From contig CM034547.1 of the NCBI GenBank assembly GCA_020055645.1, positions 31,496,513 to 31,560,512 on the forward strand: a stretch of 64,000 nucleotides of DNA, in the 5' to 3' direction. Positions 1-64,000 of this stretch are shown piece after piece; positions within the stretch are counted from its first letter, which is position 1, and the number at the start of each line of letters is the position of its first letter. This stretch comes from Tomocerus qinae. Its lineage: Eukaryota; Arthropoda; Collembola; Entomobryomorpha; Tomoceridae. The notes below the pieces were generated by a model. That model did not search any database. It was not told where the DNA came from and saw nothing but the letters and a program-made list of their open reading frames with translations. Both the position numbers and the translations under genes were made by a program.

Positions 1-736
1 TCATAGAAGTGTTGTTTTATTTTTCTTGCTTGGAATGGCTACATTCTATTGAAAATACAGCTTACAAAATATAATCTATCAAAATCTACTGTCTCTTATA
101 GTACCGTTTATACAAAACGCTACAAGGAACAAATTGAGGTATAAAGCTAAAAATAATGATTGGCGTAGACATTTCTGGTTTTTGTTTATTGAAAACGTGT
201 AGTTTGTGGCCTATTTGCAACCAAATTATTACGTTTAACTGCTATCTGCTTCTGGAAATTTATTGTATTACCACAAGGAATTACAAGAAGAACGGAGTAA
301 TATATTCGCTTAAAAAGTCAATGACAACATTTAGATTTAGAATGCTATGTTATAGTAGGTACTAGAATAGAATTCCGTAAGTCAGATCGAGGGACGGCTA
401 TAAACCACTATGACATCCTGCTGCATGTATGTGGTAATATACACGAATAGAGTACTTCTGGATTGGTGCTCTTTTGTCTATTGTAGTCCATGTATATAGT
501 GTCACGGTCATGCATTTGATAAAACAGTTATAATTTGCTGACCCAAACCTAATCAGCTATAAGGTAATTAAATAGCAACTTTTCACCGGACATTTGTAGA
601 ACAAACTAACTACTTATACACCAAAAAGAACTGCATCCACTTCTTTGTTCGTGATCCTATGTAGACACAGATAGGTTCACAGTGCAGTTGTATTATATTA
701 CCAACTTTAGAATGAGCATTAACAATTAAAGAAAAA
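1..736. other. Intergenic, no gene seen
   Basis: AT-rich sequence before the receptor kinase. The short open frames show no signal peptide, domain or usable splice pattern. It presumably includes the promoter of the gene starting at 737, but I see no clear core motif. Confidence 0.5.
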
Positions 737-3700
737 ATGCACAACTTTGTGTTTGTTGTGCCATTTTTGACTTTGTTTTCGACCCCTTTCGTCTTTCCCT
801 TCTTTTCAGCAGAAGACAGTAAAAATCCGACTGTAGAGTTATTGGAAGTGAAATTTTTTACTAACGACGAAGTTAAGATAATTTCCCAAAATTGCTTCAA
901 AATACCAACAACCTTCAAAGAGATAGCGTTTTCTTGTAAATCAAGCTATCCTACAGAATGGAAATTTACTGATGCACCGGTCAGTATCACACAATGAAAT
1001 TTAAACATGATTGCAATACTTAAATTATTTAATGATTATAATATGTACTCATGCATGTATCCAGAAATTTTGTCAAGGGGGGGGGGCGCAATCACAAATA
1101 ATGTCGCGACATTTTTTTGCAATTTTTGGCCCATTTTGAGAAAACTTTTCTCTTTTTCTCCGATTTAGGGGGGGGGGCGCTCCCTACTGGATACGTGTTT
1201 GAATTGTACATGTATATATTGAATTTTTACTAATCGCTGTTCGTAATTTTACTTTCTGGTTTTCCTGATCAGCACAAAGACAATAATATCAAAGATATCA
1301 AGATTTCTAAGAGCAGGGCATTTACTGCATTCGACAATAATGGGACTTTTAGTTTTCATTCCAACCTTACATTGAGATTCAAGGACCCATCAGTTCTACA
1401 AAACCTAACATGCAGAGGTGCAAAGAGACAACAACTCCAAATGAAAAACACGTCAGTTATTGTAAAAGAAGGACAAGCTTGCCATATTAAGTTTTGCTTG
1501 GAATCCAAAGTTGACACAGCAGGTGAAGTTTTGCGTTCACTATCAATGTCAAGTACGACAAATTCCCACCTACTTTTAACATTATTCTCCGTTTTTTGCA
1601 GAAAAGTAGTATTGATGTTCCTAACTAAAACCGTTAATGCCAAATAACTCAAATAAGCAATGAATGAATAATTTGTAAATTCCGATTTAGTTGTTCATAA
1701 TAATCGTAACAGAGAAGGCCTCAATCCTGGATGTTTGATGCAATTGGAAGTAGATAGCGAAAATAAAAGGTTTAACTGTAAAAATACCATTGCTGCACAA
1801 AACGAAAATTCAGACTTGGCCGACAATGACACAGAATCTACAGATGAGCAAGCCCAACAACTTCCAGAATCACCAATATTGACAAGGTTGATCACTTGCC
1901 ACACTGAGGATGAGTGCAATGCCATATTTAAATCGGTAAAAAATCTGTAAAATATTGAGAGCCTTTTTCGAGCAAGGAGCCTGTAGAACATTTGATACAA
2001 TTGTACATTCATAATGTGTTAAATACTGTGCGATAAGAAAATCCATAAAGCTTGTAGTATAGTACAAGCATTCACTATAAGAATGTGACTTTTATTCACT
2101 GGCTTTATAATTAAAGATATAGTGGCCTAGCCGAAATTGATTCGCTGAGGATATAATTGGCCTTTTTTAATGTGATGGAATATTACCCTAACTAGATTTC
2201 TTAAAAAGATTGGATGGTCATAATGAAGTAATTAAAGTATAATAAATGTATTTCAGGACGACCATGAATGCAATGGTTCAACAGTAATTTTGAATTGCAC
2301 TCATGCCAACTGTAAGAGCCTCAATCCGTCTATGGAGCCAGGAATAATCGTATGCAGTAACGGTGTCACTTCAGTGGCACGTCGGTATTTCGTTACAAAT
2401 GCATTGGGAAATGAAAAACACTTAACACTACGTTAGTAATTTCAGTCCTGAAATATGGATTTACTTCATCACTAAAATGTTTTATCTGTACCCTCAAAAT
2501 GTCTGTGACCAAAGTATGAATTTATGGAAGCCGGTTGATTGACAAAAAATAAAAATCTCAAAAATGGTCCCCAAGGATAGTTTGGCAAAAGCGATTTTAG
2601 CCTGGTCGGATAGTTTGGCAAAATGTAAAAGGTCTACGTGATAAATAAATATCCCTGTAAGGTATAATAAGGTGGGAGATGTATTCATAACCGTTACCTT
2701 CGATAGACAGCTAGGAGATATGGGAAGAAATAAATAATATTATCCCTTTCAGTTTATAAAAAATATAGCAATGAATCTGAAAAAACACTTACAGTACCTA
2801 GTTTGGTTGTTATTTATGACCTTTGACTTATTATAAACCAATTGGTTGTGTTGAAAATACGATGTGATATGATGAATAAATTATTTGATAAATTTTTGCT
2901 GATTATTTTGCTGAAATCAAAAATAAAATAATCTTGCACATGTAAAACAAGATTTTACTAACATGTCCGCAAAGTCCACATTTGCCAATCTGCCCATTGA
3001 GGCTTTGCCAAAATATACTTACAGAAAAAAATCTCTTTTGTCAGAACATATAGACCTAGATAATCCTAGAACATTTGATGCTTCTGATGCTATGATGTGT
3101 TAGCAATATAATTATTAATTACTAGCATTTAGGATGAAAAATAATTTATTTGAAATTCTAGATTTTGAAAAACATTGGAAGGATTCCGGTGGAGAATCGA
3201 TAGGAATACAAACAGTAAACGAGAGTTTTTATGTTGGAAAAAATTTCTCACTGACATGTAAAGCAACGTCCTGGCGTTTCAGTTACGGATTTGTGTGGTC
3301 TCTTCTAAACTTGAACGATTCAGTTAATATATTATACACGCGTGAGTGAAACTTTTAACGTTATAATACATTCATAGTAATGTTGACTAAATATACTGAA
3401 TTGATTTTTTGGAAAGCCAACTTTCTCTTTCATGTGAAAAACATTATTACCGGAGGAGTAAATCAGAGCTTAAGTAAAAGCTTTTCCCCGGTTGATCTTA
3501 ACGGATAGCTTTTACTAGTGTACATTACATACTATTATCATAAATGATAAGATCGCTTTTTGTAAACAGAGCCACAATAATCCAAACATACTTTTCAAAA
3601 TAGCGTTTTAATTAACGTATTTGATCTAACCGAAATCACGTTTTTAGTTAATTTTCACCAAGTTTGTATAACGAATAGTGCCATTTTTTTCTTTGATGCA

Positions 3701-6700
3701 GATGGAGAAGAAACAATCGACGAAACTGAATTCATGTACATTAACACCATGAATTTTCAGGTCAATAAATCTGGTGATTATGAAATAGCTTGCATTGGAC
3801 CGAAGTGGAATTCTTTTGATTGGGTCTATTCAACAATCAACATAACTATTAAGGGTAATTGAAAAGTCAACTTTTACTTGTGCAAAATATTACTAAGATT
3901 AAGCATAATATAGGATACAAAAGTCTATACTTTACCCTGAGGCCAACCAACGGTTCTCTCTTTGAATATAGTAATGGTAACATTTTCACTTTCACACTTT
4001 CACCTACCTTTCACCTGAATTGACCTGAATTTAACTTCGAATGAGATTTTGATATGGTGAAAGTAAAATTTATTATTCTGCTACTACTGATCTTCTACTT
4101 TTAATCTAATCTGTATTTGTATACATTTAGATCCGGTAGAGCCATACAATGTTAGTATTATTAAACTTGAAGGAAAGCCAGAGGAAAACATAACCGCAAT
4201 ACTCGAATGCAAAGCCAATGGAGATCCGCTCCCCAAATACGAATGGAAATTTAGGACTCCGACTGGACTTTTAGTAAGTTAATCAGCTACCAAAGCATTT
4301 CGTATTTAAACTTTTGGTTTCGTTGCAAATACTGAAATGTCTTTATATTATGTAAATCGTAGAACTGTTTGCTATATCATATCAATAAATAATGGTCCCC
4401 ATTTCTTCTTAATGTGATAATATTTTAGTATTGATATTTCATGTACAAACGCAACTAATGCGTGATATAAGTTTCTCATCATTTCAATACGTGGACGTTA
4501 TATTAGAAAATGTTTTAAAAGTAATAAAAATAATGATCTCTAGACATTTGGTGCTGATCAAAAAAATCCATACTTCTCTGTGCAAAATATAAATGATGGT
4601 ACATTCAGTAGAATAGGAATTAGGAAATCTACTTCAGTAAAATGGAAAGCATACATTTGCAATGCTAGTAGCAGTTTTGGGAGTGAAGAAAGAAGCTATA
4701 GTAATGACTTTACTTTACTTTCACGAAACACTTTATCAATTTTATTCTGTATGTTATGTAATAATTAAGAATTAAGGCTTTTTGTTCATCTTAAGTTATG
4801 GAAGATAAATCTGACGAAACTCGAAGACATCGAAGACATATAGTTTATGCTATTGTCTCCACCCTGGTCATGATAGCAGCAGGAACGGGATTTGGCTGTG
4901 CTTGTTTCATAATCAGGAAACAAAGAAAGAGACTTAAAGAATTATCTGATGATGAAATTCATGAATTCCAGCACGGAAATCCCGAGTCGAACAATGCAAT
5001 GTTACTTCCTTACAATGTTGCTTATGAAATTTCTCCAGAAAAAATTTTCATAGGTTAGTTTGCTTTCTCCTTTCTTTGACTTATCCGTATCTGCATAATA
5101 TTTCAATTTAAAATATCCATGTGAAATAATTTATTAATTACAGAAGGGATTGTTCTGGGTGAAGGACAGTTTGCGCAAGTAGTAACTGGAAAAGTGTGTT
5201 CTGAGAATGTAGCAATAAAAACTCTGAAGCCGTCAGCAGATGTACTGTACTTTAAGGCTCTTTTAAGCGAGCTGAAAATCTTGTGTTATGTTGGGGAGCA
5301 CCCAAATATTGTCAATTTGATAGGCGCAAGTACTAAAAATATCAGAAAGAGTAAGAACCTTGATACTTGACACATTCAGGCACATTCAGCACAATTACCC
5401 ATTAATAAATTATTTTATTGGCCACTTTATTTTAGAGGAAGTATATATCATCATGGAATACTGTGCCAATGGAAGTATGCTACAGATGTTGAGAAAGTCC
5501 CGAGAAATGTTCATAAATCGTTTAAATAATGGAAACGATGATTATAAAATCAGCAGAAAAAGGTTTACCCTTTTAACTTAAACAAAAACAATAATAGGAA
5601 CCCATGCATGAACCCACTGACTTGTGAATATTTAAGATATTGGAAATGGGGACAATATTTTGTAGAACGAATTGCACGAAAAATTATTGTCAATTAGCAT
5701 TTTACATATTTAACATTATTGTTGTTGTTTACCAATCTTTTTAGAGCAAGTTACCCTTATTTTTTGTAATAATATATCCAATACACAAATAATGTTAGTA
5801 TAATTTGTAGTAATACATTCAACAACTCTTCTAGTGTCGTCAATTACGAAAACGGAGCAACGAAACATTTGACCACTCAAGACTTAGCTAAATGGGCTTG
5901 TGACATAGCCAACGGAATGGAATTTCTCAGACAAAAAAATGTAACTTTTTCATTAATTTATAAATATTTCGGACTTATCTAGATTGAATTATGACTCAGT
6001 ATTACCTAAGCAAGTTTTATATATGCGGTTTATGCTTTGAAGGTTATTCATGGTGACTTGGCCGCAAGAAACGTTTTGATATCAGCCAGTATGCAAGCAA
6101 AAGTAGGCGACTTTGGTTTGGCAAAACAACTCTTCGAATACTCTATTTATATACAAAAGCTCAATGTAATTTTTTTCACATTTTCCACCTTGTCTACGCT
6201 TTCGAAAGATTGTCAATCGTTGTATGCAATGTGCACACGACATATCTTGCCAATTATCAATATCAGTTACTTAAAACTGACTGATATTTTTTGCAGTGTC
6301 CACTGCCTCTAAAATGGATGGCCCTAGAATCTCTGCAAGATCTTGAATTTTCTCTTGATTCAGATATATGGAGTTATGGGATTACAATGTGGGAGATTTT
6401 TTCTTTGGGACAAACTCCATACCCTGGAATTCCACAATGGGATTTCGAATCCTATAAATTGTTAATAAATGGATATCGTATGGAGAAACCAGATTTCGCT
6501 AATAACGCAATGTAAGTATACTTTTCAAATAAAGTTATTTGTATCAAATCATTTGACATTTAGCATTGTAATATTGATTTGCATGGCATAATATTTATTT
6601 TTATGGTTTGTTGGGGATGAAAAATCGTGCTGGTATTTTGATATCAACAAAACTAAGTGAAGTAATTTTATACATTTTTGACAGATATGAGCTGATGCTG

Positions 6701-6784
6701 CGATGCTGGGACAGCGATCCGAAACAAAGACCGTCTTTCAAGGAGTTAAGATTTTGGATTCAAGAAGAACTGTCCCGATTATAA
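737..6784 (+). CDS. PVR-like (PDGF/VEGF receptor family) receptor tyrosine kinase
   Basis: Exons 737-979, 1273-1522, 1691-1935, 2257-2431, 3162-3341, 3702-3854, 4131-4273, 4544-4748, 4796-5053, 5144-5350, 5436-5562, 5835-5940, 6043-6165, 6297-6511 and 6685-6784 join in frame to 909 aa. A signal peptide (about residues 1-25) is followed by a divergent Ig-like ectodomain of about 500 residues with scattered Cys and N-glycosylation sites, a membrane helix at about 547-570, and a kinase domain from about 618 to the C terminus. The kinase has the glycine loop GEGQFAQV, VAIK (Lys643), a short kinase insert, HGDLAARN (767-774), DFG (787) and PLPLKWMALESL. The PLP-KWMA-ES activation segment is typical of the PDGFR/VEGFR class, so it should act at the cell surface on PVF-type ligands (inferred). 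Oddities: the HRD arginine is Gly, and the tail after the kinase is almost absent. The end of exon 8 is uncertain, because an alternative donor at 4700 has the same phase. The ectodomain exons are less certain than the kinase exons. Confidence 0.85.
1055..1197. repeat. Short inverted-repeat element with poly-G blocks in receptor intron 1
   Basis: The left end ATGTATCCAG and right end CTGGATACGT are inverted copies. Just inside each end is a run of about ten G followed by CGC. The interior has ATGTCGCGACAT. It looks like a short non-autonomous element and lies within the intron between 979 and 1273. Confidence 0.45.
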
Positions 6785-7286
6785 TTAAGATCACCATCAT
6801 TATCACTTACTTCACAGTGTCGTCGATACAACGAACGAACGTCGAACCTTTATTTTATTGTTTCATGTTTTTGGTAGATGGTAAGGATAGTGATATCTGT
6901 ATAGTACTTGTCCCTAATTTATTTGTAATAGTAAAATAAAACTGCGATATAAGTATGATTTTATTAAATGGACCTCGAAACATATTATTGTCACAAGAAG
7001 TTCACAACATTCACAAGCCCAGGTTAAAGGATTGTAAAATGTGTCTACATGTTCTGTATAGTGATCATTCCAATGAGCCACAATGCACTACGTCCGCCAT
7101 TGATAAAGATTATACAACAGTGTATACATTCTTATCAGTGTTTGGCTTCTGATAATATTGCTGATAAGATATTGGTAATTTGTTATCATAATCATTATGA
7201 ACGAAAGAGCTTCGCCATGTATATGTACCTACAAGGATTTAAAAATTGAGTAGCTTAGCCAGTACTAGAAACTAGTGAGACTAATC
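6785..7286. other. Intergenic between receptor kinase and acid phosphatase
   Basis: Both flanking genes read rightward. AATAAA-type signals near 6936 could end the kinase transcript. No coding exon is supported here. Confidence 0.45.
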
Positions 7287-9407
7287 ATGTTAACGAAAAA
7301 TATCGTATTTGTAAATATTTTGGATATAATGTTGGTTCTGTATGTAGAAATCATCACGCAAGTTAAAACTCAGAATATGACAGTGTCTTCTCATCTAACA
7401 TCTTCCACCGTAAATCTCAGCACCTTGGACCAAGTACAAATTGTAATTAATCATCCTAAGACTTTTCTTCTTTCATTGTTTTCTTTATCATTAAAGCAAT
7501 ATTTTTAGGAATATTTAAGACAATTTTGTGTATATCATATACATCTATAAATCACTCATTTACTCCTTTAAAAGATGCACAAATAAAATAAAACTTCAGA
7601 AGTGGAATGAGGAATTAATTGAGTTGTGTTTCCTAATGGACAAAGGTCTTTCGGCATGGCATTTCTGTACCAGAAAATGACGTGTCCTACCTGTTCCACA
7701 ATAAAATTGAAGATTATTCATGGCCGAATGCACCAGGAGAGCTGACCACAGTGTTGTATATTCATATTTTACTTTTCCACTTTCACTCGATTTTTAATAC
7801 AAATACAAAATATACAATTTAGAATGTTTTCTGGTAGTGATTTAATTTAGTAATTTATGTCATTATATTCATTATTAAATAGGATGGAAAGTATTATCAA
7901 CTTAAACTGGCTCAATACTTAAAGAAGAGATACAAAGGTTTCGTCTCCTCCGAATATCTCCAAGATAATGTGGAAATGTTTAGTTCATTTTCGGAAAGTT
8001 GTAAGGAAAGCTTGAAGATATTGACCCAAGAGTTGTATTCACAATTACCTAATATTAATTATTCAGAACACGCGATCCCTGAGTTAGAGGACAATGTAAT
8101 TTCAGGATACACATTCCAATCTAATAATTCTATAGTCGCACTGTTTTGTTTGCCTGTGTATGAAACAATTGTAAATCAAATATCCCATCTAACGATGTTT
8201 TCATTTAAAAGATTCTGAGAATGTCCAAACCCTGTGCAAAATGGGACGATCTTTATAAAAATGCCAAAGCAGATATCAAGGACAGAGTACTAAATAATTC
8301 ATCCACTATTGCGGTAGACGGAGATGACGGTAGCAAAACTTACATTGTCTTGGAAGATTACATTTCCCGTTATACCGGGATCAATGGAAAGGATTTAGAT
8401 CACATAAGGAAGTTACATACAGTGCTAATTACCCAAGTAAAGTATTATCTTTTATTTTTATTTAACACAATTCGCGACAAAAACTGTTAAGCGAATGTTA
8501 GTTTTGAAATCATAATTAGGTAAAATAATTTGTCATAAAAGCTATTGACTTTAGAAATTTTGCAACATCAGTTTACCTTCCTGGGGGACCACATTGCTTC
8601 ATTCAAAATCATTTCTCAGTCTCGTAAAAGGATCTTACAGTGCTTTAACATATACTGATGAAATGAAAAAGCTGAAAGGCGGTCCTTTGTTAAAGATTCT
8701 GGGGGAAAATTTCCATACAAAACATGGGAAAATGATATTTTACTCTGGACATGCAACCACTATGGCCAGTTTGCTAAATATCTTTTCAGAATTTGAGTTG
8801 GAGTTTCTTCAATTCAGTGGAGCACTAATTTTTGAGTTGCATGGGTCGGACATACATGTAAACATTTTTATTTTAATCATTTAAACATTTAATGCACATA
8901 AATTATTTGTGTTGCAAATTAGTGAGCTATCCATAGGAAATATCAGTGCATTTGAATTTACAAATTAATGAATGCAGATATTTTATCGGAACGAAATGGA
9001 GGAAAGAGAAATCTCAATAAATATTGGAGCAACTAATATTGATCGGGTCTGTACATCCACCTATTGCATGTATAAGCAGACTGACTTTGATAAATTGTGT
9101 GGAAAGTATGCAGTTAAAAATTATGACAAAGAATGTGACTTTACTGACGCGAACCCGACGGACTTCCCCTTGAAAGGTATTTAATTAAACGATATTGAAT
9201 TATAAAATTGAAAGCCAGACGTTCTCTTGGCTATTTAATTATTCCTAGATTAAGAATCGCCAAATTAAAATTTTTTCAGAGCTTCTGACCGCTATTTTCC
9301 TATTAGCGCTGTTTCCAATACTCTTGTACGTTTTTGTTAAGATTTTGTACTTCAGAAGTAAAAATGACGAGTTTTCGCCACTGTTACGTACACACAAAGT
9401 TTTTTAA
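7287..9407 (+). CDS. Histidine acid phosphatase-like type I membrane protein, proton donor Asp missing
   Basis: Exons 7287-7442, 7646-7750, 7883-8095, 8212-8436, 8555-8857, 8978-9176 and 9280-9407 join to 442 aa, about the length of lysosomal/prostatic acid phosphatases. The order is an N-terminal hydrophobic segment, the phosphohistidine motif RHGISVP (Arg55-His56), GELTTDGKYYQLKLAQYL (matching the family's ELT-x-G-x-x-Q region), LPSW at 240-243, the second motif YSGHATTM at 296-303, a Cys-rich distal region, and a C-terminal membrane helix with a short tail. Family members hydrolyse phosphomonoesters in lysosomes or outside the cell. In prostatic and lysosomal enzymes the second motif is His-Asp and the Asp donates the proton; here it is His299-Ala300. 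The nucleophile motif is intact, so activity may be reduced or lost (inference). Exon phases all close, so I do not see a pseudogene. Confidence 0.85.
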
Positions 9408-9717
9408 TCATTTCATTAAGTATACAATATGAACTAGATTAAAAATTATGAGATGAAACATAATTAAAAGAATTTGAAAATAAAAAATTAATATGACCGG
9501 ATCCGTAGAGCTTTCTTCTTCTCATAACCTGCAAGCAAAAATTTCGCAAGTGCAAATTTTATTTATTTACGCATACTGAATATTCACTGATATTGACAAT
9601 ATAGTAGGGTATTCCATATAAAGCATTGTCGGTAGTTTACTGTGAAAACATTGAAGAAATATATTTAACTATAATAAATATAGGATTTTAACTACGAGAC
9701 ACGAGTACATAAAAGCA
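9408..9717. other. Convergent intergenic gap
   Basis: Separates the rightward phosphatase from the leftward lipocalin. It is AT-rich and AATAAA-like motifs occur on both strands. No gene is seen. Confidence 0.4.
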
Positions 9718-11984
9718 TTAGCTGGAACATGCTTCGTAATCAATGTGGTAAGAGTTTGCTGCATCAAATCCCAGAAAATGGACATGCTCCAAAATTTTAA
9801 CAGCGTCTTCATCTTCTACGTTTTTCTGTGTTGAAATGACGGACCAACTCTTTTTTGTGTCAGAACCATCCGCATCATGATCGTGGCATAGAACAATCAC
9901 CCAAAAACTTTTATTGTCACTTAGTGTGAAGTAAATGTTGGTCTCAACAACTGCAAACAGATTTTTAAAAATTATTTTCATGCAAAGGCATAGCAGAAAA
10001 TGTATTAATATTTTATAATTTACCCTTATCTCCACTTGTGTTGTAAATTATTGTGCAATTTTGATATTCAAAAGTATTATCGTGACTATTGCATTTCATA
10101 GATGCATTTTTTCCACCGAAACCAAACCATGTTCCATCACTCTCCCCAATTTTTGGTTGCCAAATAAGCCGTGGACAGAACTGTGACAAATCGTCTTCCG
10201 CTGTTAAAGTTTTATTTAGAAAAAGTTCTGCAACTTGGTAAGCTTCAAATTTAGTCTTGAATGGAATGTAAAATCCCCCTCCAGGCATGGCATCCAGCAG
10301 CTGATGTAAAAATGGTAGACAATTTATACAATGATAAATATATTTTTATAATGTTATTATTAATTGATACAAAAAAATTTATATGATGCTCAAAGAGCAT
10401 TTTCAGCATAAAGAATATTTTTTAAGGCCTGGACAACTTGGATAACGACCTAAGTGCTGTTGTCTACACCTACGTGCAACATTCAGAAATAGAATTTCAT
10501 GAACATGAAGATAATCGATTGCAATGAAACAGAAAAAATTGATTTTCATGAAACAGAAAAAATTGATTTTCATGAAACAGAAAAAATTGATTTTCATGAA
10601 ACAGAAAAAATTGATTTTCATGAAACAGAAAAAATTGATTTTCATGAAACAGAAAAAATTGATTTTCATGAAACAGAAAAAATTGATTTTCATGAAACAG
10701 AAAAAATTGATTTTCATGAAACAGAAAAAATTGATTTTCATGAAACAGAAAAAATTGATTTTCATGAAACAGAAAAAATTGATTTTCATGAAACAGAAAA
10801 AATTGATTTTCATGAAACAGAAGAAAATTGATTTTCAGGAAAAAGAAGAAAATCAATCTTCATGAAAAAATAAGAAAATCAATCTTCATGATAAATAAGA
10901 AAATCTATTTTCAGGAAAAAGAAGAAAATCAATCTTCATGAAAAAATAAGAAAATCAATCTTCATGATAAATAAGAAAATCTATTTTCATGAAAAAGAAG
11001 AAAATCAATCTTCATGAAAAAATAAGAAAATCAATCTTCATGGTAAATAAGAAAATCTATTTTCATGAAAAGAAGAAAATCAATCTTCATGAAAAAGAAG
11101 AAAATCAATCTTCATGAAAAAAAAGAAAATCAATCTTCATGAAAAATAAGAAAATCAATCTTCATAAAAAATAAGAAAATCAATCTTCATTAAAGCCAAG
11201 AAAATTGATTTTCATAAAAAAGAAGAAAATCTATTTTCATGAAAAAGAAGAAAATCAATCTTCATGAAAACCAAGAAAATTGATTTTCATGAAAAAGAAG
11301 AAAATTTGTTTTCATGAAAAATAAGAAAATCAATCTTCACGAAAGCCAAGAAAATTGATTTTCATAAAAAAGAAGAAAATCTATTTTCATGAAAAAGAAG
11401 AAAATCAATCTTCACGAAAGCCAAGAAAATTGATTTTCATAAAAAAGAAGAAAATCTATTTTCATGAAAAAGAAGAAAATCAATCTTCATGAAAACCAAG
11501 AAAATTGATTTTCATGAAAAAGAAGAAAATTTGTTTTCATGAAAAATAAGAAAATCAATCTTCATGAAAAATAAGAAAATCAATTTTCATGAAAACTAAG
11601 GAAAGCAATCTTTATGAAAAATAAGAAAATCAATTTTCATGTTCGTGAAAAAGGCATTGGTTAATTCCTAGTTAAATTCAATCAATGGAAAAAATCAATC
11701 ACCATGAATAAAGATGTATTGTATTTAAATTATATTATTAAAACAATTGATTTGTTTTCGAGAAGATTCAGTTAAACAATTCTCCTGAAAAAAATTTGTA
11801 GTATTCATTTTTGATATTTATTCATTATTTAGTAGTATTAGTTCTTTGTTCTTACTGACTGCTGGGTTAGATTTGCCAAAGTTGGAACGATGCATTCTCC
11901 TTCTTCCACTGTATCTTTCAAAGCATTAGTACCTTGAAAAACTATTGCAAAAACAATGATGTTTATAATGCTAAATGAAACCAT
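9718..11984 (-). CDS. Divergent lipocalin, secreted
   Basis: Three exons on the minus strand (11856-11984, 10024-10300, 9718-9950) join in phase to 211 aa. Exon 1 encodes a signal peptide (residues 1-20, ending near GTNA) and a short mature start with one Cys. The distal part resembles the apolipoprotein D/insect lipocalin pattern: a Tyr-Phe-Thr-Leu strand, FWVIVLCHDHD, then KSWSVISTQ, a helix (DEDAVKILEHVHFLGFD) and a final Cys five residues from the expected end. The first lipocalin signature (G-x-W) is not obvious. Such proteins bind small hydrophobic ligands outside cells. Assignment rests on the C-terminal half and on the size; a lineage-specific secreted protein with a lipocalin fold is the realistic alternative. 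The long first intron carries the minisatellite at 10514-11650. Confidence 0.6.
10514..11650. repeat. 24-bp minisatellite, with degenerate extension, in lipocalin intron 1
   Basis: About a dozen almost identical 24-bp units (GAAACAGAAAAAATTGATTT plus TCAT) run from about 10524 to 10820. To about 11650 they become variable units of about 26-28 bp, alternating AATCAATCTTCATGAAAA and AATTGATTTTCATGAAAA. Because the period is a multiple of three, several frames stay open on both strands. These are not genes. Confidence 0.9.
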
Positions 11985-12878
11985 TTTTTTGAGAAACTGG
12001 ATATATTTTAAATGATTGACTAAAAATCGTACTTCTGGTAAACAGAACTAAAGCCAGATGACTACTAAGCAAGTTAGAAGAAATAAGCGAGCTGGTCTTA
12101 CCACTTCAGTTGACCAGTTTAGTAATAAACATAAGCGAAGAAGTTTATTTGAAGGTAAGTCAAGATTTTTATTAATCCATTCACAATATAGCTGTAGAAG
12201 TCCATGGCCTGCATTTTAGATTACAGATACCTGAGTGCTGCACTGCTGTGAGATAAGCAAGTTCAGCATAAAATAATTTAATGCTTCCTGAAATTCAACT
12301 TCACATGAAACTTTTATGAGATTAGATATGTTCGTGATATTTATTTCTTCAGAAGAGTCAAAGCGGTTTGCTACTGTAGGACAGCATTGCAATAGTTATG
12401 CCCATTTATACAATACAATCCTCCTTTTCATTCATGTCATGGCCAGTATATTTAATTAGTAGGTAATGCAGAAGTGCTCCCGGAACTTTGAAAAGTGGTT
12501 TTGTGGTAAATGAAGACTTTGTTCAATTCTTAACATGATAAACGTATTCGTCTTTATTCTCATGGATGAAATACAAAAAGTAGGTATAAGTATATCCAAA
12601 TAATATTGTTAAGGACTGTAAAGACTATATACTGTACCTATACTAAGTACTCTAATACTCATTGGCAAAATAATGCTAATGGTAAACAATACGATTGCCA
12701 CTACTACATACTTACCAATTCAATACCATTATTTTGTTTTGTAAATCCAATGCTGTAAAACACCAAAGAATTCCACTAAAGTACTGATTTATTATACTAG
12801 TATTCAATGGAGTGTTAGTACAAAAAGTAACGAATCTAAATCTAATCTAAATAAAAATAACTAAACATTGGACTGCAA
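11985..12878. other. Intergenic, no gene seen
   Basis: Lies between the lipocalin start and the 3' end of cysteine-rich gene A, both on the minus strand. It should include the lipocalin promoter. No coding exon is supported. Confidence 0.45.
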
Positions 12879-13768
12879 TTATTTTTTATCCTTCTTTGGC
12901 ATAGGGAAGGTCATATCAAACATAGAAAAATTCTTGAAGATATCCTCTGTAAAATATACAATTAAAATTACCGATGAAATACAGTGACATTCGAAATTTG
13001 AAGTCACGGATCACCAAAAATAAATGATACTCAAACACGTGTAGTCTTCATTAAGCCAGTTTGATGTTGGTTGTTGGTATAATAGAAATGAATAATGTAT
13101 AAGAAAAGCTCTGCTGATTAAACTATTGCATTATTAAAAGTAAAATGTATGTAAATGTTCTTTAAATTACTTAGTATTTGGCCGTTGAGTATCATTTACT
13201 CTAGATACCTACACATTGCAATTACATGTACTTAACATTAATAGGCGAACTTAACTTACTTGCGACAGGTCCAGGAATATATTGCTTCGTAATATATTCT
13301 GCAGGGTATATACTCGTTGGAATCGAAAATCTCAGATATTTAAACATAGATTTAGGTAAATCGTACAAAAACAGATCCTCTAGAAAAAGAAATTCGGAAA
13401 GCACATTTGATTGTGTTGAACCAAAGAAAAGATACTGGCTGAAAGTGTTTGAAACATTATCTATTTTTCTAACCCATAAAGTATGATCCGACTCCATTTT
13501 TGTTTGCATCGATGACATGTGGACGACACTTCAGGAAAGTTATATCCGAACTGTTTCCAACTTTATCATTCTTAGGGTGAACGTGGTACATTGGTATTCC
13601 ATTGCATGCATAAGCACATTCTTGAGCTTCTTCACGATTGGTAGCAATCATAGCACATTCCTTGCATTTGTCTGTCATGTTACTTTTAACAGCTTCGACA
13701 TAATCGCAACCTTTATTGCGAACAAAACATGAAACGAAACAAGTTATAAAAAGAAATTCAAACTTCAT
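12879..13768 (-). CDS. Secreted cysteine-rich protein A of a local four-gene family
   Basis: Exons 13474-13768, 13260-13379 and 12879-12946 join in phase (both introns phase 1) to 160 aa. The signal peptide covers about residues 1-20. The mature part holds one module: CKEC, 12 residues, C-x3-C, then NGIP (C-x-G-x-P), and a later Cys. A Cys-poor, Pro/Tyr-rich tail ends in a basic PKKDKK. I do not recognise the family. The module recurs in the next three genes, which are in the same orientation, so this is a local tandem expansion. The protein is presumably extracellular; no enzyme motif is visible. A divergent PAN/apple-like fold is possible from the C-x3-C-x-G-x-P pattern but unproven. Confidence 0.75.
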
Positions 13769-14050
13769 TTCTATAAGTGGGCAACCATTTGAAATATAAA
13801 TATTAGTACTTCAGACCATGACATATAGTCTGCATAGTCTGCAGTATGTCTATAAATGGCGGATAAAGAGTTATAATACTATTATAGATTTTCTCAAGAA
13901 AAAGCGAATTCTCTGGTCTCACATTTCATATTATACTTTCACATAAGAAAACAAAAATAATGAAAACTTTATAGATTTTAGGCTTACACGGTTACACGTT
14001 GAAAAACATTGAAGTACTATTTTACGTAATACATTATTAGCATTCATCAG

Positions 14051-16315
14051 CTATAAGTGTTGGGAGCTATAGTACACTGCTAACAAACTAAAAGTATTGA
14101 GGTATCGTACTATTTATTTGTTTTTATATATTATTTAGCAATGTTGGTTTGACACTAAAACACAGAAGCATGTACTTGAATGAAACTTACCATACCAATA
14201 AGTTGCCCGAAAGCACTTAATAATTTTCCCAAACCATCGCCTGAGAGGGAAACAAAATGTCGGAAATCCGTCACAAAGAGTTGCACAAAATGTAGCTTGT
14301 GCAATATCACGAACAGATGCACATGCACTGCATTCTGGGGGACACAGGTCATCATCTCTTACAAATTCGAACTTTATATCTGAAAGGAAATAACATTGCA
14401 ACGGAGATAACGTATTCAATATGTAAGTCAAGATATCTCTGAATGGAAACTTACTATTTCTGTGACTTTTGCATACTTTATTAATTTAATTATAATTGGG
14501 CAAAACATAATTTTATTTATCATGTCTAGTAACCTTCAGTTTTCAAATTCTCGCAATTATAACATAAGGAACGAGGATGGTCATCTATCCCGGTATAATA
14601 CTTTTTCTGAGTACAAATCGTCCTGCGAGGACCTTTAAGTTCAGAATTCATTCAGCCGCAATTAATGATTGCGATCATGATGATAATGATAAATACTTAA
14701 ATACTTTTACTCTTACAGTCCTCAGTGCAGTCGAAGTATTCCTGTGGCCACTCTAAAATTGAAAAATTTCGATGTGATGCAGTAAATTATAATCACAACT
14801 CATAAAGTATCACATAATGTAATGCTGATGTTTCAGAGATACTTATACATAATTTCATATTACGAATATAGTGCCTGTAAACAATGAAGTTTAGTTTGTA
14901 GAAAAATATGACAAATATTTTAAAGCTTTATATATTGTACTTGTACTTGTAATTAATATTTTTGTAAATGTAATGAGTGAAATTGTATGTATACTGCCAC
15001 ATTCAATATTCTATGGGCTCTTTGCCCGAAAATAATGTTAATAAAACCCCTACATATTGTATTTACCTTCTACTGATTCAGGAATAGTTGGCATATCTGT
15101 ACGTTCAGTGCAATTGTAGCAAAGATCATTTGGGTCAATCATAATATTCGTCCTTCTCAGTATGCAAGAAAGAAAGGATACGGTTTCGGTATCAGATACA
15201 ATGCTTATCTGAAATTGCAGAGATATCATTTGAACATTGTCCAAAATTGTCTATAACCGAAAACTATTTTAAAATGAAATGTATAGCTTTATCTTATCCG
15301 CTGTATTTATCCACAGAAGTGTTAATAATTTTGTTAATGTAATGTCCTTCCAGACAAATCTTTAATTGCTATTCCTTCTTTCATGAACTATAGCTAGGAA
15401 ATACATTTAATACCCGAGCCACGGTTTCAGAAACGATCAGCACTAAAATTTGCAGCGCAGTTGGAATATTTAATAGCAAATACCGGATAGATCGCAAATA
15501 CCGCATTGTAATTGGCTTGAAAAATTGCCGTTGTGGCCAATTAAGTATGTCAATTTGCTGTGTATGTATCCCACTTTCAATTTCACAACTAAAAAGTCCC
15601 AACTGTTTCTTGATTTGAGGCAACAATTTTCATAACATTCATGAACTTATTTTTCATACGAAATTGTCAAATTATTACCAATAAAATAGTATATGGTGGA
15701 ATCACTGAAGTCAGTGTTCATCTTTTGTCCATTATAAATTTACTACTGGTTTTAATTTGGCCCTATTTCTGCTTATTTTGGTAAACAGAAAACTACAGTC
15801 AGCAAAACCCTTTTTGTATAAGACTAAAGTGTTAATTAAATTGTCTCCCTGTCATCCAACGAGGTGGGGACATTGAAATCAACATATTTTAGTAGAATGG
15901 CCTATGTAGGTACGCTGAAATGCACATTACATATTATTGCTTCCATAAAATTAAAAAGAAATTATTTATAATTTATGCCATTTATTTTGTATATTGAAGC
16001 CTCTATTTTCTCTGTCTCTTTTTCAATTTAAATCAAACATTAAAAGAATAAATAAGGAAATAGGAAAATGCCTTCAAAACCTTTAGCCCTGAGAGAAATA
16101 TCTCCAATGTATGTACTGTTGTGCATTTATGAAAAATCCGCTGTTCTTTATGGCACATTTACTTCCTTATTGTTCCTTTTCTTGCCAATATTTTACAACC
16201 ATACCCTGGAGTCCGGAATGGTATTCTCTAATAGCAATTTATAGGTGATTTGGTAAACCTCAATGTGTAATACCAGAAAAGTACAAATACTTGTTACGAA
16301 CCATCTCATTCTCAT
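14051..16315 (-). CDS. Secreted cysteine-rich protein B, two modules with the first truncated
   Basis: Exons 16205-16315, 15067-15208, 14717-14752, 14191-14379 and 14051-14076 join in phase to 167 aa. Exon 1 is a signal peptide (MRMRWFVTSICTFLVLHIEV). Exons 2-3 hold CYNC and FDCTED, which matches the first module of gene D but stops just before its next Cys. Exon 4 is a complete module: C-x3-C-x2-C, 11 residues, CATLCDGFPTFC. The tiny last exon is weak; if the donor at 14190 is skipped, the frame instead ends after 21 more codons at 14135. A further hidden exon between 15250 and 16200 cannot be excluded. Function unknown. Confidence 0.65.
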
Positions 16316-16691
16316 AAGATGAAAATGCAAAAGAGAATGAGAAAGACGAAACAGAGTGGAAAATAAGTATTCTCTGCAAAAATAATATTCTTTTATACAA
16401 ATAGCTCTAATCCAAGTTTTTAGTTGCAATTCCAATAATAGCACAAAACGCATTTCAATAGTTACACAATAAAATTATCAAAATAAATAACTCGTACAGT
16501 TAAAATAATGTAAGTAGACTAAGACAATAAAATATGCCACTCAAAGCACGCTGATGAATTCCTTTTTTCATGTTTTTAAGGTGTATCTTAAAGGTTACGA
16601 TATCTGCTGGATACTGATGTCCGATTTAGTTAAAACTGATAATGCCATATTCTGGTGCGACACATAGATAGTCATTTTAGTCCGCCCAATG
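16316..16691. other. Spacer between genes B and C
   Basis: Upstream region of gene B and 3' flank of gene C. No coding signal seen. Confidence 0.4.
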
Positions 16692-17894
16692 TCAGTGAAA
16701 TATATTACCCGATAAGGGAGCGTTTTCTAACTCTTCGTTTAGGGTTTCCACAACATCATATTCCCTATCAGTGTCAATGCTCGGTTGATCTTGGAGGATG
16801 ACAGATTTAAGACTTGTCTGGTCACTGTGCAAGGTATCTAAATCCTCTTTCGACAGCTTGAGGAATTTGATAATGTACGGAGGGTAATTGTAAATTTGTA
16901 CAGGCCCTAAAATAACCAATCACATAACTTACTTAAAACTATTTCATATTATGGATATTAAAAAATGCTGAAAAACATTCATTTAAAACTCCATTTGTAC
17001 ATTTGTTGTCTGTAATTTTCACAAACGTAGTTAACTTACCGTACTTATCAAGTCTACATTGGTAAAATGTGTATGAGCTTGTCCCATTATTTCTATTTTT
17101 TAGTTTACTATGAAAGGTGGGTTTTCCATCGCAGTCGGCAGCACATTCTTGTGAGAACATCCAGCGCATATTAACATGACTTGCACAATATAAACAGTCT
17201 TCTTTTAAAAGGTTACTGTCAATTGGGTAGAAACGACATCCTGAACAAAATTAAAGCAAATCATATTTACACTCACCAATTTTCGAAAAATAAAAAAATT
17301 CTCTTTTGTGGAAAGTGTGAAATCCATGTACATATATGATTGCATTCTCATAGTAGTCACAAAGAGAATTAAGGAATGACTCAGCTTGTGTGGCCAAATT
17401 ATACTTCAGTAGCTAAAGATCGCTATACTCACTCGTGGCATCGCAACTCATGAATTATGGACACATTGGTGCAGTAGATAGTTAATTGACCATATTTAAG
17501 AATCGAAGTAAATACAAACCATATAATCTCGTTGCTCGATAACATATCCTTTGCAGAAAACGAGTTTCAGGAGGATAGCAAAATGTAGGATATCCTCTAC
17601 ATTGTACCGCACAATCTTGAGCTGTGGCAAGATCGGCTTCCAAAGCACAATTTTGGCATTCGACTGGACAGACATCAGAAAGACGTGTTAAAGCGAATCT
17701 AATTCCTGCAGAAGTAAAAGGTACAATATATTCTACATTTTTATATCAGGATAAGGATTTGCGACAAAATCCGAATGTAAGACTCGGCACACAAGCACAC
17801 CTCTAGTAAACTGTCTCCCTAAAACGTACTGAACTTTGTCATTAGCAAATATGTAACTGTTTGACAATAGTGCTAATAGTGCTAATTTAATCAT
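16692..17894 (-). CDS. Secreted cysteine-rich protein C, two complete modules
   Basis: Exons 17801-17894, 17520-17705, 17040-17240 and 16692-16906 join with all introns in phase 1, giving 231 aa. The signal peptide is MIKLALLALLSNSYIFA. Exon 2 carries module 1: CPVECQNC, 11 residues, CAVQCRGYPTFC. Exon 3 carries module 2: CLYC, 13 residues, CAADCDGKPTF, and a later Cys. Exon 4 is a Cys-free acidic tail (75 residues). One module per phase-1 exon is the classic arrangement for duplicating extracellular domains. This is the most complete member of the family, and a TATA box lies upstream of its start. No known function; secretion is inferred from the signal peptide. Confidence 0.8.
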
Positions 17895-17959
17895 AGTAAT
17901 TTCATCTACTATAGTACTTACCGCATGACACGAAACTCAAAAGTCACTGTACATTCCAC

Positions 17960-17967
17960 TTTTTATA
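17960..17967 (-). promoter_or_regulatory. TATA box of cysteine-rich gene C
   Basis: TATAAAAA reads on the minus strand 66 bases before the start codon at 17894. This predicts transcription start around 17930-17937 and supports the chosen first exon. Confidence 0.55.
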
Positions 17968-18215
17968 CGCTAACTCCGCATGTAACTTTTACCGCGTCAT
18001 AATTTTTTTCGTGTTAAAATTCTGGTAAAAGTACAGGGGAAAGGTTTATGTGGAGTTTATATAGAGAAAGGAGAAAATACTAAAACAAGGATCTTTCATG
18101 GTAATCGGTAAAATCTAATAAATAAGCGTTCAAAAATCCAGTGGGTATTTCAGTCTAGGTTTTGTGACATTTCGAACGATAAAAGTATTCGTTTTTGCGT
18201 ATTAAGTCAGGACAG

Positions 18216-19177
18216 TCAGGAGTTAATAGGAATGCTCTTACGTTCATTGTTTGCTTGTCCACATTGGTAGCACTCTGACATCCATTTACCGGCTACATAA
18301 TTAAGAAAATCATTATTTAATTTAATGCCAACATAATTTTACCTAATTACTTATTTTGTGGTAATACAGAGGTTATAGGAACTTGTGCTATGTATACATC
18401 TGCAGGTTGCATGTACAATAGACATTTTGTTGACAGAAAGGGTGGTATGTGTTGACAAAAAGGGATCCCAAAAAAATTGTTGACAGACAAAAAGGTGTCC
18501 TTCCAAAATACATTAAACATTATATTATTATAACGACTCTTTTAAGCCTTTACCTATGTGATATTTGTAGTCCGTACACAATGTAGGTCGTCCACATTCC
18601 TTACTGCAATTTTTGAATCGCTGCTTGTCTGCTCACAATATTAAAATCATATTGATTAAATTATTGCTGTTATATACTACAACACAATTACACCATATAC
18701 ACAGTATACTGAATTACGTTATTCCAGTCGTTATTCACACAGTAATGAGATGACAAACCTTTTGCTCTGAAAGGTACATAATTTGTAGAATTAGAAGCAC
18801 ACATGGTACAACGGTCATTTTCTCCTGAGGTATAAGTGAATAGTTTATAAATGCAACCTGCAATATAAAACGTGTAGACATTAAAAAAATTACTGAATGT
18901 ATAGCTAACATCCTCTTATGTAGCAATTAATTGGATCGTAAATAAAACATTACAAATTAGATAGATAGATTAATATTATTTTTACCTTCCCATGTAATAG
19001 TGCGTGATAAAGTTTCAATTTCAATCGATGTCTGTAAATTTAGCAATAAATGAACAATATATAAAAAATTCTTCAATTTGAAAGGTAGGGAAAAATATTT
19101 CTCTAACTTACCGATGCTGTGCAGACACCCAAAAGTGTATAACTGCATAAAATGTAACTGAAAAATCTACTGATCAT
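18216..19177 (-). CDS. Secreted cysteine-rich protein D, second module truncated
   Basis: Exons 19112-19177, 18986-19031, 18759-18857, 18554-18628 and 18216-18292 join in phase (first intron phase 0, the others phase 1) to 120 aa. Signal peptide MISRFFSYILCSYTLLGVCTA. Module 1 is split over exons 3-4: CTMC, then NCSKECGRPTLC, so the usual C-x-G-x-P is shortened to C-G-R-P. Exon 5 begins a second CxxC (CYQC) but runs into a stop 12 residues later, as if a two-module ancestor like gene C lost its end. A good donor (GTAAGA) sits inside this last exon, so a further exon is possible. Confidence 0.65.
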
Positions 19178-19286
19178 TTTTCTTTAGAAATATTTACTGT
19201 ACGAATGTTTGAAGCAAAATAATATCAGTGTTTTGTAATGTTGTTAACTGTAACACAAAAAGATCCTAATTTATTATTTCAATGTA

Positions 19287-20353
19287 CAGTATGTATTGAA
19301 AGTGGGTATACATAGGAGTTTATAGGTATACATAGAATTTTAGTATCCATAGCACTTTCATTGTTAGTATACAGTACACAAGTTCAATTTGCAATTTTTA
19401 CCAGCCAATTATTAATTCATTGTTCGTCTCTCTTTCCTTCTTTTCGCAATAAACAATGCGTTGTTTCAATCTGAAGAACTCAATATGGATAAACTGTCAA
19501 TAAGTGAGCGAAATGAAATTGTAAAGATGCGGACAACAATGTCGTTACGAAAGGTGGCTGAGGAATTCACTATCCTGGAAAGACAGCATCAGAACAGTAG
19601 CGGTTACCACAGATCATAATGATCATGATCACTTGATCATGATCATCATGGTCACTTGATCATGATCATCATGGTCACTTGATCATGATCATCATGGTCT
19701 CTTGATCATGATCATCATGGTCCCTTGATCATGATCATCATGGTCCCTTGATCATGATCATCATGGTCCCTTGATCATGATCATCATGGTCCCTTGATCA
19801 TGATCATCATGGTCTCTTGATCATGATCATCATGGTCCCTTGATCATGATCATTATGATCAAGTTTCATCTAACCAATTCCTAAATTGTATGGCGTAATG
19901 TGGGGGACCACCGTCTTGCTGAAACCAAATGTTGTAAGGATCCACTCCCTTAGCATCCAATTCAGAAATCAAAAAATTGTCTTCCTACTTTTGGTAAGTT
20001 TTTGACGGAACCAGTCCTATCAAACCGAGCTGTTATGATGCTAACTGTCTTTCCCGGATAGTGAATTTCTCAGCCTCCTTTCGTAACGACATTGTTGTCC
20101 GCATCTTTACAATTTCAATTCGCTCACTTATTGACAGTTTATCCATATTGAGTTCTTCAGATTGAAGCAACGCATTGTTTATTGCGAAAAGAAGGATAGA
20201 GAGACGAATAATGAAATAATAAAAGGTAAATCTGGCTGGTAAAAATTGCAAATTAAACTTGTGTACTGTATACTAACAATGAAAGTGCTATGGATACTAA
20301 AATTCTATGTATACCCATAAACTCCTATGTATACCCACTTTCAATACATACTG
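19287..20353. mobile_element. Foldback Tc1/mariner-like element with about 300-bp inverted arms
   Basis: The arms at about 19287-19590 and 20040-20353 are near-identical inverted copies starting CAGTATGTATTGAAAGTGGG. TA flanks both ends (19285-19286 and 20354-20355), as for Tc1/mariner target duplication. Each arm carries a start of a transposase-like reading frame (MDKLSISERIEIVKMRTTMS). The centre holds a minus-strand fragment near 19890-19985 reading WFQQDGGPPHYAIQF, the second-aspartate motif of IS630/Tc1/mariner transposases. No full transposase survives. A 24-bp GATC-rich array fills the rest. Confidence 0.8.
19617..19860. repeat. 24-bp GATC-rich tandem array inside the foldback element
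   Basis: About ten copies of TTGATCATGATCATCATGGT plus CMCT. Each unit contains the self-complementary TGATCATGATCA, so either strand can form many small hairpins. Confidence 0.9.
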
Positions 20354-20716
20354 TATATTTTAATGATTTTAATGTACATTCCACTTTCCACTTGTACTTT
20401 TGTCGTAACTTCAGCAACTCAACCGTGATAGTAGAAAAAGAGTTAATTATCTACCTGATGTGCTGTAGGTAGTAACTTATGAAATTTTAAACACTTCCTG
20501 AAGATTACAGTTAGCATTTTTACGAGGTTCATAAATATCAAGGACATAAATGAATACGCTATTTTTATGAGATGATTTCTTTGTGAAGCCACCCTACAAG
20601 CCCTGCATATATATAGTTCTCCATAATATTATTATACTAGGTACAATAAAATTGCTTCATGTGTTTCATGCATATAATAAATAGGCTGGCTATAATTTAA
20701 AAACATTCCAGACAAA

Positions 20717-23700
20717 TTACATATCAATACTTTGAAAAGTATACTCACTAGCTCCATTATTGATGGCACTAATTAAAGATTTTTTAAAAGTTTCATAATT
20801 TTTGTGATTTCTTAGGCAGATACAATTTATACGATTTTTATTGGAAGTCGGAAAGCCTCCAAAATCGTCATCAACTATGAATTCAACCTTGAAAGGTGGG
20901 TTTAGCTCACTGAAACATCCAAAAGGGAGAATTGAACTTCCAGTAGTAAATTGCAGAAGCCTTCCTCTGTTGTCTGAGGACATTTCATTCACTGCTTTAG
21001 CATACCAATCCAATATTTTCTTTTCAGTACAAGAAATATTGCTGTAGTTTGAATTGTAGCCAAGCATATCTTCTATTGTGTAAGAACTGGATCCACATAA
21101 TAATAGCTAAATTACGAAAGAGTATAAAGTAAATTAAAACCTGGATTTAGTCCCGAAACACAAAGACAAAATTGTATGAAATTATTATTACTTCCAACTC
21201 ATTCTCACTAAAGATGAAAAAAGAATCCAGAGGAATAATTTCCCCGAGTCCTTGAAGTATCCATCGAATTTCTGTCTTCATTCGTTCTGCAAGTCGAAAA
21301 CGGGCTAAAGAGTTGAGGTAGTAAAGCTTATTTTCGTTCGTAACTTTGATTTGTGATCCATTACGAATTATGGCTACTTTTTTAAGACTCGATGGACTTT
21401 TTAGCGATGTTTTCCTTTCATCAACTATATCCGTATTCTCTACATCTTCAAAATATAAATTCATATGCGTCACATCTTTTGACAGAATTGTGCAAATGTG
21501 GCTTCTGTAAAACCCTGGATCATCCTTTTCAAAATGCTTTGCGATTAAAAAGGTAAAACAGAAATAATTATTTCATAAAATATGTTTTCTAATTTATCAA
21601 TTTTAATCCTTTCGCATAATTCTAGTATTGAAAATAAAAATCAAAGTACTTTGTAATTTGGTTGCACACCAAGTATTTGTGAGAGAAAGGACCTGGCGAA
21701 TCTTGCATTTAGAGTTTGAAAATTGCCAGTGTATCCTCCAATACAATATTCAAAAATACACTTTCCAATAATTTGTCCGATTAATTTCCAATAATTTTGA
21801 TACGATGTTAAATCACTTAAAGCACAGTTTCCTGGATGCGGATGAATCAAAAGAGTTTCTCCTACTGGCACAAATAGTCCTATATAGTTGCCCTCACTAA
21901 CTTTGGAAAATTGGAACATTTCCTTGAACGAAACTTGAAGCCATTGCCTCAAAGCTTTATCGTAAGACATCGTTTCATTTCTAAGCGTTATAATAAAAAG
22001 TGTCTTCCATTCCTCACTTGTAAACAGTTTAGTGCATTGGAGCGTCTGAAATTAAATTATTTATATAATTATATTTAAACTACTCAATTGATTAAAATAT
22101 TTTTTCTTGATTTGATAAGTTATTAACTGCTAAGAAGGCATTTTCCCTCGAGATTTCGAATTTTTTTATGTGTCTGTCTTTTGAAATACTAGTGCCTATA
22201 TGGTTTTGAATTTCTTTGAAGAAACTGTTATGCTTCTCTAGGAACCTTTCTTCTCCATCTAATACCAAGAATTCGAAACAAGAACAAATTAAATTGATAA
22301 TAAACTACATATTATTTCCAAAAATATTGTTCGAAATCTCAAGTATTTATTTTAAAAATGTATAACATTTTTTCCATACCTGCATGGTTGAGAATTAGCA
22401 CAGAAAATATTGCCACAAATGTTCTTAAATCAGAATAACCCATTTCCAATTTAATAATATCTTTTTCGCTCTCAGTGTTTACCATTTCAAAAACAACCAT
22501 GTCCGTTTTTGAATTGTGAAAGAAAGAACAAATATGAATCTATATGCAAAGCAATAACGAAAATTACATTGGTCTTCTGGGGTGGTACCTAAACTATGGT
22601 ACCTAAACGCTCCTTTTCAGAGGGCATTGTTTTGAAACGTACAATTCTCTTGGTAGATACCTTTGCAGTTTATTTCTCTTTTTCTATGCAATTTGTAATT
22701 TTTAAAACTGCTGAAGTTTTTATTTTTAATTCTTTTCTTTAATTCCATCAAGCATGAACTCGGTATTTGACTTTTGTACTGAATTTCATTCTATAACTGT
22801 CATTATATCTATTACCTTGCAGTTCAAGTTGATCGAAAAAGCATATTTTATATCGGGAATTGATTTGAAGGCATCAGAGAAGCAGTCTTGTATGTATATC
22901 GTTGAAGGTGTCAATAGCAATAGGACTTCAGTTTTTTTCGTATTCATCTGACAGTTACTTCTGCATGTCCGATCAAGAGTAAATGGTTTCAGTAAACCTA
23001 TGTTCAAATCAAAGCTCGGTTCCTCTTCCAATAAAGTGGCTTTATATTCCAGAGGACAAATAAATGCTTTGCTTTTAACATCCGTGATTTGGTGATCCTC
23101 TTCTTGAGTGACACATACGATGATGAAATTGCAATTGGGCAACAATACATGCTTGTACAGAAGTACTCCGTGAAAAATTCCCGGTTCCTCTATCTCAAAC
23201 TGGACAACTACATCTGCAGGTGAAGACTTAGGGTCCGGACCAATGAGGGATCCTTTTATATGCTCAATATCATGGGAACTCTCCTGCAAAGAATTTGATT
23301 AGATTACTATGTTTAAATTACATAAATACTGCAATTTGCAATGTTATGCAACAATCACTAATGCAATCAACTTAAATGAGGATTAACTTAGTATTATTAT
23401 ACTGTACATGCTTAAATTTCCAAGTTAATCTTGAAATATCGATTTTATTTCCATTTATGGCATTTCCAAATCTATCTTTAAGATTTACAGTCAATTTGCA
23501 AGATGATCTCCGTCCAGAAACACAAAGAAATGGCACCAATCCCCGTAGAATAGATGTCGTTTCAATTCCCAATTCATTCTCGGGCAGAAAATATTTCCTT
23601 ATGGGGCACACAAACATTTTCTCTCCATTTATGTGCACATAAATGTTGTATAACCCGGCCTTTTGAGGCACAAACGAATAAATTATTTCATTTTCTCTGA

Positions 23701-24255
23701 ATTTAGGATTTTTCACATCACCGTTGGATTTTCTTACATCTTGATCGCATTTCACTTCAAAATGTTCGTTTTGACTTACAATTTTTACACAAATTTCATC
23801 AGATTCGGTTAAACTGTGGGGAATGGTTCCTCTATCACTATTTTTGAATAATCGAATTTTGATTTGCATAACCTGACCAACAGTTGGATGGTGATTCCAA
23901 TTGCAACTGATACGAGAATAAGCTGCTAGCCTGTTATTATAGGTTGACGAATATTCATTTGGATATTTGAAGCACCAGTCTTCTTCCACAGAATTGCCAA
24001 AGTCGATTGTGAGTGATGATAGGGCGTAAAATACCATTGCAACCACTGAAAAATATTTAGCTTAGTTGTAAAACACATTGTAACTTACAGCAATTGTAAA
24101 TGTTTGATATTTTTGAATACGGAGAAAACTGCAATAACGTTTTCACTTATGTACTTTGTACAAAGGTTTACTTATGAAGGTATGCTTTGGAGTACATAGT
24201 GAAAACTTTAATTTAACTCACTTCCAATCAAATACAACAGATCATATACATTCAT
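20717..24255 (-). CDS. AREL1-like HECT E3 ligase with altered catalytic site
   Basis: Exons 24222-24255, 23408-24045, 22816-23283, 22380-22539, 22128-22258, 21650-22045, 21192-21536 and 20717-21106 join in phase to 853 aa, close to vertebrate AREL1 (about 823). The order is an N-terminal membrane helix, a filamin-like region (residues about 50-230), a linker, then the HECT N-lobe (GQIIGKCIFEY, ARFARSFLSQILGVQPNYK) and C-lobe (LLQFTTGSSILPFGCFSELN). AREL1 ubiquitinates IAP antagonists in the cytosol. In active HECT enzymes the C-lobe has LPT-A-H-T-C-F-N. Here it reads FPTSNKNRINCICL: the cysteine column is Arg (about residue 816, codon 20831-20833), with Cys only three and five residues later. 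All exons are open, so this looks like a kept protein, perhaps a pseudoenzyme. A canonical paralog probably exists elsewhere. Confidence 0.88.
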
Positions 24256-25051
24256 TTTCGATTTTAGTGTTGAATTGTTTCCTTAAATTTCCATGTAATC
24301 TGTAATCTCTTTTACTTAGAGAGTAAAATACATTTATTGCGTATCTATTAATCTATCCTTTAGCCAAGGCCATGTGCATATTATACAATATCTTTCCATT
24401 TACTACATTGACACAAAAAATGAAAAATAATGGCGATTTTTTAAATTCTGTCACACTATTGTCAATATGGAAGTCGCTATGCTAGGATTGACTTGTCCAC
24501 AATACACCACCATGGAAACTTGTCTGTCTGTACTACCTACGACCTGCGTAAACTGACATCATTGACAACTCCAAGTGATTTTGATCAATCATCTATGCAT
24601 GACACGGAAATCAATTTTATAGTGCTTTCTTTGCCTAGGCTAACTCCATGCAAAACTTTCACCTAACGTTTTCACCCGGTGCTTTCACTAGAATTATATT
24701 ATGTAAAGGTGTATGTTTAGAACATATTATGGAGTTTAGACTTGCCGTTCAAAAACCGAAATCTCATCTTTTGTGACCATAGTTTAATTTGATTTCGTTA
24801 ATATAGATTTTTGTGCTATTAGTTACATATGAAAGTACGTAGTACTTTTTATTCACATAGTTCAAAGGGCAAATTAACGGATGAAAAGTAGAAGAATCCA
24901 CTAATGTACCCCAACGTATACCACATACCCCAAATATAGTACATGAAGTATTGGGATACTTAAGTAAATTCATACGTGAAAGTAAAATGTATCACTGTCA
25001 ATTTTAAAAAGGGGCTTTACTATTACTAAAATAATATAATATCCTGTTTCT
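24256..25051. other. Intergenic between HECT gene and gustatory receptor 1
   Basis: No supported exon. A 69-codon minus frame at 24764-24973 has no domain. Several TTTCAC hexamers occur at 24655-24690. Confidence 0.4.
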
Positions 25052-26520
25052 TTAAGATTGTCCATGTTCTCCTTGGGCAAATTGAAAAATCACAATCATA
25101 TATGTTACAAGAGCCCCAAGTATCTGTAAAAATGAAATATGCATTTTGATCTTTAGGTTAGTCATGTACTTTGTGCAAAAATCTACTACTAAATACGTAA
25201 ATTGTTTGAAGATTTACGTTGAGAATGAGATTCCTTTGGATACTGAAATACTTTCCGACAACTGCAGGCTTTATAGAGATCCTCGTGCTGATCATATGAA
25301 TCTGTACATTAATAAATTGTGATCAATAAATAAATCCAATTAAAAAGGTATAATAAAAAAGAAACCACTTCTCAGAACTTCCAGAGACAAAGGATTTTGA
25401 TAAAATTCCCTATACGCAAGGAATAAAAAATGAATTATTTCCTTTCTGTTTAAAATCGAACCTTGAAACACATTGGAACAGAAAGACAGTTTAACGGCAT
25501 CTTTTCCAAACAATTTCCTAGTGATTGTAGATTTTCTGTCAATCGCGATGATTCATGGCAAATAAAAATGATATTTATAACAAAAATAAGCCCAGGCACT
25601 GCGTTAGTCAGCACAACAAATGGACTGACATCAATAAAAATCGTAATGCAAACTAAAATAGTGATTCCTGAATTAAACATTGTTAACAGAATATCCACCA
25701 CCATTAAGTTACAAAACACTGAATTGAACTCCGAAACGATCTCTTCTAAATCATCTAATATTTGTAGAATTTCTTGTAATTTATTTTCCAATTCAAAGTG
25801 GCTCAGTGCGTAGATACTGTTCAACGCTAATCCTTCTCGAATGAATGAAGCTCCAATGCTCATCAATTTCAGTAGATACAATAGAAATACAGGATAAACT
25901 GTGTGCACCAACACTAGCAGGGAAGTTAACAGCATTGCATTTTGTATTAAGAGGCTGGTGTTTTCTTCCCCTACTCCCATAAATATTATTCCCATTCTTT
26001 GAAATGTGAATCTTAGCATTATAAACAGAATACCGTGAACATATACAATTACTATAAATTTAAGGCTTTTATGGACTTTGTCCAAACCATATCTAAATTT
26101 GCTTTCAAATTCAGAATTTTGCAAAGAGCACAGAATAATGAAAAACCTAACGATATTCTTCCAAAGTTTTAAAAACTGTTTTTTGTAAATTATGATTTCG
26201 GAATTAATGTAAAAATGTAATATCCACTCCACAACAATCCACGCATTAAATGCAGAACTTTCCACTTTTCCTGTTACAAAATCTTTTTGGTCCTTTCCTG
26301 ATCGCAGATTAAAACAAAAATAAATAGGATAGCTGATCTTACACAAAAGTGAAATTAGTGATATTATGAAAGGAAAAGAACGCCAATTTGATTGCAGGTG
26401 CATTTCATTTGAGATCCGCACTGATGATAAAGGCAAATATCCGGTTAATTTGCAAAATTTAACAGGCCAACTCCCAATTTGAAGAAGATATTCTTCCATA
26501 TTTTGATCAGATTTTCTCAT
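25052..26520 (-). CDS. Gustatory receptor family protein 1
   Basis: Exons 25462-26520, 25218-25301 and 25052-25123, both introns phase 0, give 404 aa. The large first exon encodes several hydrophobic helices and a conserved loop (LEEIVSEFNSVFCNLMVVD). Exon 2 encodes an internal segment ending in a helix start (VVGKYFSIQRNLILN). Exon 3 is the last helix with TYMIVIFQF, the hallmark T-Y-hydrophobic5-Q-F of insect gustatory receptors. Members are ligand-gated ion channels with seven membrane helices and a cytoplasmic N terminus, sensing tastants or contact chemicals. It is clearly a tandem duplicate of the next gene. The ligand cannot be read from sequence. Confidence 0.9.
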
Positions 26521-27037
26521 AACTTAAAACTCAATTCTATTTTCTACTTTGAGTAGGAACAGTAGTTAACGATAAAAACGTTAAAAAAGTCAATTTAGAG
26601 AATCATAAGTTAAAATAGGCTTAAACTTTTCCAAATTATGCGCTACTGATAGACTTAAAGATATTTTTGGGAGTTCCTTAATATGAATGAAATGCGAGTA
26701 GACGGAAGGAGTTCAATGTCGGTATATGTTCCAAAAAATTCAATTTGTAAAGTTCTTTATTATTGTAATAATAAATTAATGCCTTCAGCTCAATCTGCAG
26801 AACCCATTTAATTTTTTTCCTAATAATGTAGTCATGAAATAATAGCCACCTCCCTCTTAGTAAATAGTAATGTGTGCTGTTGTTTTCGTTGCAAATTGCA
26901 AAATCGAATTCCAATAATTTATTTCGTTTGTAATCAAAACTTAATAACAATAATAACGGTTAGTACTGTTATTGTCACTAACAAGTGACTTATGACTGAT
27001 ATAAATAGCACAGTATGACAAAATATAGCATAGGCTT
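26521..27037. other. Intergenic between receptors 1 and 2
   Basis: A 90-codon minus frame at 26678-26950 has no hydrophobic or domain pattern. Presumably holds the promoter of receptor 1. Confidence 0.4.
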
Positions 27038-28888
27038 TCACGATTGTCCATGTTCTCCTTGCACAAATTGAAAAAGTACAATCAGATATGTTACAAGAAC
27101 TCCAAATATCTGTAAAAATGAAAAACATTGTTAAACAAAAAAATATCTGCAGATATGCAAATATTTTGAAGGGATTACATTGAGAATACGATTCCTTTGC
27201 ACACTGAAATATTTCCCAACAACGGGAGGCTTTACAGAGATTCTCGTGCTGATCATTTGGATCTGTACATTTAAATGGTATTCATTAAAGAAAAATAACC
27301 CACAAATACAGGATATAGACAAGAAGAGATAACTGCTTTGAAAAGTTACATGAAACAACTCATACTCTCATACTACTGCACTCATCGTCAAAATTATCCC
27401 GAAAGGATTCCTAATGTCAGCAAATACTCAAATACTACGAGCGAAAGCTGAGGTATAAAGCAGTGGGTATAAAGCATTCTATCGCACAATCTTAGCTGTC
27501 AGAATAAGTTTTTTTTATTAATTCAATCCAAGAACTATTCAAAAGTGTCGGTCAAAAATAATTAAAAATTAGTATTCATTAATATCTGATATTAGTAAAG
27601 ATCTATTTATTTAGAAGTTTTTAGGTGCAGGGGAATGTAATACACTTTAATAGGAAGATGTACTTCAATCATAAATTCATCTTCATCCTTATAGTTGGCA
27701 ATATTTGTGTCAAATATTCCAGTAACTTTAAGACATTGGGTTATTGAACAACAAAGGAAAGAAACCTGAAATGGCCATGCACATGCAGTGATGATTATTA
27801 GCAAACGCATTTTTGACACAAATCGACAATATTAATAGAAGTCAAGAACCCACAAGAACCTTAAAGCAAAATGGAACTGTGAGATAGTTTAAGGGCATCT
27901 TTTCTAAACAATTTCCTATTGATTGTAGATTTTCAGTCAATCGTGATGCTTCATGGCAAATAAAAATGATATTTAGGGCAAAAATAATTACGGGCATTGC
28001 ATTAATCAGTATATCAAATAAATTGACATTGCCAAAATTTGCAATACAAAGTAAAGTTGTTATTCCTGAATTGAACATTGTTAATAGAATATCCACCACC
28101 ATTAAGTTGCAAAACGCTGAATTAAATTCCGAAATGATCTCTTCTAAATCATTCAAGAGTTGCAGAACTTCTTGTAATTTATTTTCCATTTCAAAGGGAT
28201 TCAGCTTGTAGATATTTTCCGATTCTTGGTAAATGTAGCAAGCCGCTGTGCTGATCAATTTCAGAAGAAATACCACAAATATAGGGTAAACTGTGTGCAC
28301 CATCACCAGCAAGGTGGTTAACAACATTACATTATGTATATAGAGGTCTAAGTCTTGTCCCCCTAAATACTTAAATATTCCAATTCTTTGAAATACAAAT
28401 TTTAGCATTATAATTAGAATACCATGAACATATAGAATCACTACAAATTTAAGTTTTTTATGGACAATGCCCAAGGTATTTCTTAATGTTTCGAATTCAG
28501 CGTTTTGCATAATAGAGCACAGATTATTATAAAATTTAATGATATTCTTCCAAAGTTTTAAAAACCGTTTTCTGTAAAATAAAATCTCAGAATTAATGTA
28601 AAAATGTAATATCCACTCTATAATAACCCAAGCATAAAATGCTGAGCTTTCTGTTTTTCCTATTCCGAAGTCATTTCTCTCCTTCCGTAAGTGCACAGTA
28701 ACACAAAAATAAATAGGATAACCTATCTTGCAAAGAAATAAAATCAACGATGTTATGAAGGGATAAGAAAACCAATTTGTTTGCAGCTGCACTTCATCTG
28801 AAATCCGCACTGATGATAAAGGTAAATATCCAACCAATTTGCAAATATTTATAGGCCAACTCCCAATTTGAAGAAGAGTTTCTTCCAT
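27038..28888 (-). CDS. Gustatory receptor family protein 2
   Basis: Exons 27860-28888, 27179-27262 and 27038-27109 (introns phase 0) give 394 aa. The architecture and much of the sequence match receptor 1: IGSWPINICKLVGYLPLSSV near the start, the SEFNSAFCNLMVVDILLTMF segment, and the last exon TYLIVLFQF followed by the same EHGQS end. This indicates a fairly recent tandem duplication. Intron 1 (597 bases) is longer than in receptor 1 and contains a meaningless 70-codon frame. Confidence 0.9.
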
Positions 28889-30338
28889 AATATTTTGATC
28901 AGATTTTTTGCCAACTAAGTCAAAGTGAAATTTAATTATTGTATTTACCTTACTACTACTACAGCACTAACTTTCAGAATAGTTAATATTTTTTACAGTT
29001 AGCTGTTGTCTGCTTAAAGTTTACTCTAGGATGAAATATGATAACTCATTTGTAAAAAGTAATTCTGTATTGTCATAATAAGAACGTCTCTTTTCCAAAC
29101 CAAAAAGTTATTAGTATCCTTTAATTTTCATCCCAAGACCACCTCCTCCCTCAAAGCAAATACATCTAGTATAACAGGTATTAACTATAATTTTGCTTCC
29201 GTTGCAAAAGCCAAGTTCAATATTTATTTTGATAATTTATTATGTTCATTACTATACTACAATCAAAAATCTTGTACCGTTATTGAAATTACGGATCCGA
29301 TTCATTCATGCAGCTATTACTATGTGTAACATTTTTCTAGCACACTGTATCTGCTAGATTTCAGCTAGTTTTAGTATATATATGATATGCGTTTATATGT
29401 GATATTTATTTATTATCACTATCACACTAATCAGTAATCAGCCTATAGACGCGGCCACTACATGACTTTATTTATAGTTTTCTAAATTACTGTGGATGAA
29501 AGAAAGGCACCATACTGAGCATTCTGTACAAAAATGATGTTTATTAGGTTAAAGTTATGCAACACATTGTGTACAAAGAAATTAGCTTGTTATAGAAATG
29601 CAAAAATGTCTGAAAATGAAAAAGATAAAGTATTTCCAAGCAGTGTCACATTTATTCAGTGCACAGGCCAAATTATATGTGCTAAAGTATATTAATCAGT
29701 ATTCAGTATTCATACAGTAATTAGCAGGCTGATCGGCTAAAACGGCTGTCTAAATTGGCCGAAAGGCTAGTTGAAAACCTGTTAGCCAGTGGCAAAAATG
29801 GAGTTGTGTGTACTGAGAAAGGTTTGGCGCAAAAAAATATGATTTTTGGCCATTTCGGTCACTATAGCCATTTTAGCCGGTCAATGTCATTTTCAGCCAG
29901 CAAAAATGGAACGTTCAATATTCCACAGATGTGTAGGTAAAACATCCATATAGAATTAAAGGACCATTAAACATAGGGAATTTGGGTGTGAAAGTTTTTA
30001 TAAAGTAGCCAAAAGCTCATAATTATTATGCATTTACCTTAATATCGTGGCTCGAGTGAACAACATAAAACAGCAAGGTTATAAAACGCAAAATATCATG
30101 ATGCTTTCATTTAAATTACTCTACATAACATGTAATGTAAATGGAGTTTCATTAGTCATTATACTTGTACTTCGTAGAACATTTTGAGACTACTATAATG
30201 GAATGGTACAAATCAATATTTTCAGATATTTAGCTTAGCAATTCAACATTATAAGGATGCTGGATCTGGGTTTACATACTTAGTATATATTGTTGATTAT
30301 GTTGATATGTTGATACACAGAAGTCACAAAAATAATGA
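28889..30338. other. Intergenic between receptors 2 and 3
   Basis: About 1.4 kb, AT-rich, with a small inverted-repeat element at 29733-29882. No gene seen. A 61-codon plus frame at 29755-29940 lies mostly in the element. Confidence 0.45.
29733..29882. mobile_element. Small inverted-repeat element (MITE-like)
   Basis: The left end TCGGCTAAAACGGCTGT and the reverse complement of the right end CCGGCTAAAATGGCTATA match, with an inner GGCC block also inverted. About 150 bp, no coding content. I could not identify a target duplication. Confidence 0.5.
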
Positions 30339-31980
30339 TTAAGTTGATTTCTTTGCTTTGTTAACTTCTGAGTTCCTAAATTGTACCAAAACGTAAACCG
30401 CAGTCGCTATTATGCTGGACACCTGTAAAAATAAATTTTCATAATACTTTTCACCAACATTGCCACACATTATGGAGAAAATGTCAACAAATGGTGTTAC
30501 ATTGTGCTAAGAAATTCTCCTGCTTCTGCTCCAAAAGCAGGCATTTTACATATTATTTCTTGTCAATGTATTATCACTATGTATAACATGGGATTTTTTA
30601 CCGATGCTAGAAGCTGTCTATTTAGTGTAAAATATTTTCCAGGGGCTATTGTAGGCGGATGTATCGTCGTAGTTGTAATGAAAGCTTGTATCTGAAAAAG
30701 AAATAAATTTGTGCCTGAAAGTACTTAGATGGGATGAAATCCTAATTTTCCGAGAAAAATATAGATTTCCCCAGATATGCACTTACTTTTGTACAGAGAC
30801 AATTTGTGTAGAATTCCATTGGTATTTTCTGCAATGTGACTAAAACATTTAAAGAACACTCTGTAAGAAAGGTTGCGTCCGTTGAAATTTGGTAAAGAAG
30901 CAATCCATACTTAATGATAATAGCGGCCAGTAAATAGAGAGATATCTTGTGTCCGAAAATATATAGTGCGTAAACATTAATTAAAATTTTGACAAGACAA
31001 ATCAATAGTTCAGCTACTAGAGATGTGCTATAAAACATGTTAAAATTTTGAACTTGTTCTTTAGTGCAGTGAAATAAATCTAAAAGTTTATTTATCTTTT
31101 GTTCCAAACTCTTTTTATCTATATCATAAACAGGTTTTGATGACCCACTGACGTCAATTCCTTCTAATATGTTTTTCACACACTGAACTTCAAGGTTTAA
31201 ATTCCGATTGACAACTACCAGAGTGTCATAAATTGTTCGAAATGCCGCTTTGTAAAATCGAGTTAAGTAAATGAGCCACAAAAATTGACACACATGTATA
31301 TTTCCCACGACGAGAAATACAATATTGAATATAAATAACATGCTTTTGTTCAATTCTATGTGATCAATCGGTTTGGGTAGGTTAAATAGATCCACAGAGC
31401 CGACTATAATTAGGACAACAAAAAAATAGAAAAGGAAAACATCATTTCTACTTTTATTCTTCAATTTCTTAAAATGGATAAAATCGATGGGAGCAGTTGT
31501 TTGACACTCATCAAATTTCTTCATTAGTGCTACATTCTGCTGCCAAAATTGCAAAAGATTTTTGCGAAACAAAAGAGTCTTCAGTTTGGTAAAAGTAAAT
31601 ACTCCTGCAAGTAAAAGATTGCCATACTCATATAGCAGCAAATCATTTTGATCAACTTGATCTTTGCTGTCTGGATTGATGTTTTGCATGATTATAAAAG
31701 TAACAAAACAGTTTTGCACCAAAACTATAACTGCTACCAAAGTTAAAATACATGTGTATATGAAAATTGTACTATTATGTTTCAAAGAATTCCCTAATTT
31801 TCTACTTTCCGACAAACACACTGGAAAATAACCACAAATTTTCATAGAAGCTAGTACCCATGTTGAAAAGTCTAATAATTTATCCTCGCTGATATCCAAT
31901 TCTTGAAAGCTTGTCGGTGAATTTGATTGAATTTCTAACGACATGCCAAAAGGTTTTGAATTTCTTGGAATTTGAAACAT
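30339..31980 (-). CDS. Gustatory receptor family protein 3 (divergent)
   Basis: Exons 30787-31980, 30602-30691 and 30339-30422 (introns phase 0, same positions as receptors 1 and 2) give 455 aa. The first exon encodes six or so hydrophobic helices and an extra internal loop with a SGSSKPVYDIDKK stretch. Exon 2 ends TIAPGKYFTLNRQLLAS. Exon 3 holds AVYVLVQFRN, a variant of the T-Y-hydrophobic5-Q-F signature with Ala for Thr. It is much more distant from receptors 1 and 2 than they are from each other, but shares the intron layout. Confidence 0.88.
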
Positions 31981-33785
31981 TTTAACTTCATAACAAACAC
32001 AATCTTACATAATTTAAAATCATGTACCTGAGATCTCAACAGTAAATGAGAGCCCCAATAAGTATTACCTATTATAACAACACAACATAAGTATTTAGGT
32101 CTAGGTCTACAGGATCTTATAATAATGCAAAATAAATATATTATAAATGGATAACAATTTTAAGTGATTACTGTATACTTTTTAGTTTTCCAATTTCCAA
32201 TGCCTATCATGTAGGGCGTAAGGTATAGTGGAGTGGGTCTGGGACTACATTAACTTAATACATTGTCATTAATGTTAATAAGATACATAGTAAGGTACAT
32301 TAGGTAATATATTAACAAACAAATGAGACATGTTTTTCTTAGGCTAACAAACCCAACCCAAATCAACCTAACTCTTAAAAAGTAGATGTTAGTAGGAAAG
32401 CATTAATTGTTACATTAATATCCAATTTCCATCCATATGGTCGTAACAGGCAATTTTTATAAAGCTACATCAACTAAAATTTTTAAAATGTTATGAACTG
32501 TCGAAATATTTATATATAGACGTATCTTAAGGACGGAAGTATCGGAGGAAGATTCTTATGAAAAGGTATAGGCACCCTCCATTCCTTTGCTCATGCGTGG
32601 CGCGTAAGTAAATGACCAAAGCCACGCCGGGGCGTAGGAAGCTGTATTTTAAAGCACACTTAATGCTAAAAAATTAATTCTGGTCAACATATGAACATTT
32701 TGAAGATATTTTTGTTCCTACAATGATTGCAATAACGAGCCAGTATTTTTAAAAAACATTTCATATTTTTATGATTTAAAACATGGAAGATAGCATTTTT
32801 CATGCTCAAGCTGGCGAAGAGTAGGGCCGCCCCAACGTGTGTTTTGTAGTATATACATTGCGCGCTTTTTGTGGCTCACACTCGCAATAAGGTTTCAGAA
32901 TAGAGGATCCCTATAAATATCCTGAGGCAAATACTCATACAAGTCCACTTCTATTTTGTGAGCGAGCAGGCATAGCATGAGTATATACTAGTTACTAGAG
33001 TATTATTATGTAGTTTATGGCAAATAAAAATGTCACGCTCAAGCATTTATAAATGTCTAGTATGAACTATCATGTCTTGAGATCATGTCCACCCCTCACC
33101 CACCCATTTTGAAGCAACGTTTTATAATGCGATTCCCTTCTTTACCTCCACTCCAAAAAGTGCTGCAACAATTTAAATGATTAAATGCCTTTTGTGACCG
33201 CTCTGCAGGATATTTTCAATAAAGATTGACTTGTCGTCATTATATTTTGAATAATTTTGTCCGTGACTGCTAACCGTATTACACAGCGCCATGTCATAAT
33301 GTCATAATAATAATTAATTGTGGATTCTGCATGTATACTCACTGTCATTCGAACATTAATCATTCAAACTCATCTTTTACATAATATCATCACAATCATC
33401 ATCATCTAATCGAATGAATGAGAGATTGAGGTGATACTATGAATGAGAGTTAAAGAGTTTGTAATTTGAGTATGACAGTATGAGAGAAACATTGAATTTC
33501 AATCTCATTTTGAACTTTGATTGAACATGAAGTGGCATAGGGCTGACACAAACAAGACAAGACAACATGTAACAGTAACGAAAGTCCCATGACCACAGAA
33601 GATACATGCTAGGACATCTGTGTGTGAAATTAGTAGGTTACCGGCAGCTTCCATGCTGGAAAGTGGTGGAGGCGGTGTTGTTAGAATATCAAGCGTGCGG
33701 TGAGTGCAGGTCAGATTTTCGGTTTCAGTCTGTTTGGTTAGGTCCGTCAACTAGATAATATTTCTGGCAGAAATATTTTAAAGAA
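31981..33785. other. Divergent intergenic region between receptor 3 and RpS9
   Basis: About 1.8 kb between a leftward and a rightward gene, so it should contain both promoters and the RpS9 5' untranslated exon. No coding exon or clear core promoter is identified. Confidence 0.4.
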
Positions 33786-36279
<2,494 letters not shown>

Positions 36280-37460
36280 ACTGGAATAATTTTAGTACAA
36301 GAAATTCCAATCATTCAATGTACTCATCAAAATTAAAGCTATGAGTTAATAAAATCGACTTTTCTTGATACTGAGTGGTAATTTTAAAAGAAAATCATTT
36401 TACATATTTAGATTTCACTTGCATTTGAAATAAAATAATTTCAGCCAAGCTAGTAGAAAAGGTAATGAATGTATTGGGAACTACTTCAATGTCAAATTGC
36501 CAAAATCCCAAATTATCCCAAAATTCATAAACAAAAAAGTTGCCAATTTTAAAATAGCGTATAAAATTCTTTTTTGATATTTTATTGAGACTTTATTTAC
36601 TGGATGAAATTAAAATAATTTTAAACGAAAAAGAGCCCAATTAAAAATAGCGTATAATAACATTCTATTCTGACATTTTATTTGGGAGTCATTAGAGAAA
36701 ACTAATTAAATTATTTCATTATTCTGTTCTTTATATTATGTAATGAGTAATGAGTCATTCATACAAGTGGATAGAAAATAAACAGTATAACATAATTTAG
36801 GGATTTTTTATATTGAGAAACAATCAATAATTTCATTTATTATACTAGATAATTTTAATTATCCAGTGAAATTGAGAAGAGACTTAAAATTAAAAAATAA
36901 TTATTTCTTCAGTCCTTTGTTTACAGTTAGTTTGCATTGCACTTACAAGCTTACAACTTAGCGAGTGAGAGGGCAAGACGAGACTTCCCACACTTGTAAG
37001 AGTTAAAGAATGTGGCTTGGTTATGTGTGAGTGTGAGAGCTATATTCTATAACATAGTTAAGTCTATCCGAAGCCGCGTATTATACGACAGTTTGACTTG
37101 TATTTATTTTGTTGTTCTCACTTTTATGTAATATTTATAATATTAGTATTATCATGGAACATTTATCTTTTTTACGAATTTTTAGATAAGATTGAATGTT
37201 TCATTCATTGATTTCTGTGTCAGTTTGTTAAACTGAACATTTGCTCATACATAATACATACACTCATACGCCACGCATATGCTATACACCTACATATCCG
37301 TCCACATCCAATAATAATTGATAATAATTTCTTTCCTTACAATTTCAGCAAATTTCACTTTGGACTTTAGACCGAGACCGAAGCTCAGGGTTTGAGTTGG
37401 GCTTTAGTTAACATTGCATTGTTGTTAATATATTTTATCATTACCTCAGCAAATTAAAAT
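36280..37460. other. Intergenic between RpS9 and the racemase
   Basis: RpS9 3' end (AATAAA-like signal near 36348), then about 1.1 kb of AT-rich sequence with no gene. Racemase promoter presumably near 37300-37450. Confidence 0.45.
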
Positions 37461-40400
37461 ATGGCTCTAAAAGGAATAAAAGTTATTGAAATGGCTGGCC
37501 TAGCACCAGTTCCTTTTTGTGGTATGATTTTAGCTGATTTTGGTGCTTCTGTGATTCGCGTGGATAGGGTAAGCATGAAAAGTACAAATTATAAATCTAT
37601 AAATTGGCATATTTTAAATTATTCTTATACACAAGATAATTTCCCAAATCAGCCATTCTTTGTTCACCATTGTTCACTACAACCTGTCTTTCCAACAGCC
37701 ATTCGAAATCTTCCAAACATCACCCATGTGGAAAATTTTTTCCCAAAGAAAGTTTCCCATTTATCCCTAGGTCGTACATATTACAGCTTTCTAATACTAA
37801 TAGTAAATATCTGTCCCCCATCTTAAGTCTTAAATACTTTGTCAATCAGTGATAAATTCAAAATTCGTCACTCACTACATTAAGTAATACCACGTAACAT
37901 TATGGAAATAACGGAGAATGAAAATTCTTTCAATGTGCATGTGTTGAGTGAAAATTGAAAATTTCAAACAGGCTCATATTCATAATGTCATATATTATAT
38001 TATATAACTATTGAAAAATGAAAAGTTTTTGCTTCTTTAACAGGCCAATGGCGGTATGCAAGCTGATCGCTTAGGGAGAGGAAAACGTTCCATTGCTGTT
38101 AATTTAAAGGATCCCAAGGGACAAGAATTAGTTCAGAAATTATCATCAACAGCTGATGTTCTTATCGAACCATTTAGACCTGGTACGTAAATCATTTGCA
38201 TATATGCGTTTCTTTGGATTTGGTTGAATTTAAGCCACATTTTAATTAACAGCTTTTAGTGTGGAAATGCTTGCAATGCTTCTTTTCATTACTGTTATCG
38301 ATTTTGGATATTTGTTTTCCTAGGAATTATGGAAAAGCTGAATCTTGGCCCTGAGAAGCTTATGAAACAAAATCCAAAGCTAATTTATGCCAGACTTTCA
38401 GGATATGGACAGAATGGAGCTTTTGCAAAACAAGCTGGTCATGACATTAATTACGTCGCTATGTCAGGTCTCCTTCCACTAATATTTAGATCACGATAGT
38501 TAGTATTCGTTTGAATATTATTCCATTTAATTGAGTTTTGCTCTCCCCAAGGTACTTTAAACACCATGGCAACCTAACAAGGTATGCTGATAGTGGGGAT
38601 TGAAATTCACTCAGAACCACTTATGGGGGAAACGTATAGGCGTCCCCATGCCATTGAGTAATACTCTATGGCTCCTTCTCCTTTGATCCCCATTAGTGGT
38701 TCTGAGAGATTTTTTTAAAAACTATCAGCATACCTTGTTAGGTCGTCATGGTATTTATTTGAAGTACCTTGGCTCTCCCCATATACTTAGCGAAGTGGTG
38801 TTTGATATCTTTCCTCTTTATAATACATATAGGAGTTTTATCTATGTTGGGAAGAAAGTCTGAAAATCCTTCAACTTCAATCAACTTAATCGCAGATTTT
38901 GCTGGTGGTGGAATGACTTGTGCATTTGGAATTTTGATGAGTCTTTTTGAAAGAATTTCATCAGGAAAGGGCCAGGTTGGTTTAATATACAGAATTAAAT
39001 ACATATACAACATAAACCTTATATAGAGTTGGTTTTCTGTATAATATCATTAGTGAATGTCACAGCGGTTTCACCCGATCTAATGACTTTTCCGAACGAA
39101 CATTTTCCTTATTCTACTCATTTTAATATTTCTAAACTAATCTGAATAAAGAGATAACTGTGGGTGTGCTATTTCAAGTTTCAAGTACTAGAATTTATAA
39201 TTTTAAGTCTTATTAGGTAGAAAGAGGAATTATGTTTTCCAATGTAAAATATGAGTATATGAAAAAACTTCCCTTTGATATAGATGTGTCTGCTTTTTAC
39301 TTAAATCTGTACTAGACCATACTATAAATATTAATACGTACGTAAAGCGGAGAAAAAAATTTTCCTTCTACCATTAGATAACTTTCACTAAAAGAGAAAA
39401 TCGTTCTTCCGACAAGGCTGTTATAGGATAGGGATAACCTTTTGGGCCCTTATTATATTCATAAACTTGTTGGCGAACAGAACGCAGTTATGTATAGTGG
39501 TAGTGAAAATTTGTATCGCTTAAGAACATGTCATATTCAGTTGTTTTGGTAGTAAACATCACGATACGTAATTCATAATGTAACAATTACTATATATATA
39601 TTAGAAATTATTTAATTGTTCATTTTTCAGATAGTTGATAATAGTATGACTGAAGGGGCGGCTTATGTCAGTTCATTCTTATTTAAAAGCAGAGACTTGC
39701 CTATTTGGGGTAAACCCAGGGGAGAGAATTGGTAAGCTTTTTATAAGATTTTATTATTTTGTTTACGAACATTATACTTATACACATGTAATATGTACAA
39801 AACATAAAATCCTATTTCTCATGTCGTAACGAATTGGTGTATGAAATATCGTTTATCTGGCTCAATTCTTATTCAATTCCTTATGGTTTTAAATTATTAA
39901 ATATTCTATACTATTTATGAACTAGTTTCTATCATAAAGGTCAAGGACGTATTGAGGAATGGGCTTTATGGGCTGAAGCCCCGGAAGCCCTCCCCCCCCC
40001 CGAAATCCAAGAAAAGGGAAATTTTTTCTCAAAATGCAAAAAATTTCGCGCTCTGCGCGATTATTTGCCTTTATTAGGCCTTTTTTGACTTATTTTCGTC
40101 AAAAAAATGCCAAAAATTTTCGCGCTACGCGCGAACATATATAACATTAAAATATCGATTGGAAATCTTAGCCCCTCCGAAACTCAGTTCTGTATACGTG
40201 CTTGATAAAGGTAAAACTCGAGTTCGAAATTTGTTGATCGTATTCTATTGTATGTATTGCATTTTTCATGATATGATACAATTTTTGAAGAGAGAGTTTA
40301 TTTCACCCACAGATCCAAGGTCAAACAAAAACAGAAAACTGTACGTTAACTTTGATTAATTTTGACCTTCTTATGCAAGTTACTTTGTTTTGTATACCTA

Positions 40401-40932
40401 TATATATTATAAAAGGTTGGACACTGGGGCTCATTTTTATGATACCTACAAAACCAAAGACGGAAAGTATATGGCTGTTGGGTCACTGGAGCCTCAGTTT
40501 TACGCAAGATTATTGTCAGGATTGGAGCTAACAGACGACGAAACTCTAAGCAATCAATTCTCTGAACATCCGGATAATAAAAATAAGATTGCCAAAACAT
40601 TTCTTCAAAAAACTCAACAAGAATGGGTTACCATTTTTAATGAGCTTGATGCATGTGTTACGCCAGTTTTAGAAATGGACGAAGCTCCGGTACATACCCA
40701 CAATTTAAACAGAAATGCTTTCGTGAAAAATCCACACACCAAAAATTGGGAGCCTCAACCAGCACCTTTGCTTTCGAGAACACCTGGAAAGGCTAATGTA
40801 GATGCTCCTGATCCAGAGGTGGGACAACACACAATGGAAATTCTACGCGAGTTACAAATAAATGAGTCGGAAGCTAAGGAAATGGTAAGTTGTGGCGTCG
40901 TTGAAATGGCCGACTTAAAATCGAAATTGTGA
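37461..40932 (+). CDS. Amacr: Alpha-methylacyl-CoA racemase
   Basis: Exons 37461-37568, 38044-38182, 38324-38467, 38833-38975, 39631-39731 and 40416-40932 join to 383 aa (human AMACR 382). It interconverts R and S 2-methylacyl-CoA esters for peroxisomal beta-oxidation of branched fatty acids and bile-acid-type intermediates. It is a class III CoA-transferase-family fold, starting [20 protein letters not shown]. The catalytic His and Asp sit at the expected numbers: His122 in GHDINY and Asp152 in IADFAGG. The C terminus is KSKL, a canonical PTS1 signal, so peroxisomal import is expected. Intron 3 contains a small inverted-repeat element, and intron 5 a repeat with TTTCGCGC motifs. Confidence 0.97.
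38549..38771. mobile_element. MITE in racemase intron 3
   Basis: Arms of about 70 bp: AAGGTACTTTAAACACCATG at the left, and the inverse (CATGGTATTTATTTGAAGTA then CCTT) at the right, both followed inward by AACAAGGTATGCTGATAG and its complement. The 9-bp GCTCTCCCC lies immediately left (38540-38548) and right (38772-38780), a target duplication of the size left by Mutator- or hAT-like transposases. Confidence 0.75.
39960..40150. repeat. Dispersed repeat fragment in racemase intron 5
   Basis: GGGCTTTATGGGCTGAAGCC, a run of C, then two blocks AAAATTTCGCGCTCTGCGCG and AAAATTTTCGCGCTACGCGC. Similar CG-rich wording occurs in the element at 35093-35341 and, more loosely, at 1055-1197. It looks like a decayed interspersed repeat. 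Confidence 0.45.
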
Positions 40933-41284
40933 TTTACATTTAAGATATTTTCTGATCCAGTTCTAATTGAAACAAATATTTTATTACACCGAATCAATAA
41001 AACATTCAATTTGGCTTTTATGAAAGAAGTGTTGAAGGGAATTTAGCCCTGATTCAAGCAGTACATCAGACATTATAATATTATGAGCAACCTTTGTAAT
41101 GGTTTTAATTTTAAATGCTTTAAGACAACAATAAGGAGATGAGTACACCCTATCCATCTTACATGACCAATTACAAGAATTCTTCAAAACGAATTATCGG
41201 AAGTACTAGGGTACATAAAAACTACTAAACAAATACTATAAAACTGTACTAAATCATTGTATAATGTAAAAATTCATTATCATT

Positions 41285-43145
41285 TTTCATGAAAATTCAC
41301 TACAGCATTTCACATGAAAATTCATTCTATCGTTTTCCATGACAGTTCACTACAGCTGTTTACATGAAAATTCATCCTATCCTTTTCCATGAAAATTCAC
41401 TCCATTCATTTTCCATGAAAATTCACTCTATTCATTTTCCATGAAAATTCACCACATCATTTTCCATGAAAATTCACTCTATTCATTTTCCATGAAAATT
41501 CACCACATCATTTTCCATGAAAATTCACTCTATTCATTTTCCATGAAAATTCACCACATCATTTTCCATGAAAATTCACTCTATTCATTTTCCATGAAAA
41601 TTCACCACATCATTTTCCATGAAAATTCACTCTATTCATTTTTCCATGAAAATTCACCACATCATTTTCCATGAAAATTCACTCTATTCATTTTTCATGA
41701 AAATTCACCACATCATTTTCCATGAAAATTCACTCTATTCATTTTTCATGAAAATTCACCACATCATTTTCCATGAAAATTCACTCTATTCATTTTTCAT
41801 GAAAATTCACCACATCATTTTCCATGAAAATTCACTCTATTCATTTTTCATGAAAATTCACCACATCATTTTCCATGAAAATTCACTCTATTCATTTTCC
41901 ATGAAAATTCACTCTATTCATTTTCCATGAAAATTCACTCTATTCATTTACCATGAAAATTCACCACAACATTTTCCATGAAAATTCACCACATCATTTT
42001 CCATGATAATTCCCTACAGTATTTTAAATGCAAATTCCCTATATTATTTTTAATGAAAATTCCCTACATTATTTTTAATGAAAATTCCGTACATTATTTT
42101 TTAATGAAAATTCACTACAGTATTTCACATGAAAATTCATTCATCGTATTCCATGAAAATTCACTACAGCATTTCACATGAAAATTCATTATATCATTCT
42201 CAATGAAAATTCACTCTATTCATTCTCTATGAAAATTCACTCTATTCATTCTCTATGAAAATTCACTCTATTCATTCTCTATGAAAATTCACTCTATTCA
42301 TTTTCCATGAAAATTCCCTACAGTATTTTAAATGAAAATTCCCTAACCATTTTCCATGAAAATTCCCTAACCATTTTCCATGAAAATTCCTTACATCATT
42401 TTCCATGAAAATTCCCTAACCATTTTCCATGAAAATTCCCTAACCATTTTCCATGAAAATTCCCTAACCATTTTCCATGAAAATTCCCTAACCATTTTCC
42501 ATGAAAATTCCCTAACCATTTTCCATGAAAATTCCTTACATCATTTTCCATGAAAATTCCCTAACCATTTTCCATGAAAATTCCCTAACCATTTTCCATG
42601 AAAATTCCCTAACCATTTTCCATGAAAATTCCCTAACCATTTTCCATGAAAATTCCCTAACCATTTTCCATGAAAATTCCCTAACCATTTTCCATGAAAA
42701 TTCCCTAACCATTTTCCATGAAAATTCCCTAACCATTTTCCATGAAAATTCCCTAACCATTTTCCATGAAAATTCCCTAACCATTTTCCATGAAAATTCC
42801 CTAACCATTTTCCATGAAAATTCCCTAACCATTTTCCATGAAAATTCCCTAACCATTTTCCATGAAAATTCCCTAACCATTTTCCATGAAAATTCCCTAA
42901 CCATTTTCCATGAAAATTCCCTAACCATTTTCCATGAAAATTCCCTAACCATTTTCCATGAAAATTCCCTAACCATTTTCCATGAAAATTCCCTAACCAT
43001 TTTCCATGAAAATTCCCTAACCATTTTCCATGAAAATTCCCTAACCATTTTCCATGAAAATTCCCTAACCATTTTCCATGAAAATTCCCTAACCATTTTC
43101 CATGAAAGTTCACTTTTCACTTTAATAATTAACATTTTTCATGAA
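41285..43145. repeat. Large minisatellite, CATGAAAATTC units
   Basis: About 1.85 kb. The left part alternates about 24-27 bp units such as CATGAAAATTCACTCTATTC and CATGAAAATTCACCACATCA. The right part (about 42345-43105) is about 30 units of CATGAAAATTCCCTAACCAT plus TTTC (24 bp), the last two dozen identical. Frames up to 208 codons on either strand are artefacts of the 24-bp period. Confidence 0.95.
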
Positions 43146-43731
43146 AGTTGAATTTTGGCTGCGTCAATTTATGTCTAGATATGTTGTCTGACCAATGAAA
43201 AGTTGCAGTTTAGTTTTTAGTTGGTGGAAAGTTGGAAAATAGATAAATTTATGATGAATGTGCAACGCTGTTTACTGACTGACTGAATTGTCCCGTGTAC
43301 TATTCAATTCAAGTGCAAACGAGTCTCCCAGCTCCCCAGCTTATCGATGTAGGCTGTTTGTGGTATATTCCACGTTTTTACGTATTTCAACTTCGAGGGC
43401 TAAAGACCAAACCATTTCCTGGCTAAACCGAGGTCCAATAAAAGACAAATTAAAATACCTCCAATAAAAGTCTTGTGCAATTTTTTTCTAAAAATGCTAC
43501 CCGCGCGTTTACAGTTAATTTCCTTACAACAACCCTACAACTTGCCTAAAACACTTGGTACAGACTAGTATCAACTAGATTTTGAGTGCTGATAACTGCA
43601 GATATTAATTTCATGGAAACTTAAACATTGAAATGAGATGATCCTACATTAGGCAAAAAACTTTTCTTTATAAATAGCAGAAAATTCTAATTTAACAGTT
43701 ACTTTGTACATGGCTTCACACAAACCATATC

Positions 43732-43956
43732 TATAGTTCAGGAATAAATAAAGGAAACTTGAAAATAGGCTTACAAATGTATTAAATTTTGAAAGGTAAT
43801 AGTGCAGAAATTTGCGTAATCTATGACAACCTGAAAATTTTCGCAAAAACGAAACAGGACCATATTGCAATTTATTATTTATTTTGTTATTTCTGCAAAC
43901 CATTTCAGCTAACCTCTCAGAATTTCCAAGTTTCCTTTATTTATTCCTGAACTATA
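43732..43956. repeat. Perfect 30-bp inverted repeat with 165-bp spacer
   Basis: The arm TATAGTTCAGGAATAAATAA (first 20 bases, 43732-43761) returns exactly inverted at 43927-43956. No target duplication or coding content recognised. Confidence 0.75.
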
Positions 43957-44076
43957 AATATATTTTACCGTTAAATGTTGTTAAGATTGGGATAAGTTGG
44001 AGGCTAATACATTGAAATGTCTGTACAAAAATCTCGAGTACGGTTGAATGGAGTGAAAAGTTTTAATGGATATTTA

Positions 44077-44264
44077 AAGTACCGATCTAGACCTCGGACC
44101 CAAGGTTTTTACATTTTCAAAATGTGGCTTGGTGACCGAGAAATCGGCACCGACATTTTCGCTCGGTTTTATATTGGCCTGAAAATGTCGGTGCCGATTT
44201 CTCGGTCACCAAGCCGAATTTTGAAAATGTAAGAGCCTTAGGTCCGAGGTCTAGATCCGCACTT
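44077..44264. mobile_element. Hairpin MITE with about 80-bp arms and TA flanks
   Basis: The arms are nearly perfect inverted copies containing GGCTTGGTGACCGAGAAATC and GGCACCGACATTTTC, separated by a loop of about 20 bp. TA borders both ends (44075-44076 and 44265-44266), suggesting a Tc1/mariner-type source. A 71-codon frame across it is spurious. Confidence 0.8.
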
Positions 44265-45802
44265 TATCATGTATGCCGCTGCCAATGAGCACTTGAAAGT
44301 ATTCGGTAGTACCGCAATATACTTTTCTTTCCGTATGGGTAAACTTTTAAACTTAAAGATTCCAGTCGGTGTTTACTCATAACTTCCAACTTATTGCGAT
44401 TATAATTTTGTAAACGACAGAATCTGTGAGAAAATTCTAATTCGTGATAACGGAAGGCATAACAATAGCATATCGTACTATTTTATACAATGGAGTGGTT
44501 GACAATATATTCAGGATTCCAAAAATATACCACACAAGAAAATCGGGTAAGAACTTTAGACAGAATTCCAACTTCCAAGAGTTGTAAAACAATTTTTACA
44601 TGTATTTTCATAGTCATCAGAGATTTCCCTATTTGAGGGACTGGAATCTTAAGTTGATCAATTCCCATATAAATTCAATTATTAAAATTCATTTAAATCA
44701 GTATATATTATACAGATGTTTGGGCTTGTCTTGGGCAATTTTGACCAAAAGACTATCCAATTCTATAATCTTGCTGTTCTTGCTATTTCACTGTTAAACT
44801 CAACCCAAAATACCAATCCTCAGCCTTTTAGCCTCAAGTCTTCAAAACCTCCAACCCAACCCCTGAAAGCATCAAATGCATGCCATTATAAAATATTGCC
44901 CTTCAGTACTCGTGTGCCGGGAGCGGGTTGAATGAGAATAAAAAGTATCCGATGTCAGAGACTAAAATTCGCTTTGTCCTTCGTTATCCCGCCTCTTCCT
45001 CGTTGGTCTTGTACCCAAAGGTGTGAAAAGAATCAAAAACTTTCATTCGAGATGCAAATCAGCGTGCGAAGTACAAAAGTAATCAAGCTGTTCTTGTCTA
45101 CAAGTTATCTTTTTGATTATTGATTGTCGTAAATTAGTATTGTGATTTGTGAATGTAGGATTAGTGAAACTCATTCTACCTGAAATTAGAGCACCTCATA
45201 AAGAGTAAGCAAAGAACTTCAGGAGGTTGAAGATCGTCTAATAATAACATATGCTGTTAAACTGTCAAAACTGTGCTCATTGTTGTAGTAAGTTGAAGTT
45301 GAACTGAAAAAAGAAAAGGTAACAAAATTATCATAAATCTGCTGATTTACTTAATATTTAGAGGCATTTATTTGTAATAGTAGCTTGTAGTGTGAATTAA
45401 AACAAGTATTTTGAGAATCCAATTCTGTCATTTCATCTCACTGACAAATTAACAACCCATGCATGCAGAGCTGTCAGTCAGGTGATTGATTAGAGAAGAT
45501 GAGAAATAGATTTACATAGAAAAACAAAAAGAGAATGATGTCAGGTGACAAAATGACTATCAGGTTGCAATGTTTTGACTACCGTAGGACTGGATACTGG
45601 ATAATATGTTATCTGTTGCTTATTTTATGGAGGTCCGGTTTTTCTTGTCAGTTTTAAGAAAAATGTTTATGATTTATGTGAGGAATAAAGCTACTGGTAA
45701 ATTAATTACTTGTGTTGTTCAACAATTTTATGGTACTGTTTTAGGTTAAAGAAGAACCAAAACCCAGGCAGAAGACGTTTTACACAACTTTCTGCCAAAA
45801 CC

Positions 45803-48631
45803 ATGTCGGTGCCATCTCATGAAGGGCATGGTGGACTTGATCTTGTCCCTAATTCGAAGAAAGAGCCACAAGAGTCCAAGAAGTCAAAAATACCTACTAA
45901 GACGTACATATTTGATTTGAAATTAGGAGAGTCCAATGAAGAAACATATCCAGAATTTTCATGGGCTGAACTTGTAAGAGGTGCGAAGACTAAAGAAAGG
46001 GATTCAAAAGTAAAAGCAGGTAAGTATATTAGAACTTCTTGAAATGTATGTGACCTGGCATGACAGAAATTTTGCTTAATTTCCATCATATTTCATAGTA
46101 TATTTGATATTGTAGTATTTCATAGTATTCAATTTAAGTATATTTTTCATAGCAAATATTTGTAAGGATGCTTATTCCTAATCTCTTTTGGCTTTATAAT
46201 ATTTATTTATAATGTATACTCTTTAGGTTCCACCATGCTTGATCCTTACGCCTCTGATGACGAAGATGACCTCAAAGCTATGGCTGCAAGATTCGAGCAA
46301 AAATACAGTAGCAAAGGAACAAATAAAAGTAAAAGATGTCGAGTTGAAGAATTTTTAGATAGGGGCGCTGGTTATGATGATAATGATTCATTTATCGATA
46401 ATACTGATGTATATGATGAAGTCGTGCCTCCTGGAGTGCAAGCTATCCACGGAGGGTTCTACATAAATTCTGGATCCTTGGAATTTAAAGATGTAGTTTT
46501 ATCCGACGATGAGGACACTCAAGATAAGAAATCTAAACCCAATCGTAAAAGCGGTTTCCCTACACCTCCTTACCCCAAACAGACTGACGATCAGAAGCTA
46601 ACCAATGCTGATTCAAACGATGTACCAGTTTATTCTAAATCAAGTATTAGTGTAAAACCGTCATCTAGTTCCGATAGTGTTAAACAAACAATCGAAGTTC
46701 ATGAAAAACAGATGGAAAAATCACAAAATTTGGTAGCCAAATCTCAAGAAATAAATTACCAAAATCAAAACGCAAAAGAGGGTGAGAGTACAAATAAAGA
46801 CAAATGTTTATCCAATCCGAATTCACAGTCCAGTTTAAAATCAAGTTTGGGAATAGTGAAGAAAGTTCCGAGGATAATTGAGTCGTCTTCTTCTTCTTCG
46901 TCGTCTTCTTCAGATGACTCTTCTTCGTCTTCAGATTCAGACTCTTCGTCTTCTGAAGATGAAGAAGAAAACCAAGAAGAGGACAACGAAAAGGCGAAAG
47001 ATCGTTTAAAAGCCAAGTGCGCTACAAAGGAATCTGTAAAGCCTACTGTTATGGATGACAAAATGCCAATTTTGGCTCCACAGCAGTCCCAGTCCCATGC
47101 AAAAATGATACCGCCACTCCCAGCCCTTAATCCAGCACCAATGCCTCAAAAGCGTCTCAAAACAAAAAATGTCCCTCCAAACCCTAATCTCGCCAAAAAT
47201 AAACCGCCTTTGACGTCAAGTCCTATTGCCACTACTACACTCAATAAAGGCGCTTCCACAAAAAACAAAGAATTATTTTTAACCAGTAACGCTACCAGGG
47301 CCACCAGCCCCAATGCCAACAATATTGCAAGTTCTTCAGGTTCTTCTATACCACGGAACCAGTCTCCTAGTAGTATAAACCTTTCGTATGGTGTGACAAC
47401 GACTCCTACATCTGGAGTCGGTATTATTAAAATACCCACTCCAAAATCTACTCCTACCCCAACTTCGTCTCCTTTAGGATTTGGTGGGTCAGTGTATACA
47501 CCTGCTAATTCCGGTCAGCAACAGCAACTGAAGTCTGCTTTACCACTGAATCTATTGAAACCAAAGCCAAAACCCAGAAAGAAGACAGTAAATCCTACTA
47601 CACCATCTACCTTAACAGCCGAAGACATTTTTAATACTCTTTCCGGACTAAACTCTATTGCAAGTGCAAACTTGTTGTCTCAAGCAGGAAGCTCAACCAG
47701 CTTTCTTAATAAACCCATAGCGAAAGCTCGACTGAATAAGCTATCGTCTGCTTCTACCAACCCAATTATTAAAGGGGCTCCTAATATCAAGAAATCTCAA
47801 CGTAGCACGTCAGGGCAATTTCCTCCCAAGAGCATCAAGCTCAAATCCAAGCATGCAGTCAGTGCTTTAACAAATGCAAGTCCACTTTCAAATCCAACGT
47901 CTGCGGCTGCACTGTTGGCGTTTACTAATAGTGCTGCAAATCAAATAGCATCTTTGAGTTCGCTGTCATCATTTAGGCCGTCTCCGCTTGCATCCGCGGT
48001 TGAAATCACTAAGCTCAGACCTGCTCACTTATCGTCATCAGCTGCGACAAATCCCAATTCCTATAAGTCATTGTCACAGCAATTGGGAACAGGTATAACA
48101 GTCACAGAAGTAGGAGACAAAATTCGTTCTACCATTAGCTCATCTGCGTTATCAAGTGTGACACCAGTGTCGTCAGGAAGTGGAACGTTTGTTGGTTCTA
48201 GCAATAATAATGGACTTATGGCGAGTACTGCCAATACTTCTAATACAATTGAAAATTCCATTAGTAATTCGATAAACACTTCGCTAACTATGAATAGATT
48301 ACTACAATCTATTACAATAACTCCTACTCCTCTTCTCAATTTGACAACTGCCGGTACTAGTAGTGATCGCAATAGTACAAGTGGCTCTAGTATAAGTAAT
48401 TTTACATCTGCCTCTCGAGGCTTTAGTTCTTCCAGTCCTGCTTCAATTCAAAAGCCTGCTAAGCACATCACTCCGTACGATGTCAGTGCTTTGCTAGGAA
48501 AAATGGACCCTACCATCAATGCAGTTACTGGAAACATTAACGCCACAGCAAGTAGTAATGCAATGAAAGCCTCCATAGAAAAAATTATGCTTGGTAATGG
48601 ACTCAATCCTCGTGACCATCAAAAGAAGTAG
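45803..48631 (+). CDS. Ubinuclein/yemanuclein, HIRA histone-chaperone subunit
   Basis: Exons 45803-46019 and 46227-48631 give 873 aa from the ATG after a spliced 5' leader; the acceptor at about 45744 leaves an open in-frame leader, so an upstream coding exon is possible. The N-terminal region (TYIFDLKLGESNEETYPEFS) and the HUN domain (YDDNDSFIDNTDVYDEVVP, then GGFYINSGSLEF, residues about 116-155) identify the family. HUN binds HIRA, for H3.3 deposition independent of replication in the nucleus. An acidic Ser/Asp/Glu run follows at about 290-325. The remainder is long, Ser/Asn/Thr-rich and probably disordered. I do not see the conserved middle domain of vertebrate UBN1/2. A conserved-looking end (HITPYDVSALLGKM) closes the protein. 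In Drosophila the single member is yemanuclein. Confidence 0.92.
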
Positions 48632-50593
48632 TTGAGTGTTGTATTTTACGTTTCTACATGTAACGGCACATTCAAGTGACTGTCATGTAATATTATGATA
48701 AAATATTTTCCGAAGTACAATTTTGGTTCACTTTTATTTTTTATGACGACCTTTTAATTAATTATGAAATTGCGATTTTTTATGTATTTAAATCGCTCTT
48801 TGGTTATATTCCTACCACTTTTAATGTCTATAGTCTTTGTACATGTCTATCGCAAATATTTAAATATTATGATATAACTAAGACTTGTATTTATATAATA
48901 ATTTGTAAAAAAATGGTAATTGAGAGAAAGTCCTAGAAAGCCGAAATAAAAACATGTCAGTAATAAATAAACTAAAACAATTCAAATACATATTTGTAGG
49001 AAACGTCTATGTGGAGTTTTTATTACATATTAATCGGCCCGATTGTCGGATCACAGAATTATGTTGCGTGCTCATTACTTAATTACTAAGAAGTCTTTTT
49101 TGGAGAAATAGTTGAGCAGTTAAAAATGAGGCTCGCCTTCGCTGTTTCAGTATCTAACAATGACACTTAAGAGAAAGAAATTGAAAACAAAAGTATGTAT
49201 TATTTGCATCTCCGATTCAAATAGCAGTAGTCATTATATACTTTAATATAAGATAATTTCTTAATTTGTAGAAATTAAGACAATAAACATACTAACTCCA
49301 ACTAAAGACTTCAAGGGAACTATAACGCTACAAAAGCTGCTTGAAGTGCACTGTCGATTCTAACAGTGTTAATAACAATTAAAATACATGCATACAAATG
49401 CTTCAATATGATGGGGATTATAATAGTGTTTATAGTGACAATGCTAATTATTATGTCAAGTTATAAGGTTATAACGTCATAGCATTTGCGTAATCACAAT
49501 TTAATGGATAAGGATTTATTACAACTGGGTCAATAGTAGATTTATCAGACAAACTAATGTTAAATGCTATTTACTAGAGTAACCTCGCACTAATATTTGA
49601 TTTGAACTACCCTAATGACAAACTTGAGTCTTTGTATATATAGGGTAAGGGTAAAAGCTGATTTGCGACATTTTACTACATAACTGTTTTAAATTAAACG
49701 CATTATTTTCGAAATTATTTATATTGGTGCAACCGATAACATAATGTAATATAATATACAAGAATTAACAGTACACTGCTGTACGCTTTACTATATCTAT
49801 AGCAAGTTTTCAGCAATTAAATCATATTTTGGCAGTTTAACTATTAAGCATTAATCTTCTGTTAAATTAATTGGAAACGGTAAATAAATAGAACAAAAGT
49901 ATGATCATATGTACGACAAAATAATTGACTGAATTTAACGTAGGCAAACCAATATCTATAGATCTACACTGCAAGACATGAAAAACAGTAGACATCTTAC
50001 TTTCTCTTTCCTTAGCTCACTTCTTATGAAACTTTCACCAATTAATGGAAAAATTTTGTACTTTTAAAAGTTTCATAATTCAGCTAGCTACAGGGGAGCA
50101 GAGATAACGTAAGATTTCTACTATTTTGATGCTATGCTAACTATAATAATTGGTTGAGTGTTATACAGGTTGTAATCATGGCCATTGGTAAAAAGTATTT
50201 TTTTCCTGTTGACATTTAGGGGTTGACAATTTGGGGTTCTTCCTTAAGACAAATATGATTATTTAAATAGGAGACAAAATGATACTTTATGACGGATTAG
50301 ACAAATTCAAGTGGTACAATGTAAGGGGAAATTTATGGACTTTTAAGTGTGGATTTTGGTTGATCCTTAGTCCAGGTGCATTTTCAGCTTCGGCCGATTA
50401 ATAACTTTTACTGCCCATTTATTAACACACTTTCCTGCGTCTTCCCAATTCTCATTGTACCACTTTTAAAATAAATAAGTTTATTGTAATAAATGCAATT
50501 AAGATAAATATTATACAGATAATGCACAAGAATTCTAAGAAAACACGCAAAAGGATTTAGAGTTGGGGATTTGGGAGTGAATGGGTGGAACTA
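48632..50593. other. Convergent intergenic region, no gene seen
   Basis: 3' flanks of ubinuclein (+) and heme oxygenase (-). AATAAA-type signals occur near 48942. Nothing else supported. Confidence 0.45.
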
Positions 50594-51906
50594 TTATTGT
50601 AACTTAAAGTACCAATAGCAAACAGAGCCTAAGGTTACAACCATGAGAAGTAAAAATATTGGATGGACAGAGATATTTTTTAGGGCCATAATGCCTGTGT
50701 TTTGTATACTGGAAACGATTTCGTTGTTCCGCTGGAAAACAATAACGCTCTCCGACAGTAACGATTCCTTTTCATCATTAGACAAATCACTGGCAATATC
50801 GTTCATTGTAAAAACTATTTCCTTTTTAATATCCGCTATCGTACGACCATCTTCAAACTTCGTCACCGAGTCGCCAGTTAATACAATTCCGCCAACCAAA
50901 CATTTCTTTCGGCGACTGCTGCGAACATACCTTCCCATTCCGATCCAACTCAGAAGTTTAGCGGCTGTAGAACTGATGCTTTTTCGAAACTCTCTCTTCT
51001 TTTGTATTATTTGTCCTCCTGATAGAAGACCCATGTATAAATGGTATATGTAGGCAAGAAGCCGCAAAGGCTCCCTTTCTTCAAGTGTCTGTAAATGTTT
51101 CAGATAGTCAGCCACAGAGGGCCGAATTTGGTACGATTTCAGGCGATCTCTGCCATAGTAATAATCTAAATCCATTTCGAATGCCTTGGTACGCTCAATT
51201 CCTTTGATGACTTCTGCCATGCGACGAAAATGTTGGTTTCGTGGACTGAATTTGTTAAGTGACTCTTCCAAAAATCTAAAGATTTCGTAAAAGATGAGAA
51301 GACCTTCTGCCCAAATGCGATCGTCCGACATAGCTGAAAGCAACAAGAGCAAAAACTAATACTAGTTAGCTTGGTTGTGTTAATGAGGATCATTCTAATT
51401 CCTCGGTTAAAGTAAGAGTTTTAAAGGAAAATAAATCTGCAGTCTGTACAGACTTTGTACTATTGTACAAATTGTGTAAATTGTACTGTCCTGTTAACTA
51501 TTCATGTCGCACAACTTTCCTTTAATAAGAAGTGAAAGGAGAAGTGAAAGTAAGAGAAATTTAAATCCAATGGAGATTAACCCATATGATATATTGTGTT
51601 TTGCATTCATTCATTATTTGATAAAGGTAGAGCTTGAACTTATTAGCTTGAGTAGACATATAGATAATAATTTGGAATAAGATTAAAAAAATATTAACCA
51701 ATGCTTAATTTCGCCGTAACAAGTGCGTCGCTAACATTATGAATCTTTCGGGTAGCCTGCCTCATCTTCTTAGTAAATGGAATGCTATCGTCAAAATCTT
51801 CATCAATGCCTTCATCATCGTAGTTGTTAGATATCTTCAGACTATTCATTAGGATTTCGTCTTCACTGACTTCTCTGAGAACAACATCATCTTCTATCCT
51901 AGGCAT
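50594..51906 (-). CDS. Heme oxygenase, C-terminally anchored
   Basis: Exons 51699-51906 and 50594-51333 join (phase 1) to 315 aa. It opens with an unusually acidic extension of about 40 residues (IDEDFDDS), then the heme-binding helix FTKKMRQATRKIH (proximal His56). DLDYYYGRD matches the family's DL-x-F-x-YG region, and YHLYMGLLSGGQII is the distal helix signature. A hydrophobic anchor (IFLLLMVVTLGSVCYWYF) ends the protein, as in microsomal heme oxygenases that face the cytosol on the ER. The reaction is heme to biliverdin, CO and iron. At the position of human HO-1 Asp140 (GDLSGGQ) there is Leu172. This could be an arthropod-wide feature or a loss of normal chemistry. A basic insert (RSSRRKKCLVGG) lies in the second half. 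Confidence 0.9.
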
Positions 51907-53042
51907 CGTTTATATAGATGATAGACAGTGACAGACCCTGTGGGGAGCATAGTACATACATACAGACAAGTATAGTAGATAATAAAAGTTCTGATATTCA
52001 ACACCATATGAACAAAACGGTTGTGAATTGGTAAATTCTTATGGCTTATAGTGGTATAAAAATAACTTTTGACTTTTTTGTTTTACTTACCAATAAAAAT
52101 ACGCAGACCAAAAAATATGACAACTGGCCACTTGTGACTGAAATGCGGAACCAAATGAAAGGGCAAAACCGCAACCAGTAGTCTAGTCAAGCCACCCACC
52201 CACCCGTCGGAAACCGGAAAAATGAAAAGTGAAATTTTGAAAGGTTCCGAAAGTTAAACAAAACAACAAGGGAGACTTTTACTTTTTCTTTATCGAACTT
52301 TCCATTCATATCTTTGTGCCATTATAAAAGTGGTGTATTCTATCCTCTAACCTCTATGTAAGTATGTTTTCTGAGTTGATCGTATGTGATGATGAATAAA
52401 CACATGATAATAATAAGATGTAAAATGCGGGAGATTAAAATTGTTTATGGGCTATAGTACCATTTAAGTGTAACTGATCAGTGACTAAATTATTGTAATA
52501 TTAGTCCTTTACTCTATATGTCCTGTTTCGGAGATCAACAAAAGGTAAATGAAAAATTTCTACAATTCCCACATTAATTTGGTCTTAGACAGTGACGACT
52601 GCGGACTATGAATCAATGGTTTATAATAAAATAGGGATTCTGAATGGAATAATATAGTCAATAAGTCACTGTTAACATTTTAAATAAGTTTCAGAGTTTT
52701 AAAAACGCTAAGCTATAAATTGTAATTGTCTACATAAGATCATTGAACAATGACGAGACAAGTTTGAACTTTGAACTTGCTTTCCTTAACTATTTATTGA
52801 TCGTCTTCGTCCTCAATGTAGTCCTCACGTTCACACTCCTCCCTATTCCCTATCACTTCCCTTTCTTTCTAAATAGACCTAAACAATAAATAGGATGAAA
52901 AAATATTTAATGACTGGTGACAGGTGATGACTGATATTAAATTGTTAAAAAAGTTTAAATTGTGATTTTTTCTATACATCATACATGCACATATTCATAT
53001 GGATTTAAAATTCTTTAACAAAACAACGAGTGGAGGACGTGG
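51907..53042. other. Intergenic, no gene seen
   Basis: Upstream of heme oxygenase and downstream of the large basic protein. No coding exon supported. Confidence 0.45.
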
Positions 53043-56000
53043 TTAATTATTGAAAGTTGCATATTTGAATTTGTAGCCGTGTAGTTGACCAGGCAGTTTA
53101 CTTTTATCATCATAGTATTCTTTCTGCCACTTGAGTATCGTGGGCAAATCGTAGCCCATCTTAATTAGTTCAATTTTTTGTTCCGTCAAAAATCGCCTTC
53201 GGAAATTTATTAATTTGTGAACAAATATTCTTCGTGCTTCTTTAATCATAATAGTCTTCAACCTGTCGGCTCTGTAGTTGTCTACAATAGAAATTGGAAC
53301 TTTCGGTTGTGTTTTTGGAACTATTTTTTCTTTTTCTCCATCTTTTGTTGCAATTTTCTTGTCGGTTTCAAGACGTTTTTTCGTGTAAAATAATTTCCTT
53401 TCGGTTCCAGCCGTTAAGTTGTTCCTCTTCTGTGGTAATGTATCTTCTACTTTGAAATCTCCAGACTTCCTCTGGTTTTCTGCTTTAAATCGGGTGAAAC
53501 TTAGATGACGAAAGAGTTCTTGTGGAGGTCTGCTGGCAAATTCAGTAAGAGTTAGTGTGTTTGTAGCATCACTGTCCATGCCTATCTCATCTCCTAATTG
53601 GGTTTCATTATTCTTGTGATGCTGCAAATTGTGCCTGGTGTGCCTCGTAGGCTGCCATATAGGTTTTTTGGAGGTGGATGGAATCCGATGAACTTCCGGC
53701 TCGAAATTTTGCTTAGTAAAGAAAACATTTTGGGATTTGCTACGGTTCTTCAAGGCAATAACAGATTTTTGATGTTCTCTGAGTTTTTGCCTGAGATGAC
53801 CAGCTGATAAAGTTGGCATCATTGGTGTCAATTTCACACCTGAGGAGTTTTTTTTATTCGAACTCGGAAGCCTTAGCCGTTGAACTGACAAATTAGATAC
53901 TTGACGCTGATGAACGCTAGTTTGGCTTTCGTTTTGTCTTGAATATCCATCTAAAGATAAATGCGAACCGTAACGGGGAAGTTTTGTATTACTACTCGTA
54001 ATGTCTGTTTTTGGGAATTGCAGTGAAAGGCTTGACTTTACTAGTGATGAATGTTTCTTTTTGAGGAGGTTTATTTTTGCTTTTTGTAATTTATTGCGTA
54101 AATGTTCAGGCAAATTATTTAGGCGAGAAAGATTTCCTGACAGTTTTTTTTGACCGAAAAATAATGTTTGTTGGCCAGATTTCCTTTGTTGGCCAATACA
54201 CATCTCTGACTGTGTAGGTTGCAGTGGTTTGAATGCAGGAAAAGGATCCGGTTCCGTAAGAATACTAGGAGGAAGGTCAATAGGCATAGCAAAATAGGGC
54301 TTGAGGGGTTTTCTAAATCGCTTTTTGATCCGATTTTGACGCTTCTTGCTTTTCTTCGTGTGCTTTTTAAGATATCGTCCTTTAGGGCGAACTATTGACG
54401 GTGCTCGTTGCATAATTCTCTGTCGCTCAGATGTTTCCATTGGGGTATTGAACAATTTATGCTGAAATAAATTTATAGCTTTTCGGCTAGCTGTTTCCCG
54501 CACTTCTGGCTCTTTATTATCTACCACCACAGTATTCTGTACTTTTTTGGTGTGGTGATCATTGGATATATTAAACTTTGAAACTGGTGTTCCCCATCGC
54601 AAGTCCCAAAGTTTACTCAATTTTCTACCAAGTTTTTTACTCCAGTATAAATTTTGAGGGACATCTCCAGTTTGGTCGTAGACAATTCTGTCCCAATAAG
54701 TTCCTGGATACAGTTTTCGATATTTGTCCGGGTTTTTATGCCAACGCTTGCATTTCTTAAGAAATTGTTTGTAAAATATGTAATCTCTCTCCTCAGTTAT
54801 CAGCAACCTCTTTTTCTTTATGTAAATTTCTCTGTCGAGATCTCCTTTGTTTGTGCGGAAGTAGTTCGCAGGATTGTTTTCAACGTGAAAAACTACCTTT
54901 AGTTCTGTATGAGTCAAATCGATATGTGGGTGCGTTATGGGGTCAAAAAGAACTTCTACTGGTGGTAAATTGCCAAATTCATCTGATGGCCTTTGTAGAG
55001 TAATTCTAGGCAGTGCCCACATTTTTGGTTGCCATTTAAGGGGAACTGGTATTGTTCGAGGTTTCATTCCGGTTACGGCTTCCAGGTTAATATCAGGTAC
55101 CCATTGACCATCCCTTCCTACCCTCCTACTGGGGATGTACGTGTAACCAGGACGTAGGAATATTTTGTTTTTTTTATGGCTTTTGATACCTCTAAAGTCG
55201 TATGTTGGTACTTCCAAGTCTGTTTCTCCAAGTTCTGGTATTTGTACTGTTGCTGCTGATGTTGTCTCACTCTCTCTAGCAGTCTCCTGGTATTGCAATT
55301 CCAACATCTCTGATCGAAGTTCTCCTAACCGATCCTTTTCTATAAAAACTTCTGGTGGAGCATGGTAGACTTGGATGAAGGAAGATATCTTCAAATTCCT
55401 AGAAGCGTCTTTAAGTCTCCTTTTCTTGAATCTAGTTCTGATGTAGCGGCGAAGTCTTCTTCTTCTTCGCCTTCTTTGTTCGATGCGTAATCTCAGTGCT
55501 TCCCTTTGCCAAAGGTAAGCTCTTCTATTGTATGAGCTATCAGTTTCATAAGGAAATCGTTCAACTGGTTCCAGAATTTTGTTTCTCATCATAAATTCCC
55601 ATCTTCTGCTCTTTTCCTCTTTTAACTTCTGTTTGTTTGTTCCTAATGCAGAGAACTCTTCAATGGTTCCTTTCCTACGAAGCTTATTTAGCTTGTGTTT
55701 TGAGGGATGTGGGGGTAATAAAGTAGTGATTGTTTCCTTTGATTCTGTTTCATTCCCTTCTAGTTGACTTCTATCAACAGCAGGCATCGCATTGTTTCTT
55801 GGCTTCGTCACTTGGGGGTCTTTTGCCAGTGTTATATTTTTTCCCTTTCGAATTTTTTGTGAACGTTTTGCTTTTTTCGTAGGAACGCTTTCCCACAACC
55901 CTTGAGGCCGTGTGCCCCAAAGGTGATAGTCAACAATTGGTACAATTTTTCCGTTTATAATTTTGATATTTTTGAAAAACATATCTCTAGGTCGTCTGCT

Positions 56001-57297
56001 CCACAAATGCTTCTTTTTAGCACCAGGATAAAACCATTGAAATCGAAAATGTACAAAACGTGACCATGTAAATAATTTCAAAAAATTTCTATATATTTTT
56101 CTTTTCCAGCGATTTATTCCTTTGCTGTAGTATTGGAAAATACGACTGCAAAAGCATGTTTTTAGTATTGCACCCAGGAGGACACTTAATTTTGCTCCAA
56201 TATTTGCTAACCAAATGCCTTTAGCTTGTTTCTTAACAGAAGTAGTGTTATTTTTACGATTGTTCCCATGTTCTCCCTTTTCTAAATCGTCGAGGTTTCC
56301 CGTTGGGTCATTATTCGATTGCCCATAATCATTTGCTATCAGGGTCTTCAAAGCTATGCTAGCACGTCTTTCTCTACCTCGCTTATATTCTACGTTGGCC
56401 AAATCAAATAAACTTTGTTCTCCCTCTGACACAAGGTTTCCCTCGGCAGTTTTGATGGATTTACGCTGCTCATTTTCGGGTGCTTCGACAATGGTCACAC
56501 GTTTTTCAAACAGTCTTCGAGTCTTTGTCTTTCTAGTTTTATTTTTTTTCTCGGAATTGCCTCTTTTCTTTGACATTTGGCCAGATTTTTCCCCTTCATC
56601 GTCTTTGAGCTTTGATAGCAGATGGTGCTTTAAATTTTTTGGATCTGGCCAATATCCCGCATGTAAGTTTTTTTGGTTCTCATTTGGCTCCCAATGAGAT
56701 TTGAAAAATAGCTTTGGTTTAGGATAAAGAGCATTGAACAGTTCTTGGAGAACAGTCTTATTTTCTTTCTTTATACGCTTACGTGCGGGGGGTAAGCGAC
56801 CCAAAAATCTTGCCAAGTGTATATTGAAATATCCTCCAGTTATCATGAATTCTGGACCCCATGACGTCCCTCCCGGAAACAAGGTTTCGTAAACTTGTTT
56901 GGAGTAGTAAGCCTTGTCCATTTTTTGAAATTCACTAAGGCAGTCTAATTTTAATTTCAGCCACATTTTTCTTTTTCGCCACTCTGACCACCAAACCCAA
57001 AGTGTTAAGGGTATAATAATGATCTTCGAAACAAGAAACTGCAGAAACAGCGTACAATAAACCCATGTATGCAATCGAACTCTTGGGATAACATTGAATA
57101 TACACAAGTTGATATCTCGAAGCAGTAAAGCTCCCCAAATTCCTAAAACAGTTGCAACTATTTCCCACGTGGTTATCCATCCAAGGCGTAAAGTTTCGAT
57201 CCAATATATCTATTAAATTCCAAGCAAAACGAAAACGCATTTTTAATTGAACCACTTTAACTTAAACGTTTTATTTTCAAAAATCACATCTGACCAT
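53043..57297 (-). CDS. Large basic protein of unknown function with N-terminal membrane helices
   Basis: A single open exon 53043-57209 encodes 1388 residues. The acceptor at 57210-57211 may join an ATG-only exon (57295-57297, donor GTCAGA), giving 1389 aa; this start is tentative. Two hydrophobic helices lie in about the first 80 residues (around WEIVATVLGIWGALLL and LFLQFLVSKIIIIPLTLWVW). The rest is highly Arg/Lys-rich with aromatic clusters (KHLWSRRPRDMFF, DYHLWGTRPQGLW) and many basic runs. No enzyme motif or known domain is recognised. The lack of introns over 4.1 kb contrasts with its neighbours. Membrane attachment with a large basic domain is inferred; nucleic-acid binding is possible but unsupported. 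Confidence 0.75.
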
Positions 57298-58459
57298 CTC
57301 TAACGCAATATAGAAGGTGTGATTGTAAGAGGAAATATCAATCTATTTTAAAACGCACAAGACTAGACCTTTGCTTTTAAGCAAATTATGTGGGGAATGT
57401 GGTGTCACGTAAATTGGTCATAGTAAACTGAAAACTGGTACTTCGGGTAAAAAGTAAACTGGTCTTCATCAGAAACAAACTGGTCTTCCCGTAGAAATGA
57501 AAGAAGAGAGGCGAACTAACATGATTAATCTAAAAGATTGGTTGTAATAAACAGAAGTACAGTTCTGTTATTTGAAATGAATAGGTTAATTCAGCATTTC
57601 TTCCAGAAAATCAGTTTAGTTTATAATACCCGAAAGACCAAATTACTAAGGCCAGTTTGCATATAACCGATGTGGGTGCATGTTAATTTATTTTTTAAAC
57701 GCTTGAGCTAATAATAATTAATATTGGATTTTGGTCATAATAAATATTTGAAAATTCAAAACCCTGAGAAAAAGTAATGCTTGGTACGATACGATACGAT
57801 CCAAAAGGTATTAAAAAAGGTACAGTATTTCTACCCTCTCTATGCTAAATGCAAACTCTATTTAAAACTTTCACCGACTTTCACCAGAGCTAAATGCTAA
57901 AGTCGCGAAAACTAGTGAGATTACAGCGAAATTGTTTTATGTCAACTACTTTTTAGTTCGTATTTATTGTTCTTTCCTTGTTAATTTTTAAATATGATAT
58001 GAGAACGGTCGCTGGCGATGTTCCTATAGATTAGAGAGTAAGTTGGCTAAATGGGAGAAAATAATTGGCTTTTTGGGAGTTGATCTTTTCTTGGAAGCAA
58101 GGCTTTAGAATGGAAAATTGTAATTATTACGCTAGTATAAGAAGGCCTTTTCCTACCAATAACTATGTAATATTTATAATTTTAACTTTTTTTACTTTGA
58201 GATTATAATTATTACAATAAGTAGAAAAACTTACATTACTCTTGCAGATGATTGCTGATAATAAATACACCGCATTTGCAGAGCAAGCTGCTGTATAAAA
58301 CCGGTGAACATAATCTGTTTAGAAACGTGTTAAATATTATATATTTTAAAATAACCTTTTGTCATATACCTTCTTATGAATATGAATGACGATTATATTA
58401 TATGTATAAAGTAATTTCAATCAGTTTAAACTCCTCAGGTGAATTATTCATTGGTTGTG
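57298..58459. other. Intergenic, no gene seen
   Basis: AT-rich; promoter region of the large basic protein. No exon supported. Confidence 0.4.
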
Positions 58460-59110
58460 TTAAATTTTGATTTTGAGTAACATAACATAACATGTCGTAC
58501 CCAAAGCCGGCTTGTAGTCTTCGTACCAAGTTATGTGTAGGTTTTCTGTGTAAGATACGCCACAATATTTCTCCGATATATCGTAAAGAAACATCTCGTC
58601 TTCAAGAATTTCTTTCTCAAATGGAGTTTTGTGAAATTTTATTTTGTAAATTTTTCTGTTCCACGGAAAGGTTTTATTCCCAATAAATGGAGTGGGTTGA
58701 AATGAATCTGCACTTGCGTGAAGTAGGAAGTAAGGGTACGTGGCTATTATCATTCCGAGCTATAGTTCAAGAACAATATAAAAATTATTAAAATAGATTT
58801 TCGATGTAATTCGAATTCAAATTCTGCTGTAAACGTGAAAACTACGTATTAAGTATTTGACATGTCGAATGATGAAGTGATAACAGAATTTAAAGGAAAA
58901 GTTTGATTAAAATAATATAATTTGGATATTGGTAATTTTAGCTTGAGTATTTAAAGGTTTGCTACCTACAATGTCTGCTATACAAATGTATCTCCAAAGT
59001 TGACATAATTGTCTAGACGTGATATTCAGAATGCTCTTAAGACATTTACCGACCGACCAGCATTCATATGCTCTGTAATAATTAGGACATATATCTATCT
59101 TGCATCCCAT
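58460..59110 (-). CDS. Possible two-exon gene, unknown protein
   Basis: Exons 58970-59110 and 58460-58759 (phase 0, donor GTAGGT, acceptor after TTGAACTATAG) would encode 146 aa with no internal stop. Exon 1 has five Cys (CKIDIC, ECWSVGKC, LCQLW); exon 2 contains PTPFIGNKTFPWNRKIYKIK and HITWYEDYKP. The composition looks coding, but I recognise no family and see no signal peptide. A fragment of a larger gene or a chance frame remains possible. Confidence 0.4.
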
Positions 59111-62100
59111 TGTGAATATCCTAATCGCAGGAGCTGCTAGCAGTGCTAGCAGGCTGATTTCCGTTTATACACTTCTTTTTGTTCCTGTAGATTGAAAGGG
59201 AATATCCTCTTGGGTACTTTGAAATAGTTTATTTCAGAATCAATTTTGGAATTGAATAAATTTACTATGGTAATAGAATATTTAGTGCCCTGATATTTGA
59301 AATGAACTCTTGGATGAAGGGATCGAATGTCCGGTTTCCGGGAAAGAAAGGAGGGATCAAACTGGGCAAATGGTTATTATTATGAATGGATGTTTTAGAT
59401 GTCATTGTAAAATTATTGATGGGTTGCCATTGTCCTTATTTGCATGCGCCTGTCGCGTCCTTTCCATGTCCAAAACTTTATTCCAATTAGACATGCTATG
59501 TATCTGAAATAATCAATGCCTAAAGGGCACTTTAGACTCATCCTATTCCTATCGTTTTGCTATTTCTATACAGATTTTTGAGTTTACACTTCGATTGATA
59601 GTATCGTTATAGTGATGTTGTCACATTCATATAACTTTCATATTCATATAATTCTTGGACACTTTATACTCATGCTATTCATATTCTAATTCTATCGTTG
59701 TCAAGAAAAACCTCAGTTGAACAAAGTTCAACTTTCAGAAAATTGAAACTCCCTTGAAACCATTTTGTGTAATTGTTGGGACCCAAATTACGACTTTTCT
59801 ATTTAGTTGCCACAGTTACAGATCTGCTGTAGTGGGAGTGCCACCACCCTGTTTCTTTCGTAATTTTGTCAATTTTACCACTTTATACCTTCGATTGGAC
59901 GTATGAATGATACACGAAGACGATAGAAATGCAATGCAAACAGGACCATCTAAAAAATAGTGTAAAGTGTTGCTGGGAATACCACTGGAAACTGTTAATA
60001 ATATGATATGACAACGATAGTAATAGGATGAGTCTAAAGTGGCCTTAAGCAAATAAAGTTTAATTCCTCTGAACATTGACATTATACGAATTTAAATCCG
60101 AAAAGCTAAAAATAGATAAACAGGTTATTTTTGTGTGGGTTACTCGTATTACAAGAGATGTTATTTGAGATGTAGTAGTAGTAGTATGATGGTTTTATGA
60201 GTTAGAGCTAAATTGTCCTAAATTGCGACGAAGCCCAAAAATACGATTAAATTAAGTATTTCATAAACTTTTTTCTTTATAGAATGGTGTGTGCAGTTGA
60301 AAGATCGACATCTGTATTCCCCTCATAGTCAACGCCTTCAGTTTTGTACCGAAACTGATGATTGATTCGGACTCGGAGACAGAAAATGTGAATGAGTCAT
60401 GCTGGAGGTGGAATCTACTGCGTTTTGCGTCCCATCGTTCCAGTTCCAGTTTCCAACAGCTCATCTGTAAGTACCTGCCTCAGTATTATTTTACTTAAGT
60501 ACATACGGCATTTTTTGATTACACATATTTTAGGTAAAATAGTACCTATACAGCTTATATTAACAATGATCCTTTATGATGACCGTAGAGTACAGATCCA
60601 GACAATATAGTAACTATGTAATAGACTAACTAATAATTATTTAGTATGGTTATAAAACGGCGAGTATTCTTGACGTAACGATTTAGGTTTCGTTCATTAT
60701 AAAGACAAGTCCAAAATGTATGGCTTTGTAACTTGTAAGATTTGATCCGGTGCAAGTATGCGTGTGGTTGGATGTCGGCAGTTTGAGTTTTCCTTGTGTT
60801 TTACAAAACTGCAAAAAGTAACTCTCATATTACTTACTATTATACTGCTATATATGGTATTTCTATATGTATATAAATTATTAATCTTTATTCTTTATAT
60901 TATCCCTGATCCATTTTACTAAAATATCATTTTAGGACCTAATATGGTTTCAAAATGTGAGAAAAATACAGACAAGGCAGAATTTGCTCTGTGATAAGGG
61001 ATTATCCTTTCTTCGGCATGCATGAACTCTCAATTCTATTATACATGTCTGCCTGTGAGGTGTGAGGTAAGGGAACAGAGTGAGTGGAATGTCTTATTAA
61101 AATAGCAGAGTTAAGTAATGAAAGATAAAGACATCATTCTAGATATGAATGATATTTGATGTATTTACTACAATTTTGATTGTGTTGCAAGTTTATATAT
61201 TTATTACTATTACGTTATTTTGTGCCTGGATATCCAAGTCATTGTAAACTATTGCTATTGGTAAATCATGGATAGACTATGATTATGGTGATGTGCCTAC
61301 ATATAGATACTACTCAAAATGTCACAATCTCTTATAGCTCATCTCAAGTATAAGTACTTGACTTAGTATCTACTAAATATATAACTATATTTTATTACTA
61401 ACATGCTTCACTATTACTTTGCAACATTATTCGTATGTTTATGTTGAACATTTGTGTATAGGTATAGGTGTACAATGTTTTTATCATGTTTAACAATTGC
61501 ATTAGTATTTGATGATATAGGTATTAGGGTGTAAATTGTAGCGTTAAGTGCATGCTTGTTGTGTCATGCGAGTGTGTAAAAGTAAAGCAAGTAAAGTAGC
61601 GCAGCAAAGTTATTTCTTTCCGAGCCAGAAGAGTTCCTCTATATAGCATTTACGCTTATTGTTAGGTACATTGCAGTTATAATATTGGTCGGACAAAATT
61701 CTATGAATGAAACGATCTAGACGTAAAGTTGGTGAATGTATGGAATGGAATGATGGGATAATACCACTACTGACTACTGACTATACAAAAAGAAGGCAAA
61801 GCATGCTTGGCCATGGCGTTAGTTGTATGTAGTTGTAAAATGTACCTTTTTGTGAATGAGTTCGAACGAATGAATGAATGGGGAGCCAAAATAGGAAGGC
61901 ATTCAACAACGCAAGACAGGGACGAAGGGGTTAGGTTAGTATAATCGTGAGGGAACGAGGGAACTGCTGGCGAATGAGGGAAAACGCAAGAAATACTCTT
62001 CAGTCACATTCAGCATTTTATAGTTAATGTGCAATGTAAGTAATGTAATGCTATATAATATACCAAATACCAGGGAAGAGTGAGATAAAAAGACATTAGA

Positions 62101-64000
62101 AGCCCAAACCAGATTTAACCACACTCAACAACAGATTGTGCTTCATGCGCTATGTCGAACAAGTGCCATCCTTTCTAACCTTGCCTTTTGAACATTAATC
62201 AATGACTAACTGTGTACATATTACATTATGATCTACTTATTTAGGTATTTTTATCGCAATAAATATGGCATTACAAGTGTTGTAACATTTTCAGATATTC
62301 TAACTTTAGATAGTAAAATCTAGTTCTATAACACATGTAATACTTGAACATCTTTATAATTACATTTTATACTGATGTTTTAACGAAAACTACCTACATA
62401 CGTTATCATTTTACGAACTTTGTATTGATTATGTATTGAGCCCGTGTTGAGTCAGTCCGATTCTTATGTATTGATTGTGATTTTCAATAATACCTAAACA
62501 TCTTATTGGCTACTTGTGAGAGAACCAACAGATGTGATTTCCACTTTTAGATGGGGAGGAGCTTAGTTTTGTTCAGACACCGTCCTGATACAACCCACCC
62601 TATTTTTTCAGTCATATTGAAATTATTTATTTATTTTCAGCTATATTATAGCTGAAAATGATCAGCACTTAAGGAGGTCACGTTTCCTTGCGCAGTCAAA
62701 ACAAAATGTCAAATTTAAAATTTGTGACAATTATATTCTAAAAGAAGAGGGTTCTGTCTACAGTGCATATGAAAGGCAGATTTTTTAGAATATAATTTAA
62801 ATTGCAAGAAATCAATTTTTGAAAAATAGTAGTAATTTACATTAAGCGCTTATCTCTCCTCCCCCGTAGGGAGATTTAAGATTTGCATACTCAAAATGCA
62901 TTATAGTGAAAGCTACTGGTTCGTTCATAATCAAAGCCCATTTTGTATGATTTTCGAGTGTAGATGAGAAAGCTCTTTGCAAAAGTGCTAGCACGTATAC
63001 CAGGAAAGGATTGTGAGAGAAAGCAGGCATAGGGGAATACCACACGGAGCAAGTATCATTTATGATAAAATTAACTAGCGACCCTATTTAATTTTCGCAA
63101 TTTGTTACGAATACATGTAAATACATAATACGAATTAGTCATAGTATATCAAACTATCCGTAATTTCACACTGTAAGTCTGATCACTTTCACTAATAACT
63201 TTCACTCTACAAATACAATTTGCTTAAACTTTCACAAGTAAAAGTCAAAGTTCACTTGATTAATAGGATATAAATACTAGCTAGATAGAGTCCTTTAGTG
63301 TATAGTAGTTAAAGAATTGTAGAAAGTACTATTTACGTGTGATATTATGCCTTGGCAGTTTATTTAGGCATTCTGCCCTTACACTTAATATCATAATGTA
63401 TTATTGCAAAAAATAGACATTTGAATTTTATTGAACGCTATTTTCGAACGTATGAAGGACTACAATGAAATAACTGTAAGTCATTATTTAATTGGCAATA
63501 AATATTTTTATTAAGTAAAATTCATTAAATGATCACTTTTTCAAAATATGTTTCAGTATTGATTTGCATGTTCTTATACAATTTACTTACAATGTAAGAT
63601 GTAACTATACATTTAAGTATAAGTTCACATTGCACATTTTTTACTTTTACATTTACAATCTGTTATGTTCAATTATGGTACAATAGAGGGACGATAAGGA
63701 ATAGTTATAGTGTAATCTGTGTATGAGATGAATGAATTCCAAAGCTGTAAAAGATAATAATATGAGCCGTCCCTAAAAAGTCAGAAAGGGGTACATTTAG
63801 CGTAGAAAAAAATTCATTCAAAAAATGCATTTAGTATTCAATGCATGGCATGATATCATATTGATATATGGTGTACATGACTGCATATAGCTTTGGCATT
63901 ATGCTATTAATATCGTGTACGTGATGTACCCGTCCGTCTGTACGCAGAATAGCGCGTATGATTTATATTACATTGTGGTATGATGTGTATGTAGCTATAT
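59111..64000. other. Non-genic right end of window
   Basis: AT-rich DNA with one inverted-repeat element (59526-60043). Short frames show no domain, signal peptide or consistent splice structure. It could be intergenic or a large intron of a gene beyond the edge. Confidence 0.5.
59526..60043. mobile_element. Non-autonomous inverted-repeat element
   Basis: The left end CACTTTAGACTCATCCTATT and its inverse (AATAGGATGAGTCTAAAGTG) at the right define terminal arms of about 30 bp, continuing into CTATCGTT. An internal diverged copy (ACTTTATACTCATGCTATTC) lies near 59660. No transposase seen. Confidence 0.65.

Follow-up and report, generated by a model that had tools for sequence, protein, structure and literature searches.

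PAN/apple proteins carry cysteine modules in extracellular settings, and certain novel secreted proteins of aphids are reportedly expressed in symbiont-bearing cells. The aphid proteins, which have been tied to symbiosis, are described as lacking relatives in other sequenced organisms (PMC3574423). Diapausin of springtails, like other cysteine-rich antimicrobial peptides, is a secreted hexapod protein with several gene copies, and its pattern is C-x3-C-x9-14-CC-x9-11-C-x6-9-C, with 39-64 mature residues (PMC10051947). The locus described here, from the springtail Tomocerus qinae, shares something with each of these. Its products resemble the aphid proteins in being orphan and probably secreted, a likeness of description. 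They resemble diapausin as cysteine-rich hexapod proteins present in more than one copy, but differ from it in having three modules in ~290 residues and no adjacent CC; the C-x3-C-x9-14-CC pattern is absent, none of the 21 cysteines in each protein being next to another. They come near PAN/apple proteins in the cysteine spacing of one module (module 2), but differ in giving no profile or fold match, in an extra CxxC, and in a module 3 that lacks the third core cysteine.

The cysteine modules were confirmed and run along the minus strand between 19177 and 12879, where an earlier note had placed them, within a window of 64,000 nucleotides (the whole stretch of DNA analysed). The module exons at this locus (12879..19177) join in frame and their introns are mostly phase 1. 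Across all six reading frames of the window, the pattern C-x2-C-x(8-25)-C-x3-C-x?-[GR]-x-[PR]-[TM] has four matches, 4/4 of them at this locus, and it occurs in 0/60 shuffled sequences (two-base blocks permuted). The earlier note divided these exons among four genes, A to D, differing in module number. The four apparent small genes are best read as two adjacent copies of one longer gene, with a signal region, three cysteine modules and a tail, that was probably duplicated once, in tandem. With moderate confidence we favor a head-to-tail duplication in which gene 1 is D+C and gene 2 is B+A, each encoding a probably secreted three-module protein of ~315 residues. The predicted parts, all on the minus strand, are:

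19112..19177, minus strand: gene 1 exon 1, presumed signal peptide with the start (modest hydrophobicity, 1.69), ends in phase 0
18986..19031, minus strand: gene 1 exon 2, spacer, ends in phase 1
18759..18857, minus strand: gene 1 exon 3, opening part of module 1 (C..CxxC)
18554..18631, minus strand: gene 1 exon 4, central part of module 1 (CxxxC)
18242..18292, minus strand: gene 1 exon 5, module 1 end (CYQC), phase-1 donor, joins to 17705
17520..17705, minus strand: gene 1 exon 6, module 2
17040..17240, minus strand: gene 1 exon 7, module 3
16692..16906, minus strand: gene 1 exon 8, C-terminal tail with the stop codon
16259..16315, minus strand: gene 2 exon 1, tentative signal peptide, ends in phase 0 (weak donor, 4/9; rival 15506-15405)
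15067..15208, minus strand: gene 2 exon 2, spacer followed by the opening part of module 1, counterpart of gene 1 exons 2-3
14717..14752, minus strand: gene 2 exon 3, module 1 middle (CxxxC)
14534..14632, minus strand: gene 2 exon 4, closing part of module 1 (CYNC), counterpart of gene 1 exon 5 and the end of its exon 4
14191..14379, minus strand: gene 2 exon 5, module 2, donor ATG|GTAAGT
13474..13710, minus strand: gene 2 exon 6, module 3 (gene A of the earlier note), weak donor 5/9, rival start at the in-frame ATG at 13768
13260..13379, minus strand: gene 2 exon 7, tail first part
12879..12946, minus strand: gene 2 exon 8, last part of the tail with the stop codon

Joined in this way, D and C form one in-frame gene of eight exons (313 aa) and B and A another of eight exons (315 aa). 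All 8 + 8 modelled exons have in-frame joins and GT-AG introns, and in both genes the first intron is phase 0 and the other six are phase 1. Phase 1 at 6/7 introns in each gene is a pattern common among secreted multi-module extracellular proteins (PMC1626468). At the predicted splices that unite the former small genes, the donor GAAC|GTAAGA between D and C scores 7/9 and the donor between B and A scores 8/9. Against the joined reading, the acceptor ahead of the module of A ends AAG, and intron positions within module 1 are not the same in the two genes.

At the level of sequence, the homology of gene 1 and gene 2 and their reading frames are established. The D+C and B+A proteins match by blastp at 3e-38, with 89/278 identical residues and most of the length aligned, and the N-terminal parts by themselves reach a score of 110, where shuffled sequences average 29.5 (sd 5.4, maximum 55, n = 500). 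Past the signal region each protein has 21 cysteines that align one to one, and over 255 aligned codons the cysteines match at 22/22. Fifteen of the 20 inter-cysteine spacings are identical and 5/20 are off by 1-2; the spacings across the disputed junctions, 18 residues at D-to-C and 8, then 13, at B-to-A, match exactly between the genes. The parts called A to D thus pair one to one by position within two full-length copies, and the supposed difference in module number disappears, since D+C and B+A have three modules each. What stands from the earlier description is that the genes form a tandem family, that their introns are of phase 1, and that the cysteine-rich products are probably secreted and belong to no recognised family.

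The modules carry 8 (module 1), 7 (module 2) and 6 (module 3) cysteines. Modules in the same position in the two genes resemble one another most (z = 11.7, 23.2 and 12.6 for modules 1, 2 and 3), modules 2 and 3 are similar at z = 6.6 to 7.7 (four comparisons), and module 1 resembles either of them weakly (z = -1.1 to 3.3 in eight comparisons; hhalign 1.3%). Modules 2 and 3 are related, and were already distinct at the time of the gene duplication. Because the modules pair by position, there is no sign of shuffling since that event. The motif C-x3-C-x-G-x-P, described earlier as common to the family, holds for modules 2 and 3 of both genes, but module 1 reads C-x3-CGRPT in one gene and C-x3-CPRRT in the other. 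The sequence between cysteines has diverged; dN is 0.71 and dS 5.1, a saturated value, so that fast evolution is not demonstrable for these copies.

Two alternatives concern where the genes start. Three features bear on a separate start of C:

17801..17894, minus strand: candidate first exon ahead of module 2, a possible alternative start (that of C in the earlier note), with TATAAAAA upstream
17948..17962, minus strand: 15-mer AAAGTGGAATGTACA upstream of the possible start of C
20373..20387, minus strand: the 15-mer again, upstream of gene 1, with an inverted-repeat element between

The 15-mer AAAGTGGAATGTACA occurs 6 times in 334 Mb, twice at this locus. Ahead of the start of C lie a TATA-like box and this 15-mer, which is also present upstream of gene 1, and C may therefore also start by itself; an internal promoter before C is possible. 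A promoter scan of this region, which models bacterial promoters, gave no match. Two readings draw on these observations. One keeps four genes as first drawn, in two two-gene units whose upstream (D, B) and downstream (C, A) members are secreted proteins with their own starts. The signal-like first exon of C, with TATAAAAA upstream and an exact 15-mer in common with the upstream region of D, speaks for it, as do an in-frame ATG and hydrophobic stretch immediately ahead of the module of A and an AATAAA at 14118, ~20 bases past the stop of B left unspliced to A. We nonetheless judge it quite unlikely. The rule that finds these starts yields 22 signal-like phase-1 stretches in the window, the matching intron of gene 2 is 154 bases with no C-like first exon seen inside, B would be without a tail and D would end at module 1, and the cysteine spacing across both junctions is kept exactly. 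The other reading, which we regard as unlikely, accepts two full-length genes and gives gene 1 an internal promoter as well, so that a two-module secreted form (C) would be made beside the three-module form. It accommodates both the features at the start of C (TATAAAAA, the 15-mer and the signal-like exon) and everything that speaks for joining D to C, but the match to a promoter is a short one, its distance from TATA to start is unproven, and no counterpart was seen in gene 2.

Neither polyadenylation motifs nor signal regions alter the preference for two full-length genes. An AATAAA lies at 12793, 86 bases past the stop of gene 2, none occurs within 700 bases of the gene 1 stop, and others at 14517 and 14118 follow the stops that B would reach if the next splice were skipped; because the minus strand of the window holds 110 such motifs, their placement is weak evidence either way. 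Signal peptides were judged by a crude hydrophobicity scale alone, on which D is lowest (1.69), followed by A (2.44), the chosen B exon (2.47) and C (2.58). The 22 ATG-to-GT phase-1 stretches of signal-like character fall on both strands (13 and 9), and the chosen B exon has a poor donor (4/9) and a rival at 15506-15405. The claim that each of A to D has its own signal peptide is thus weak.

The earlier note named a divergent PAN/apple domain as the nearest pattern. On this reading the protein would act like multi-apple adhesion proteins, and the PAN fold seems compatible with the element order in the structure models (strand, helix, strand, strand). Module 2, C-x3-C-x6-C-x11/12-C, is close to the first of four PAN domains of this genome, C-x3-C-x7-C-x11-C, all four of which have four invariant cysteines; the conserved cysteines of HGF (70, 74, 84 and 96; PMC9249922) were counted toward the same reading. 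Against the PAN core C-x3-C-x(7-9)-C-x11-C, however, module 2 has x3, x6, x11/12, module 1 has x3, x5, x14/16, and module 3 is without the third cysteine, so that core-like spacing occurs in module 2 only; every module also has an extra CxxC ahead of the core. At E<=10 Pfam gave 0 families for the two joined proteins, for two modules, and then for 4/4 one-exon modules, and with all six modules, module 1 included, one match in all (Trim66 B-box, E 5), although HMMER filters discard most matches above E 0.1. In a positive control at E<=0.001, the PAN_1 model matched 12 places elsewhere in the same genome and none at this locus. Alignment by hhalign to 4/12 of those places gave 0.3% for modules 2 and 3 and 2.2% for module 1. 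With no fold match for either modest-confidence model as well, the PAN/apple assignment fails, and we consider it very unlikely.

The statement that no named family has this spacing is borne out by Pfam, NCBIfam and PDB. NCBIfam held nothing convincing for the four one-exon modules, and a PDB sequence search with D+C gave no match. Matches to B+A in PDB (NDUFB7, E 0.038; an HIV V1V2 scaffold, E 0.55) were not convincing; neither were the best match of a six-module profile (RPC10, E 0.12) or those of a four-module profile (mouse urinary proteins, near E 1). Fold searches of PDB with both modest-confidence models matched no solved fold, and the second model had 0 matches at E<=0.001 in a viral fold library among the matches listed (50 of 160 at E<=10). 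Viral contigs scanned with one module yielded 5 pattern matches, none a relative. Neither Rfam families nor tRNA genes were found in the window. Among the papers listed, no title or opening of an abstract described the module, a result that does not show absence from print. Four genome searches placed copies at this locus only, and the two genes apparently form a modest orphan family with its gene structure corrected.

The predicted architecture is a signal peptide, a short spacer, three cysteine modules and a C-terminal tail. The 21 cysteines past the signal region are probably paired into a fixed disulfide scaffold; as their number is odd, either one cysteine left free or a partner attached by a disulfide bond is suggested. 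The likeliest role would be that of a putative disulfide-braced extracellular binding protein, in which the modules provide the stable scaffold and the variable surface would bind tissue matrix, a microbe, a signal or some such partner. A bolder and distinctly tentative proposal is an undescribed disulfide-rich extracellular domain of ~60-80 residues, with the element order strand-helix-strand-strand and a CxxC-x(11-22)-CxxxC core. A secreted protein restricted to one lineage would contain it three times, and the fully conserved cysteines, 21 and thus odd in number, would force a disulfide-linked partner. As it stands, the locus opens no major question. If correct, the two-gene reading amends a gene model liable to be split likewise by automatic annotation, provides a clean paralogue pair for study of an unassigned cysteine module, and might add a domain family missing from Pfam and a candidate lineage-specific secreted protein.

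Beyond the modules, the tails of the two genes match weakly (z = 2.0; 15/300 shuffles reach that score), and a stretch Y-x2-P-x4-K-[FY]-L-[KR]-[FL]-S is common to both.

The minus strand from 19177 to 12879 carries exons with a repeated cysteine pattern, which had been drawn as four small genes, A to D. Joined at GT-AG sites, the exons of D and C form a single open frame of 313 residues (gene 1) and those of B and A a single open frame of 315 residues (gene 2). Judged from its sequence, the locus is probably two genes and not four. Each gene has eight exons, with intron 1 in phase 0 and the remaining six introns in phase 1. The single-exon pattern, C-x2-C-x(8-25)-C-x3-C-x?-[GR]-x-[PR]-[TM], occurs four times in the six frames of the window, at minus-strand positions 17658, 17196, 14332 and 13666, and is absent from all 60 block shuffles of the window. 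The repeated cysteine pattern described in the earlier note is borne out, but the division into four genes is not.

Several lines of evidence support the two-gene structure. The alignment of the joined proteins runs from their signal regions to where the tail begins, with 89 of 278 residues identical (blastp, 3 × 10-38). When the N-terminal parts are aligned by themselves the score is 110, and no shuffle out of 500 scored above 55. Excluding signal-region cysteines (two in gene 1, one in gene 2), both proteins contain 21 cysteines. Of the 20 gaps that separate these, 15 have the same length in the two genes and five show a difference of one or two residues. This spacing is kept across the disputed junctions: the D-to-C gap of 18 equals that across B's matching intron, and the B-to-A gaps of 8 and 13 equal those across C's matching intron. 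The splice donors at these junctions match at 7/9 and 8/9 positions. The earlier note gave no exon coordinates for A to D, but its count of one and a half modules in B and two in C implies that it had already joined across the matching introns of B and C; in that case B and C overlap as pieces of a single architecture. Intron positions within module 1 differ: exon 2 of gene 2 is the counterpart of exons 2 and 3 of gene 1, and exon 4 of gene 2 that of the end of exon 4 plus exon 5 of gene 1.

The two-gene model has weak points. The signal exon of gene 2 has a poor donor (4/9) and a rival exon, its module 3 donor scores 5/9, and the acceptor preceding that module ends in AAG. AATAAA occurs at 14517 and 14118, past the stops of B if unspliced, and is absent within 700 bases of the gene 1 stop; however, this evidence weighs little, because the minus strand of the window holds 110 AATAAA motifs. 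On a crude scale, D has the least hydrophobic signal region of the four (1.69 vs 2.44 to 2.58). C could also start at its own signal-like exon, 17894-17801, from an internal promoter. A TATAAAAA box lies just upstream of that exon, and it is overlapped by a 15-mer, AAAGTGGAATGTACA, found six times in the whole genome, whose sole other copy in the window lies on the far side of an inverted-repeat element upstream of gene 1. Chance nonetheless yields many signal-like stretches of this kind (the window has 22), so such a start for C does not bring back four genes. The inverted-repeat element itself lies about 95 bases upstream of the gene 1 start, between that start and the upstream 15-mer:

19273-20367, inverted-repeat element; its arms, 135 and 178 bases long, are 96% complementary
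19612-19857, 23-base tandem array within the element

Given the two-gene structure, position-wise module pairs between the genes score z = 11.7, 23.2 and 12.6 for modules 1, 2 and 3. Modules 2 and 3 are related (z = 6.6 to 7.7, four comparisons), while module 1 shows weak likeness to either (z = -1.1 to 3.3, eight comparisons; hhalign 1.3%). These scores point to an internal duplication that probably produced modules 2 and 3 before the whole gene was copied; module 1 may be older than the others or unrelated to them. Fast evolution had been proposed, but the dN/dS check does not allow that claim: dN is 0.71 and dS 5.1, and the saturation of synonymous change indicates that the gene copy is old and makes no case for unusual speed.

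The anatomy suggests secreted proteins with a fixed disulfide scaffold, and binding to an extracellular partner is a candidate role. The equal, odd cysteine numbers beyond the signal regions predict either an unpaired cysteine or a covalently linked partner, a prediction that hinges on the signal-peptide cleavage sites.

Within the assembly that contains the window (334,443,149 bases, 115 contigs), module 2 found two places (E ≤ 0.001), module 3 two (E ≤ 10) and each joined protein ten (E ≤ 10), all at the locus, though these searches score the best candidates alone and distant copies could escape. Searches of family and structure collections placed the proteins in no named family: Pfam gave no match for the joined proteins or one-exon modules (one chance-level match with module 1 included), the prokaryote-built NCBIfam none for the four one-exon modules, and PDB sequence searches nothing for gene 1 and weak unrelated rows alone for gene 2 and for six-module and four-module profiles.

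A divergent PAN/apple domain had been suggested as the nearest pattern. The cysteine spacing of module 2 resembles the PAN core, as in HGF according to part of the text of PMC9249922. Profile comparison does not support membership: against an alignment of 4 of the 12 places where Pfam PAN_1 matches this genome, none of the 12 being at the locus, hhalign gave 0.3% for modules 2 and 3 and 2.2% for module 1. Structure prediction yielded models (pLDDT 65 for module 2 and 78 for module 3, each from four sequences alone) ordered strand-helix-(helix)-strand-strand, but neither matched a solved fold in the PDB, and the module 3 model had no hit at E ≤ 0.001 among viral models. A fold common to the module and PAN is possible. 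Six of the 12 PAN_1 matches cluster on contig C3 (C3:49377771-49383391), one with five internal stop codons.

Other features of the window are:

10487-11641, AT-rich tandem array, 25-base units
20720-22051, minus strand, HECT ubiquitin-ligase exons adjoining the two-gene locus
27845-28966 and 25453-26523, minus strand, two open frames (374 and 357 residues) that look similar by eye, neighbours of the receptor-like frame listed next, Pfam none
30745-32004, minus strand, chemosensory receptor-like open frame (7tm_7, 25.9 bits, just below the 26.6 cut-off)
41281-43111, AT-rich tandem array, 24-base units
53046-57209, minus strand, 1388-residue open frame, charged-residue-rich by eye, Pfam none at E ≤ 0.01

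Elsewhere in the genome, a COX1 search found mitochondrial COX1 and then COX2, about 63 bases apart, at 1432-3774 of a segment (C1:36669428-36673768) of a 140-Mb contig, open under the invertebrate mitochondrial code. The arrangement is presumably the pancrustacean gene order, in which a tRNA separates the two; a caller on bacterial settings called no tRNA there. Either a recent nuclear insert or an assembly error would account for these genes. Partial COX1 copies lie near 139 Mb of C1 and on contig C81, with a short one on C11.
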